Part shown: one piece after another, positions 1 to 42,594 of the stretch
How the letters are laid out: the number at the start of each line of letters is the position of its first letter
Position numbering within the stretch: position 1 is the first letter of the stretch
Source: a virus
Reading direction: 5' to 3' (one strand)
DNA length: 42,594 bases
Virus record (IMG/VR): IMGVR_UViG_3300049846_000701
Coordinates: 1 to 42,594 of that record
Program-made: the position numbers and the translations under genes
Notes under the pieces: model-generated
What the model saw: only the letters and a program-made list of their open reading frames with translations
What the model was told of the DNA's origin: nothing
The model's database searches: none

Positions 1-143
1 TAACAGTAGTGGGCGGTTTAATAGTAGTAATAGTGGGCGGGCTTTGTATGGGTGCTATCCATATATAGGTGTGCTTATACTAATCTTATATAATAATTAA
101 TAAAAATAACAGGGGTGAGCGGGATTTATCCACAGCTAGGGTA
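1..143. other. Candidate replication origin / control region at left end
   Basis: There is no gene here. The stretch carries two copies of TAGTGGGCGG (7-16 and 31-40, 24 bp apart), a very AT-rich segment at about 70-112, and a perfect DnaA box at 126-134, followed directly by promoter P1. Repeats, an AT-rich unwinding-like segment and a DnaA box together resemble a small bacterial or plasmid origin. The reading as an origin is inference. It is supported indirectly by the absence of any recognisable replication enzyme in the window. Confidence 0.4.
126..134 (+). promoter_or_regulatory. DnaA box (TTATCCACA)
   Basis: Exact match to the bacterial DnaA-box consensus TTATCCACA. It ends 9 bp before the -35 element of P1. 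A second perfect copy (3618-3626) ends 15 bp before the -35 of P2. Occurring twice, each time just upstream of an early promoter, makes chance less likely. The box may bind host DnaA for replication or for transcriptional control. Confidence 0.55.
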
Positions 144-172
144 TTGACATATAGTTATTGGTTTGTTAGAAT
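144..172 (+). promoter_or_regulatory. Early promoter P1
   Basis: TTGACA at 144-149, a 17-bp spacer and TAGAAT at 167-172 make a near-consensus sigma-70-type promoter. Transcription would begin near 179 and run into the folded leader and the first early genes (513 onward). The spacer holds ATAGTTATTGGT at 151-162, which occurs in reverse complement at the same position in P2 and is a candidate operator. Confidence 0.8.
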
Positions 173-179
173 GGTAGCA

Positions 180-296
180 GATGAGAAAAAACAACTCATC
201 TAGCACATAAAACAATTTGAGTGACTTATCAAAGGGGATAAATGAAAGATATGGGCGCAAAACAAGGCGTAATAACAATATCGACTAACTTATCCC
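180..296 (+). other. Alternative hairpins in the P1 leader
   Basis: A hairpin with stem GATGAG/CTCATC lies at 180-185/195-200, at the predicted 5' end of the P1 transcript. Further on, GATAA (237-241) can pair either with TTATC (226-230) or, as part of GGGATAA (235-241), with TTATCCC (290-296). The two pairings exclude each other. This is visible complementarity only; no function is known. Confidence 0.35.
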
Positions 297-311
297 TCGA
301 GGTAAGAATAA

Positions 312-399
312 CAGAGTACAGATTGTCAACCATAATAATAAGGTTCGTATCAAAAGGTATAACACCTTGCTAGTCTTATGACTGGCAACCTGTACTCTG
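312..399 (+). ncRNA. Folded RNA domain A in P1 leader
   Basis: A perfect 10-bp closing stem (CAGAGTACAG 312-321 with its complement at 390-399) continues after a 1x1 mismatch into TTGTCA/TGGCAA (323-328/383-388). Inside are a two-part arm (AAGGT 340-344 with ACCTT 364-368, then GTATC/GGTAT around an AAAA loop, 347-360) and a small hairpin AGTC-TTAT-GACT (372-383). The 88-nt domain has no open frame. It is not a tRNA, since no T arm abuts the closing stem. It may be a free small RNA or a structured 5' leader. Confidence 0.5.
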
Positions 400-417
400 A
401 ATAATATTAACAACTTG

Positions 418-489
418 TATACAGTCTGATAGGCGTGGGCGTGAGCTAGTCACGATGTCTTGATAACGTACCGCTTATCCGTCTGTATA
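418..489 (+). ncRNA. Folded RNA domain B in P1 leader
   Basis: The long stem pairs TATACAG (418-424) with CTGTATA (483-489) and, after a symmetric 3x3 internal loop, GATAGGCG (428-435) with CGCTTATC (472-479, one G-U). An inner hairpin CGTGA-GCTAG-TCACG lies at 440-454. It follows domain A by 18 nt and ends 23 nt before the first gene, so the SD of that gene stays free. Function unknown. Confidence 0.5.
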
Positions 490-512
490 TAAGTAAATGA
501 AAGAAGGAAAGT

Positions 513-872
513 ATGAGTGCAATATATAAGGTAGAAATAGCCTTTTTAGCATTGAAAGACGAGTGGGAAAACGGCGAAACTGGCGAGTACGGCGCAAGCT
601 GGGACGAGTCAAGAGAGTTTGAATCATTAGCAGAAGTCAAAGAGTTTGTGGAAGAAAATACTTATTCAGGTTATGACTATATCGAATATGATAATTACCT
701 AAAAAGATATGTTACATCCTATACAACTACAGATGATAATCAGGGCGAAATGACAGAATCAGAACGTAAGCAGTGGCAAGCTGGCGAGATAAACGGCTGG
801 ACAGTTAGCTGTGACATAACAGTTAAGAAATTTACGCCGAAGATTATAGGCAATATTAAATTTAATAAGTAA
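513..872 (+). CDS. Small acidic early protein, unknown
   Basis: This is the first gene after P1 and its structured leader, 119 aa. The ATG at 513 has AAGGA about 9 nt upstream. The protein is rich in Glu, Asp and Tyr, especially residues 15-65, and becomes basic only in its last 20 residues. I recognise no domain. First genes of early phage operons often encode host-takeover or anti-defence proteins, and an acidic protein could mimic DNA, but that is a guess from position and charge only. Confidence 0.7.
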   Translation: MSAIYKVEIAFLALKDEWENGETGEYGASWDESREFESLAEVKEFVEENTYSGYDYIEYDNYLKRYVTSYTTTDDNQGEMTESERKQWQAGEINGWTVSCDITVKKFTPKIIGNIKFNK

Positions 873-893
873 ATAAGAAAGGCGTACAACAAT

Positions 894-1220
894 ATGCGTG
901 TATCAAATCTAAGAAGTCCTAGAAGTGGGGCAACAGTAGCGAATCAATACGAAATAGAACACAATGGGTGGGATTATTTCCAGAGTTATCAAACACTAAT
1001 AGCTAAGAAGAAAGGTTACAACTACGTTATAAGCATGGACTATAACTATAGCCGAACCACTAGCAAGTACTTTTATGAGTGGTTAAAAGATTGGGGTTGG
1101 ACATCTGAACAATACCAAGATTTCCGTAAATGGGCAAGTAAGCAAATTGGTAGCAAATCAGGTCAAACTCTGGTTTTAGATAACTGCACGGTTAAGCTAG
1201 TACAAGAGTTAAAGAAATAA
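894..1220 (+). CDS. DUF8033-like small phage protein
   Basis: 108 aa. The N-terminus has the pattern R-x-x-N-L-x-S-P-R-S-G, then VANQYEIE and, about ten residues on, YFQSYQTLIA. From memory this matches small proteins common in Firmicutes and actinobacterial phages (DUF8033-like: NQF.I followed by FQSY.S.IA). The family has no known function. The middle is rich in Tyr and Trp. It sits in a string of small genes transcribed from P1, 21 nt after the previous gene. The family call is from recollection and was not searched. Confidence 0.6.
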   Translation: MRVSNLRSPRSGATVANQYEIEHNGWDYFQSYQTLIAKKKGYNYVISMDYNYSRTTSKYFYEWLKDWGWTSEQYQDFRKWASKQIGSKSGQTLVLDNCTVKLVQELKK

Positions 1221-1239
1221 CATAATAGGAGTAAATGAA

Positions 1240-1506
1240 ATGAAGACTGTAGCGGTAAACTTACATGATTATGTAGCAATTAATAAAAACTGGGAACAGT
1301 TATGGGCTGATGATGATGTTGCATACTGGTTTGAGCGTTTGAATGATAATAACACACCAGAATATGCTAAAGGTTACAAGTATCAGGTACACGAAACAAC
1401 GCCATACAGAGATTACATTACAGATAACAGGAGTTTTTACTGTAAAGACCTAAAGCAAGCGTTTGAACAGTGGAATAAATTAATTAATAACCATATAGGA
1501 GTATAA
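1240..1506 (+). CDS. Hypothetical early protein (88 aa)
   Basis: ATG at 1240 with AGGAG 9 nt upstream. An ATG at 1234 in another frame stops after two codons, so 1240 is the start. The protein is rich in Asp, Asn, Tyr and Trp, has no membrane segment or cysteine cluster, and is not recognised. It lies between the DUF8033-like gene and another unknown early gene with short gaps on both sides, consistent with one operon. Confidence 0.65.
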   Translation: MKTVAVNLHDYVAINKNWEQLWADDDVAYWFERLNDNNTPEYAKGYKYQVHETTPYRDYITDNRSFYCKDLKQAFEQWNKLINNHIGV

Positions 1507-1510
1507 GAGA

Positions 1511-1747
1511 ATGACAGTCAAACTATTACATTACGACAATCAGAGTGCAATTAGTTTATTTGATAAAGATAATCATTATGGTTGGATATTTTACGAGAAT
1601 AGGGCGCATAAGCCATTTAGTGAGATAGATTACAAGACATTAGTAACAGAGAATAACACTTATAGTGATAATGCGGTTATAGAGTTGTTTGAATACCTAA
1701 AACAGACACGCAACGCAAAACTAGAAAGTGCAAGGGTTACAGCATGA
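1511..1747 (+). CDS. Hypothetical early protein (78 aa)
   Basis: 78 aa with AGGAG about 9 nt before the ATG and only 4 nt after the previous stop. No recognised domain. It opens a chain of five further genes in which each start codon overlaps the preceding stop as ATGA, so translational coupling is likely. Confidence 0.65.
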   Translation: MTVKLLHYDNQSAISLFDKDNHYGWIFYENRAHKPFSEIDYKTLVTENNTYSDNAVIELFEYLKQTRNAKLESARVTA

Positions 1748-1911
1748 AAGATAAGCAAGCAATCATTGACTATATAGAAAAAACCTACCTACCAGAGAAA
1801 ATATCAAGTGGAGTTGAGCTATACAGTGGTAGTGTCGATGCTGAAAGTTTTAGGCGAGGTTTTAACTCAGCTAAAAATATGATAATAGGGTACTTGAAAG
1901 AGGAACTATGA
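1744..1911 (+). CDS. Hypothetical small protein (55 aa)
   Basis: Begins MKDKQAIIDYIEKTYLPEK and ends IIGYLKEEL. It overlaps the stop of the preceding gene by 4 nt (ATGA) and is itself overlapped by the next start. Predicted mostly helical, not recognised. The ATGA chain and similar base composition to the neighbours argue that it is a real gene. Confidence 0.55.
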   Translation: MKDKQAIIDYIEKTYLPEKISSGVELYSGSVDAESFRRGFNSAKNMIIGYLKEEL

Positions 1912-1982
1912 AAGACGACATATTAAATGTAATGTTTTGGTCAATATTAATACTAATGTTTATGTGGGCGGTCATACTATGA
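1908..1982 (+). CDS. Tiny membrane peptide (24 aa)
   Basis: The peptide is MKDDILNVMFWSILILMFMW plus four residues: a charged start followed by about 18 hydrophobic residues, enough for one membrane helix. It is coupled by ATGA overlaps on both sides. The role is unknown, and it could be chance, but its exact place in the overlap chain favours a gene. Confidence 0.4.
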   Translation: MKDDILNVMFWSILILMFMWAVIL

Positions 1983-2071
1983 GCATGATTTATTGTGAAG
2001 TCTGTTGTAATCATATAGACACTGATTTTTATGAAATAGAATGTAAAGAGGAAGGACACGAGGAGTTATGA
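1979..2071 (+). CDS. Tiny Cys-rich peptide (30 aa), possibly zinc-binding
   Basis: Begins MSMIYCEVCCNHID, with Cys at 6, 9 and 10, His at 12 and a fourth Cys at 22, which could bind one metal. It is acidic at the C-terminus. It sits in the ATGA-overlap chain between a membrane peptide and a membrane-anchored protein. One of several miniature Cys-rich proteins in this window. Confidence 0.45.
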   Translation: MSMIYCEVCCNHIDTDFYEIECKEEGHEEL

Positions 2072-2505
2072 GAAGTTTAATAGTTATCTGGGTGCTAGCA
2101 GGTTTGACTGTTTTGGGTGGCACTATGTTTATAAACAGTGAAGTAAATAAGTTAGTACAGCGAGAAGTAACAATTGAAAGTAAGCCAGTAGTTATAAACT
2201 ATTGCGATACATCAGGACTAGTGCCTGTAAGCCATTTTAAGGGCTGTTTGAGCGGTTTTAATAGCTTAGAGGTACAAAATAGCGACTCAAGCCTATTCTT
2301 ACAACCAGCAGGCTTAAAATACGAAGACGAAATGCGAGAAGTCGAGGCCATACAACCAACCATAGGCACGAATGAATTGCAACACATGAAACACTATTGG
2401 TATATACAACCGACTGAGTGGCGGTTTGGCGTAACGTATGACCCTCAATTAGCTGAAGATGTAACAATGTTTAATAGTGTGAAGTATGATGAGGTTAGAT
2501 TATGA
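2068..2505 (+). CDS. Membrane-anchored hypothetical protein (145 aa)
   Basis: Residues 1-22 form a hydrophobic helix (signal anchor), followed by a soluble region with Cys at about 46 and 60 that would lie outside the cytoplasm. No recognised domain. It is ATGA-coupled to the genes on both sides. An exported, anchored early protein could change the host envelope, for example in superinfection exclusion, but nothing in the sequence proves this. Confidence 0.6.
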   Translation: MRSLIVIWVLAGLTVLGGTMFINSEVNKLVQREVTIESKPVVINYCDTSGLVPVSHFKGCLSGFNSLEVQNSDSSLFLQPAGLKYEDEMREVEAIQPTIGTNELQHMKHYWYIQPTEWRFGVTYDPQLAEDVTMFNSVKYDEVRL

Positions 2506-2597
2506 TACAGGGATATTTACAATCGTTGGTGATGTTGTTTGTAATAGGTTTGGTTGCGTGGGCGTTGGTTGAGATAACTAACAGATTTGATAAGTAG
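2502..2597 (+). CDS. Tiny single-TM protein (31 aa)
   Basis: Starts MIQGYLQSLVMLFVIGLVAW and ends with a polar tail. One membrane helix spans residues 5-24. It overlaps the preceding stop by ATGA and is the last gene of the P1 operon before convergent minus-strand genes. I saw no clear terminator in 2598-2648. Confidence 0.45.
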   Translation: MIQGYLQSLVMLFVIGLVAWALVEITNRFDK

Positions 2598-2648
2598 TTT
2601 ACTTTCTGTAGGAGGAGGCAATTTTTCCGTACAATCAAGGTCAGGCTC

Positions 2649-2855
2649 TTAGATGAGTTTTTGTTGACGGCACTTATTACAAAAACAAACAATATTCTTA
2701 CGAATTAAATAATCGTGCAGGCTTTCGTGGGGAAGTCTGTCTTTTTTTGATTTGGGGGAAGTTGGTTCTGGGGGGATGTTAAGGAAGAAGATAGCATGTA
2801 AAAGAGGATGTTCTCTTTCTAATTGTTGTGGTGTGAGGAATGGTACTTTAGACAT
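2649..2855 (-). CDS. Small CxxC protein of the minus-strand early operon
   Basis: 68 aa, Pro- and Lys-rich, ending in CFCNKC plus a short basic tail. The cysteines could form half of a zinc site. Its start overlaps the stop of the C2H2-type gene by 8 nt. Third gene of a three-gene minus-strand operon inside an otherwise plus-strand early region, an arrangement typical of phage regulators. Not recognised. Confidence 0.55.
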   Translation of the reverse strand: MSKVPFLTPQQLEREHPLLHAIFFLNIPPEPTSPKSKKDRLPHESLHDYLIRKNIVCFCNKCRQQKLI

Positions 2856-3084
2856 GTTCTAATAGCCAGTGGTCGTCTAGGGCTTTTCTGTTGGGATGTT
2901 CGACCTTGCACTTAGAACAGGTAAATACAACAACCCGAACCTCACCATGTTTGGGAGATGTTGATTCAGGAGATGTCTTCTTTTTGTAACGCCAATAGAT
3001 GTTATCTTTGTTCGCATAATGTTCGCTTTTCTCTGAAGATGTTGGCTTTAGTTTGTCCCAGTTAAGTTGTTTAATTTTGGGCAT
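2848..3084 (-). CDS. Small protein with a C2H2-type zinc finger
   Basis: 78 aa, very basic N-terminal half. The C-terminus has C56-x2-C59-x12-H72-x4-H77, which fits the classical C2H2 zinc-finger spacing (C-x2-4-C, 12 residues, H-x3-5-H). Such fingers are common in eukaryotes and archaea and uncommon in phages. With its basic tail it probably binds nucleic acid. It overlaps the gene on each side, and the operon diverges from P2, so a regulatory role is plausible. Confidence 0.6.
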   Translation of the reverse strand: MPKIKQLNWDKLKPTSSEKSEHYANKDNIYWRYKKKTSPESTSPKHGEVRVVVFTCSKCKVEHPNRKALDDHWLLEHV

Positions 3085-3341
3085 TATCTGACAACCTCAT
3101 CATTCTTCAGCATCCAGCAGAATAGTTTAGCTGGAGTGTCACTTCCAGCTCGGGCTTTGTTGACAAGCTCTATAAAACGCTTATAACCCAGTCTGTCTAA
3201 TTCACGTTGATAAAATGGGTAATAACCATCGTTGGGTATAACATCACTTAAATTATTAACTATACTTACTAACTGTACTGTACTGTTATTAGTAATATTA
3301 TTTACTGTACTGTACTGTAATGTGTTTTTTAAACTTTGCAC
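3084..3341 (-). CDS. Hypothetical protein with internal iteron-like DNA (85 aa)
   Basis: First gene of the minus-strand operon. The start is GTG at 3341 with AGGAAG upstream (3346-3351 region). The N-terminal 35 residues are Asn/Thr/Ser/Val-rich and are encoded by two perfect 15-bp ACTGT repeats. The C-terminal half (LGYKRFIELVNKA, then PAKLFCWMLKN) faintly recalls the C-terminus of phage replisome-organiser proteins, where a pattern like PAKYFxxLLKN is common. That resemblance is weak. Regulator or remnant initiator are both possible. Confidence 0.55.
   Translation of the reverse strand: MQSLKNTLQYSTVNNITNNSTVQLVSIVNNLSDVIPNDGYYPFYQRELDRLGYKRFIELVNKARAGSDTPAKLFCWMLKNDEVVR
3272..3318. repeat. 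Two (ACTGT)x3 direct repeats, 32 bp apart
   Basis: ACTGTACTGTACTGT is present exactly at 3272-3286 and 3304-3318, separated by 17 bp of AT-rich DNA. The centre-to-centre distance of 32 bp is close to three helical turns. The repeats lie inside the 5' part of the minus-strand gene ending at 3341. They could be an operator or iterons (compare lambda ori inside gene O). Confidence 0.6.
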
Positions 3342-3370
3342 TTGACTTCCTCACTACCCTTTGGTACTAT
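3342..3370 (+). promoter_or_regulatory. Promoter of a very short transcript
   Basis: TTGACT at 3342-3347, 17-bp spacer, TACTAT at 3365-3370. Predicted start is near 3377, and a strong terminator follows at 3391-3419, giving an RNA of only about 40 nt. The promoter starts at the base following the GTG codon of the divergent minus-strand gene and covers its SD. Confidence 0.5.
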
Positions 3371-3377
3371 AGAGGTA

Positions 3378-3483
3378 TCATTGTAGACACCCCCGAGTAA
3401 CCGCTCGGGGTTTTCTTTTATCTAATGTTTATCGAGTCCTAGCTAGTAACTCTGGGCGAAGTCTTTGTGTATTCATTGTAGAC
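3378..3483. repeat. 11-bp direct repeats flanking the terminator
   Basis: TCATTGTAGAC occurs at 3378-3388 and again at 3473-3483. The second copy runs into the 10-bp palindrome CTAAGCTTAG (3483-3492). Both lie in the regulatory gap between divergent genes and may be protein-binding sites. Confidence 0.4.
3391..3419 (+). terminator. Rho-independent terminator
   Basis: Stem CCCCGAG/CTCGGGG (3391-3397/3404-3410) with a 6-nt loop, followed by TTTTCTTTT. It has the form of an efficient terminator on the plus strand. No gene lies between it and the promoter at 3342. Confidence 0.8.
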
Positions 3484-3641
3484 TAAGCTTAGACACACAT
3501 TACCAAACTTCTTTTTATATGTCAATAAACAAACAACCACCCATTTCTGAGTGGAAGCTCGTCACTATTAACACAAAAACCCTAGTAGGGGCGTAAGGTA
3601 GTTTTATTATAACATACTTATCCACAATTCAATAACCATAC
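3420..3641. other. Non-coding gap with DnaA box upstream of P2
   Basis: No gene is visible. Contents: the second copy of the 11-bp repeat and the palindrome at 3483-3492, a short hairpin CCCT-AGT-AGGG near 3580, an AT-rich stretch (3601-3617), and a perfect DnaA box TTATCCACA at 3618-3626. A partial copy of the P2 spacer motif (CAATAACCAT) lies just after the box. Probably a control region for the divergent operons. Confidence 0.5.
3618..3626 (+). promoter_or_regulatory. DnaA box (TTATCCACA)
   Basis: Second exact DnaA-box match, ending 15 bp before the P2 -35 element and next to AT-rich DNA. The parallel with the copy upstream of P1 suggests a shared function. Confidence 0.5.
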
Positions 3642-3670
3642 TTGACAGACCAATAACTATTTGATACACT
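3642..3670 (+). promoter_or_regulatory. Early promoter P2
   Basis: TTGACA at 3642-3647, 17-bp spacer, TACACT at 3665-3670. The spacer contains ACCAATAACTAT (3649-3660), the exact reverse complement of the P1 spacer motif, again 1 bp after -35 and 4 bp before -10. The transcript starts near 3677 and the first gene is at 3697. Confidence 0.8.
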
Positions 3671-3696
3671 TAAACCATTAAGAAAGGGCAATAATT

Positions 3697-3915
3697 ATGA
3701 GTAATCTAACAAATGAAATATTAATAGAACAGGCGTATGAGTTGGCTGATGAGCTGACAGGACACCCAAGCGGGGCAGACAAGCGTATCTATGAGCTAAT
3801 AGACAAGAATGACTTAGACAACCTAAGAGAGTTCATTACCAAAATAAGTAGAGAGTTAGCACAGGAACACTTCCATAACAATGATATTTTAGGAAGTTAC
3901 GACTATGAACGATAA
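3697..3915 (+). CDS. Hypothetical early protein (72 aa)
   Basis: First gene after P2. SD AAAGGG lies about 9 nt before the ATG; the leader AGGGCAATAA before the start is shared with the P3 gene at 8204. The protein is acidic and predicted helical (MSNLTNEILIEQAYELADEL at the start). Not recognised. It overlaps the next gene by 11 nt. Confidence 0.65.
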   Translation: MSNLTNEILIEQAYELADELTGHPSGADKRIYELIDKNDLDNLREFITKISRELAQEHFHNNDILGSYDYER

Positions 3916-4132
3916 ACTAATTAAAGACATACTCCCACACAACTCTATGAACAACACACTCAGCTTACTCACAGAGGCATTTGCAAACATGGACAAAGGT
4001 AAATACATAGAAGTTAAAGACCACTCAGACAAAGTATTTATATGTCTGTCTTGTGGGAAGTTAAATGACTGGTTCAAATGGTCTTGTTACCAGTGTGAGG
4101 CAGAAGGAGAGCGACAACATGAGACAATTTAA
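3905..4132 (+). CDS. Zinc-ribbon-like small protein
   Basis: 75 aa. The C-terminal part has C-L-S-C and, 10 residues later, C-Y-Q-C, with a Trp-rich linker (NDWFKWS), which is a compact zinc-ribbon pattern. The N-terminus is unremarkable. It overlaps both neighbours, so it belongs to the P2 operon. Possible nucleic-acid or protein adaptor; not recognised beyond the motif. Confidence 0.6.
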   Translation: MNDKLIKDILPHNSMNNTLSLLTEAFANMDKGKYIEVKDHSDKVFICLSCGKLNDWFKWSCYQCEAEGERQHETI

Positions 4133-4430
4133 GTTTAGAGCGTGGTCAAATAGTACTAAGTCAATGTCACCACCTGCTAGCTTATTGGAACTGACTGAAA
4201 CATCAGCGAAGTTTGAAATGCCCGCCCTTATGGAAGACATGGTGGTCATGCAATACACAGGACTCAAGGATAAGAACGGTGTAGAGATATATGAGGGGGA
4301 TATTTTACAAGCAACTGACGAAATAATCGTTGTTGAGTTCCCATACTACGCTAATTACGTTCACCCCGAAGCAATGGAAATCATAGGCAACATATACGAA
4401 AACCCAGAACTATTGGGGGAAAAGAAATGA
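4119..4430 (+). CDS. YopX-family protein
   Basis: 103 aa. Starts MRQFKFRAW and contains MQYTGLKDKNGVEIYEGDIL, the hallmark of the YopX family (PF09643), then the typical end IIGNIYENPELL. The start at 4119 was chosen because AAGGAGA lies 9 nt upstream and MRQFKFRAW is the usual family N-terminus, although the frame is open further upstream. YopX proteins are frequent in phages and prophages and form oligomeric beta-rich assemblies; their role is not settled. It overlaps the nuclease gene by 4 nt (ATGA). Confidence 0.85.
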   Translation: MRQFKFRAWSNSTKSMSPPASLLELTETSAKFEMPALMEDMVVMQYTGLKDKNGVEIYEGDILQATDEIIVVEFPYYANYVHPEAMEIIGNIYENPELLGEKK

Positions 4431-5278
4431 GTCTATATGAGACAGGAGTAAGAGAAGCTTTAGATGAGTATATTATCAAGAAGAGCAAAGAGAAGAGAGA
4501 CTATAAGGAATACTGGTCTGCAAGTAGCGCGGGCTACTGCATGCGAAAGAATATATTTGATAGACTTGGCGTGCCAGCGGTTACGGACGACGCTAGAAAA
4601 TACAGGGTCTTTGAAGCGGGACACATCTTCCACGAATTTATGCAACGAATCACCAAAGAAGCAGGACTCTCAATAGCACAAGAAGTCGAACTCATAGATG
4701 ACAAACTAATGGTTAAAGGACACTTTGACGACCTGATACTAATTAAAGAAGATACGCCTTTTGGAGTGGAAAACATTGGTCTAACATCTCACCAACATGG
4801 TGAAGATATGCCAGAACCAAAACAGCACCTCATACTTTACGACTACAAAACAGTGAGCTCTCAATCCTTCAAATATAAGAAAGATAAAATGTCTCACTAC
4901 CATGAAATGCAACTAGGTACTTATATGTATATGTGGCGTAACCCCGATGTTTGGCTACCAAAGAATGACTGGCTACTAATGAAGAAGCACCTCAAAGAAG
5001 CTCGTATCTTAAACATATCTAAAGACGACCTAAGAATGAGTGAGGTACAGCTTATGTGGAGCCCACAACTAGAAAAGAAAGTCTATTCTTACTGGTCTAC
5101 ATTAAATGGCTATTGGAAGAATAAACAAATGCCCAAGTGTACTTGTGCGGACTATGAGATAAATAAGAAGACTGGTCTTGGGTTTATGGCTGATGAGCGG
5201 TACAACCCTTACTACTATGAGGGAGAGCCTTGTTCATTAGCGTGGCTAAAGAAGACCGAGAAGGAGTGGAAGAAATGA
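4427..5278 (+). CDS. Cas4/RecB-like PD-(D/E)XK nuclease with Fe-S cysteines
   Basis: 283 aa. Core motifs are visible in order: SASSAGYCMRK with C38, GHxxH at 65-69, acidic pair D101/D102 in VKGHFDD, D139-x-K141 in LYDYKT, and Q162-xxx-Y166. The C-terminus supplies C238, C240 and C269. One early and three late Cys is the layout of the iron-sulfur cluster in Cas4 and AddB-type nucleases. It probably acts as a DNA exonuclease in phage recombination or replication. It is ATGA-coupled to YopX and to the next gene, and lies near a possible SSB and a Hjc-like nuclease. No CRISPR array or Cas gene is present. Confidence 0.85.
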   Translation: MSLYETGVREALDEYIIKKSKEKRDYKEYWSASSAGYCMRKNIFDRLGVPAVTDDARKYRVFEAGHIFHEFMQRITKEAGLSIAQEVELIDDKLMVKGHFDDLILIKEDTPFGVENIGLTSHQHGEDMPEPKQHLILYDYKTVSSQSFKYKKDKMSHYHEMQLGTYMYMWRNPDVWLPKNDWLLMKKHLKEARILNISKDDLRMSEVQLMWSPQLEKKVYSYWSTLNGYWKNKQMPKCTCADYEINKKTGLGFMADERYNPYYYEGEPCSLAWLKKTEKEWKK

Positions 5279-5562
5279 CTTTAGATAAATTCACCCAGAC
5301 TACCTACTTTGAGATATGGAGTCCGAGATACCACGACAAGAAAGTCTTACTCAACGCTAAAAAGATTAAAGACGCTAAGACTCAGTGGCTAAAGATTAAA
5401 TTCACTAAAGCACCATCTATGGAAGGAGACTGGTGTATCAGTAAACAGAAAGCTATGACCTTCCCACTAGACACGAATGGTACGATTCAATGCCGAGCAA
5501 TCCCGCTCAGTGCATTAGAACCATTAGAAATAAATCAAAATGACATAAGGAGTGTTATATGA
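5275..5562 (+). CDS. Hypothetical protein of the recombination cluster (95 aa)
   Basis: ATG at 5275 overlaps the nuclease stop (ATGA) with AAGGAG at 5260-5265. The frame is open further upstream, but this start has the SD. The protein starts MTLDKFTQTTYFEIW and looks like a small beta-rich fold. Not recognised. Its place between the nuclease and the possible SSB, with 4-nt overlaps, suggests a shared DNA-processing role. Confidence 0.65.
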   Translation: MTLDKFTQTTYFEIWSPRYHDKKVLLNAKKIKDAKTQWLKIKFTKAPSMEGDWCISKQKAMTFPLDTNGTIQCRAIPLSALEPLEINQNDIRSVI

Positions 5563-5957
5563 ACGAGAAGAAATTTACTAAACTAAGCGAACTAGTAGAC
5601 AAAGAATTTACTATTGAAAAGGTATGGGGCTATAAGTGGAAGCTTTGGGATAACGAGTCTAAGCGTATGCTTGTGAGCGAAACCTTTGAGAAGGGCTACC
5701 GCAAGATATATGGTTTAAACACGTCAGAAGGCTCTCTGGACGTTTCTGCGAGCCAATTAGGACAAATGCTTGAATCAGTACAAAAAGACGGTGTGAGCGA
5801 CCTGAACGGCCAGGCATTCAGTGTTAAGTCTAACGGTAAGACTGGTATGGATATTAGATACTACATCAACCCAGTGCGTGGAGCTAAGAAACAAGATTCA
5901 GACGAGCCATTCCCTTCATCAGTAACAGAGGAAGAACTTAATAACTTAGGGTGGTAA
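5559..5957 (+). CDS. Possible single-stranded DNA-binding protein
   Basis: 132 aa, overlapping the previous gene by 4 nt. The body is rich in aromatic and basic residues (TIEKVWGYKWKLW, GYRKIYGL) and in beta-forming stretches, followed by SVKSNGKTGMDIRYYI. The C-terminal tail is acidic and ends in EEELNNLGW, reminiscent of the acidic tip SSBs use for partner binding. It lies between two nucleases. I infer an OB-fold ssDNA-binding role; fold prediction would decide. Confidence 0.45.
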   Translation: MNEKKFTKLSELVDKEFTIEKVWGYKWKLWDNESKRMLVSETFEKGYRKIYGLNTSEGSLDVSASQLGQMLESVQKDGVSDLNGQAFSVKSNGKTGMDIRYYINPVRGAKKQDSDEPFPSSVTEEELNNLGW

Positions 5958-5959
5958 TT

Positions 5960-6190
5960 ATGAGCGAACTAACACAGGGCGATAAATGGCGCCAAACCAT
6001 GATTAAGAAATACGGTTCTATGGAAGAGGTGCGTAGGGTAATGGGTAGTGGGCCACGTAAAGGTAACACAGTCAACCCATACTTTAAGCGCCTCAAAGAA
6101 GAGAACCCAGAAGAACTAACCAGAATAAGTAAACTAAACAGCCGTAAAGAGGGTAAAAATGGCCACAACACCAGCGAGCAAGAAAGCTAA
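5960..6190 (+). CDS. Small basic protein (76 aa)
   Basis: Start at 5960 (MSELTQGDKWRQTMIKKYGS) rather than the open codons just upstream, because AGGGTGG precedes it. Basic, with a Gly-Ser-Gly-Pro-Arg-Lys-Gly stretch; helical ends. It may bind nucleic acid. Overlaps the Hjc-like gene by 32 nt. Not recognised. Confidence 0.6.
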   Translation: MSELTQGDKWRQTMIKKYGSMEEVRRVMGSGPRKGNTVNPYFKRLKEENPEELTRISKLNSRKEGKNGHNTSEQES

Positions 6191-6743
6191 GGGCAACCGC
6201 CTAGAGCGTAAGATAGCCGAGATGTATCGTAGATACGATATAGACAAGAAGGCTACTAGGATGCCTATGAGTGGTGCAATGACCCACTTCAAGGGTGACA
6301 TACTCAAGCCTAACGACTACGCCTATGTAGATGAGTGTAAGAATCAGGAACGAGTAGAACTATGGAAATGGTGGGAACAAGCCCAGTCACAAGCCTCTGG
6401 CGCCCAGATACCCCTCCTACATATAAGTGGTAACAACCGCCCAATACTTACCGTCATGTCAGCAGAAGCCTACTTCGACCTCAGAAGAGAGATACTTGAC
6501 CTTTACCAAATCATAAGGGAAGTACAAGAGAGGAGGAAAAAGATGGGAAGGGCTAAGGTAATCGAAGTGATAGGCGTAGATAAGAAGGATAACTATATAA
6601 GAACCTATGTGTTGCTTAGTGATGGTACTGAGGCGCAGGGCTATGGGAAGTTTAGTGTTGGTGATGAAGTAATTTACTTCTACGACCAGAGGTGGGATGT
6701 AATTAAAGTAGAAGGAGTAAGAAATGACCGCAAAATTCGTTAG
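6159..6743 (+). CDS. Hjc-like PD-(D/E)XK nuclease with C-terminal beta domain
   Basis: 194 aa. Residues 8-115 carry the archaeal Holliday-junction-resolvase-like pattern: KGNRLERKI with E16, FKGDI with D47, and VDECK with E59-x-K61, followed by a helical part. This suggests a metal-dependent endonuclease that cuts branched recombination or replication intermediates. Residues 129-194 form a separate beta-rich module (VGDEVIYFYDQRW) that can also be translated alone from an internal start at 6543. It lies downstream of the Cas4-like nuclease and possible SSB, giving a compact recombination set. Confidence 0.75.
   Translation: MATTPASKKAKGNRLERKIAEMYRRYDIDKKATRMPMSGAMTHFKGDILKPNDYAYVDECKNQERVELWKWWEQAQSQASGAQIPLLHISGNNRPILTVMSAEAYFDLRREILDLYQIIREVQERRKKMGRAKVIEVIGVDKKDNYIRTYVLLSDGTEAQGYGKFSVGDEVIYFYDQRWDVIKVEGVRNDRKIR
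6543..6743 (+). CDS. Possible internal in-frame gene for the C-terminal domain (66 aa)
   Basis: Within the Hjc-like gene and in the same frame, ATG 6543 is preceded by a perfect SD (AGGAGG, 6531-6536) with 6-nt spacing. The product would be the beta-rich domain alone, starting MGRAKVIEVIGVD. The surrounding codons encode RERRKK-like linker residues (VQERRKK), so the SD may be partly incidental, but its strength and spacing match the best starts in the window. Confidence 0.45.
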   Translation: MGRAKVIEVIGVDKKDNYIRTYVLLSDGTEAQGYGKFSVGDEVIYFYDQRWDVIKVEGVRNDRKIR

Positions 6744-6810
6744 CACAGTAGTCATCTCAGCTCTAGTTGGGGCGCTCATAGCTCTACTAGCTGTTAAAGC
6801 TACTATATAA
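6724..6810 (+). CDS. Tiny single-TM protein (28 aa)
   Basis: MTAKFVSTVVISALVGALIA followed by LLAVKATI. Nearly all of it is one hydrophobic helix. AAGGAG lies 7 nt before the ATG. It overlaps the nuclease C-terminus by 20 nt in another frame. Possible holin-like or regulatory membrane peptide; not recognised. Confidence 0.5.
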   Translation: MTAKFVSTVVISALVGALIALLAVKATI

Positions 6811-6814
6811 ACAG

Positions 6815-6966
6815 TCTTGGGTGACAGCTTAAGTGACTCTCTCCGTTCGCTAGGAGATTAAAGGTTAGCAACCAGAGTAACAGCCCAAGAAAGACTAGAG
6901 AATCAGTAGAGCTTAGACATATAATCTTAGGATTGCTTTCATCGCTCTTTGCTCTACTCTCTAGTC
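6815..6966 (+). ncRNA. Two-domain folded RNA between early genes
   Basis: Domain 1 (76 nt): TCTTGGG 6815-6821 pairs with CCCAAGA 6884-6890, enclosing hairpins TCTCC/GGAGA (6840-6857) and GGTT-AGC-AACC (6863-6873). Domain 2 (74 nt): GACTAGAGA 6893-6901 pairs with 6958-6966 and, after a 4-nt bulge, GTAGAGC 6906-6912 pairs with 6951-6957, 16 perfect pairs in all. There is no open frame. The layout, two adjacent closed domains of about 75 nt, parallels 312-489. Not a canonical tRNA, because the loops do not fit. Confidence 0.55.
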
Positions 6967-6991
6967 ACCATAACTTAAAGGAGAATAGTAT

Positions 6992-7399
6992 ATGAGTAAA
7001 GAAAGGTGTACTTGTGATAGGTGTAGGAAAGTACGTCATTGGGAATCTGCTACAGAATATGATAAAGAGCTAGATGACTTGTTGTTGGCATATATGGAAA
7101 AGCACGGCAACACAATAAGCCAATGGCGAAACAACGACTACGATTATGCACAAACATTACCCGAAAACGACCAACAAGAAATAGTGCCAGAGCTTAAACA
7201 AGCTATTACCAACCTAATCAACAAATATAATAGAGAAGCTATAAAGAACGAGTTTTTGAAATGTAGAGCCGAGATGTATCGCAGAGCAAGGTTTGAACTA
7301 GAGGCTCACGCTCAAGGACAGATAGTAATACCCAACGATATTAAAATAGCTGTATTTGAGGATTGGTGTAAAGAACTAAAGAAAGGTATTAAAGAATGA
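6992..7399 (+). CDS. Hypothetical protein with N-terminal CxC-x2-C (135 aa)
   Basis: Starts MSKERCTCDRCRKVRHWES: three Cys and a nearby His in the first 16 residues could bind one zinc. The rest is charged and helical, with possible coiled coil around 70-100. SD AAGGAG lies upstream. It follows the folded RNA at 6815-6966 by 25 nt, so that RNA may act as its leader. Not recognised. Confidence 0.65.
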   Translation: MSKERCTCDRCRKVRHWESATEYDKELDDLLLAYMEKHGNTISQWRNNDYDYAQTLPENDQQEIVPELKQAITNLINKYNREAIKNEFLKCRAEMYRRARFELEAHAQGQIVIPNDIKIAVFEDWCKELKKGIKE

Positions 7400-7559
7400 G
7401 TGATTTAAAACACTTTGCTGCTGGTGAGGCTGGTAGAGAGAGGGCAAGATTGACGTACACAAAGCTTTTATTGACTATCAAGAATTAGAACCAGAACGCC
7501 AAAAGTTTGCATACTATGTTGAGCAAATGCGAGCTAAGTTAAAAGGAGTGAATAAGTAG
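7396..7559 (+). pseudogene. Small gene broken (or phase-variable) at an AG repeat
   Basis: ATG 7396 overlaps the previous stop. The frame encodes MSDLKHFAAGEAGRE and then meets (AG)4 at 7435-7442. In the present frame translation ends at 7488 with an unlikely tail. In the shifted frame it continues as GKIDVHKAFIDYQELE and on to a stop at 7557-7559, followed at once by the next gene. Removing one AG unit restores a single frame of about 53 codons. It may be an assembly error, a true mutation, or switching by repeat slippage. Confidence 0.5.
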
Positions 7560-7739
7560 ATGGACGAATCATCAGAAGCAAAGTTTAATCTAGTCAGGTT
7601 TAAGCTACGTCAATACTACAATGAGATTAAAGAGATTGATGAACAGCTTGAGGAAGAAGAAATAACCTTAGAGCAGTCAGAAAGAGCACTCATGCTATTA
7701 GATGACAAGTACGCAAAAGACATACTGTTGGTAATTTAA
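7560..7739 (+). CDS. Coiled-coil small protein (59 aa)
   Basis: MDESSEAKFNLVRFKLRQYY then a Glu-rich heptad-like helix (IKEIDEQLEEEEI). The ATG follows the stop of the shifted frame of the preceding gene directly, with AAAGGAG upstream. Acidic, probably an oligomerising helix. Not recognised. Confidence 0.55.
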   Translation: MDESSEAKFNLVRFKLRQYYNEIKEIDEQLEEEEITLEQSERALMLLDDKYAKDILLVI

Positions 7740-7802
7740 TAATCGGGGTTTTCTGCTTCTCTTTCCCCACAAAAAAGAGGAGAGCCAAACTAAAGGAGCA
7801 AT

Positions 7803-7949
7803 ATGATTAAGAATGATTTACATTTGCCTGTGGGCAGGCCAAAGAGGACTGAGTATTGGAAGAACAGTCAGACCGAGGAATGGAGCCTGATGGCTAAAAA
7901 ATCCTATGACAAACTATCAAAACGGGCGTATACTTATAAGTCCAAATAA
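7803..7949 (+). CDS. Small basic protein (48 aa)
   Basis: MIKNDLHLPVGRPKRTEYWK and a Lys-rich tail. AAAGGAG lies 6 nt before the ATG. The GRPKR stretch resembles an AT-hook core, so DNA binding is possible. The gap before it (7740-7802) has a CTCTTT/AAAGAG hairpin just upstream of the SD. Confidence 0.5.
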   Translation: MIKNDLHLPVGRPKRTEYWKNSQTEEWSLMAKKSYDKLSKRAYTYKSK

Positions 7950-7964
7950 ACAAAGGAAAATATC

Positions 7965-8066
7965 ATGTCAATAGGGCAAACTATTCGTGTTATCTGGCAC
8001 GGTCAAGAAAGAACAGCAAGAATAATAAAAATAAGGGATGGTGTGCCGCATGTCCGTTTTATGTGA
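7965..8066 (+). CDS. Tiny basic beta protein (33 aa)
   Basis: MSIGQTIRVIWHGQERTARI and so on, with two strand-like segments suggestive of a small SH3-like barrel fragment. AAAGGA precedes the ATG. Overlaps the next gene by 17 nt in another frame. Not recognised. Confidence 0.4.
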   Translation: MSIGQTIRVIWHGQERTARIIKIRDGVPHVRFM

Positions 8067-8151
8067 GGCTCATTCAGTCTATTGGACTGGTCAAATGTGC
8101 CCCATCTGTAAATACGACATAGAGCACGATGAAACAATAATCCAAGCTTGA
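8050..8151 (+). CDS. Tiny zinc-binding-type protein (33 aa)
   Basis: MSVLCEAHSVYWTGQMCPIC and a short acidic tail. C5, H8, C17 and C20 could coordinate zinc. Its stop codon lies inside the -35 element of promoter P3, so it ends the P2 operon. No good SD, so expression may depend on coupling to the preceding gene. Confidence 0.45.
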   Translation: MSVLCEAHSVYWTGQMCPICKYDIEHDETIIQA

Positions 8152-8176
8152 CAATAGTCTATGCTTATGCTAAACT
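8148..8176 (+). promoter_or_regulatory. Promoter P3 (lysis genes)
   Basis: TTGACA at 8148-8153, 17-bp spacer beginning ATAGT, TAAACT at 8171-8176. It drives the two-TM protein at 8204 and the CHAP lysin. The leader shares AGGGCAATAA before the start codon with the P2 leader. P3 lacks the full 12-bp spacer motif and the DnaA box, so its control may differ from that of P1 and P2. Confidence 0.8.
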
Positions 8177-8203
8177 GTGTAGTGGAAAGGTAGGGCAATA
8201 ACA

Positions 8204-8452
8204 ATGAAGGCAAGGTTTAATAAATATCAGGTAATGTTGTGGGTGTCGATAGTTATATTTATCACTATGAATCCTATGACAGTAGAGATATTCATTGATT
8301 GGTATAAGTGGCTATTTGCTGGTTTATCGGCACTAGCTGTGGTCTATATTGTTGTTTTTACGCTGTATCATGCGTTCAAGCCAACAGAGGTCAGCATACC
8401 CAAAAAGTCTAAAAAGAGCAAAGTCAAGACTAGCGAATATTTAGAAGTTTGA
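8204..8452 (+). CDS. Two-TM membrane protein, candidate holin
   Basis: 82 aa. Two hydrophobic helices (about residues 10-31 and 37-56) and a Lys-rich cytoplasmic tail (KKSKKSKVK). Size, topology and position directly upstream of a CHAP-domain lysin on the same transcript fit a class II holin. I recognise no specific holin family. A second holin candidate lies with the M23 lysin at 13,136. Confidence 0.55.
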   Translation: MKARFNKYQVMLWVSIVIFITMNPMTVEIFIDWYKWLFAGLSALAVVYIVVFTLYHAFKPTEVSIPKKSKKSKVKTSEYLEV

Positions 8453-8475
8453 TACCATGGTTGGGTAACTTAAAA

Positions 8476-8520
8476 AAGGAGATTTGGGGCTGACCGAGAG
8501 CGACTGATAACCCCGCCATT
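8476..8520 (+). promoter_or_regulatory. SD separated from lysin start by a GGGG/CCCC hairpin
   Basis: AAGGAG at 8476-8481 is 39 nt from the lysin ATG (8521), too far for normal use, and no SD is nearer. GGGG (8486-8489) and CCCC (8511-8514) can pair; with this stem closed, the SD would sit about 10 nt from the ATG. A similar bridging hairpin is known from T4 gene 38. The stem is only 4 bp with a 21-nt loop, so this is tentative. Confidence 0.3.
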
Positions 8521-9063
8521 ATGTTCAACTTACTAACAGGTACGCCTAGCGTGCCACAAGCAGACATAGTAAACATAATCAACAAACCTGCCATAGTTCA
8601 GCAGGTAAAACAAGAACTAACGGTCGAAGAGAAGATTAAAACAAATTATTACAAATGTAACACTGACATACAGTGGATTAGAGCAGATAACGCACAATGT
8701 TTAGACAAAACCCAGACTACGAGGAGAAAACCCTCTAAACAGCCTCAGAATAGCCCACAGGGCGGTTCTGTCGGTCTTAATGGGTACGAACTAGGTCAAT
8801 GTACTGCATGGGTCGCACAGCATAGATATGTTCCTGCTGGTTGGGGCAACGCCTCAGACTGGAAGTACAATGCTGAGGCTGCTGGATGGACGGTCTCACC
8901 TACACCAATAGTGGGGGCTATTGCGTGGCGGTACGGTCATGTGGCTTACGTCATAGGAGTCGGTGATGGGGTGGTCACTATCTCAGAGCAGAACTATGAC
9001 TGGAATAGTGGTATAAGAACTATCACAATTCCTGTGGGTGACTACTTGTATATTTACGAATAA
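8521..9063 (+). CDS. CHAP-domain peptidoglycan hydrolase (endolysin)
   Basis: 180 aa. The C-terminal half is a CHAP domain: LGQCTAWVA with catalytic Cys94, WGNA, GWTVSPTP, the YGHVAYV motif with His140, and SEQNY with Glu156/Asn158. It cleaves peptidoglycan amide bonds, as amidase or endopeptidase. The N-terminal 80 residues are a linker with Cys46 and Cys60 and no signal peptide. It follows a two-TM putative holin under P3. A second, unrelated wall enzyme (M23) lies in the late module. Confidence 0.85.
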   Translation: MFNLLTGTPSVPQADIVNIINKPAIVQQVKQELTVEEKIKTNYYKCNTDIQWIRADNAQCLDKTQTTRRKPSKQPQNSPQGGSVGLNGYELGQCTAWVAQHRYVPAGWGNASDWKYNAEAAGWTVSPTPIVGAIAWRYGHVAYVIGVGDGVVTISEQNYDWNSGIRTITIPVGDYLYIYE

Positions 9064-9085
9064 TTTGCTACAATCTATACGCTCA

Positions 9086-9111
9086 TAAGTTATTGCCCAT
9101 ACCATAACTTA
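9086..9111. repeat. 8-bp inverted repeat after the lysin gene
   Basis: TAAGTTAT (9086-9093) and ATAACTTA (9104-9111) around a 10-nt loop. No T-run follows, so it is not a typical terminator. It may be a binding site or an RNA hairpin. Confidence 0.35.
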
Positions 9112-9141
9112 AAAGCATGTGCTAGATGATACTAGCGAAAG

Positions 9142-9169
9142 AGCCACTACGTTTGCGAGGTGGCTTTTT
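9142..9169 (+). terminator. Terminator of the plus-strand module
   Basis: AGCCAC (9142-9147) pairs with GTGGCT (9160-9165), with a further CG/CG inside, followed by TTTTTC. It ends the lysis transcript. On the minus strand the same stem is followed by CTTTC, so it may also weakly stop late transcription. Confidence 0.8.
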
Positions 9170-9173
9170 CATT

Positions 9174-9182
9174 TGGTATAAT
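9174..9182 (+). promoter_or_regulatory. Extended -10 promoter of a small RNA
   Basis: TGGTATAAT is a perfect extended -10 (TGn plus TATAAT). No good -35 is present. The inverted copy TATACCAA at about 9224-9232 mirrors TTGGTATA over the promoter. The transcript would start near 9189. Confidence 0.5.
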
Positions 9183-9188
9183 GTCTGT

Positions 9189-9289
9189 GTCCGAAAGGAA
9201 GCACCTTTGATTATTAAACCACTCTATACCAAGAGCCCCAGATTATTAGATTATTTTAGGTAACATTAAATAACTAACGGGGCTTTTTT
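9189..9289 (+). ncRNA. Putative small RNA ending in a long terminator hairpin
   Basis: From the extended -10 promoter to a terminator: AGCCCC (9234-9239) pairs with GGGGCT (9279-9284), followed by a run of six T. Inside, TTAG/CTAA and TTATTT/AAATAA extend the stem. A 5' hairpin AAAGG/CCTTT lies at about 9194-9208. There is no open frame longer than 9 codons. The 3' end is antisense to the last minus-strand gene (9274-9408). Confidence 0.5.
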
Positions 9290-9408
9290 GGTTTCCCAAG
9301 TAACCAGCCTATAAGTCCTGATATAACTACAATAAGAATAAGAGTAAGTATGGGCATGCCCGTGCTAACAGCTACTATCAGGATTGCTTTCCATAGCGGT
9401 TCTTCCAT
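9274..9408 (-). CDS. Small single-TM protein (44 aa), last late gene
   Basis: MEEPLWKAILIVAVSTGMPI, then a continuous hydrophobic stretch (LTLILIVVISGLIGWLLG) and a basic tail. GAGG lies 9 nt before the ATG. It overlaps the preceding gene by 44 nt and its 3' end overlaps the plus-strand terminator stem. A small hydrophobic protein of this kind may affect lysis timing, but this is not shown. Confidence 0.5.
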   Translation of the reverse strand: MEEPLWKAILIVAVSTGMPILTLILIVVISGLIGWLLGKPKKPR

Positions 9409-9556
9409 GATGGTAAGCCTCTATGTTCTCCTCTAGTTCGTCTTGGGTCATCCAGCCTTCTTCTACAGCCTTTTTAAGCCCCTCTAAGACAATTTCTTCT
9501 TCTTTAAGTAGGTCGTCTAGGTTTTCAAACCATTCAAAGTGATTACTTCTCTCCAT
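9365..9556 (-). CDS. Acidic small protein (63 aa)
   Basis: Start at 9556 (MERSNHFEWFENLDDLL), with GAGGAG 7 nt upstream; an in-frame TTG two codons earlier lacks this spacing. Strongly acidic helix-rich protein. It is part of a run of overlapping small genes at the end of the late transcript. Not recognised. Confidence 0.6.
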   Translation of the reverse strand: MERSNHFEWFENLDDLLKEEEIVLEGLKKAVEEGWMTQDELEENIEAYHHGRTAMESNPDSSC

Positions 9557-9707
9557 TGTCAAACTCCTCTGGAATAAATACTGCTCCTAACTTAGCCATG
9601 TAATCAAAACAAGCAGCGTAGCCTATTATCTGAGCACGTCTATATGCCTGTAGAGTCTCGTTTGCTACGAGTTGTACATCGTCAAAGTTCTCTGGGTTCT
9701 TCTCCAT
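9543..9707 (-). CDS. Hypothetical small protein (54 aa)
   Basis: MEKNPENFDDVQLVANETLQ, then a helical part with YAACFDYMAKLG. It overlaps the previous gene by 26 nt and the next by 14 nt. The ATG lies within the preceding coding sequence, so coupled translation is likely. Not recognised. Confidence 0.5.
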   Translation of the reverse strand: MEKNPENFDDVQLVANETLQAYRRAQIIGYAACFDYMAKLGAVFIPEEFDNGEK

Positions 9708-9825
9708 GAATTTCCTCTATTATCTTTTGCATAATCTTAAAGTAAGCGTTGTCTGAGCGTTCAAATAGCTCGTCAATCTCTCGTTCGAGCTTGGCTTGTG
9801 GGTCTTCATCATCTAACTCCTCCAT
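9682..9825 (-). CDS. Acidic helical small protein (47 aa)
   Basis: MEELDDEDPQAKLEREIDEL, then ERSDNAYFKIMQKIIEEI. Probably one long helix. It overlaps both neighbours. Not recognised. Confidence 0.5.
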   Translation of the reverse strand: MEELDDEDPQAKLEREIDELFERSDNAYFKIMQKIIEEIHGEEPREL

Positions 9826-10079
9826 TCCTGTAACCTATCGACTGCGTGAGCGATTATGTTAAATGCGTCTATTGATTCAGGTAATATATGGTGTTCCTTA
9901 TCCATAAGGTGCATTGCGGTGATTCCGATAGCAGCAGGTACTACCCACCTGCCTATGCGATGTTCCATAGCTCGGTGGGCATAGTGAGTAAGTGAGTTCT
10001 CGCCTATACACTCTAGGGCTATGACACAGCCAGCAACACTGCCCCATTTAATTATTCCCTCTAAGCTACTTCTCTCCAT
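9813..10079 (-). CDS. Membrane-associated hypothetical protein (88 aa)
   Basis: Start at 10079 (MERSSLEGIIKWGSVAGC), with GAGGAAAG upstream, rather than the codons up to 10106. Two hydrophobic segments (IIKWGSVAGCVIALECIG and VVPAAIGITAMHLM) with several His between and after. Probably two membrane helices. Overlaps the stop of the preceding gene. Not recognised. Confidence 0.55.
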   Translation of the reverse strand: MERSSLEGIIKWGSVAGCVIALECIGENSLTHYAHRAMEHRIGRWVVPAAIGITAMHLMDKEHHILPESIDAFNIIAHAVDRLQEWRS

Positions 10080-10587
10080 CTTCTTTCCTCGGTTTAATCC
10101 TGTCATAAAAGTGAGGGTCGTTTAAGAACCAGTTAAGTTCGTGGTCAATCTTTTCCATTACCTTACTTACAACGTCATCGTCTTCAACTTCTTCAATTAC
10201 TTTGACTTCTTTTTCTTTTGGTCGGTCAAACAAGCTTGGTGGTTTAAGGTTAGTTGATTCGTATTGTTCCATGTCTGGTTCTGAGGGGAATGGTGAGCGT
10301 ATATGCTGAAACCATCGTTTATCTAGGGCTTCTTTTAGGTCGTCCCAATCAGGTAATACTTGTCGCCATATAAACGCCCCGATAGCTCGATATTCCTCAT
10401 CGTCTGGTGTCTCTGCTAGTTCTACAAATACATGGTCTAAATAGTCGTATGGTGGCTCATGGGTAAAGATTGCGGTGTTGTCTCTTGTTAGTGATAGCGG
10501 TATTGAGTCTTCACCAAACTTCATATTCATTTCTAAAATTGGTTCGCCTTCTTCTGTGTTCCTAAAACCGTCTTCGTACTTACTCAT
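10066..10587 (-). CDS. Acidic hypothetical protein (173 aa)
   Basis: Start at 10587 (MSKYEDGFRNTEEG), since GGAGG lies 5 nt upstream; an in-frame ATG at 10599 contains that SD. Highly acidic throughout, with a Val/Glu/Asp stretch (VIEEVEDDDVV) near residue 140. No membrane segment. Overlaps the upstream membrane-protein gene by 4 nt. Not recognised. Confidence 0.6.
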   Translation of the reverse strand: MSKYEDGFRNTEEGEPILEMNMKFGEDSIPLSLTRDNTAIFTHEPPYDYLDHVFVELAETPDDEEYRAIGAFIWRQVLPDWDDLKEALDKRWFQHIRSPFPSEPDMEQYESTNLKPPSLFDRPKEKEVKVIEEVEDDDVVSKVMEKIDHELNWFLNDPHFYDRIKPRKEDGEK

Positions 10588-10796
10588 CTTGTCCTCCATA
10601 ACTTAATGATTGCTAACACCCCAAAGGTGATAGATATAAAAGCATTTGGATATGCACCAACTAAGATAGCTGGTAGTGAGATGGGTATAAATAAGAGAGC
10701 GTTCGCCCAATCAAACTGTTTAGGAGTACCTAATAGGTATGAGGAAAGAACGGTGATTACACCCGCCCATGAAAGTATAGTTATGATTAACATCAT
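10584..10796 (-). CDS. Small multi-TM protein (70 aa)
   Basis: MMLIITILSWAGVITVLSSY and two more hydrophobic segments (ALLFIPISLPAILVGA, ISITFGVLAIIKLW), so two or three membrane helices and hardly any loops. A basic end (LWRTR) is likely cytoplasmic. It overlaps both neighbours by 4 nt. Could be an accessory holin or antiholin; no family recognised. Confidence 0.55.
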   Translation of the reverse strand: MMLIITILSWAGVITVLSSYLLGTPKQFDWANALLFIPISLPAILVGAYPNAFISITFGVLAIIKLWRTR

Positions 10797-12073
10797 TCTT
10801 CTCCACTATATTCCTTGCCTCTAAAATGAGCTACTCCTTCGTTAATTGGGACGTGATAGAATTGATAGTCTCCATCATAGTCCTCTATTATCATAACACC
10901 GCTTTGCCAATTTTCTTGGAAATGTACTGGATTGCCCATGTCATCAACTGCTGAGTGGTAGCTAGGTACCTCTCCTGTTGTCTTACAGGCAGCACCCACT
11001 ACTAATGAGCCCAGATACTCTCCTTTGCGGGTGGTGCGGTATACCGTTTCTATGCGATGAGAGTGCCCTCTTACTACATGGTTATAGGGGTTTTCTCTGG
11101 ATTCCTTAGCGGCAGTAGAGCCACCGTTTACCACAGAGTTACCATGTTTAAATATTATTGAGGGCTTACCATACTCTTCGCCATATTCGTATTCAGCCGC
11201 ACCATACCCGCTTATCCACTCAACCCCGACATGACCTAAATTTGCCATATAAGGGTAAGTGAACATAGGGAATGGGTTGTCGTCCCCTGGTCGTCTGAAA
11301 CCGTAAAGGTCAGGGGCGTTCTTTAAGAAGAAGTCTTTAAGTCTGGTGTTATGGTTAGAGTCTACTTCTACTATCTTAGTGTCTGGGTTGTCTGCTCTGA
11401 ATTGGGCGTATAAATCATGGATGCGTTGAAAGGCTGGACCGAGTGTGCGTTGGAAGTGGTCACTGTCTGGCTTGAAGCGAGATAGTGCTGCGAGGTCAAC
11501 CGTGTCACCCAAGTTAATTATTTCATCTGGTCTAAGGTCTTTACACATCATTTGAGCCACTTTAAGGGCTCTCTCGTCGTGAATTGGTACCAACTGGTCT
11601 TCTATACGCCTATAGTCTATTTGAGCGTCTGAGAAGACGAATAAGAGCCTGTGGTCTCTTTGTATTGGTTTACGTTTGGTTGGGGTAATCTTGGCTGGAG
11701 TGGCGGCAGGGAACTCCTCAATGTCAATAGCCCCACGTCGCTTAGCGTTTGGTAGAGGAACGGTGTATTCAATCTCCCCGTCTTTGTTTTTTATAAAACC
11801 TACATGGAAGCCCTGCTCGTCAAACTCTTTTGCGAGTTCTGGGGTCATGTTATGGATGCGTAGGATGTCGCCAAAGTCATTTCCTTCTGGTGTTGGTTCT
11901 TGCTCTGGCTTTGGTGGCATCTCTATTTCTCCGTTCTTTATTTTCTTTTTATAATACCCTCTTTTTCCTTTCCATGTGTTGTATTTAATCCCAGGATACT
12001 TGAGATGGAAGTCGTCCCAGGAGTCGTTTAAAAGATAATAGAGTTTTTTTCCACTATATTTGATTTTCCCCAT
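10793..12073 (-). CDS. Calcineurin-like metallophosphoesterase
   Basis: 426 aa. The catalytic part has FSDAQID (D near residue 150), NLGDTVD (GDxxD near 190), SNHN replacing the usual GNHD/E, a later KHGNS, and GHSH near 355, the ordered metal ligands of the family. Residues 1-50 form a basic helical region that may be a small HTH-like nucleic-acid-binding part. Phages often carry such enzymes; substrates may be DNA ends, nucleotides or protein phosphates. It sits at the end of the late operon, overlapping the gene on each side. Confidence 0.85.
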   Translation of the reverse strand: MGKIKYSGKKLYYLLNDSWDDFHLKYPGIKYNTWKGKRGYYKKKIKNGEIEMPPKPEQEPTPEGNDFGDILRIHNMTPELAKEFDEQGFHVGFIKNKDGEIEYTVPLPNAKRRGAIDIEEFPAATPAKITPTKRKPIQRDHRLLFVFSDAQIDYRRIEDQLVPIHDERALKVAQMMCKDLRPDEIINLGDTVDLAALSRFKPDSDHFQRTLGPAFQRIHDLYAQFRADNPDTKIVEVDSNHNTRLKDFFLKNAPDLYGFRRPGDDNPFPMFTYPYMANLGHVGVEWISGYGAAEYEYGEEYGKPSIIFKHGNSVVNGGSTAAKESRENPYNHVVRGHSHRIETVYRTTRKGEYLGSLVVGAACKTTGEVPSYHSAVDDMGNPVHFQENWQSGVMIIEDYDGDYQFYHVPINEGVAHFRGKEYSGEE

Positions 12074-12413
12074 TTTCAGCCCCCCTCATTTGCAGATAAC
12101 CAAGTTGTTTGGTTAGGTGCTTGGTTAGTCGTTGTTCCACCTTGCCCTCCTTGTCCATTAAGAACTCTATAGTATAAAAAAGACCGTCTAAGCGGTCTGT
12201 TAGTTGTCTATCTTCTAAATTGTTTACTATGCCATGTATAAGCTCACTGTCTGGTTTGGGCGGCGTGCCCATCTCTACGTGTAGTAACCTGTGGGCTGGT
12301 ATCCATGTTGGCACCACCAACCCACTGTGATTCCTTAGTGAGCGTTCTGCTTTGGACGTGTACTTACGCCTTGGCCAAAACAGATGGTGCCTATTCTGTT
12401 CTGGCGTTTCCAT
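12054..12413 (-). CDS. Hypothetical protein (119 aa)
   Basis: Starts METPEQNRHHLFWPRRKYTS, then SLRNHSGLVVPTWIPAHRLLH. The pattern RHH-x-x-W-x-R, followed by NH-x-G-L-V-V and H-x-x-L-H, recalls a small family of unknown function I have seen in actinobacteriophages; this is recollection only. Histidine-rich and basic at the N-terminus. Overlaps the phosphoesterase start by 20 nt. Confidence 0.6.
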   Translation of the reverse strand: METPEQNRHHLFWPRRKYTSKAERSLRNHSGLVVPTWIPAHRLLHVEMGTPPKPDSELIHGIVNNLEDRQLTDRLDGLFYTIEFLMDKEGKVEQRLTKHLTKQLGYLQMRGAENGENQI

Positions 12414-12414
12414 T

Positions 12415-12696
12415 TCAAGCCTGTTTAGCCTCTCTAGCTATGCGGGCTTGTAGGATTAGCTCTTTTACCCTCTCGGAGTTGTCTGTGACCAGTTCTACAG
12501 TTCCTTCTTGTAGGTCGGCTGGTACATAAGCTTCTCCGTCTGTAGGTTCAAAGTGTGACTTCTCGTAGTGGTCAGACATATATAGCGGTGCTTCCATAGA
12601 CCCAAACAGGAAGCGTCCCAGTCTACCAGCTACGTCTTTTATGCGGTCAGTCAAGCCTAAGTTGAACTCAGGCATTATGTTTTTATCTGCTTCCAT
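12415..12696 (-). CDS. Hypothetical protein (93 aa)
   Basis: AAGGAG lies 7 nt before the ATG. Starts MEADKNIMPEFNLGLTDRIK; a short amphipathic region is followed by an acidic, helical C-terminus. Not recognised. Lies directly behind the left copy of the 26-bp inverted repeat. Confidence 0.6.
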   Translation of the reverse strand: MEADKNIMPEFNLGLTDRIKDVAGRLGRFLFGSMEAPLYMSDHYEKSHFEPTDGEAYVPADLQEGTVELVTDNSERVKELILQARIAREAKQA

Positions 12697-12708
12697 TTAA
12701 TTCTCCTT

Positions 12709-12734
12709 AATCCGTACCCGTAACCACCGCCAAG
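12709..12734 (-). repeat. 26-bp inverted repeat, gene-distal copy
   Basis: Plus strand reads AATCCGTACC, six bases CGTAAC, then CACCGCCAAG. The reverse-complementary copy at 13092-13117 has the same 10-bp arms and a different six-base core (GATAGT). The copies flank the gene at 12742-13068. This copy also overlaps a hairpin AACCAC/GTGGTT (12722-12739). Confidence 0.7.
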
Positions 12735-12741
12735 TGGTTAA

Positions 12742-13068
12742 TTACTTATTGGCTACATACTCTATTGGTTTGCTTTGGTTGGCATACCAATCGTGTAAAG
12801 TATTTCTAACTAGGCTTTTCACGCTTTCCAGTTGTGTCTTGTCGCTGAGTACAGCGTCACAAATGGTTAGCATTTTCCCTTCTAAATCTCTCACGCCATC
12901 CCAATATATGATTGGAAATGTTCCGCTTGGCATAGACTCGCCATGAATCTCTTGTGTTAGGTAAAATCCAACTGCTTTTGCAAAGTCGGCAGTCTCACCT
13001 GAACCGATTACTTTTTCTTGGTAACTATCATTTGCGTCTATCGTGACCGCTACTAAATCTTTTGACAT
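12742..13068 (-). CDS. Hypothetical protein in an inverted-repeat-flanked cassette (108 aa)
   Basis: Starts MSKDLVAVTIDANDSYQEKV; AAGGAG lies 8 nt upstream. A mixed alpha/beta protein with a Gly-Ser-Gly loop, FPIIYWDGVRDLEGK in the middle and an acidic-helical end. Not recognised. It stands between the lysis cassette and small late genes and is exactly enclosed by 26-bp imperfect inverted repeats, so it may have arrived as a cassette. Confidence 0.6.
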   Translation of the reverse strand: MSKDLVAVTIDANDSYQEKVIGSGETADFAKAVGFYLTQEIHGESMPSGTFPIIYWDGVRDLEGKMLTICDAVLSDKTQLESVKSLVRNTLHDWYANQSKPIEYVANK

Positions 13069-13091
13069 AACTTAACTCCTTCTAAACTAAA

Positions 13092-13117
13092 CTTGGCGGT
13101 GACTATCGGTACGGATT
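13092..13117 (+). repeat. 26-bp inverted repeat, upstream copy
   Basis: The reverse complement reads AATCCGTACC, GATAGT, CACCGCCAAG. It lies 24 nt before the start of the enclosed gene and mirrors 12709-12734. In the late mRNA the two copies could pair around the whole gene. Confidence 0.7.
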
Positions 13118-13135
13118 GTTAATGTGCTTAATCTA

Positions 13136-13318
13136 TTACATTGTTTTGATTACAAAGTTCCATACTGCTGAAATACCAGCAGCGATTGAAGCAACGATTA
13201 CAGCTTTGTTTACTTGCTGTCCGCTTGCTACCCATGTAGCGATTGCAGCCTGTACGAATGTCTTAACAGCTCGTCTTACAATGTCACTGTTTACAAATGC
13301 TTTGATGTAGCCTTTCAT
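13136..13318 (-). CDS. Holin (r1t-like)
   Basis: 60 aa from ATG 13318, whose ATGA overlaps the stop of the M23 lysin gene. After a short basic start (MKGYIKAFVNSD), two hydrophobic segments occur (AVKTFVQAAIATWVASG and AVIVASIAAGISAVWNFVI), separated by a short polar turn. Size, pattern and lysin linkage fit the r1t-like holins common in phages of Gram-positive hosts. It would form lethal membrane lesions and release the M23 enzyme. Confidence 0.75.
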   Translation of the reverse strand: MKGYIKAFVNSDIVRRAVKTFVQAAIATWVASGQQVNKAVIVASIAAGISAVWNFVIKTM

Positions 13319-14076
13319 TTGAATAGCCTTTCCCATAGTTTCTTAAACCAGCCTTCGACCACAGTTTTTTCATCTGCTTGGACTGGCACTTCCTTAATAA
13401 TCTCGACTGGTTTTTCTACAATCTTGGTGACTTCTTTTACAATCTCTTTTGGTGGTTTAGCCTGTTCGTTAGCGAGAGCTTTCTTAACGTCAGCTAGTTG
13501 CTTGCGAACTGAGTCGGCTTCAGCTTTTCCTACTTGGAAGAATTGTTGCTTTGGTCGTCCTCTCCAGCTTGCTATTTCAGATGCACTTGGTTTAACGCCT
13601 CGTAGCATTAGATAAGCTTCAATAATCTCTTGGTCTGTTTGAAACACGTTGTTACCTCCTGTGGTTGGTGTTGAATTAAATTTCCCTGCAAGCCAATCGA
13701 CTGGCGATATGAAACTGTTAAATGTTGTAGGGTAAGTTCCCTCTTTGTTGATATCCCAGTGAACGTGTGGACCTGTTGAGAGTCCTGTAGTTCCTGACTT
13801 GGCTACTTCTTGTCCCTCTGATACTGCTCCGTTGTTTCTTGAGAATGATGAGTTGTGCATGAGTCGGTGAGTAAAGCCTTGAGCGTCTCGTATGACTACC
13901 ATGTTTCCGCCAGTTCTACTGACTACGTTGGTAAGTGTTCCCGATACTGGTGCAAGGACTTGCCTACCTGAAGGTACTGCATAGTCTACGCCTGAGTGCC
14001 TACCGAATAGAGCGTATGAGTCTGGTACGCCAAACCCTGTTGTTATGGTGTATGGTGTGTTTACTGGTCTTCGCAT
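13315..14076 (-). CDS. M23-family metallopeptidase (endolysin)
   Basis: 253 aa. Residues 10-110 are an M23 (LytM/lysostaphin-type) zinc endopeptidase: H27-x3-D31 in HSGVDY, H74, and H104-x-H106 in GPHVHWD. It cuts peptidoglycan cross-bridges. The tail (140-253) begins with a helical segment and has a Lys/Glu/Val-rich repeat region (KEIVKEVTKIVEKPVEIIKE), probably an extended stalk or wall-binding linker. No signal peptide. It precedes the holin with a 4-nt overlap. Confidence 0.9.
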   Translation of the reverse strand: MRRPVNTPYTITTGFGVPDSYALFGRHSGVDYAVPSGRQVLAPVSGTLTNVVSRTGGNMVVIRDAQGFTHRLMHNSSFSRNNGAVSEGQEVAKSGTTGLSTGPHVHWDINKEGTYPTTFNSFISPVDWLAGKFNSTPTTGGNNVFQTDQEIIEAYLMLRGVKPSASEIASWRGRPKQQFFQVGKAEADSVRKQLADVKKALANEQAKPPKEIVKEVTKIVEKPVEIIKEVPVQADEKTVVEGWFKKLWERLFK

Positions 14077-14077
14077 A

Positions 14078-14380
14078 TTACCTCTTTCTAAGGAACTCTA
14101 TTACTATGTAAGTAAATACTGCTGTAACTACTGCTGTGAGCGTTGGTGAAAACCAGCCCCAAAAGTTTCTTGCCTTTTTAATTTCAGCTATTTCCTCACT
14201 GAGTGCTTGCTTTGAATCAATTAAATCTTTCTGTAGTTCTTCTATCTGGAATTTAAGTGCGTGAGATTCAGCCTTAGTAACGTAAGCTACTTTCATCTCT
14301 GCTAATTCGGATTTAATCTCCGCTAACTGGTAGTAAATAAGTTCTGCGTTAATTCTGGTTGGTTTCTTTTCAGATTCCAT
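14078..14380 (-). CDS. XhlA-like coiled-coil membrane protein
   Basis: 100 aa. A long charged coiled coil (residues 10-70, LAEIKSELAEMKVAY) is followed by one C-terminal membrane helix (FSPTLTAVVTAVFTYIVIEF) and a basic end. This is the layout of hemolysin XhlA-type lysis accessory proteins. It sits 1 nt from the M23 lysin gene, with AGGAG upstream, forming a three-gene lysis cassette. Confidence 0.65.
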   Translation of the reverse strand: MESEKKPTRINAELIYYQLAEIKSELAEMKVAYVTKAESHALKFQIEELQKDLIDSKQALSEEIAEIKKARNFWGWFSPTLTAVVTAVFTYIVIEFLRKR

Positions 14381-14389
14381 AGTTAGCTC

Positions 14390-15109
14390 CTAATCGTGTC
14401 CTAGTACGATTACTGCTGAACCAGTTGCATAATCGCCAGTTCCACCGTTTGTTAAAGTGATACTGCTTATCTGTGCGGAGGTGTTTTGCCATTTGCCTAC
14501 CATCTCCAATTTGTTAGGAGCGTTAGCTGCACCTGATGTGCCTTCTTGAATTGAATTAAGCGTTACCAATTTTGGTTCAGTAGAGAAGTTGACAATATCT
14601 ATATCAGAGTAGCTGGCTGCTGCTGCCGTTGATGGTCTTACAGAAATGCTGGAGGTAGATGTTGAGGTTAAGTCTGCTGCTCCATCTGTGCTATATCTAA
14701 AAGCATAGTTGTTAGCGGTATCACTATTAAATGTCATAGCACCAGTTATTGTTCCGCCAGTGTCTATCAAGTAAACGAGAACTTTTAGGTACTTTCTAGC
14801 AGGGAGTGATGAGACAGTGATTGTGTCTGCAACACCAGTAAGGGTATTTCTGCCTATTTCTTCCCACCAAACCCCAGAACCAGAACCGCCGAAATTTATT
14901 TTTGCAGCCGTTACTGCACTATCGTTTATTTTAGCTGTAGTGACATTGGAGTCAGCTATCTTAGCTGTAGTGACTGCTCCAGTTGCTAGGTTGGCCGCAG
15001 AAATCGACCCATTAAATTCATTATATATAGTATCGAAGTTATCATTAACCTCAGATGAGCTTATTGTTGTGCTTGCGCTGAATGTGTTTGGTTTTGAAAT
15101 GCTACCCAT
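14390..15109 (-). CDS. Tail fibre-like protein
   Basis: 239 aa. The N-terminus (SKPNTFSASTTISSSEVNDN) and repeats of the type GAVTTAKIADSNVTTAKI are typical of phage fibre shafts and attachment segments. The rest is a Ser/Thr/Ala-rich beta domain that could bind the cell surface. SD AAGGA lies 10 nt upstream. Probably a virion appendage. Confidence 0.65.
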   Translation of the reverse strand: MGSISKPNTFSASTTISSSEVNDNFDTIYNEFNGSISAANLATGAVTTAKIADSNVTTAKINDSAVTAAKINFGGSGSGVWWEEIGRNTLTGVADTITVSSLPARKYLKVLVYLIDTGGTITGAMTFNSDTANNYAFRYSTDGAADLTSTSTSSISVRPSTAAAASYSDIDIVNFSTEPKLVTLNSIQEGTSGAANAPNKLEMVGKWQNTSAQISSITLTNGGTGDYATGSAVIVLGHD

Positions 15110-15142
15110 TATTTTTTATCCTTATGTTTTAATATTATCATA

Positions 15143-18100
15143 TTATTTACGTTTTTGCCTATATGCTATGCTTGACTGTTTTAGTTTACCGTTCTCAACA
15201 GGGAACTTGAGTGCGTCTAAGCGGTCATACAGTGGTGTAAGGTCGGACTCGAACTTACCATAGGTTTCTTTGAGTCGCTTCTTTTCTGCCTCGATTTCGT
15301 CGTTTATCTGGTTGGCTATTTCGTTGGCCTTATCAATATCACCACTCTGTACTGCTTGAGTTATTTTACTACTATAGGCGTCCTTCTTGTCTAATAGTGG
15401 TCCGTAGGTTTCGTAGAATGTACTCTTTACTTGTCCGCCCCCCTCTGGAGAGAAGAACCTGCCAACGATTTGTTCTGACACCGCTCGGTTGCCACTCTCT
15501 TTACCCCTTATCTGGTCAACGGTTGCTAGGGCACCCTCCAGCCCACCAGCACCATAGCCGAGGACAACTTTTCTAACCTGTAGTGGTGAGAAGCCAAGGA
15601 GTTTACCGATATCCCGATATGATTGAGGCGTATTCTCAAATACTTGTTCATTCGCTGGCAAGCCTTTAAGGTTGTCTGGGATAATATTTCTGCCAGTGTA
15701 AATGTCTTGGTTGAGGGCAAGCTCTATGGCTGGTTTAACACCCTGTGGGACGGCTGACGATAGTACTTCTCTGCCTGTAGTGCCTACTGGGCTGAATGGG
15801 TCTATGGTTAGGTTTTTAACGGTTTCCAAGAATCCCTGCCTATCTCCAAGATACTCTGACTCTATGAAGTTTCTAAGTGGGTTAGCGAAATTAACCGCTC
15901 CTGGTGGTAGGGGTACTTTTATGTAGCCCTTGTCGCCGCCCAGAACAAATATTAGGTTTTTGTCCCTAACATAGCTTGGTATGTTTGCATAGAGGGCTGC
16001 CTTGTCTGGGTCGCTAAGGTTGTGGTAGGTAGCAATCGCCACGGGGGCGCCAATGGTCGCACCAATTTTAAGTGCTGTTGCCGCTGGTCTTCTCTTGAGG
16101 GCTCTCCCTAGGTTGGCTGCCCCCTGTACACTGGCATTGAAGTATGGGTTAAATACCTTCATGAAGGTAGCAAGCTCTCCCCTGTTTGCAAAGTTTATAG
16201 AGTTTCGCCTTGCAGCAGCGTTGGCACGCTGAATAGCCTGTTCTGGGTCGATGCCGTCCTCAATTGCTTTTTTATATGTCCCTAGGAAGTTTTGATATCT
16301 TGTTGACTTTTCAGTTGCTGAGATAATATTTTCGTATCTTCGTAGGACGTTCTCCCCCTTAACCCCTAAGTCTTCCAAGGTTTGTTGTGTGGCGGCTTTT
16401 AAGTTTCTTGCTAGGTCAACCTTGGTCATGTTACCGTTCGCCTTCAGGTATTCCTTAAACAGTGCTGACGGTTTAAACACCTCATCTGAAACACCAGGAA
16501 TCTTTCTAAGTACAGCATTACCAGTTGGCTTGAATACAGCTTCCTTTAACCCAGCCCAGATGGCTAGTGGGTTGTGTGTTGAACGTGCGTTTTGAGAGAC
16601 AATACCGCTTTCTATTTGGTCTCGTATAAAGTTTGGCACAGCGAAAGCTGCGTTAAGGGAGGTGGCCCCCTCTCTAAGTAGACGGCTAGGTAGTAGTAGT
16701 ACATTAGATATTGCACGTAGTTCTAGGTCAGATGCCCCCGCAAGTTGTCTTGCTGCTCTTGGGTCTATAGTATAGAGTTCCTTTACTCCGTCTTCCAGTA
16801 CGGATAGTGTCTTTTGCCTTACACCCTCTTCCCCGTATAGCTGTTTTATTTTGTCATAGGCGGCAGAGGTGGTTTGTAGTTGATTGGACTTACCTGCGGC
16901 CACGGCCTGGTCTCTGACATACTTTGCTAGGTCATTGCGTTCGACATCTAGTGTGACTCGTCGCTGCCAATCCTCGTATGCTGCGAATGGGTCAACAGCC
17001 TCCTTTGTGGAGCCCTTAAGTTTCTGTGAAATTATCGGCTTTTGTCCTGCCAGCCCAGATTGTCCGTAACGGGTTGCCTGGTCTTCAAGAACCTCTCTCT
17101 GAACACGGGTGTAGTCAGGGTCGTTTATCCACTGGTCATACTTAGCCTTATCTATTATACCGTTATCAAACATGTACTGGATGTCATTCTTGGTTGACTG
17201 GTTAAGTAATTTATATGCCTGCTCTTGTTCTGCCGAGCCTACGGGTACTTTAACCTTAGTTCCTTTAATCTTTCCCGCCTCCACAAGCTTATTGTTGTTA
17301 ATAGCGTTCTGTTTCTCTTTGATGAAGGCACCAAACTCATCATACTTTTCCTTGCTACCAGCAATGAGTGGTTTAAGTTGTTGGAAGGCTGGGTTTTCCT
17401 CTAGCCTTGCTTGTGCTTTAGAGGCAAACTGTCTGACGTTGGTTATCCTGTCCTCTAGTTCGTCCCTTATTAACCTGCCAGTGTTGGTATCAGTTGCGTT
17501 GCCAAACTGTTTCTTAATGAAGTTTGTGTCGTCTACAACCTTTGCTACGAACTCGTCTTTTAGGCTTGTTATTTTCTTAAATGTATTAGTCTCTGCTGCT
17601 GCTCTACCTAGAGATGTTTCGCTGATGCTCGGTATCTTCTGAGCTATCTTTTTGCCGCCAGCACCCAATACTGCACCTCCAGCAGATAAGCCAGCGCCAA
17701 GTCCAGCACCTACGGCTGCATTTTTAGCTATCTCATTGACCGAAGCATCTGGATTACTCCTTAGCGTGCTACCAGCGCCACCCACAGCACCGCTGGCCGC
17801 AGTCTCAGCAATAGCTCCAGCGGCACCAAGAGCACCGCCAGCCTTGTACGCAGCCTTAACACCCTTACCTCCAACTAAGTAGCTTGTTAGTTCTGCGGTT
17901 GCACCCAGAAACTTCTTTTTGTTTGTTTCAGATTCAACAGTTTTGGTCCTTTGAGATATTTCTTGAGCCCGTTGCCTTTCTAAGTCGTTTAGAGAGTTTA
18001 GTAATATATCTTTTCTCTCTTTTGGAACAGTGGGGTCGTTGAGCTCTGTGATTACTGCTGTGCGCAGTTTATCTAGTGATTCTTGGGAGCGGGCGAGTAA

Positions 18101-18565
18101 TTTTTCCTCTGCATTACCTGCCGTTGCCCTCGTAACGCCACTGGCAACCGTTGATATTGCCCGACCAGTGTCCTTAACGAGTTCACCACCGATGTTTAGT
18201 GCGCCACCGATAACTTTGCTGCCAATCCCCTTTTGTGGTGTTACGCCATAGCCTGGACGAGTTCTGTCTGCGAAAGAGCGTATATCACTTAAACCAAGCC
18301 CAGACTGTTTGGCTATATCCTCATAAGACATCCCCTGGTCTAGCCCTGCGTTTATTATGTCCTCTTCTTTTTTTCTTCTCTCTAGCCTAGCGTCCCTCTG
18401 TTGGTAGAGCTTCTTCCCTAGTTCGGGATTTGAGAGAGCCATGAAAGTGCTGTTGAAGTCCAGATTATTGTCATTCTGATAACCTGACTGTATGTTTAGT
18501 TCCTCGTTACTTTTAATCTTGCCTTGCTTTTGAGCTTCACGGTAGAAGTTTGTTAAAAAGGACAT
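15143..18565 (-). CDS. Large internal virion (DNA-ejection) protein, LPD38-like
   Basis: 1140 aa, the largest protein in the window, with a strong SD (AAAGGAGG). A Gly/Ala-rich hydrophobic stretch at about 220-310 could insert in membranes. The part from about 640 to 960 contains FMKVFNPYFNASVQGAANL and PDKAALYANIPSYVRD, which I associate with large polyvalent protein domain LPD38 of phage virion proteins. Its position after two Gln/Ala-rich proteins mirrors the T7 gp14-15-16 ejection set. No transglycosylase motif was seen. The family call is from memory. Confidence 0.7.
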   Translation of the reverse strand: MSFLTNFYREAQKQGKIKSNEELNIQSGYQNDNNLDFNSTFMALSNPELGKKLYQQRDARLERRKKEEDIINAGLDQGMSYEDIAKQSGLGLSDIRSFADRTRPGYGVTPQKGIGSKVIGGALNIGGELVKDTGRAISTVASGVTRATAGNAEEKLLARSQESLDKLRTAVITELNDPTVPKERKDILLNSLNDLERQRAQEISQRTKTVESETNKKKFLGATAELTSYLVGGKGVKAAYKAGGALGAAGAIAETAASGAVGGAGSTLRSNPDASVNEIAKNAAVGAGLGAGLSAGGAVLGAGGKKIAQKIPSISETSLGRAAAETNTFKKITSLKDEFVAKVVDDTNFIKKQFGNATDTNTGRLIRDELEDRITNVRQFASKAQARLEENPAFQQLKPLIAGSKEKYDEFGAFIKEKQNAINNNKLVEAGKIKGTKVKVPVGSAEQEQAYKLLNQSTKNDIQYMFDNGIIDKAKYDQWINDPDYTRVQREVLEDQATRYGQSGLAGQKPIISQKLKGSTKEAVDPFAAYEDWQRRVTLDVERNDLAKYVRDQAVAAGKSNQLQTTSAAYDKIKQLYGEEGVRQKTLSVLEDGVKELYTIDPRAARQLAGASDLELRAISNVLLLPSRLLREGATSLNAAFAVPNFIRDQIESGIVSQNARSTHNPLAIWAGLKEAVFKPTGNAVLRKIPGVSDEVFKPSALFKEYLKANGNMTKVDLARNLKAATQQTLEDLGVKGENVLRRYENIISATEKSTRYQNFLGTYKKAIEDGIDPEQAIQRANAAARRNSINFANRGELATFMKVFNPYFNASVQGAANLGRALKRRPAATALKIGATIGAPVAIATYHNLSDPDKAALYANIPSYVRDKNLIFVLGGDKGYIKVPLPPGAVNFANPLRNFIESEYLGDRQGFLETVKNLTIDPFSPVGTTGREVLSSAVPQGVKPAIELALNQDIYTGRNIIPDNLKGLPANEQVFENTPQSYRDIGKLLGFSPLQVRKVVLGYGAGGLEGALATVDQIRGKESGNRAVSEQIVGRFFSPEGGGQVKSTFYETYGPLLDKKDAYSSKITQAVQSGDIDKANEIANQINDEIEAEKKRLKETYGKFESDLTPLYDRLDALKFPVENGKLKQSSIAYRQKRK

Positions 18566-18567
18566 TG

Positions 18568-19320
18568 TTACCTCCTTTCAAGACCAGATGTGTTGAATAG
18601 GCTTATGCGTACTGGGTCTTTAAGTGGGTTAGTGTAGTCTTGTATGTGTGTTTTGTTTATGTACTTATCATACTTGTTGAAGAACTCTGATTCTGGGAGA
18701 CCCTTCTGCACCCAAAGTGCCCTCGCCTGGTTAAACGTTTCTGGGCTTACATTACCGTCTGCACCAGACAGCTTGATTAGCCCTGCCTCAGTATTACTCA
18801 AGAAGGTTTCTAGGTCCATATCCGCCGCAGCAGCAGAAGCCCTAGACGCAGCCCTAGACGCAGCCCTAGCCTGTTCCTGTTGATATTGTTGCTGTCTAAG
18901 TTGGTACTTTCTCTCTAGGTCGGTCATTGCTAGGTTTTGTTTCTGTGCTTCTAGGTTTTGGGTGTTGATTGTGCTAGCTAAGTCGCCCGCTGCTTGTCCT
19001 CTGGCTACATTGGCCTGTCCTGCAAGCTGTTGGTTGGCGCCTATGGCTTGGGCTCGCTGACCACCCAATAAGGCGTTTTGAAGGGTTGCAGCTTGCCCTA
19101 ATTGACCAGCTATATTCTGACCTAATTCTCCGCCTGCCACACCTCTTTGAGCAGCTGATTGATTAACAGCTTGTGTCTGCGCATTGGCATTGTTTGTAAG
19201 GCTAGCCATAAGGGTATTGTACAAATTCTGAATGGCTGGTGTTTGTTGTTGTATTGCCTGAACTGCCTGGTTAAATACAGGTGCTACCTGTTGATTTGCT
19301 TGAGCTATTTCTGGTTGCAT
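18568..19320 (-). CDS. Internal virion protein, Gln/Ala-rich
   Basis: 250 aa. Residues 1-170 are almost all Gln, Ala, Asn and Gly in helical register (QAVQAIQQQTPAIQNLYNTL), followed by QQQYQQEQARAASRAASRAS. The composition is like T7-type internal core protein gp14 and related ejection proteins. It lies between a similar smaller protein and the 1140-aa protein, with a 1-nt overlap. Confidence 0.65.
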   Translation of the reverse strand: MQPEIAQANQQVAPVFNQAVQAIQQQTPAIQNLYNTLMASLTNNANAQTQAVNQSAAQRGVAGGELGQNIAGQLGQAATLQNALLGGQRAQAIGANQQLAGQANVARGQAAGDLASTINTQNLEAQKQNLAMTDLERKYQLRQQQYQQEQARAASRAASRASAAAADMDLETFLSNTEAGLIKLSGADGNVSPETFNQARALWVQKGLPESEFFNKYDKYINKTHIQDYTNPLKDPVRISLFNTSGLERR

Positions 19321-19778
19321 TATAGATAACCCCCCGCAAGTGCTTGTTGCTGAAGTGCGTACTCCCTATTTGACTGAGCTATTTGGTTTTGTAGTTGTTG
19401 CTGTTGAATAAAGTTGCCCTGTAATGCGTTGGCTAGCTGTGCGATAGCGCTGGCTTGGTCTACTTGTAGGCCGCCAATATCCTTATATATACCGCCAATG
19501 TCTTTAGCGTTCTGAGCGGCTAGTTGCCCTCTCTGCCCTGTAATGTCAGCGGCTACTTGTGCCTGGCCATAAACTGGAATAGTAGAGCGTAGTATACCCC
19601 TAGAATTAGAGTCTTCTAATACGTTTTGAAAGCCTGCTTGCTGTTGTCCTTGGAGAGCATTAAACTGGGCGGCATAAGATTGGTTGATTGGTTTTATCTG
19701 ACCCTGGAGAGCCCTTATCTGCTGGGTATACCCTGGAGAGAGTTGACTTTGCGCTGTTCTTATGTATGAAGTTGCCAT
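19320..19778 (-). CDS. Internal virion protein, Gln-rich
   Basis: 152 aa, starts MATSYIRTAQSQLSPGYTQQ, Gln-rich helices with a central Gly segment (DIGGIYKDIGG). Related in composition to the next gene and probably part of the same ejection complex. It is the first gene after an internal promoter (19809-19838); only a weak SD (AAAG) is present. Confidence 0.6.
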   Translation of the reverse strand: MATSYIRTAQSQLSPGYTQQIRALQGQIKPINQSYAAQFNALQGQQQAGFQNVLEDSNSRGILRSTIPVYGQAQVAADITGQRGQLAAQNAKDIGGIYKDIGGLQVDQASAIAQLANALQGNFIQQQQLQNQIAQSNREYALQQQALAGGYL

Positions 19779-19808
19779 TTGTTTTTACTTTCTTTGTTAC
19801 TAAGCATA

Positions 19809-19838
19809 ATTATAACCGTAAATCAAGCGTTTTATCAA
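19809..19838 (-). promoter_or_regulatory. Late internal promoter before ejection genes
   Basis: On the minus strand, TTGATA (19838-19833), 18-bp spacer, TATAAT (19814-19809). The start would be near 19802, 24 nt before the Gln-rich virion gene. It overlaps the gap after the tail gene at 19835. Confidence 0.55.
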
Positions 19839-20350
19839 CTACTTATACGAAATACCATCCTACTCATCATTGAGTTTACATACTCAGTAGTACCATTCCC
19901 GCCGTCAATCCTGTGTTGAATTTTAAACTCGTGTTCTCCATCTGGTTTCGGCAATATATCAGAGCGTATTCTTGTAGCCGTTGTGGATGTGGTGGATATT
20001 TCTGAGTTCTCCACTGGTTCATCTGTGGTAATGTTATACAGTCTATAATACCCAGTCCCAGCATCAGTTTTACCTATCATCTCAAAATACCATGTGTGGC
20101 CAGTCCAGTCGTCGAAGTTAATAGTACCTAATGACCCTTGAATATCTGTATATGTTGAGTTTGTTGTCCAAGAATCTGTCCACTGTGGGTGCATTTGTAA
20201 CCAAGTTTCACTCTTATACTGTTCAAAGGCATTGTTTAGTATGCGTTGGTGGTCGTTGAGCTGTTTAATAATTGAGTCGAGTTTTGCGTTGATGTCATCA
20301 CCTGTAGCGCCAATACTATAGTCTGGATTAGATGGGAATATCTGACTCAT
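19835..20350 (-). CDS. Tail-associated protein (171 aa)
   Basis: Starts MSQIFPSNPDYSIGATGDDI, followed by a coiled-coil-like segment (NAKLDSIIKQLNDHQRILNN) and a beta-rich C-terminal domain with WTGHTWYFEMIG. Helix followed by beta sandwich suggests a small trimeric fibre or a nozzle-associated protein. Its start overlaps the tail-nozzle stop by 4 nt. Confidence 0.55.
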   Translation of the reverse strand: MSQIFPSNPDYSIGATGDDINAKLDSIIKQLNDHQRILNNAFEQYKSETWLQMHPQWTDSWTTNSTYTDIQGSLGTINFDDWTGHTWYFEMIGKTDAGTGYYRLYNITTDEPVENSEISTTSTTATRIRSDILPKPDGEHEFKIQHRIDGGNGTTEYVNSMMSRMVFRISS

Positions 20351-22611
20351 TGTAGTCGCCTTGTTCTTACTGTTGGCAGTATTCCTAGAACTTCAATGCC
20401 CTCACCGTACCCAGATTGGTCTATTTGGAACTTGAAGTATTTAGCTAGTCCTTGGAACTCTGCAATTCTTGTGGTTATGATTGACCCCTCTGAGCTCCAA
20501 ACATCTGTATCCCAGACCGCGGTATCCCATAGGGAGTTTGTGCCAGGAGAAAGGTTTATGGCTGTTCCTGTAGTTTCTGTTTCTGATATGTTAGCAAGTT
20601 GAGTGACCGTCATTTCCCAGTCACCAAGAGATAATTGCTGGATGTAGAATTTCTTTATAGCTTTGTCGTTCATACCAGTACCAAAGGATAGTGATGGGGT
20701 CACATATCTAGTGGTTATTTCGTAGCCGTCATCATGTGAGCCAGTGTCAAACCGATACATTACACCTTGATTAGACGAGCTAAAGTATATCTGTCCACTA
20801 TCGTTACTACCATCCCAAACTACCCAGTCTGAGGCATGTATGTTCTCAAACTTACCCCACACACCCATTTCATAGTGGTAAAAGAGTGCTTCGTCATTAT
20901 ATGAGCCACTATTAGACGTATAGGATATGAGATAAGTGTTGTTCCACAGGACTGCGACTGGACTTGTTTTATTTGCCCAGGCATCAATAGAAGTATTAAC
21001 CACTCCCTCTGATATATTCTTTAGGTTTGAGCCGTCAAATAGGTATACGCCCTTGTCTGATAGGAATGTAAGCAGGTCGCCATACTCTACAAGCGTTCTC
21101 TTGTCTATCATGCCAATCTCATTGGTCACATTCCTGAGTTCAAAGTTGGATGGTGAACTACCTAAGAGTCGCCATATAGACCGTCTTTGGAAGACGTACA
21201 GACCATTATTAAGTGAGTATAGTCCCGTTCCAATATCTCCCTTACTAGACGGGATGATAATAGAGCCAGCGTTGTTGGCGGTGTCAAAGTCGTTGAAGTG
21301 TTCCTCTGTTACTGAGGTGTCTAGTGCTGAGAACCTTAGAGTATTACCCTCTAGTGTCCAGATACGGTTAAGGTGGTTTTCTATAAAGTCTGGTTGTGGG
21401 CGGTTTAGCCCTGACGGTGCGGTTGCGGTATTGAGTTTACCTTGTATCTCGCCCCACGGTGAGATAGTGTAAGTCTGCCCAGACAGGGTTGAGCCCAAAT
21501 AAGCCGTTTCGATAGTAAGCGACGTGTTTGAGCCTATTGCAACAATCTTATACCACTTGCCGTCTGGTAGTTTTATGTATTCGCCCGTTTCGGCATTTGT
21601 AGATGTGTTCCACGATGTTCCAGAACCAGTAACGGTGGTGGAGTTGTTGGTGGCGGTTATGGTACCAGTGGTATAGTCAGAGTTGGTTGAGCCTCGGTAC
21701 TTCTTAATATAGTTAGTTTTATCGATAACCAGTAGTGTGTCGTTTGCTACTGTATAGTCTATGTATTCAGATGAACTTAGGCTAACTCCAGATGGAAGGG
21801 ATATGGTGGTCATAGCACCAGTTCCGTCGTTACCCCTATATAATGAACTACCAACTTTTACAAATGTTTGTTTAGTACCTGTAGTGTTATAAAAGCGAAT
21901 CATGCCAGTGGTGGCTGTTGCGCCAGTGTAGACGTTAAACTTGAGGTCGGTTGAGGCTACTGCTGACCAGCTAATTCCTGAATCGGTTGAAGAGTAGGCC
22001 GCACCATTAGCGTAGGCATTGCCTGTACGGTGTACTAGAACGGTATTTATTGTCTGAGTAGTTGTTTGGGCGATGTACGGTTTAAGCACAACCGCATACT
22101 CTGTAGAAGCTGTCAGTGCGTATGGTACGTTAAATCTAAAGCTGTACTCTGTTTCAGACGTCCCAGAGACAAGAAGTATCTGCCCATCTATTAGTTTAGC
22201 GCTTGGACCTGTACTGCCGCTCCATAATTCCGCTTTCATATACTGTTCTTGACCGCCCGTATTCATAGCAAGATAGAAGTCACATTGAACTATGCTTGCA
22301 CCAGCACCTACTTGGAAAGTCTGAGCCACCCAGTCTGATACTGCGTCTAGGGTTATGGTGCCAGTTGATGCTCCCGTATTGGCCTCATCGCTAGATGACG
22401 CTATTGGGTCGCCATTATATCTGAGATAACCATTCCTTGTTTTTATGGAATGGGTGTCTGTAAATACAACATTAGCCATGTCTGGTGACTGGTTGGGTTG
22501 TAACTTAGTTTCATGTGGGTCGGTAACAAGACCGCCAATAAAATCAAACTCTTGTAGCGGCTGTTCGGGTACGTTCTTGAACCTGATGTTTTGTTGAAAG
22601 TTGAGAGGCAT
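20347..22611 (-). CDS. Tail nozzle / stabilisation protein (T7 gp12-like)
   Basis: 754 aa. The start (PLQEFDFIGGLVTDPHETKL, then PNQSPDMANVVFTDTHSIKT) is characteristic of podovirus tail-tubular-B/stabilisation proteins. The middle contains repeated beta strands (GTSWNTSTNAETGEYI, LTFLSDKGVYLFDGS), as in a propeller. It follows the adaptor gene, the usual order. SD GAGG lies upstream. Confidence 0.75.
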   Translation of the reverse strand: MPLNFQQNIRFKNVPEQPLQEFDFIGGLVTDPHETKLQPNQSPDMANVVFTDTHSIKTRNGYLRYNGDPIASSSDEANTGASTGTITLDAVSDWVAQTFQVGAGASIVQCDFYLAMNTGGQEQYMKAELWSGSTGPSAKLIDGQILLVSGTSETEYSFRFNVPYALTASTEYAVVLKPYIAQTTTQTINTVLVHRTGNAYANGAAYSSTDSGISWSAVASTDLKFNVYTGATATTGMIRFYNTTGTKQTFVKVGSSLYRGNDGTGAMTTISLPSGVSLSSSEYIDYTVANDTLLVIDKTNYIKKYRGSTNSDYTTGTITATNNSTTVTGSGTSWNTSTNAETGEYIKLPDGKWYKIVAIGSNTSLTIETAYLGSTLSGQTYTISPWGEIQGKLNTATAPSGLNRPQPDFIENHLNRIWTLEGNTLRFSALDTSVTEEHFNDFDTANNAGSIIIPSSKGDIGTGLYSLNNGLYVFQRRSIWRLLGSSPSNFELRNVTNEIGMIDKRTLVEYGDLLTFLSDKGVYLFDGSNLKNISEGVVNTSIDAWANKTSPVAVLWNNTYLISYTSNSGSYNDEALFYHYEMGVWGKFENIHASDWVVWDGSNDSGQIYFSSSNQGVMYRFDTGSHDDGYEITTRYVTPSLSFGTGMNDKAIKKFYIQQLSLGDWEMTVTQLANISETETTGTAINLSPGTNSLWDTAVWDTDVWSSEGSIITTRIAEFQGLAKYFKFQIDQSGYGEGIEVLGILPTVRTRRLQ

Positions 22612-22615
22612 TACT

Positions 22616-23305
22616 CTACCTCACCTCGTTAGACAAACCTGTGTGATTAATATACGTCTCTGGTCCAGTGATTTTGAAGTTATCTGTGTCTGTCGGTTGG
22701 GTCAATAGGTTCTGTCTTGCTAGTGCTACTATTTGTTCGTAGCGGTTAGAAGCTTTTTGTGCCAAGTCTGGGTCTGTATTGAAGTCGTGTTCTAGTGATA
22801 GTGCGTACTGCAATAATGCCTCTCTATAGGCTATTGGTATAATAGGTGTGTCTGAGTCAGCAGAAAGTTCTGTTGGTATTTTATAGTAGTCAATAGCAAC
22901 AGAGTAAACGTCGTTTGGTAGTGGCCAGAAGCCAATAGAACCACCCTTAATGTAGTATCTGGTTGGGACTGATGCGCCGTCTGAGTCGAAGTCTGGTTCG
23001 TCAACTCTAAGTTGGTTAAATGGCCAATAGACAAGTTTCCTATTATTAGAACCCTGAATACTGACTGAAACAATGTTCTGCGCGTCGATGTCCGAAAAGT
23101 TAGATGATAAACTATATTCTTGAGTGCTGGCTACCGTTGAGAGTGTACCAGTTGTCTCTCTGAATGGCCACAATTCTCTTAATACAAAATCATAATAACC
23201 CATGTTAATCCAGTTTTTAATTCTGTTTCTAGTGGTCGAATCTGATTTCGATACTAAGCTAAGTACATTGTCTTGTATCTCTCTGTAGGTACTGTTAGCT
23301 GCCGT
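22616..23305 (-). CDS. Tail adaptor (tail tubular A-like), apparent ACG start
   Basis: 229 aa if begun at ACG 23305. The conserved-looking N-terminus TYREIQDNVLSLVSKSDSTT, then RNRIKNWINMGYYDF, typical of head-tail adaptors, lies upstream of the first ATG (23203). The open frame contains no ATG, GTG or TTG before that ATG, which itself has no SD. AAGGA (23317-23313) sits 7 nt before ACG 23305, the normal spacing in this genome. The frame then gives (M)AANSTYREIQ. ACG is one base from ATG. The HNH gene ends only 4 nt upstream, so its insertion may have changed the start. Confidence 0.7.
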   Translation of the reverse strand, partial: TAANSTYREIQDNVLSLVSKSDSTTRNRIKNWINMGYYDFVLRELWPFRETTGTLSTVASTQEYSLSSNFSDIDAQNIVSVSIQGSNNRKLVYWPFNQLRVDEPDFDSDGASVPTRYYIKGGSIGFWPLPNDVYSVAIDYYKIPTELSADSDTPIIPIAYREALLQYALSLEHDFNTDPDLAQKASNRYEQIVALARQNLLTQPTDTDNFKITGPETYINHTGLSNEVR

Positions 23306-23309
23306 AGTT

Positions 23310-23840
23310 TTATCCTTCTTTCTTTGCCGTGAAGTTACACCATCTCTGGCCTGGTTTCATTTTTCTTTTAAATGTTATGTAGTAGTGGCAAGGTACACAT
23401 AACGTTCTGCCATTATCAACATTATAGCGCAACTCTTCATTATCGGACCACTTATTTATATGGTCTGCGTGCAGAGTCCCGCCATATTGTTCACAGACTT
23501 GACAGGTGTAATTATCTCTATCAAATACTTTGCTTCTCCAACTTTTATATCCTAGGGTCCCCATAGCTTGGTGTCGCGCAGTACCAGTACCACCCTTATA
23601 GTTCCATGGCGTAACGTGCGGCCTTGGTCCTTTTTTGCCCGTTTTAATCCCAGTTAGCCCCTTATTCCACGGGCTAATACCTTCCTTTAGTTTATTACCT
23701 CTCATCATGCTCCTATACATAGGCTTGGTACAATCACGTGAACAAAACCTACAGGCACTGTACTTAAGGTCGGAGGGGTATACGGAAAAGACTTTTTTAC
23801 AGGTTTCACATGTTCTCTCTATTCTGGTCGATTTTCTCAT
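23310..23840 (-). CDS. HNH homing endonuclease with NUMOD3-type segment
   Basis: 176 aa. N-terminal zinc finger (C11, C14, C30, C33/C37), a NUMOD3-like DNA-binding segment (GISPWNKGLTG), and a C-terminal HNH nuclease: C113/C116, HADH with H124-H127, N140/N143, and C148-x2-C151-H152. Free-standing homing endonucleases of this type insert between phage genes. It has its own extended -10 promoter and SD (AAGGAAGG), and separates the adaptor gene from its expected start. The flanks are too short for a group I intron. Confidence 0.85.
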   Translation of the reverse strand: MRKSTRIERTCETCKKVFSVYPSDLKYSACRFCSRDCTKPMYRSMMRGNKLKEGISPWNKGLTGIKTGKKGPRPHVTPWNYKGGTGTARHQAMGTLGYKSWRSKVFDRDNYTCQVCEQYGGTLHADHINKWSDNEELRYNVDNGRTLCVPCHYYITFKRKMKPGQRWCNFTAKKEG

Positions 23841-23872
23841 CTTTGTTTGCCTTCCTTTTTATTTCTGTTTGC

Positions 23873-23881
23873 ATTATAACA
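23873..23881 (-). promoter_or_regulatory. Extended -10 promoter of the HNH gene
   Basis: The minus strand reads TGTTATAAT (23881-23873), an extended -10. Transcription would start near 23866, 26 nt before the HNH ATG, whose SD lies in this leader. An independent promoter is usual for homing endonuclease genes. Confidence 0.45.
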
Positions 23882-23899
23882 CTGTGTGTGATATTAGCA

Positions 23900-24211
23900 C
23901 TACTTTTTTACTGGACTAACCGTCTCTGTGACTTCCGCCATTGCATTAATACCTTGAGATATTTCAGCCTTAAGTGCGTCTTCTGCTGCTTTAATCTCAA
24001 CATCGGCTTGTAATACTTCGTATACTGGGGCTACGGCTTTTTCTCTTTCAACCGCTGCGTAAAGTTGCATATTCTCAGCGAGAAGAAGCTTATTAAGTAA
24101 CGCCTCTTTTTCTTCTAGTGTCGTTGGAATCGTGGTAATCCCATGATATGCACACTTTTGCTCAAGAATAGACACCGCTTTGTCGTCTGATATTTCATAG
24201 TTGATATTCAT
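23900..24211 (-). CDS. Hypothetical protein (103 aa)
   Basis: Starts MNINYEISDDKAVSILEQKC; then helical, with IPTTLEEKEALLNKLLLAEN and an Ala/Glu/Val-rich end. SD AAAAGGAG. Not recognised. It lies between the methyltransferase and the HNH/adaptor genes. Confidence 0.55.
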   Translation of the reverse strand: MNINYEISDDKAVSILEQKCAYHGITTIPTTLEEKEALLNKLLLAENMQLYAAVEREKAVAPVYEVLQADVEIKAAEDALKAEISQGINAMAEVTETVSPVKK

Positions 24212-24813
24212 TATTTACTCCTTTTAGTTAATGTTACGATTATGTCGTTTACTGCATTTGAATAGTGTTTGATTGCAAAACCTTGTGTCTCAACATTTCT
24301 CTGCCCCCACTGTTGGTCGATATTGTAGGCGTATTGAAAATCGAAGTCACAAGATACTGGGTAGTGGTCTAGTTTATTGTCCTTGCGCCATTGTTCGTTC
24401 AAGTACAGGAATGACGCTTCTGATATAGCCCTCGCATGAGTAGGGTCTTGCCAACACCTCATTGAGGAATAGTAGGGACAGGTTATCTTAGCAAATCCCT
24501 TTGTTGGGATATTTGGATTGTTCGGGTCAAACTCGGCTGGTTTTAATATTCTGTGAACCTGGTCGAAGAACAGATAGAAACAGTCGTCATAGCCTGCTTT
24601 CATGCCCTTCCCCTCAATAATATGGGGTATATGCTCAACGAACATAGTACAGTCTATCTCGTCTACTGAGTTATCGTCTATTTTTGACCAAACATTGTCT
24701 TTGCTCCAGAAGTCTAAAATGTCACCGACATATTTAACCCCCTTGCCTTTGACAATATCCATACCAACAAACCCCTCTGGTATGTTCTGGCCACAAGCAA
24801 TACTTAATTTCAT
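24211..24813 (-). CDS. SAM-dependent methyltransferase
   Basis: 200 aa from ATG 24813; the AAGGAGG just before it makes an upstream in-frame ATG (24831) unlikely. Class I Rossmann motifs: LSIACGQNIPEGFVGMDI (motif I with Gly and the following acidic Asp) and DEIDCTMFVEHI (motif IV/post-motif). A long insertion follows. Located between two glycosyltransferase-bearing regions, it may methylate a sugar or a fibre, but the substrate is unknown. Confidence 0.7.
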   Translation of the reverse strand: MKLSIACGQNIPEGFVGMDIVKGKGVKYVGDILDFWSKDNVWSKIDDNSVDEIDCTMFVEHIPHIIEGKGMKAGYDDCFYLFFDQVHRILKPAEFDPNNPNIPTKGFAKITCPYYSSMRCWQDPTHARAISEASFLYLNEQWRKDNKLDHYPVSCDFDFQYAYNIDQQWGQRNVETQGFAIKHYSNAVNDIIVTLTKRSK

Positions 24814-24824
24814 ACTTTCCTCCT

Positions 24825-25538
24825 TTACCACATCATTTGATTAGCGTGGTCATAATGACCAACCTTGACTCTGGCATCACAAGCAAACTTGTACCCTAGC
24901 TCTCTAGCCTTTTGGAAGAAATAGAGGTCTTGGGTATATGTCTTGCCACCATCGCCGTTTAATGTTTTAAACCATGCCCCATACTCAAAACGCTCATCTT
25001 TAAACATTTCAAGTCTAAATAGTGTGAAGCCTTGTCCGAGTCCATTGCATGGTGTTATGGCTTCAGGTTGTGGGATTTGTGGCGTAAAATTCAGAGGCAT
25101 AACTTCAGGGTTGCCGTAGCACATCGGTTGACCATTTTCGCCCTTTGTCCAATACAGACCGCCAACAGCATCGTAATCGTCTATTGATTCATATAGTTTT
25201 AAAAGTCCGTCAGGAGGCGGTGCGTTATCTTCTTCAATCGTGAGTAAAAACTTAGAGTCTTTTAAGTCAGGACTTTCCAGAATCATTTTGATGGCTTGGT
25301 TGTAAGCTTCGCCCACTTCCATACCTTCCATGAATATAGGACCGAATACTTTTTGATTCATTGGTTTCGCTAGACCTTGCCAGCTTTGCACTATTCGTGC
25401 AGGTATTAGTCCTCTGGTAGGACAGATAATTACCGTAGACAAGTCCCTGTATGTCTTCTCTTTCTCTAGTCGCTTCACATAATCACTTGCGTTGTGAATG
25501 CCAGCGTTATCTGGCACTAGAATTTGTGGTTTTGACAT
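24825..25538 (-). CDS. GT-A (family 2-like) glycosyltransferase
   Basis: 237 aa. STVIICPTRGLIPARIV gives the nucleotide-binding first strand; LTIEEDNAPPPDGLL holds the acidic metal-binding cluster in the place of DxD; and QDLYFFQKARELGY resembles the catalytic-base ED region of GT2 enzymes, then FACDARVKVGHYD. Probably transfers a sugar from a nucleotide sugar. SD AAGGAGG lies upstream. It lies after the fibre genes, separate from the main glycan block. Confidence 0.7.
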   Translation of the reverse strand: MSKPQILVPDNAGIHNASDYVKRLEKEKTYRDLSTVIICPTRGLIPARIVQSWQGLAKPMNQKVFGPIFMEGMEVGEAYNQAIKMILESPDLKDSKFLLTIEEDNAPPPDGLLKLYESIDDYDAVGGLYWTKGENGQPMCYGNPEVMPLNFTPQIPQPEAITPCNGLGQGFTLFRLEMFKDERFEYGAWFKTLNGDGGKTYTQDLYFFQKARELGYKFACDARVKVGHYDHANQMMW

Positions 25539-25547
25539 TATTCCTCC

Positions 25548-26993
25548 TTAATAGTTTCTAAAGATTGGGAGTATGTTACCCCTAACAAAAGCTGTTCCAC
25601 TCTTAGATATGTTCTGAAAAGATAGTGTCTGGTTAGTTGCCGTTACTGTATTAGTGTGGACTCCTTGATTCATCCAACCAACTGATGTGTTCGTAGCAGA
25701 GCCTAAGTCGTTGTAAGCTGAACCAGAATGTACAGAATTATAGAAGACAGACAGTGTGTTAGCGTATTGCGTTGTTGCAGTTCCGATTGATGAGTTGTTA
25801 TTGGTAGACATTTGAAAACCAATCCAGTATTCGCCAGCCGACAACGAGGTGTTTATTGCGAAAGAGGCGTTTCGTGCGCCTGAAAGGTTTGAGAAGTTGG
25901 CGGTGTTGGAAGCCCAGGTGTAGGTTGTAGTCCCCATAGAACCAGTAACAGGCTCTAGCGATACACCGTTTCTAGTTGATATAAATAACCCAGATGAGAT
26001 AAGGATATTGCCTGTATTAGCGGTTGCAGACGAAGCTAGTGATAAGAGTATTGGTACGTCAACTCGTGAGAATGATATACCTGTCGGGATGCTTAGATAT
26101 TTAACAGAAGCCGAAGCGTTAGTCATACCTGAAGACGATAGCTGACCGATTGGTGCATCAAAGCGTGACATTACAACACCACCGCCAGGGGCTGCTGCTG
26201 ATAACGACAGAGTAAGTCCATTAGAAGCTGAAGCGGTTGTACCTGATAAGTTAGTTAGGTTGAGCGTAGGGTTGCCATGTGAGTGGTCTGATTGAGCTGC
26301 GGTAGTAAGTCCGTTATGTGATGCGGTAATTGTTGAGGCATTAAATCCAAAGGTAACACCGTTAGCGTTTGCAAAGTCAATATTTCCTGTACTACCCTCT
26401 ACACTTACCATGTTTTGTGTTTGGATTGTTTGAGTTGGTACATCTATAGTAACGGTAGCTGCTCCACCTGCTGCGGTTGACTGTGAAAGTGTTGCCGCGT
26501 TTGAGCCAACCAAAATATACGACCTAATTACTGTGCCTGTCGAACCAGCCGTGTTACCCATTGTTGACACCCCCACTCGAATCGGTGGCTGAACTGACAT
26601 ATTAACTTGATTGTTGGTCATGTCTACCGTAATACCGCTTCCTGCCGAGAAGCTAAGAGAGCGAGCATCTGCTGTACCTGATGATGTACCAGATGTGTTA
26701 CCTAGACCATATATCCCCAGTGATTGATTGGACTGATTTGCACCAGAAATAGTGACAGAAGCTCCACCTGCGGCTGTGCTTTGTGAGAGAGTCACATTGT
26801 TGCCACCAGCAAAAACAATCTGATTATTGACTGTGCCTGTAGTTCCGACAGTATTACCACCTGTAGAAACACCAGCCGTAAATGCACCACCACCAGGAGA
26901 AAAGGCCTCAAAACCAGTATCACCAGCATTCCTGCGAATTGCTTGCCCTGCTCCGATTGCTATTGAGTTTTGTATATCGCCAAAGTCTGCCAT
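25548..26993 (-). CDS. Tail fibre with repeated beta modules
   Basis: 481 aa, Ser/Thr/Asn/Gly-rich. Two related modules are visible near the N-terminus: GVSTGGNTVGTTGTVNNQIV, followed by LSQSTAAGGASVTISG, and GVSTMGNTAGSTGTVIRSYI, followed by LSQSTAAGGAATVTI. A third variant reads GIYGLGNTSGTSSGTADARS. The DHSHGNPTLNL segment occurs in the middle. The C-terminal part is a distinct beta domain, a likely receptor binder. SD AGGAG. Confidence 0.65.
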   Translation of the reverse strand: MADFGDIQNSIAIGAGQAIRRNAGDTGFEAFSPGGGAFTAGVSTGGNTVGTTGTVNNQIVFAGGNNVTLSQSTAAGGASVTISGANQSNQSLGIYGLGNTSGTSSGTADARSLSFSAGSGITVDMTNNQVNMSVQPPIRVGVSTMGNTAGSTGTVIRSYILVGSNAATLSQSTAAGGAATVTIDVPTQTIQTQNMVSVEGSTGNIDFANANGVTFGFNASTITASHNGLTTAAQSDHSHGNPTLNLTNLSGTTASASNGLTLSLSAAAPGGGVVMSRFDAPIGQLSSSGMTNASASVKYLSIPTGISFSRVDVPILLSLASSATANTGNILISSGLFISTRNGVSLEPVTGSMGTTTYTWASNTANFSNLSGARNASFAINTSLSAGEYWIGFQMSTNNNSSIGTATTQYANTLSVFYNSVHSGSAYNDLGSATNTSVGWMNQGVHTNTVTATNQTLSFQNISKSGTAFVRGNILPIFRNY

Positions 26994-27002
26994 TCTACGC
27001 TC

Positions 27003-28694
27003 CTATCCAAGTAAACCTATTGTCTTTAAGTCTGTTATTAATGTCCCTAATACATCTGCTAATTCATTAATACTTGTTGCATTTGCATCGAAACTTCTAT
27101 CTGTTGTTACGTTTGTTGCTGTGTACGCAGATGGTTGAACAGCAGGAGTTGCGTTCCAAAAACCAATCTTCTGAGTAGTAGCTGTTCCAATCTTTGTACC
27201 TGTTGCAGTACCAAAAATCATATTGATACCCTCGGCTGCGGTTAAAGCACCACCGTCAGCGATTGTCCATACAGACGAGCCATTGTCTTTAAAGTCTGCT
27301 ATCGCTGCTGAAACTGCAACATTATCAACCGAAAGTGCTGTTGTTGAGGCAACACGGCTTCTAATATCTAAATGAGCATTAGGTGTATTAGCATGTCCAA
27401 GTGTTACTAGACCATCAGTTGAACCAATACGGATATATCCATCAGTAAACCCATTACCACCATTGATAACTACAGCACCACCAGTTAGCCCAGCACCACC
27501 AGTAATATTGACTGCTCCACCTGTGGACACACCAACACCTGCACCACCAGTTAGAGTAAGCGCCCCACCACCAGCGTTTCCAGCTCTACCAGCTCCAGCA
27601 ACAACCGATAACGCCCCACCAGTACCACCTGTAGTATTTGAGCCAGCTGCACCAATAATAGAAAAAGCAGCGCCTGCTGTGTTGGCTGTGGTTGTGTCTT
27701 CCATCTGAATTGTACGAGCCGCCTCTTTGGTAAAGTAAAGATTTCCTGTTACTTGGAGTGCAGCACTTGCATTCATGGCTGTGGTCGTGGTTAGTGCCCC
27801 TATCTGTCCAGTTGGTGAAATATGTGACAATACATTTCCTGAATTATCTTGTACTTCGAGTGCGCTTGCGGTTTGACCAGAACGCATCTGTAATACGAGT
27901 GCTTTCCTAGCAGTTGAAGATGGCGTGTTAATCTGTTCTGCTGTTGAATCTGTGGCTTGTGGAGTATTAAGCAAGAACCTGTTGTTAACTGAGCCTGTTG
28001 TACCCAAATAGAAGCCACCAGCTGCATCTGTTTCGACATATCCAGCAAAGTAGTTCCTACTAGCAAGCCCTGCGGAATAAATATTATAGCTTGCAGCGCC
28101 TGCTGTTTGTGCTTCTAAATAAAGACCATAGGCGTTAGTAACAGTACCCGATGAATTTACTACGCTTGCACCATATAGTGTATAAGCATTGTTGATTGTC
28201 CCACCGCCACTGTTTGTGATAGAACCGTAGAGACCATAACATACACCAATAGTACCAGTTGACCTATTATATACAGCTCCAGGCACACCATAGGCGTTAG
28301 TAATCGTACCTGTTCCTGAGTGCCTAGCCCCACCAAAGAGTCCAGCCAACAGTGTGACATTTTGTGCATTTCCAGACAGTGTTGCGCCAAGTATCTCTGC
28401 ACCAAATACTCCAGTAGCAGCAGACCCAAAGTTAGCAACTGCCTTAATATTTAACCCTGAGTTCCATGTAGCAGGAGTTCCAGTAAAAGTCTCTTGCAAA
28501 TAAGCAACTGTGCTTGTAGTACCAACACCAAGAATATCTTGTAGTATAGAGTTTACTTGTCCAGAACCGTTTACATCAGCATCAGCACCAACAGCTATAT
28601 GTCCTGTATAACGAATACCAGGGGAGTCAACTGACCAGTGTTCTGCACCGATGTTGTCTAGGTTGCCTGTAAATGGATTAAATGCAAATCCCAT
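27003..28694 (-). CDS. Tail fibre/spike with glycine-rich repeats
   Basis: 563 aa. Starts MGFAFNPFTGNLDNIG, a common fibre attachment motif. Residues 150-230 hold beta-helix-like repeats (NNAYTLYGASVVNSSGTVTN). Residues 340-420 are extremely Gly-rich (GGALTLTGGAGVGVSTGGAV), reminiscent of polyglycine-type adhesin folds. The end (IGFWNATPAVQPSAYTATN, then a coiled coil) is a widespread fibre C-terminal module. Likely receptor-binding protein. Confidence 0.75.
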   Translation of the reverse strand: MGFAFNPFTGNLDNIGAEHWSVDSPGIRYTGHIAVGADADVNGSGQVNSILQDILGVGTTSTVAYLQETFTGTPATWNSGLNIKAVANFGSAATGVFGAEILGATLSGNAQNVTLLAGLFGGARHSGTGTITNAYGVPGAVYNRSTGTIGVCYGLYGSITNSGGGTINNAYTLYGASVVNSSGTVTNAYGLYLEAQTAGAASYNIYSAGLASRNYFAGYVETDAAGGFYLGTTGSVNNRFLLNTPQATDSTAEQINTPSSTARKALVLQMRSGQTASALEVQDNSGNVLSHISPTGQIGALTTTTAMNASAALQVTGNLYFTKEAARTIQMEDTTTANTAGAAFSIIGAAGSNTTGGTGGALSVVAGAGRAGNAGGGALTLTGGAGVGVSTGGAVNITGGAGLTGGAVVINGGNGFTDGYIRIGSTDGLVTLGHANTPNAHLDIRSRVASTTALSVDNVAVSAAIADFKDNGSSVWTIADGGALTAAEGINMIFGTATGTKIGTATTQKIGFWNATPAVQPSAYTATNVTTDRSFDANATSINELADVLGTLITDLKTIGLLG

Positions 28695-28695
28695 C

Positions 28696-29010
28696 TTAAC
28701 TCCAAGTTACTGTATCAATATCTGATTTAGCAGAAGATGTGTAGGTTACAACCACCGTTCTCACTGTAGTACCACCAGCACCGCCTGTCTTAAAAACAAA
28801 CGTCTCAACAGTCGCTGATGTTTGTTGCACATCTAAGTAGTTGTAATCTGTGCCAGCAACTAACCCGCCAGGCTGAGACATCCTAGACCAACTGGAACCA
28901 TCCCATACATAATTGGCTACTCGTTTGGCCTCAATATTATCACCAGTGTCATTAGGACCGATATGTTCGGCATTGTCTATGCGAGGAGTTACGTTACCGC
29001 CATCGGCCAT
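28696..29010 (-). CDS. Fibre-associated small protein (104 aa)
   Basis: Starts MADGGNVTPRIDNAEHIGPN; contains VWDGSSWSRM, a pattern seen in fibre base domains, then beta strands. It lies 1 nt upstream of the spike gene and overlaps the previous gene by 1 nt. Probably joins the fibre to the virion. Confidence 0.5.
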   Translation of the reverse strand: MADGGNVTPRIDNAEHIGPNDTGDNIEAKRVANYVWDGSSWSRMSQPGGLVAGTDYNYLDVQQTSATVETFVFKTGGAGGTTVRTVVVTYTSSAKSDIDTVTWS

Positions 29011-29414
29011 TAGATTATCGCTCCCTGTTGGGCTTCTATATTCTTCCGCATTTTTTCAAGTCGTAGCCATTGGTATAGTTTATGGACTCTATCTTCTGAG
29101 TGGGCTGTGCCAATCATTCTTTCTAATTCCCTAATCTTGGCGACCACAAACCCATACTCTTTGTCTTCTACCATATTAGAAACAGTCTCATAAATAAATC
29201 TAACCTTTTGGTTGGTCGTTTCGTCTGTTGGCTTATATGGTACACCAAAGTGGTCCTGAAGTTTGTATTGGGTTATTTCATCTAGTGGATAGTCAACACC
29301 TGTTTTGGCTTGACCAGTAGTTGTATCTATTTCTGTTGGTCGCACAACAACGGGTTCTTCTGAAGCTGTAGGTATGTTAGCCCTGAGTCGAGCTACTATT
29401 TCTGCTTCGTTCAT
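29010..29414 (-). CDS. Hypothetical protein upstream of the fibres (134 aa)
   Basis: Starts MNEAEIVARLRANIPTASEE. Helical C-terminus (EYGFVVAKIRELERMIGTAH). Not recognised; position suggests a structural or fibre-assembly role. A short AT-rich gap of 28 nt separates it from the dehydrogenase gene; AGGT lies about 7 nt before the ATG. Confidence 0.5.
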   Translation of the reverse strand: MNEAEIVARLRANIPTASEEPVVVRPTEIDTTTGQAKTGVDYPLDEITQYKLQDHFGVPYKPTDETTNQKVRFIYETVSNMVEDKEYGFVVAKIRELERMIGTAHSEDRVHKLYQWLRLEKMRKNIEAQQGAII

Positions 29415-29442
29415 AACTTTTACCTATTGTTTCCCTTTTCTT

Positions 29443-30690
29443 TTAGTCGTTTATATGCTTTATTGTACCACCTATTCGTATGGTTTCCACTCCGTTTCTG
29501 TCTGGCTGTTGCCTAAATGGGTCTACAACTATAGAGCCTTTTGGTATTTTGTACTCTTTGTAGCGTGCGTGGTTAGTGCCTATAACGTAGATTGCTTTCT
29601 GTAACAAGCCTTCAAGGTCTTCATGGTGCTGTGGGAATAACCCACGCTCCTTCAGTATATTGACCATTAAAATAGATGGACTGCCAGTCTCTATATTGGT
29701 TTCTGGTTTAAATGAGCGTCCTAGAACAATCACTGGCAAGTTCCACGTCTCGGCCTCGTGTAATACTACGTCTGCCAGCCACTCCATGTGAGCTTCTCTG
29801 GATTCCATAAGGTCTTCCCAGATGTTATGAGACATACCTACCTGTTCGGCTATGTGTGAAAGGGCTATGTTGTCTCTTGGGTGGCATCCGCCACCATCTC
29901 CAACACCAGAGTCCATATATCTAGGGCTAATCAAGCGTCTGTCAGCTAATTTCCACGCTTTTAGTATGTCATCGAAGTTCATACCAGTCTTGTGCGCCAT
30001 TTCTCCCCAGGCGTTTGCTATCACCGTCTTCGCAGTTATCCACGTATTATAAGAGACCTTTATTCCCTCAGCTGTGGTAATATCTGTCTGGAGGGTGGGG
30101 GCGTCGTTTAGTTTGGCATAGAAAAGTCCCAGCTGGTCTGCCGCTGAAACGCTCTCAACTCCAACTAGGTTGAACTCTGGATATAGATAATCATTTAATA
30201 CAGTTCCCATAGCTATGAACTGGGGCGTATATACATATTCAATATTCTCGTTTAATAATGGTTTAATCTCGCGCTCGTAAGTACCTGGTAGGCAGGTAGA
30301 AATGGTGGCTAGGGTAGTAACTTTCCCTAGCTCTTTTGATATTGTGGCTATATTAGTAACTGCTTCTTTAAGAAATGAGTAGTCAAAGTCTGCGCGTTCA
30401 TCTGGTAATCTAGTCGACCCCTCGTATTCAGGACCATGGGGAGTTTGGACTGGTAAGAAGAGTATGTCCGATTTAGCTACAAGCTCTCCAAGTGTCCGCA
30501 CCATACTAACATTTGTGCGGTCTAATAGTGGTTGTAACCCCTCTTCTTTGAAAGGTATCTGGCGACTTTCAATATAGTCGTAAGGTTCTTGTCTTACGTC
30601 GTAACCAACAACCTCAAAACCCCTGCTCTCTATGGCAAGAGCTACTGGTAAACCAAGCTTACCCATTCCGCAAACACCTATTGTTTCCAA
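29443..30690 (-). CDS. UDP-glucose/GDP-mannose dehydrogenase family enzyme
   Basis: 415 aa. NAD-binding Rossmann start GVCGMGKLGLP (residues 5-15), the STCLPGT segment at 131-137, the central helix with KVSYNTW (211-217), and the catalytic-cysteine motif GDGGGCHPRD with Cys269. It would oxidise a UDP-sugar (for example UDP-glucose or UDP-HexNAc) to the uronic acid in two NAD-dependent steps. Size is in the family range. It lies in a glycan cassette and overlaps the methyltransferase gene by 13 nt. Confidence 0.8.
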   Translation of the reverse strand: METIGVCGMGKLGLPVALAIESRGFEVVGYDVRQEPYDYIESRQIPFKEEGLQPLLDRTNVSMVRTLGELVAKSDILFLPVQTPHGPEYEGSTRLPDERADFDYSFLKEAVTNIATISKELGKVTTLATISTCLPGTYEREIKPLLNENIEYVYTPQFIAMGTVLNDYLYPEFNLVGVESVSAADQLGLFYAKLNDAPTLQTDITTAEGIKVSYNTWITAKTVIANAWGEMAHKTGMNFDDILKAWKLADRRLISPRYMDSGVGDGGGCHPRDNIALSHIAEQVGMSHNIWEDLMESREAHMEWLADVVLHEAETWNLPVIVLGRSFKPETNIETGSPSILMVNILKERGLFPQHHEDLEGLLQKAIYVIGTNHARYKEYKIPKGSIVVDPFRQQPDRNGVETIRIGGTIKHIND

Positions 30691-31214
30691 CAGTACAGTC
30701 CTTTCTGAGACTCATCGTCGTCTATTATTAGTTCTAGCTGTGGGTACCTAACTGCCATTTCAAACATTGTTAAATCTGGCTGTAGATGCACTTCGTATGG
30801 GTTGCCGTCAACTTCGCCTTGCGGGTAACTGTAGGGAACAACTATAAATACTTCTGTACAGTGCTCCTTAAGACGCTCTAACAGTTGATAGGCGTCTTCT
30901 TTGTCTATGTGCTCGAACACATCGCCCATAATAATTGCATCATAGTTACCGACAATCAAATCGCAAATATCACTTATAAACACTCTGTCGTAAAGTTTCT
31001 CTAGTTTGTTCTCTTTAACGTAAGGTTCCCATACCTCGCAGGCGTCCATATAATACTCTGGCAACAGCTTTCTGTACTTACCCCAACCAGCACCAACGTC
31101 TAGGATTTTTGTTGTTTTGGGGTCAAATCTTCCCCTTACTAGACTTTGGACTATTACGCCGCCCCAATCATTCATCGCATCTAATTGGTGTTCTCTACTA
31201 TCTGGTGTACCCAT
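30678..31214 (-). CDS. SAM-dependent methyltransferase
   Basis: 178 aa. ILDVGAGWGKY is motif I; YDAIIMGDVFEHI is the motif IV region, followed by VFIVVPYSYPQG. A small class I methyltransferase of the kind often found in polysaccharide clusters. Neighbours on both sides are sugar-nucleotide enzymes, so a sugar methylation (capping or O-methylation) is a reasonable guess. Confidence 0.75.
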   Translation of the reverse strand: MGTPDSREHQLDAMNDWGGVIVQSLVRGRFDPKTTKILDVGAGWGKYRKLLPEYYMDACEVWEPYVKENKLEKLYDRVFISDICDLIVGNYDAIIMGDVFEHIDKEDAYQLLERLKEHCTEVFIVVPYSYPQGEVDGNPYEVHLQPDLTMFEMAVRYPQLELIIDDDESQKGLYCWKQ

Positions 31215-31955
31215 CTACCACTCCAACTTCTCTCTTAATTTTTCTCCTGGTCTTAGCCCAGTATACTCAATCCCATAAGGATATGTTTCTAGTGTATATC
31301 CATGCTCAGACAGCTTCTCTTCTGCTAAATCAACTATCTTGATGTCTTTGTCCATCTTGGGGACGATTTCTCTGTCTCCATTTAGGTAAGCTGTCCATAC
31401 TCGCTTGGCTAGGTTCTCTGGTGTTACAAAGTATCTGTGCATGTCTTTATGGGTGATTCTAATTGGGCGCTTTCTTCTAATTGCTTCCTCCCAGACATTT
31501 AAGACTGAGCCTGTTGAAGCGAGAATGTTGCCTGACCTTGCGTAGGCACCACCATACTCCCATGCCATAGCTTCTCCAAGAGCCTTAGAGTAGCCATATA
31601 CCGATGTTGGTTCTACCGCCTTATCTGTGCTCATAAAGAGGATGTCTGTGCCTGTGTAGCGAGCTGTCTTAAATAGAACGTGTGTTTTTAATACGTTATT
31701 CATCACACAGGCGTTGGGGCTTTTCTCGCAAAAGTCAATATGTTTCATAGCGGCTAAATGGATAACGGTATCTATGTCCTCCAGGTCAACGTCTGCAAAA
31801 TCCCCTATTTGTAATTTTACATTGGGGAAGTCCCTGGTAAATAATGTAAGCCGTTCTTCGTTATGGTCAACACCATACAGTTCGTGGTCTTCGTATAGTA
31901 GCTCCGTGAAAGCCCTACCTAGTGTTCCTGTTATTCCTGTTATGTATAGTTTCAT
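31215..31955 (-). CDS. Extended SDR, 4,6-dehydratase/epimerase-like
   Basis: 246 aa. TGITGTLG at 6-13 is the NAD(P) motif, IHLAAMKHIDFCE follows, and FMSTDKAVEPTSVYGYSK gives the S/T and Y120-x3-K124 catalytic residues. GLRPGEKLREKL near the end is typical of the CapD/FlaA1/PseB branch (UDP-GlcNAc 4,6-dehydratases/epimerases). It is shorter than usual for that branch. Probably makes a deoxy or epimerised UDP-sugar. ATGA overlap with the upstream GT gene. Confidence 0.75.
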   Translation of the reverse strand: MKLYITGITGTLGRAFTELLYEDHELYGVDHNEERLTLFTRDFPNVKLQIGDFADVDLEDIDTVIHLAAMKHIDFCEKSPNACVMNNVLKTHVLFKTARYTGTDILFMSTDKAVEPTSVYGYSKALGEAMAWEYGGAYARSGNILASTGSVLNVWEEAIRRKRPIRITHKDMHRYFVTPENLAKRVWTAYLNGDREIVPKMDKDIKIVDLAEEKLSEHGYTLETYPYGIEYTGLRPGEKLREKLEW

Positions 31956-32596
31956 AAGTAATACCTAAAATAATTAAATGCTACATCTGGGCGCTCGTAC
32001 TTTGTGGTCTTGTCAAAGTCCCCACGCCACGTTGAATCATCTGTGTAGTGTTTATAGAAGTACATCGGTCTAGTCAGAAATACCTCGCTTTTTAACAGTG
32101 GTGCTACTCTTGTAGCCCAGTTATAGTCCTCTGGTACTCCTCCTTGATGAACAAAGGGTACTTGTCTAGCAATGCTGGTTCTTATTGGGTTAAGGTGTGA
32201 GGCATTTCTGTAAAACCCTTCATCGTCTTCATCCCATTTTTCGTACTTAATACTGTGGAAGGTTGGTTTAAGCGGTTCGTCATTGTTGTATGCTTGCATA
32301 CGCCAGCCAACATAGTCTGGGTCTTGTTTTAGGGCATCCATGATATCATCACAGTAATATTCTGGAAGTTCATCGTCATCATCAACGAAAGCCATATACT
32401 TTCCTCTGGCATCGTCCATAAGTGCTTGGCGTATTTCTGCTAGTGGGCGTTCGCCATTATTCCAGTAAGCAACTACCTCTATTCGCCCATCAAATTTTTC
32501 TACTTGTGGCATGAGTTGTGCTAAGAGCTTGACAAACTTCTCATAACGCCTGCCTATGGTACAGATTAAGATACTAAGTTCAACTGGTTTGCTCAT
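31952..32596 (-). CDS. Family 2 glycosyltransferase
   Basis: 214 aa. ELSILICTIGRR is the GT2 start, ARGKYMAFVDDDDELP carries the DxD-type metal site, and GGVPEDYNWATR the catalytic ED. Typical short cytosolic GT-A enzyme. Its start overlaps the previous GT gene by 17 nt, indicating one transcription unit. Confidence 0.8.
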   Translation of the reverse strand: MSKPVELSILICTIGRRYEKFVKLLAQLMPQVEKFDGRIEVVAYWNNGERPLAEIRQALMDDARGKYMAFVDDDDELPEYYCDDIMDALKQDPDYVGWRMQAYNNDEPLKPTFHSIKYEKWDEDDEGFYRNASHLNPIRTSIARQVPFVHQGGVPEDYNWATRVAPLLKSEVFLTRPMYFYKHYTDDSTWRGDFDKTTKYERPDVAFNYFRYYL

Positions 32597-33314
32597 TTAT
32601 AAACTCCCTTAACATTTCTATCTCATCTTCCCTCTCTATTCTTTTTTCTCTACTGTAATAAATTAAGTCTGGGTGGTCTCTTTCGTGCCGTTTAAGACGT
32701 TCCTCGGTGTTGTTGTCCATAGGTGATTTGCCAAGCGAATAGTGCATGTGTTCTATAGTATGATTATGTATGTACGTGCGAACACCTAACTTCTCGGCTA
32801 CGTCATTAAACCAAGTATCATTATAGTCCGAAACAAAGTATGGCGGAACAAATCTGCCAATAACATTAGTCCAGTTGCGGTGTATAAAGCCGTGTGTGCC
32901 AAATTCATTGCGTTGAGACTCGTTACTATAATCGTTACACCAAGCAAAACATATCTTACCTGGGCGGGCGTTTATAGCCTCTCGAATAGCTGTATCCCAG
33001 CCTTTAGTCCTGAATACAATGTCATCCCCACAGTGCATGAATATGTCACCAGTGGCTTTTTTCCAGCATCTATTCCATTTAATAGATAGATTAACCTTAC
33101 CGTTGTGTTTGCGCGGTCCTCTTACGAAGATTACCTGAGATGTGCGAAGTTTACGTTTGCTATAGCTCGGGTCATCATTATCTATATAAGCTACAAGCTC
33201 TAGTGAGCGTGGGTTATCAGCGGTGTCTAGGGCTGAGTGCCACATTCTAGCTAACATATCTGGACGTTCTCTCGTTGGTAAGAGAAGGCTTATTCGTTGA
33301 AGCTTGCTACCCAT
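32580..33314 (-). CDS. Family 2-like glycosyltransferase
   Basis: 244 aa. ISLLLPTRERPDML at the start, LVAYIDNDDP, and KATGDIFMHCGDDIVFRTKG with the acidic metal-binding pair; YFVSDYNDTWFNDVAEKLG probably carries the acceptor-site Asp. C-terminus basic and helical. Overlaps the large GT gene by 25 nt. Confidence 0.75.
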   Translation of the reverse strand: MGSKLQRISLLLPTRERPDMLARMWHSALDTADNPRSLELVAYIDNDDPSYSKRKLRTSQVIFVRGPRKHNGKVNLSIKWNRCWKKATGDIFMHCGDDIVFRTKGWDTAIREAINARPGKICFAWCNDYSNESQRNEFGTHGFIHRNWTNVIGRFVPPYFVSDYNDTWFNDVAEKLGVRTYIHNHTIEHMHYSLGKSPMDNNTEERLKRHERDHPDLIYYSREKRIEREDEIEMLREFINEQTS

Positions 33315-35647
33315 TGTTCAGCCACCGCCCTCCAACTATTAGTTCTTGCCCACTCCATCATATCTTTTCTGATAGCTTCCTGTTTCTCTGGGTGTTTCAA
33401 CATATCTATAAGCGCTTCTTTAAAAGGTTTGAGGAACTCTTCATCCCCAGCGCCTACAAGTGTGCCTTCTTTTTGCTCTTTCATCGGGAGTTTAATACCA
33501 TATTGTACGGTTTCGTCTAATGCAGCAAAGTTGCTTGATACAGGTACGGCTCCACCAGCTTGTGCTTTAATAGCGGTGATACAGTAAATCTCTGGGAACG
33601 GACAAGGGTATGCCCATACACCTGACTCGAAGATGTGTTGCATTATCTCTTTTTGCCCAACCTTACCGTGGTCGGTAACACCGTCTAGTTTCTGGGCTTT
33701 AATCATCATGTCGTCCATCCACTTCATTCTTTCGGGGTTGCCTTTGTGAACAGCGTCATAGGATTCACGGCCATAGTAAACATCAAGCGTGGCTTCGGGC
33801 ACAGCTTTCTTAACCTCGGGCCAAACTTCATAGATATAAGCCAGTCCTCTAACGTGTGATGAACCATAAAAGACTTTGTGAGGGTCGCGTTTAATACCCA
33901 TTTTATCCATTTCCTCAAATTCTTCTGGGTCGATACCGTTAGCTGAGAGCATAATCTTCTCATCTGGGATATTAGGGAATAGTGAGCGGTGATATTTAGA
34001 TAGGACTAAAACTTTATCAATGTTATTAAGCCTGTTTGGGGTGAACTCACCTACGTCCATAACGTCGTGTAGCCAGAGGTATTTCTTACGGGCTTTAATC
34101 TTTCTCTCAAATATAAATGGAGCTCTCCATGCTATAAATATGTCGAACTCATCTTCTAGGTTACAATCCCAGAAGTTTCGCCACATAACACCATTCTCAT
34201 CTACGCCAGCGTTTGCTCCTGGTTTAGCAAACACAACTACTTTATACCCTAGGTCTGAGAGGTGTTTAGATATGCGTATAATAGCTTCTTCTGAGCCACC
34301 TATGCCGTCTTTGAGACTCCATGGTCCCCATTCGTCTATCATAGTGTCACCAGTCATAATGGCTATCGTTCTCTTAGGCCACTTAACACCCTTACCGTCG
34401 TTGCGAAGTGCTGAGACTATTGGATTATCTGCTAGATGGTTGGGTAATGAGTCTAGGACTTTCATAGCTTTACGCTTTTGCTTCTTATCCATAAATTTCT
34501 TGAAACGCGTGATGGCATCTTGTAGTTCTGTGCGGTCTTTATCTATCTGAATAACCATATCGGTGTATTCTTTAACACCTGGGTCTTTCTTCTTGTATTT
34601 ACGTGCTTTCTTAGCGTATTTAGCGGCTTTAGGTAGATAACTGCCACCAAGATTAAGGTAGGCATCTGCTAATAGTAAATAAGTCCTGAATGTGTAAGAC
34701 ATCGGGTTACGTTCTAGGGTTGTGAGGTTTTTATCCATCTTCTCTACATACTCTAGCCAAATTATTGCCTTATCGTACTTCTTCAGTTCTATTTCTAGGC
34801 TGCCCATTTCAACTCTAGGTTCTGGGTTGGCTGGGTCTTCGGCTACAGCTCTTGCGAAATACTCTTTAGCCTGACTTCTCTCACCTTTGTCTAAGGCTAT
34901 CCTACCCATCTTTGTGAGAGCGACACTTCTCTCTTGGTCCCAGCCAGATACAGTTAGGTAGTCTGTAAATAGTTCTAGTGCTCTATCCTGTTCACCCGCG
35001 TCCATGAGGGTTGAGGCTAAGTAATAAAATGTGCGTGGGTCTGGGTCTTCTGCCTCATCGGCAAGCTGTTTCTCCAATAAATTGATATTGCGCTCAAAGC
35101 TTCTTTGTGTTCTGTCTGCTTCTGCATGATGTATAACAATGAAGTCTTTAGTGGCTCCCTGAGTTACTCCCCTTTTTTCTATAAGGGTTTCATGTATTCT
35201 ACCCTTCCATTCATGGGAGTCATTGTTCTTAAACATTCTTGCTACTAGGTGAACGGTCTGTGGGTTATCTTCCTCGTCTCTGTCGTATAGGTAATCTACA
35301 AATATGGAATCATACCTGTCTGATACTTTTGCAACCTCTTTAATCTTTTCGGGATTATCAATTGTATCATCAGCATCTAGCCAGAGTATCCAATCATAGT
35401 CTTCTGGGACTTGGGCTAGGTTAGCGTTACGAGCTAAAGCAAAGTTGTCTTCCCATGTAGTCCGTATAACATTTACCTTGTACTCATCTAATAGCTGTGT
35501 GAGCTTTTCTGAGGACTCTGCACCCTCTTTCTTGTTAACATTGATAAATATACCGTCTACGTGTTTTGCAACGCTCTGAAGGCTTCTACGAAGGTGCTCT
35601 GCTTCGTCGTCTGAATCTTTTATGATATATATTAGTGCTACTTTCAT
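33290..35647 (-). CDS. Bifunctional glycosyltransferase: GT2 - TPR - GT4 fusion
   Basis: 785 aa from ATG 35647 (MKVALIYIIKDSDDEAEHL). An upstream in-frame start would add 17 basic residues and ignore the ATGA overlap with the mini gene. Residues 1-180: GT2 domain with WILWLDADDTID. Residues 200-400: TPR-like helices (ARTFYYLASTLMDAGEQDRA-type repeats). Residues 420-785: GT-B/GT4 domain with GIGGSEEAIIRISKHLSDLG, NGIDPEEF and a late FPEIYCITAIKAQAGG donor site. Such fusions build repeat glycans or glycosylate proteins. Confidence 0.8.
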   Translation of the reverse strand: MKVALIYIIKDSDDEAEHLRRSLQSVAKHVDGIFINVNKKEGAESSEKLTQLLDEYKVNVIRTTWEDNFALARNANLAQVPEDYDWILWLDADDTIDNPEKIKEVAKVSDRYDSIFVDYLYDRDEEDNPQTVHLVARMFKNNDSHEWKGRIHETLIEKRGVTQGATKDFIVIHHAEADRTQRSFERNINLLEKQLADEAEDPDPRTFYYLASTLMDAGEQDRALELFTDYLTVSGWDQERSVALTKMGRIALDKGERSQAKEYFARAVAEDPANPEPRVEMGSLEIELKKYDKAIIWLEYVEKMDKNLTTLERNPMSYTFRTYLLLADAYLNLGGSYLPKAAKYAKKARKYKKKDPGVKEYTDMVIQIDKDRTELQDAITRFKKFMDKKQKRKAMKVLDSLPNHLADNPIVSALRNDGKGVKWPKRTIAIMTGDTMIDEWGPWSLKDGIGGSEEAIIRISKHLSDLGYKVVVFAKPGANAGVDENGVMWRNFWDCNLEDEFDIFIAWRAPFIFERKIKARKKYLWLHDVMDVGEFTPNRLNNIDKVLVLSKYHRSLFPNIPDEKIMLSANGIDPEEFEEMDKMGIKRDPHKVFYGSSHVRGLAYIYEVWPEVKKAVPEATLDVYYGRESYDAVHKGNPERMKWMDDMMIKAQKLDGVTDHGKVGQKEIMQHIFESGVWAYPCPFPEIYCITAIKAQAGGAVPVSSNFAALDETVQYGIKLPMKEQKEGTLVGAGDEEFLKPFKEALIDMLKHPEKQEAIRKDMMEWARTNSWRAVAEQWVASFNE

Positions 35648-35724
35648 TTTCTTCCGAAACACATGTGCCCGTTTCTGGGATAGTATGCGTGACCGCAATT
35701 TCTACACCACTTGATGTAGGGCAC
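35644..35724 (-). CDS. Miniature zinc-knuckle-type protein (26 aa, GTG start)
   Basis: MPYIKWCRNCGHAYYPRNGH, then MCFGRK. Cys7, Cys10, a His and Cys22 could bind zinc. GTG overlaps the TAG of the upstream gene, AGGAG lies 10 nt before it, and the TGA overlaps the ATG of the GT fusion gene. Couplings on both sides suggest it is real. Not recognised. Confidence 0.45.
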   Translation of the reverse strand: MPYIKWCRNCGHAYYPRNGHMCFGRK

Positions 35725-36110
35725 TAATATTGTTCTCCTATTAGAAGCTCTGGGAAGTTCTTACAGAACCACGCAAAGTGCTTTTTATTAGTAAACATGA
35801 GAGGGTAGGACTTTTCGAGAAACTGCCCAATCTCTACTGGTAATTCCATCATATAGCGTCTATTGGACTCTTTATTAATGAGCCCAAATTTGTTATCTTT
35901 GCCAGATTCAGCTATGCGTGCCCTGGCTGCATCTCTGTGAAACTTAATCATACCTGGGTTAGCTTTATCATACTGAACTAATACTTTACGAATAATCTCT
36001 TTGTCGCCAGCGGTTGGTAGACCAATAGCATCGCCTAGATTTTTAACATTGCCCGCTTCATTTGCGGCCTTGGATACATCTTTTAGCCATTGAATGTTAT
36101 CCTTCTTCAT
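35724..36110 (-). CDS. Hypothetical protein after the capsid gene (128 aa), leaderless
   Basis: Starts MKKDNIQWLKDVSKAANEAG; basic and helical, with AGDKEIIRKVLVQYDKANPG and a Phe/Trp-rich end (HFAWFCKNFPELL). Not recognised. It has no SD; its ATG is 8 nt after the extended -10 TGGTATAAT, so the mRNA probably begins at or within 2 nt of the ATG. First gene of the unit that continues into the glycan cassette. Confidence 0.6.
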   Translation of the reverse strand: MKKDNIQWLKDVSKAANEAGNVKNLGDAIGLPTAGDKEIIRKVLVQYDKANPGMIKFHRDAARARIAESGKDNKFGLINKESNRRYMMELPVEIGQFLEKSYPLMFTNKKHFAWFCKNFPELLIGEQY

Positions 36111-36118
36111 TAAGCAAC

Positions 36119-36127
36119 ATTATACCA
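36119..36127 (-). promoter_or_regulatory. Late promoter for the glycan/tail unit (extended -10)
   Basis: The minus strand reads TGGTATAAT (36127-36119), identical to the element at 9174. The -35 is weak. It lies between the capsid terminator and the ATG at 36110. Predicted start 36111-36112, which leaves no room for an SD. Confidence 0.6.
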
Positions 36128-36147
36128 CTTATGTAAAAAAGTTAATA

Positions 36148-36174
36148 CAAAAAGAGGAACTTTCGTTCCCCTCT
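36148..36174 (-). terminator. Terminator after the major capsid gene
   Basis: On the minus strand, AGAGGGGAAC, loop GAAA, GTTCCTCT, then TTTTTG. A GNRA-capped stem with a T-run ends or attenuates the scaffold-capsid transcript before a new promoter at 36119. Confidence 0.75.
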
Positions 36175-36205
36175 CTGTTTGGGCTGTGGATAAACCTTTA
36201 TCGGC

Positions 36206-37117
36206 TTATATGTAGCCAGCACGATAAGCTGAGCTCTTCTCATTGAGTGCTTCAAGAGTAAGTTCAGCCTCTAACATACCTCGTTTTGCAGAACCAACGG
36301 TTGCTAGAGGGATGTGCTGTGGACGACCATCGGTCAAGTAAGATACGCGCCACTTGCTAGAGTCAACCAACAGGATACCCTTGTTTCCAGCTGTTGTTGG
36401 AACTTCTCGCTCAAGGTAAACGGTTACAACACCGAAGTCACTTTCGTAGACTGAGAATGTGTTGTAGAGCTTGTTGCCTTCAGCTTTTGTAAACTTGGTA
36501 GAACCAGCTGTGTAACCAGAGATTACTCTCTTTAGAGATGCACCACAGAAAGCTTTGTCAACGCTTATGTCAGTACCACTGTCGTAGATACCTTGTAAGA
36601 TGTCGTTGAACTCAGTTTCTGAAAGTGATGTACCTGAGCTACGTGCTGTTTTGTTTGTCGTGATAAGTGCGATTGCACCGTTCAAACGACGAGCGACACC
36701 TGAAGAACCTGAAGCAGTTGTTCCTGCTACAAGAGCTTTTTCGATGTCACGGGCGAGTTCCTTCATTTTCTTACCTAATTGGTAAGTGTAAGGGTCGTTC
36801 ATCCCGTAGTGAGACACACGCATTTCAGTGTTTGAAACACGAACGTCTTTTTGGAATAGCTGTACGATGTTTACTGAACGGCTTGGGACTACAGCGTCGC
36901 TGAAGGTTATGTCTTGACCTTCAGCCTGTGCGTTGTCTGCTGCTGCTGCTAGTGTGTCGTTTAGCCATTGGTGCAGTGTGTTGACTGCTTTGGATTCAGC
37001 AAGAGCTGAGTAGAATGGTGTACTGGTATAATCAACGTTTGTGATTAGGTCAGTTACGTCCTCTACCATTGTCTTGCCTTGGTCCATAGGTGTAATTAAA
37101 CCAATTGTTGCTGGCAT
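36206..37117 (-). CDS. Major capsid protein (DUF5309 / SU10-type)
   Basis: 303 aa. MPATIGLITPMDQGKTMVED, TPFYSALAESKAVNTLHQWL and SVNIVQLFQKDVRVSNTEMR are characteristic of the DUF5309 capsid family, an HK97-fold shell protein found in phage SU10 and relatives; the domain-swap-like end LTLEALNEKSSAYRAGYI also fits. It assembles on the scaffold encoded upstream. AAAGG lies about 11 nt before the ATG. A terminator follows directly. Confidence 0.9.
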   Translation of the reverse strand: MPATIGLITPMDQGKTMVEDVTDLITNVDYTSTPFYSALAESKAVNTLHQWLNDTLAAAADNAQAEGQDITFSDAVVPSRSVNIVQLFQKDVRVSNTEMRVSHYGMNDPYTYQLGKKMKELARDIEKALVAGTTASGSSGVARRLNGAIALITTNKTARSSGTSLSETEFNDILQGIYDSGTDISVDKAFCGASLKRVISGYTAGSTKFTKAEGNKLYNTFSVYESDFGVVTVYLEREVPTTAGNKGILLVDSSKWRVSYLTDGRPQHIPLATVGSAKRGMLEAELTLEALNEKSSAYRAGYI

Positions 37118-37156
37118 TTTATTTTGACCTTTCTATTTTCTATTAAAGTACGATGT

Positions 37157-37927
37157 TTAACCCATCATAGACTTTATGCCTGGGAACCGCTTTGAGATGA
37201 GGTCGTTAAGGCCTTCCTCACTTTGTAACTTGGCTCTCATTTGGTCTTGCGTCATTTCTTCGGCTTGACTTGGCTGTGCCTGTTGGCGCGCACTCTCTAC
37301 TTGGGCGGCTTGTTTTTCAACCATCTTAGCTTGAGCTTGGGCTGCACCCTGCTTCTGAGCTTCGGACACAACTTTTTGTGAAGTCATGTTCTTGCTCTTC
37401 GCATAAGCGTATTCCAGCTTAGCTTCGTGGCTGTTGATTTGGTTTATAAGTGGGTCCTTTGTCAAGATTTCGTTCATCGCTGCTGCGTCTGCATCGGCGT
37501 GAGTCATTATGAATGACTGAACGGTCAAGATAGTTTCCATCTTATTAACCTTTTCTGCCACAGGGTCGGGTTCTGGTATATATGGGTCATCTGGTTGTGC
37601 TGGTGCTGCTATAGCAGGGTCAGCGGCAAATGCCTCATTTAGAATCCGAGTAAGTTCAGCTCTCTCCTGGCTAATCCTACTTGCCTCGGAACTGGCGTTT
37701 ATGTATGCCTTTTCTAGTTCCTCTGGTGTTTTATATTTGCCAGCGTACAGCTTATCTTCTACCGTTTCCTCAGCGTTTACCTCAACTGTTTGTTTTTCCT
37801 CTACAGGTTGAGTTGCCTCGGGGGCTTCGTTTGTCTGCGTAGCGGCCATGCTTGTGTCCGTAACATCTGAGGTTGCCGTTTGTACGGGCTCAGCTGCTAC
37901 TGGAGCTTGGGTTTCGTCATCGCTCAC
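37157..37927 (-). CDS. Scaffolding protein, leaderless GTG start
   Basis: 256 aa. The N-terminal 60 residues are an acidic, Thr/Glu/Ala-rich disordered tail, the middle has Asp/Pro-rich DDPYIPEPDPVAEKV, and the end is a Gln/Ala/Lys coiled coil with a short tip (DLISKRFPGIKSMMG), the usual layout of capsid scaffolds. It is directly upstream of the capsid gene. Start is GTG 37927, 8 nt after the -10 TATAAA, with no SD, so the mRNA is probably leaderless. Confidence 0.8.
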   Translation of the reverse strand: MSDDETQAPVAAEPVQTATSDVTDTSMAATQTNEAPEATQPVEEKQTVEVNAEETVEDKLYAGKYKTPEELEKAYINASSEASRISQERAELTRILNEAFAADPAIAAPAQPDDPYIPEPDPVAEKVNKMETILTVQSFIMTHADADAAAMNEILTKDPLINQINSHEAKLEYAYAKSKNMTSQKVVSEAQKQGAAQAQAKMVEKQAAQVESARQQAQPSQAEEMTQDQMRAKLQSEEGLNDLISKRFPGIKSMMG

Positions 37928-37935
37928 AATTGAAG

Positions 37936-37963
37936 TTTATACTTATAAAGCTTACGTTGTCAA
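37936..37963 (-). promoter_or_regulatory. Late promoter for scaffold and capsid
   Basis: On the minus strand, TTGACA (37963-37958), 16-bp spacer, TATAAA (37941-37936). Predicted start about 37929, within 2 nt of the scaffold GTG. It begins inside the stop codon of the upstream gene, so the scaffold-capsid pair can be boosted separately. Confidence 0.75.
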
Positions 37964-38265
37964 GTTTGGGGATTATAGAGTTCTTTTAGTTGGTCGCTAA
38001 GGTGATTAACCATATCTGCTTTACCGCGTATCTCTTGAATTGGCTGTAGTCTAGCCACTATCTCACCACGAACCTTACAAAATTCATCCCAGCTGTTTAT
38101 ATTGTCACCGTCTTTATTGGTGGTAAACGCCCAAATCATTTTCTGGGCTACAGTTTCTATTAGTAAATTAAATAATATATTAGCCTCATCGTTCATTACG
38201 ACGTCTTGGAATTTTCTATATTGAGCTATCTCAGCCTTAATAGCTGCTTCCACATCTTCTTGCAT
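37960..38265 (-). CDS. Hypothetical head-module protein (101 aa)
   Basis: Starts MQEDVEAAIKAEIAQYRKFQ; all-helical, with IRGKADMVNHLSDQLKEL at the end. SD AAAGGAGG. Not recognised; its place between portal and scaffold is often taken by a small head-assembly protein. Confidence 0.55.
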   Translation of the reverse strand: MQEDVEAAIKAEIAQYRKFQDVVMNDEANILFNLLIETVAQKMIWAFTTNKDGDNINSWDEFCKVRGEIVARLQPIQEIRGKADMVNHLSDQLKELYNPQT

Positions 38266-38276
38266 TTAGTCCTCCT

Positions 38277-40178
38277 TTACTGTTGACCTTGAAGTAGGGC
38301 TGCAAGTTCGTTATCTGCTCTTACGCCCTGTAATGTTTCTGGGGTTTGTAACTGTGATTGTGCGGCCTGAGAAAGTGTTGCTACTGTTTGTGCGTCCTGC
38401 TGCTGTTGCGCGGTTGCTTGCTGAGCTTGTTGTTGTTCTGTCGCTATGCCGAGTGCCTTATTAAGTTCGTCAAGTATTTCTTGTTTGCCAGGAAGTTCAA
38501 ATGTGTCTAGTACCATCCTGATTACTGGCATTATTATCCCAGGGTTTGTCTGTATAACTGGTGAAATAATTGGGGTAATATACTGGAGCAATTGTACTGC
38601 TTCTTGTCGTGCAGCTATCTCGTCTTTAGGTAGCATGGAGCCAGTTTCAATATCAATGAAGAAGTCTCCACGAACATCCTCTGGCAAAAGCTTTACCCAT
38701 TCTTGGGCGCCACGCTCTCCAACAACCTGTATTACTTTCTCTTGGTCTAAGAACTGTTGGTTAAGGGCAAAAACAAGCTGACCTATTTGTTTAACGGCTT
38801 CTTCAAGTAGGGCTATCTTAACAGCAAAGCGCTTTCCAGCCATGCTCTGTGCTGTTACTACCTCAGTAGCACTCCTTCGAGAGCTACCCTCTGGTAATAG
38901 ACCAATGCCGATTTCGTCAATAGCTACTGACATCTTTATATCACGCGCTGTGCGCTCTTCTATATCACTAGAAGTACCCTGTAGTTGTGGTAGGGCAAAT
39001 ACGTCCATGCCATTCATATCAGACACTTGCCAGATATTACCAGGAGCCATAACTGCACTGTTAGGGTTCCTTAATGTACCAGGTACCATGCGTATAACTG
39101 GGTTAAGGGCGAGATTATCATAGTCACGGCGTTGGTTTCTAATGGAGTTTATCTCTCGTTGTAGTGGGTCAATAACTGAAGCTTCGCTTTGTCCATAGAA
39201 CTTATGTGGGTCTCGGTAGTCATCCAGCTCTACAAAAGGAATACGTTTGTGTGCGTAAGGATTTGGGCTGTCTCGTAGTACAACTTTCTGATTTGCTACT
39301 ACGACGAGTCTATCTGCTTCCCAATACTCTAGGATTTCTACAAGTTCTTTCTTATTGTCTGGTATAGCAGAACCATTATTGAAACGAACATTATCTTTGA
39401 AGTCGTCATGTACGAAATTAGCCCCACCGTCGTTAGTCTTTTGGCTACTTTTAATCTTATCTACGTTTTTATAGTTGGTGTTCTGTTTAACTTCTTCTAG
39501 TGGAACTGTCTTGCGGTGAATAACGTACATTGCGTCGTTAAGTGAGGTCGCGTCTGGGTCTACATAGATATCAAATGGGTCAACAATATCTACTTGTGGC
39601 TCATCATTGGCCACTTCACTCTTCTTAACGGTTTTGTAAGTAATCTCATCATCTTTGCCAACGACTGGCTCTTCAATTGTGGTTGTTTTGGTCTTGAAGT
39701 TCCAAGTAACTTTAGCAAAACCCTTTGAGTACATGAGTGAGTCTTTAATGTAGTCATACATTTTAGTTCGCATACCCATGCGTTCCCACTGGTAAGTAAG
39801 TAGCTTGTTAATGACAGTGGCTTGTTCGGGGGTTGATATCTCATAACCACCCTGTACAACGGGAGCCTGCGGTTCTACTGGTGTTGGTTCACCCCTGCTA
39901 ACAGCTCTCCACTTAGGGTCACGAGCAAATACTTTAGGAATGATGGTCTCTATAACGGTGAATGTCCAAGGAATGAACAGTTTTGAGCGCCAAGGATATA
40001 TAGATGAGTCTAATACACCCCTCCAGTTATTGTATGAGCGCTCCCAAACAGGTTCTTGTTCCTGTTCTCGAAAGTTTTTAGCACTCTTAAACCTATTATT
40101 TACTAGGCCGAGACACTGTTTCTCATAGTCCTCTGTGTTTTTATCTTCTTTTTTCTTAGAATACTTTTCTTTTTTCAT
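38277..40178 (-). CDS. Portal protein (SU10-type)
   Basis: 633 aa. The wing/stem features typical of podoviral portals of the SU10 type are seen: WERSYNNWRGVLDSSIYPWR, VDIVDPFDIYVDPDATSLND, PYAHKRIPFVELDDYRDPHK-like segments, and YGQSEASVIDPLQREINSIR. It ends in a Gln-rich crown (QQQAQQATAQQQQ). It forms the dodecameric DNA gate and docks the terminase and adaptor. It follows TerL with a 23-nt gap and has AAAGG as SD. Confidence 0.85.
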   Translation of the reverse strand: MKKEKYSKKKEDKNTEDYEKQCLGLVNNRFKSAKNFREQEQEPVWERSYNNWRGVLDSSIYPWRSKLFIPWTFTVIETIIPKVFARDPKWRAVSRGEPTPVEPQAPVVQGGYEISTPEQATVINKLLTYQWERMGMRTKMYDYIKDSLMYSKGFAKVTWNFKTKTTTIEEPVVGKDDEITYKTVKKSEVANDEPQVDIVDPFDIYVDPDATSLNDAMYVIHRKTVPLEEVKQNTNYKNVDKIKSSQKTNDGGANFVHDDFKDNVRFNNGSAIPDNKKELVEILEYWEADRLVVVANQKVVLRDSPNPYAHKRIPFVELDDYRDPHKFYGQSEASVIDPLQREINSIRNQRRDYDNLALNPVIRMVPGTLRNPNSAVMAPGNIWQVSDMNGMDVFALPQLQGTSSDIEERTARDIKMSVAIDEIGIGLLPEGSSRRSATEVVTAQSMAGKRFAVKIALLEEAVKQIGQLVFALNQQFLDQEKVIQVVGERGAQEWVKLLPEDVRGDFFIDIETGSMLPKDEIAARQEAVQLLQYITPIISPVIQTNPGIIMPVIRMVLDTFELPGKQEILDELNKALGIATEQQQAQQATAQQQQDAQTVATLSQAAQSQLQTPETLQGVRADNELAALLQGQQ

Positions 40179-40201
40179 AGTTTATACCTTTTGTGATTAT
40201 A

Positions 40202-41530
40202 TCAGTAGCCCGTCGAACTATCAACAGCTCCATTATGTAGATATGTGAGTTCCTCATCCTCTATCTCTTGTTTATAACTAATAACAAAGTACCTTAGTGC
40301 GTCCATAAGGTGATTATTCTTGTCTTCTGGGAGGTTTACAGGGTCTCCAAGCCTGTCTTTACGCCATGAATACGACATAAACTCCTTAATTGTCCCCTTA
40401 CAGCGTGGGTGTACTATAATTTTGTCTTCTTTTAGTAATTGTTGTACTCGATTTATACCCGCCACTAGCCAGTTGGCGTTAGAGGCACCAGGGGCTTTCT
40501 CGTTTTTCTTAACTGGTATGGAATATATGCCATAGGTTGATAGGTCCATTATCTGTTGTTTAGCTGCTGAGTCAGAATAGGTGGCTATAAAGTATCTGTG
40601 GGCTCTTTTTTGTTTAATAAGTTCGGCTAGTTCTGACGTATAGAGGTTTGAGGCATATATTTCATCAAATATGTGTATAATACCGTCTCTGTCTATGCCT
40701 ATAAATGGTACGGCGTCTGGGTCGGTAGCACCAAAGTCAATGGCGTTGTAGAAACTCCAGTTGTCATCAACCTCAAACTCCTGTATGTGCTTCTTATCGT
40801 CAAAACCAGTATAGATAAGGCCAGTAAACTTGGCAAAGTCAGCCATATATTCCTGGGTAAAGAACTCTTCTGTAAGGCGTTCTCGTTCTTTGTCTAGGTT
40901 TTCTTTAGGTATAAGGGGGTTGTCATAAGAAGTAAAGTGAAAAGTCTTCCAGTCTTTGTCTCCGCTGGCTTCTAGGTCAACAGCATCATCCCAGAATTTT
41001 TTGAAATGATTAGCAACACCATTCGGAGTGGTAATAAAAATAGCCCAGCCGTTTGTCTGGACAAGCATAGGTGAGATAATCTTATTCCATACGTGCTCTT
41101 TCTGGAAGGCGTATTCGTCAAGTATGACACCCTTTAGCCCCGCACCACGAAGTTTATCCTCACGGTCAGAACCTTTAAACTCTATAATTGAGGTTTTATC
41201 CCCACGGAGTGTTCTAATCTCTAGTATAAGTTCATTGTCGTTTTGTTTAAGTACGAGTTCTTTGGGTATATATTCTCCTACAAGGTCGCGCCAGTAGATG
41301 CTCTTAGCCTGGGTGTACTCTGGGGCGATTATCCAATACCTACCTGGGTTGTGTAATGCTTCTCTTAATACGATGTTTAGCGCTAGGGCAGACTTACCAA
41401 AACGTCGTCCAGCTCGTATAACGAGATAGCGGTGTTTAAGAGATGCTTCGGCTATTTCTCTCTGCCCTGCGTGAGGAGCGAAGTCTATGGTGGCCTTATT
41501 CTGCTGCTTTATCTTGTCTAAGTTCGTCAT
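40202..41530 (-). CDS. Terminase large subunit
   Basis: 442 aa. Walker A RAGRRFGKSALA (G41, K46, S47), Walker B KGVILDEYAF near residue 140, a coupling SFITTPNG-like motif (AIFITTPNGVANHF), and the C-terminal RNase H-type nuclease acids in NAIDFGATDPDAVPFIGID, ATYSDSAAKQQ and NHLMDALRYF. It powers DNA packaging and cuts the concatemer. It overlaps the small subunit gene by 35 nt and precedes the portal gene. Confidence 0.92.
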   Translation of the reverse strand: MTNLDKIKQQNKATIDFAPHAGQREIAEASLKHRYLVIRAGRRFGKSALALNIVLREALHNPGRYWIIAPEYTQAKSIYWRDLVGEYIPKELVLKQNDNELILEIRTLRGDKTSIIEFKGSDREDKLRGAGLKGVILDEYAFQKEHVWNKIISPMLVQTNGWAIFITTPNGVANHFKKFWDDAVDLEASGDKDWKTFHFTSYDNPLIPKENLDKERERLTEEFFTQEYMADFAKFTGLIYTGFDDKKHIQEFEVDDNWSFYNAIDFGATDPDAVPFIGIDRDGIIHIFDEIYASNLYTSELAELIKQKRAHRYFIATYSDSAAKQQIMDLSTYGIYSIPVKKNEKAPGASNANWLVAGINRVQQLLKEDKIIVHPRCKGTIKEFMSYSWRKDRLGDPVNLPEDKNNHLMDALRYFVISYKQEIEDEELTYLHNGAVDSSTGY

Positions 41531-41960
41531 TGTCTACGTCTATTATCTTTCTCTCTTGTACTTCCCTGCCTGAGTCAAAAAAGGCGTTCTTCACTTGGAG
41601 TTGTAGTGTTGGGCGTTCGTTCTTACTCCAGCCATGTAGTTCTAGGATGTTCATGGTGGCGAGACGTTTAGCTCCTAGTTCGTCGTCTTGTTCTGCGACC
41701 TTCTTTAATTGTAATACAGCCCATTCAGGTGTGGCTTTATGCATCTCTAGGGCATCATTAATTGCTTGTTGGATGTGTGGCTTGCTAAATTTCTGAGAAG
41801 CAGCTACCTGTGCAGCGTCTTTATTGTTGACAGAATAGCCAGCTTCCTTCCAAGCCGCTAGTTGTGTCTTACCCTCTACTCTGGCTTTAACTAATTTCTT
41901 TTCTCTGATATTGAGTTCTTTCTTTTTAGGTTGTGGTCTAATAGCTTTTTTCTTAGGCAT
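41496..41960 (-). CDS. Terminase small subunit
   Basis: 154 aa. A basic N-terminus (KKKAIRPQPKKKELNIREKK), then KARVEGKTQLAAWKEAGYSV, an HTH-like region typical of TerS, a middle helical oligomerisation part (KPHIQQAINDALEMH) and an acidic end. It recognises packaging DNA. SD AGGGAAG. It overlaps TerL by 35 nt and the RHH gene by 8 nt. Confidence 0.8.
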   Translation of the reverse strand: MPKKKAIRPQPKKKELNIREKKLVKARVEGKTQLAAWKEAGYSVNNKDAAQVAASQKFSKPHIQQAINDALEMHKATPEWAVLQLKKVAEQDDELGAKRLATMNILELHGWSKNERPTLQLQVKNAFFDSGREVQERKIIDVDNDELRQDKAAE

Positions 41961-42303
41961 CTACTTCCCTTACCTCTCCTGTCAGTATATTAACATATAC
42001 CATCTGTGAGACGTTCCACTGCCAGTGTTTACATGGCTTAACCTTGTTTAAGCAACACGCCCGTGCAAAGTTGTTTAATCCTTCTGCTGGGCTGGGGTTT
42101 TTCTTTTTGGGCTGTTTAATAGAAGAATCTGGTATCTCCCATTCCGAGCGAAGCGAGGAAACGCTGTGGCCGTTCTTCTTAGCATCGTCGCTTGTGAACG
42201 TATGGGTGGCGTAATACTCGTCTAGGAGTTTGTTTATTAGTCCGCTTTTAGATGGTTCGTTGTTTAACCTTTCTTCGTTTGTTTTATTTATGTATATGTT
42301 CAT
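41953..42303 (-). CDS. Ribbon-helix-helix protein, probable late regulator
   Basis: 116 aa from ATG 42303. MNIYINKTNEERLNNEPSKS, then GLINKLLDEYY, fits an RHH fold: a short strand, a basic/acidic helix, a turn and a second helix. The C-terminus has ACCLNKVKPCKHWQWN, with clustered Cys and His. Longer starts up to 42396 are unlikely, because the promoter lies there. The ATG is 7 nt after the -10 and no SD exists. First gene of the late (packaging) operon; probably controls its own promoter. Confidence 0.65.
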   Translation of the reverse strand: MNIYINKTNEERLNNEPSKSGLINKLLDEYYATHTFTSDDAKKNGHSVSSLRSEWEIPDSSIKQPKKKNPSPAEGLNNFARACCLNKVKPCKHWQWNVSQMVYVNILTGEVREVDA

Positions 42304-42333
42304 GTTCATGACTATACGCATGTTCATGTTCAT
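42296..42333. repeat. 14-bp direct repeats around the late -10 element
   Basis: ATGTTCATGTTCAT occurs exactly at 42296-42309 and 42320-42333, with the -10 element in the 10-bp gap. Each copy contains a 6-bp unit repeated. RHH regulators usually bind short tandem repeats, and the gene downstream encodes an RHH protein, so this is a likely operator. Confidence 0.65.
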
Positions 42334-42339
42334 AGTCAA
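42311..42339 (-). promoter_or_regulatory. Late promoter for RHH-terminase-portal
   Basis: On the minus strand, TTGACT (42339-42334), 17-bp spacer, TATAGT (42316-42311). Predicted start about 42304, at the ATG of the RHH gene. The spacer and the start region are the 14-bp direct repeats, so a bound RHH protein would block it. Confidence 0.75.
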
Positions 42340-42594
42340 CACCACTTTTATTCTTTTTTTAGGTGAATGGGGGGGTACCCTACTATATATACACACGCTA
42401 TGGGGGGCTCTACCCCCGTCACCTCTGTTATCTACCTATACCTACCCCTATCCCTCTATTTATTCTCTTTCTTTCTCTTTTTTTTTCTCTATTTACCTAC
42501 ATATAACAGGGGTAGTGACGTACAATGTATATTGTGCGACATCTATTATATGTCTACATGTTGCGGTTATGCTTTTATATGTGTGTGTTGTATG
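42340..42594. other. Non-coding right end with pyrimidine tract
   Basis: No credible gene. Contents: a GGGGGG/CCCCC hairpin near 42403-42418, a pyrimidine-rich stretch (about 42412-42500) with 28 uninterrupted pyrimidines at 42463-42490, AACAGGGGT near 42506 (also at about 107-115), and an inverted repeat ACAAT-GTAT-ATTGT at 42522-42535. If the molecule is circular it joins the origin-like left end. It could also hold the packaging site next to the terminase genes. Confidence 0.45.

Follow-up and report, generated by a model that had tools for sequence, protein, structure and literature searches.

The window analysed here is the IMG/VR record of an uncultured phage and is 42,594 bases long. 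It carries genes for terminase, portal and major head protein, and the locus described below lies on its minus strand. A leader of 59 nt (23841-23899), containing an extended -10-like element, TGTTATAAT, and a Shine-Dalgarno-like stretch, AAGGAAGG, precedes an open reading frame for an HNH endonuclease of 176 aa (23310-23840), which starts with ATG and ends with TAA at 23310-23312. Four nucleotides separate this stop codon from an ACG (23303-23305), the proposed start codon of a SU10-type head-tail adaptor gene (22616-23305, 229 aa counted from the ACG), and a Shine-Dalgarno-like AAGGA (23313-23317) is located within the last HNH codons, 7 nt before the ACG. The sequence-only reading had given the position of the ACG, the 4 nt spacing and the AAGGA, and the sequence agrees with it on all of them.

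The adaptor frame is open from stop to stop between 23356 and 22616, with the ACG followed by 228 further codons. No ATG, GTG or TTG occurs in this frame before 23203, as had also been claimed; the first canonical start is the ATG at 23201-23203 (residue 35), use of which would remove 34 residues. When all start codons of translation table 11 were allowed, the earliest in the frame was the ATA at 23276-23278 (residue 10), and ACG is absent from that table.

The HNH protein matched Pfam PF01844 (E 1.2e-5, 25.8 bits versus a cut-off of 21.4), identifying a nuclease domain, and 16 PHROG families up to E 0.001, the majority of them annotated as HNH endonuclease. The 229-residue adaptor protein matched PF24175 (SU10_adaptor) with 90.3 bits (E 2.9e-25; residues 6-195, profile positions 2-181 of 194), above the curated cut-off of 27 bits and hence as a member of the family, and its gene sits in a portal-capsid-adaptor gene set. 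When the protein was begun at the ATG at 23203, the score decreased to 74.2 bits and the match covered profile positions 39-181 only, a loss of 16 bits and 37 positions, which indicates that 34 residues of real family sequence precede the first canonical start. As the earlier reading had supposed from the look of the protein, homology covers residues 2-34, ahead of any canonical start in the frame: the relatives described below align from residue 2, and PF24175 matches from residue 6. Searching the PDB with a profile built from six sequences gave no match to the adaptor at E 0.001. Adaptors of the SU10 family form a dodecamer between the portal and the nozzle; an AlphaFold model of the monomer had low confidence (pLDDT 53.8), and its helices at residues 7-17 and 23-43 fit the start of a helix bundle.

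Elsewhere in the window, a UDP-glucose dehydrogenase, a nucleotide-sugar epimerase and a beta-1,4-glycosyltransferase-like protein are encoded among sugar genes (29443-30690, 31215-31955 and 33290-35698), and the frame at 4427-5278 matched a Cas4-like exonuclease family (PHROG 1990, 1706).

Start codon of the adaptor gene

Relatives were collected by searching IMG/VR with the adaptor protein and then with the alignment. Eight contigs free of the HNH gene covered the adaptor start (L002, L003, L005, L006, L007, L008, L046 and L047); by DNA identity they form five lineages, 56-64% alike between lineages, and their adaptor proteins are 69-75% identical to that of the window. Two further contigs were not included when start codons were counted, L009 (27% identity, matching from residue 28) and L004, which stops short of the start. 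The relatives aligned to the window adaptor without a gap from residue 1 to 200, and their start codons fell on the ACG, being ATG in seven of the eight contigs (four lineages) and TTG in L007 (one lineage), while the in-frame residues 5' of the ACG lay outside the alignment. A comparison of this kind had been suggested from the sequence alone, together with the proposal of non-AUG initiation on a virion gene; a canonical start exactly at the ACG position in all eight contigs makes this proposal the best-supported reading, and we infer from it the use of the ACG itself, which is likely but unproven. The TTG of L007 suggests that one relative manages with a weaker start.

Outside these contigs, megablast for close phage genomes gave no match, tblastn in phages reached at most 28.7% identity among 16 records, and bacterial and archaeal genomes yielded one distant relative (23%). 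Two of the HNH-free contigs, L002 and L003, are near-identical except for a stretch of L003 that does not align to L002, where L003 carries, at 2813-3490 and about 1 kb 5' of the adaptor, an HNH gene of another type (HNH_3, plus an AP2 match below threshold).

To describe the selective constraint on the residues before the first canonical start, we calculated pN/pS in six comparisons, each of the window versus one other sequence. Against L005, synonymous changes in codons 2-34 numbered 21 and non-synonymous ones 7 (pN/pS 0.09), whereas against the other five sequences the values for these codons were 0.23-0.39, with 0.20-0.28 for codons 35-200. Judging from these values, codons 2-34 have been protein-coding, with a signal of purifying selection that may predate or postdate the insertion of the HNH gene, and outside the L005 comparison they appear not to be especially constrained, resembling the rest of the gene or lying slightly above it.

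As a start codon, ACG is very weak. The calculated anti-Shine-Dalgarno duplex was -5.5 kcal/mol at the ACG, with a spacing of 7 nt, compared with -2.9 at the ATA at 23278 and -3.1 at the ATG at 23203, and no stable RNA structure was found around the ACG (z 0.78). The AAGGA near the HNH 3' end would bring ribosomes to the adaptor, and ribosomes that have terminated at the HNH stop would re-initiate at the ACG to give fMet-AANSTYREIQ. In an E. coli reporter, a Shine-Dalgarno sequence raised re-initiation, and a 4 nt gap gave about half of the re-initiation seen at 1 nt (PMC2268962). Translational coupling is described as commonest at overlaps and gone by about 20 nt (PMC10666635), so that the 4 nt gap found here, compared with the usual overlap, counts against re-initiation. 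Initiation at the ACG would then be weak; a low adaptor yield may be tolerable, since an adaptor of the SU10 type is needed at twelve copies per virion, the number present in SU10 (PMC9509320).

The alternative that fares best among those we considered, though still an unlikely one, is that the adaptor starts downstream, at the ATA at 23278 (220 aa) or the ATG at 23203 (195 aa), and that the shortened protein still works. The ATA is recognised in table 11, the ATG is the only canonical start of the frame, and conservation is lower over the first adaptor residues than in the core. Against this, the Shine-Dalgarno energies at both codons are weaker than at the ACG, and several of the first 34 residues, T6, E9, V14, L15 and K20 among them, do not vary across the alignment of six sequences. 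A start at the ATG would additionally incur the loss of profile match given above, and in the low-confidence model it would remove helix 7-17 and cut helix 23-43.

It is less probable still, and in our view improbable, that the HNH insertion broke adaptor expression and that the genotype is a dead end or persists by co-infection. The weakness of ACG would fit a damaged gene, and the insertion could be recent, given that the one further contig spanning it shows no difference. This contig, L001, comes from another metagenome record and is identical to the window along all of its 6,098 nt, HNH gene and ACG included, so that the genotype was assembled from two records; a third record, L004, shares the downstream region (17076-23113), differing there at one position in 6,038 nt, and the ACG is outside its span. 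The adaptor frame is otherwise intact over its 229 codons, which also argues against damage.

The same contig bears on whether the C of the ACG is an assembly or consensus error, as the sequence-only reading had considered. Such an error would need a single transition from ATG in metagenome sequence, but L001 carries the ACG as well, and a random error is disfavoured to the point of being very improbable, with the qualification that samples or reads may be common to both records. Searches of IMG/VR with two exact patterns, one for the junction and one of 24 bases for the adaptor 5' end, matched only this identical contig, and an uninserted allele of the same phage species was not found in these pattern searches.

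Leader of the HNH gene and the proposed insertion

The HNH gene was present at this site in the window and L001 and missing from it in all eight relatives that cover the site. The distance from the upstream gene to the adaptor start in the relatives is 34-70 nt, and in the window the corresponding distance from the upstream gene to the HNH start is 59 nt. Within this HNH leader, TGTTATAAT (23873-23881) is followed by AAGGAAGGCAAACAAAG before the HNH ATG, with an anti-Shine-Dalgarno duplex of -7.8 kcal/mol; the adaptor leader of L002 contains TGCTATAAT and terminates in AAGGAAAACAAAG before the adaptor ATG.

To evaluate this likeness, we aligned 48 nt of each adaptor leader, ranked 49 leaders of the window and generated 2000 shuffles for each comparison. 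The 49 leaders came from 61 open reading frame starts, 12 having been dropped by hand (10 GTG or TTG, 2 ATG); for the adaptor, the ACG was taken as the start instead of 23203. The HNH leader ranked first of the 49 against L046 (1 of 2000 shuffles as good) and second against L002 (6 of 2000), where an unrelated leader of the window (15109) slightly outscored it; it ranked fifth against L007 (101 of 2000), 42nd against L005 (1935 of 2000) and 38th against L008 (760 of 2000). From these ranks and shuffle counts, a takeover of the leader is backed by two lineages and weakly by a third, while two lineages do not favour it, and the view that the HNH leader and ATG are the adaptor's former ones is supported but not proven.

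The motif TGNTAYAAT, which includes the element in the HNH leader, occurred at 11 sites on both strands of the window versus 4.7 expected, a count reached in none of 100 shuffles, and this excess suggests that it may be a promoter element of the phage. Examples lie at 23873-23881, 36119-36127 and 40196-40204, and some copies stand just 5' of genes. A promoter scan with sigma-70 hexamers did not have the TGTTATAAT site among the sites that it listed. We also considered a leader duplicated at both ends of the HNH gene, where a 12 nt stretch matches at 11 of 12 positions, and rejected it because 202 of 2000 shuffles did equally well.

Taken together, we propose, with a probability of roughly 0.7, that the HNH gene was inserted at the adaptor start and took over its leader and ATG, leaving the adaptor to begin at the ACG. 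A free-standing, putatively homing HNH gene would have been inserted exactly at the adaptor start codon, and the promoter-like element, Shine-Dalgarno sequence and ATG of the adaptor would have been captured by the incoming gene, an origin by start-codon capture that is plausible from the comparison of leaders and starts. At the 5' junction the HNH gene could share its ATG with the old leader, and at the 3' junction GGCA, which stands after both the old and the new start, could be common, with the C contributed by the donor; microhomology at the junctions of illegitimate repair is described for T4, as is the placing of elements at critical sites, which makes them harder to lose (PMC2988022). 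Since the HNH leader and ATG look like the adaptor's former ones, the insertion may have brought in the ACG at its 3' junction; a single later change after insertion is an equally possible source. The earlier suggestion that an ATG was lost by mutation may therefore be half of the story, with the original ATG now possibly in use in front of the HNH gene. A donor allele was not found among the IMG/VR loci related to the HNH protein.

Two readings in which the HNH segment is bypassed at the RNA or ribosome level fit the locus poorly. Deletion of the 535 nt that follow the ATG and end with the ACG would restore the leader-ATG-adaptor order of the relatives, as expected if the segment were an intron or a bypassed stretch that joins the ATG at 23840 to the codon after the ACG, but the HNH frame fills 531 of the 535 nt of the insert, and Rfam gave no match at the gathering threshold in the window and, up to E 5 in 23100-24000, only an irrelevant lncRNA on the other strand. 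Group I introns have a U before the intron and a G at its end, and under these rules no boundary restores the frame; we consider this reading hardly credible. Least credible of all is a +1 frameshift at the HNH stop that yields an HNH-adaptor fusion, which could draw on the adaptor frame being open to 23356, beyond that stop, but would have to work without a recognised slippery sequence, through intervening residues that show no homology, and in a gene whose relatives start cleanly at the codon in the ACG position.

The proposed insertion at the start codon could also serve as a route of persistence: if the ACG of this essential virion gene were to fire only after translation of the HNH gene, the phage would need the HNH gene to keep being translated, and stops, frameshifts and deletions in it would be punished. 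We regard this extension as rather doubtful; in a variant of it, the ACG would also alter the HNH target and so keep the phage safe from its own endonuclease.

If the ACG is used, the locus would be a natural case of a structural gene of a bacterial virus begun, by way of a mobile endonuclease, at a codon that gene finders using table 11 omit, and a simple reporter test at this site could address whether coupling is able to rescue a near-dead start codon. The proposed insertion, if true, would be an example of a selfish gene taking over start signals on which a needed gene relied. Programs that predict genes will cut such proteins short, beginning them at a downstream ATG.

Related loci and comparison with known systems

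To determine if the arrangement is part of a wider pattern, we surveyed 33 IMG/VR loci related to the HNH protein, of which three ran off the contig and 30 were evaluated. A second adjoining gene left without its start was found at none of the 30, the only instance being L011, which is of the window's own type, and the proposed capture of a start codon is for this reason a single case so far. One further locus, L043, passed the filter for start loss and was rejected, because an ATG lies inside the HNH gene and intein-like residues are present; at L043:3189-3605 the residues after the HNH frame resemble what we take to be the C-terminal end of an intein, and the HNH may lie inside an intein region. 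In the literature, a search for phage genes with an ACG start returned no case by title or the opening of the abstract, and one may still be in print.

The closest parallel to the locus is given by the free-standing seg and mob endonucleases of T4 (PMC2988022). As there, a small HNH gene stands between two phage genes of the same orientation, appears to have no promoter of its own and to use one upstream, adjoins a critical gene and is absent from relatives; promoter-less endonuclease genes that use upstream promoters, and promoters displaced by such genes, are both described for T4 (PMC2988022). The T4 cases are, however, intergenic and displace promoters, whereas in the window the insertion would be at the start codon itself, the adjoining gene being left with an ACG. 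The adaptor resembles gp11 of SU10 (PMC9509320) in its nearly full-length SU10_adaptor match and in its portal-capsid-adaptor gene set, and differs from it in having only 229 residues, no PDB match at the threshold given above and an ACG start.

Non-canonical starts are known from bacteria, namely GTC in sigR (PMC5472188) and, in S. aureus, AUA in infC and AUU in cvfC1, for which extended Shine-Dalgarno sequences are reported (PMC13009471). The window shares with them a weak start that would be rescued by a Shine-Dalgarno sequence, but those genes are regulatory and conserved, while the ACG belongs to a phage structural gene and to one phage genotype only. Finally, the ShiLan element of phage methylases (PMC11855218) is likewise a tight-edged HNH insertion in a phage gene with no detectable intron or intein, as given in that account; ShiLan lies in frame within its gene with the HNH in another frame, whereas the HNH gene of the window precedes the adaptor and ends before it begins.

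Follow-up and report, generated by a model that had tools for sequence, protein, structure and literature searches.

Promoters adjoin three SD-less starts on the late strand

The window analyzed here is the complete 42,594-nt stretch of the virus record IMGVR_UViG_3300049846_000701. On its late strand, three genes begin without an SD sequence, at ATG 42303, GTG 37927, and ATG 36110, and each is preceded by a sigma70-type promoter whose -10 element ends 6–8 nt upstream of the start codon (Table 1), in agreement with the preliminary description, which gave 7–8 nt. From this distance (hereafter the gap), transcription is expected to start on the codon or within approximately 0–3 nt of it. Pairing energy with the anti-SD was 0 for ATG 42303 and GTG 37927 and -2.8 kcal/mol for ATG 36110. 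Two traits of bacterial leaderless genes of the TANNNT type, the position of the -10 and the absence of a usable SD, were found at all three sites. The extended -10 of ATG 36110 is without a good -35 (TTAACT at a spacer of 15).

Table 1. Coordinates of the promoters and genes of the late region, and of GCTTATTGA sites in the relatives G004 and L003
Feature	Position	Strand	Basis or remark
Promoter TTGACT-17-TATAGT, 7 nt 5' of ATG 42303	42311..42339	-	sequence; same architecture in L004
-35 TTGACT	42339-42334	-	
-10 TATAGT	42316-42311	-	
116-aa first gene of packaging unit, SD-less ATG 42303, predicted leaderless	41953..42303	-	
Portal promoter TTGATA-17-TGATATAAT, 17 nt 5' of ATG 40178	40196..40224	-	short leader, not leaderless
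Portal gene, ATG 40178, ~11-nt leader with AGG	38277..40178	-	PHROG portal matches
Promoter TTGACA + TAAACT or TATAAA, 5' of GTG 37927	37934..37963	-	TTGA kept in orthologues
-35 TTGACA	37963-37958	-	
-10, option 1: TAAACT	37939-37934	-	spacer 18, gap 6
-10, option 2: TATAAA	37941-37936	-	spacer 16, gap 8
Scaffold-like protein gene, SD-less GTG start, predicted leaderless	37157..37927	-	between portal module and capsid gene; orthologue alignment
Intrinsic-terminator-like hairpin + U-tract, 3' of capsid gene, 5' of 36110 promoter	36147..36178	-	14 pairs
Extended -10 TGGTATAAT, 8 nt 5' of ATG 36110	36119..36127	-	
128-aa gene preceding glycosyltransferase genes, predicted leaderless or with 1-2-nt leader	35724..36110	-	
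GCTTATTGA, 30 nt to start codon, G004	792 (scaffold), 8139, 9136, 19033, 37229		
GCTTATTGA, 30 nt to start codon, L003	1493 (portal), 4801 (scaffold), 6562		frame at 6562 runs off contig
GCTTATTGA, 33 nt to start codon, G004	36250 (terS), 39631 (portal)		

Searches against Pfam and PHROGs returned no match for the 116-aa gene, giving no confirmation of its earlier RHH label, and no named family for the scaffold-like protein. No relative of the 128-aa protein was recovered by a pattern search; its homologues were taken from loci retrieved with other queries. The claim that almost all other genes carry a clear SD proved overstated: 12 of the 41 late-strand starts pair more weakly than -4.5 kcal/mol, some of these being ATGA-coupled, and a clear SD was found at 14 of 17 early-strand starts.

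Three further observations concern this part of the window. ATGAAC repeats (42301-42333, - strand) overlap the 42303 promoter and place several in-frame ATG codons around its -10, among which only ATG 42303 sits at the expected RNA start. The contig end (42440-42594) is pyrimidine-rich and gene-poor and possibly lies near the genome end. Late-region glycosyltransferase genes (32580-35698, - strand; matches to PHROG 13126 and 14945) perhaps modify the virion or host surface.

Leadered promoters occur in the same late region

The strongest promoter of the region, absent from the earlier list, is that of the portal gene, which is followed by a short leader. Other late-strand promoters were found upstream of 15109, 19778, and 23840 at gaps of 22, 30, and 32, giving leaders of 20–30 nt, and early-strand promoters upstream of 3697 and 8204 at gaps of 26 and 27. 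Most genes behind these leadered promoters bear an SD; that at 19778 does not. The preliminary description had proposed that the first genes of all late units are leaderless, as a deliberate late mode. This was too strong, given the leadered portal, 19778, 23840, and 15109 genes and the SD-led orthologues of the 36110 gene in two relatives (L009 and L007). The tail genes include one for an HNH endonuclease (23310-23840, - strand), likely a homing endonuclease, with a promoter of its own and a start preceded by an SD.

Promoter spacing is concentrated in SD-less genes of related phages

Gene calls came from a simple script in which the choice of start was blind to promoter scores, and promoters were scored with a simple consensus made for the present analysis. 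As background, 589 late-strand ATG triplets were scanned, and a promoter at a gap of 5–9 was present in 3.6% of them at a score of at least 8, in 1.2% at 10 or above, and in 0.3% at 11 or above. For the three of 41 starts in the window alone, P fell from 0.18 at a promoter score of 8 to 0.032 at 9, 0.013 at 10, and 0.0004 at 11; the coincidence within the window is weak evidence.

The comparison was extended to 12 related phages, using promoters that scored at least 9 at a gap of 5–9 and an expectation drawn from gaps of 14–63. Among 145 SD-less genes, 16 had such a promoter against 2.5 expected (P = 2e-7, a value too small by an unknown factor, as the phages are akin and homologous genes were counted repeatedly, so that counts are not independent). 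No excess was seen in 232 SD genes (2 promoters vs 3.6 expected) or in the E. coli control (150 kb; 0). The modal gap across the 12 phages was 6. No clear excess was seen in phages at greater distance or in loci of Patescibacteria genomes (2 vs 1.6 at score 8).

The layout is conserved at the scaffold gene and variable at other genes

Relatives were collected through terminase, capsid, and portal searches, which yielded about a dozen related contigs and L087, and their start regions were taken from tblastn alignments. No near match was found among named phages when the first 25 kb of the window was compared. In one relative (L010), the terminase large subunit (398-2584, + strand; tblastn pieces at 398-1600 and 2468-2584) is split by an in-frame, intein-like insertion with a homing-endonuclease segment.

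Ten orthologues of the scaffold gene, counting that of the window, share 39–48% identity and align at the protein level from residue 1; in the relatives checked, the frame offers no start earlier than this codon. TTGA begins 34–39 nt upstream of the start in all ten, compared with 25 of 377 called genes overall. A -10 at a gap of 6–9 was accepted by the scorer in seven (the window, L003, L007, L008, L010, L011, and L012), no nearby -10 was accepted in L009 and G004, and that picked in L004 was weak; by eye, candidates can be read as TTAAAT (gap 9) in L009, TTTACT (gap 6) in G004, and TTAAAT (gap 6) in L004. Nine of the ten starts are without an SD. A profile search for more scaffold genes recovered only the nine already known and hence supplied no fresh test set.

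At other genes, leaderless-type and leadered states swap between relatives, the scaffold being the exception with its promoter spacing kept in 10 of 10. Portal orthologues have a gap of 6–9 nt in L003, L005, L006, L008, and L010 and are leadered in the window, L004, L007, L009, L011, and L012. The 36110 gene has the leaderless-type layout in the window (gap 8), L082 (gap 8), and L087 (gap 7). For the 42303 gene, the homologue in L004 reads TTGACT-17-TACAAT-7-ATG, so that the gap is 7 in both known copies. SD-bearing starts in relatives had been named beforehand as evidence against leaderless initiation. They were found at the 36110 gene in two of four relatives; the sole relative found for 42303 has none, and at the scaffold gene only one of nine relatives comes close (L007, with SD-like pairing of -5.6 kcal/mol).

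A repeated promoter stands at fixed distance from start codons in two relatives

The most distinctive feature of the case is a promoter of fixed spacing in G004 and L003. The motif GCTTATTGA occurs 13 times in contig G004, where 0.3 copies are expected, and three times in L003. Eight of these copies lie exactly 30 nt, and two lie 33 nt, from a start codon. Among the other copies, the one at 14035 precedes a leader that carries an SD; at five more, no gene begins at that distance. The layout in this subclade is GCTTATTGA, 18 nt, TANNNT, 6 nt, and the start codon, a distance to the codon close to that of the promoters of the other phages; with TANNNT ending 6 nt upstream, +1 is expected to fall on the start codon. 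A scan of the whole collection for GCTTATTGA followed by ATG found 36 stretches at gap 6 and 44 at the control gap of 12, which places single matches at chance level; only L003 and G004 had several matches within a single contig. This promoter family would allow a phage late regulon to be read directly from sequence.

A Patescibacteria host is probable

We take a Patescibacteria bacterium to be the probable host. L087, the one contig that provides the host link, belongs to a MAG titled Patescibacteria group bacterium and encodes a capsid protein 85% identical to that of the window; portal matches in Patescibacteria genomes were remote and confined to 6 of 380 of the phylum. The Patescibacteria MAG with the capsid match, G001, has two 16S matches (L097 and L098), one full-length and the other much poorer, which may reflect a mixed bin or an insertion-bearing second gene.

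We looked for the same promoter layout in cellular genes. In the candidate host MAG G001, 20 cases were counted against 8.2 expected at score 8 (P = 8e-4) and 11 against 4.5 at score 9. Other Patescibacteria fragments gave 20 vs 9.4 at score 8 and 7 vs 5.2 at score 9, and the Patescibacteria genome G016 (420 kb of its single 826-kb contig) gave 5 vs 2.6, which is not significant. The suggestion that the host handles leaderless mRNA well has some support in the moderate excess in the candidate host MAG, weaker than that in the phages, but a complete relative fell short of significance (6 vs 3.7).

Scaffold starts are GUG in three phages, suggesting a host that would accept GUG on leaderless mRNA. 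In mycobacteria, AUG and GUG both work on such mRNAs (PMC4633059), whereas leaderless GUG is much less efficient in E. coli (PMC9031893). Loss of ribosomal protein S1 was considered as a cause of leaderless translation and rejected, 18 of 19 genomes having a multi-domain S1-like match, albeit below the family cut-off. A search of the available literature for leaderless mRNA in Patescibacteria or their phages found no report.

Probable leaderless initiation and its alternatives

We consider it likely that these sites are true promoters with RNA starts approximately 0–3 nt from the codon. The promoters of the window phage resemble ordinary host sigma70-type sites; a scan of approximately 33 window proteins revealed neither a sigma factor nor an RNA polymerase, and the window gave neither a tRNA nor an Rfam match. 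The promoters would most likely be used by host RNA polymerase, which would start on or beside the start codon, and the ribosome would then bind the 5'-terminal AUG or GUG. The first gene of several late units would thus be leaderless, and the genes downstream in each unit would rely on an SD or on translational coupling. As a prediction, leaderless or near-leaderless starts are well supported; the DNA itself displays promoter-like sequence, its spacing, the lack of an SD, and conservation, and from these we further infer that the promoters are used, that use is late, where exactly the RNA 5' ends lie, that translation is leaderless, and that the host is a member of Patescibacteria.

A sub-case, compatible with this reading, is that RNA starts 1–5 nt upstream and yields very short, unstructured leaders. 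We regard this as less likely than not: gaps of 8–9 nt (36110; L006, L010, and L011) would leave 1–3 nt with the usual 7-nt discriminator, but the modal gap of 6 puts +1 on the start codon. It is improbable that the promoters are real and the spacing incidental, with translation mainly from longer read-through transcripts coupled to the preceding gene. The scaffold start of the window does lie 32 nt past the stop of a 101-aa gene, no terminator was detected in the interval, and intergenic distances are short in several relatives. However, the spacing is preserved in diverged relatives and is base-exact at most G004 and L003 sites, and terminator-like hairpins stand directly upstream of the promoters of 36110, the L010 scaffold, and L009 terS, where a gene should need a promoter of its own. 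That AT-rich upstream DNA merely yields promoter look-alikes before mis-called SD-less starts is very improbable, for although a scan of the region found only 28 sites vs 23.6 in shuffles and the window alone is weakly significant, the sharp spacing peak is confined to SD-less genes, a long motif recurs at fixed spacing, and alignment fixes the scaffold start codons.

Returning to leaderless initiation, we propose only tentatively that some Patescibacteria and their phages use it regularly for promoter-proximal genes, and that one phage subclade has a dedicated late promoter with its +1 at the start codon. If so, a dedicated promoter would couple transcriptional and translational control of the late regulon. 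Leaderless late translation is a clear, testable prediction for phages of a bacterial group that has been little studied and is mostly uncultured. Starts of this kind may be misassigned by gene-calling programs that depend on SD scores.

Comparison with known systems

Leaderless middle and late phage mRNA is already known from the Thermus thermophilus phage phiYS40. A review describes most middle and late mRNAs of this phage as leaderless and connects this with higher IF2 and lower IF3 during infection (PMC3594737, citing Sevostyanova et al. 2007). In that account the leaderless state is reported from experiment, whereas in the window phage it is predicted. A majority of leaderless late transcripts is also not what the window displays, with three leaderless-type promoters and the leadered ones of the portal, 15109, 19778, and 23840; in the window phage and its relatives, both kinds of late promoter stand side by side. 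Most sites in these phages combine a -35 with a -10, a difference from phiYS40 promoters.

Bacterial leaderless genes, which are widespread, carry TANNNT about 12 bp upstream of the start codon (PMC3160421). They are common in Deinococcus-Thermus, where the -10 adjoins the ORF and is aided by a -35 at 17 bp (PMC12340547). The signal and its position in the TANNNT genes of Actinobacteria and Deinococcus-Thermus are as in the window phage, but those are cellular genes of other phyla and the present ones are phage genes. The lambda cI gene, translated from a 5'-terminal AUG, is a phage example (PMC9031893, PMC3160421); it is a single regulatory gene, whereas in the window phage the predicted leaderless starts belong to promoter-proximal structural genes.
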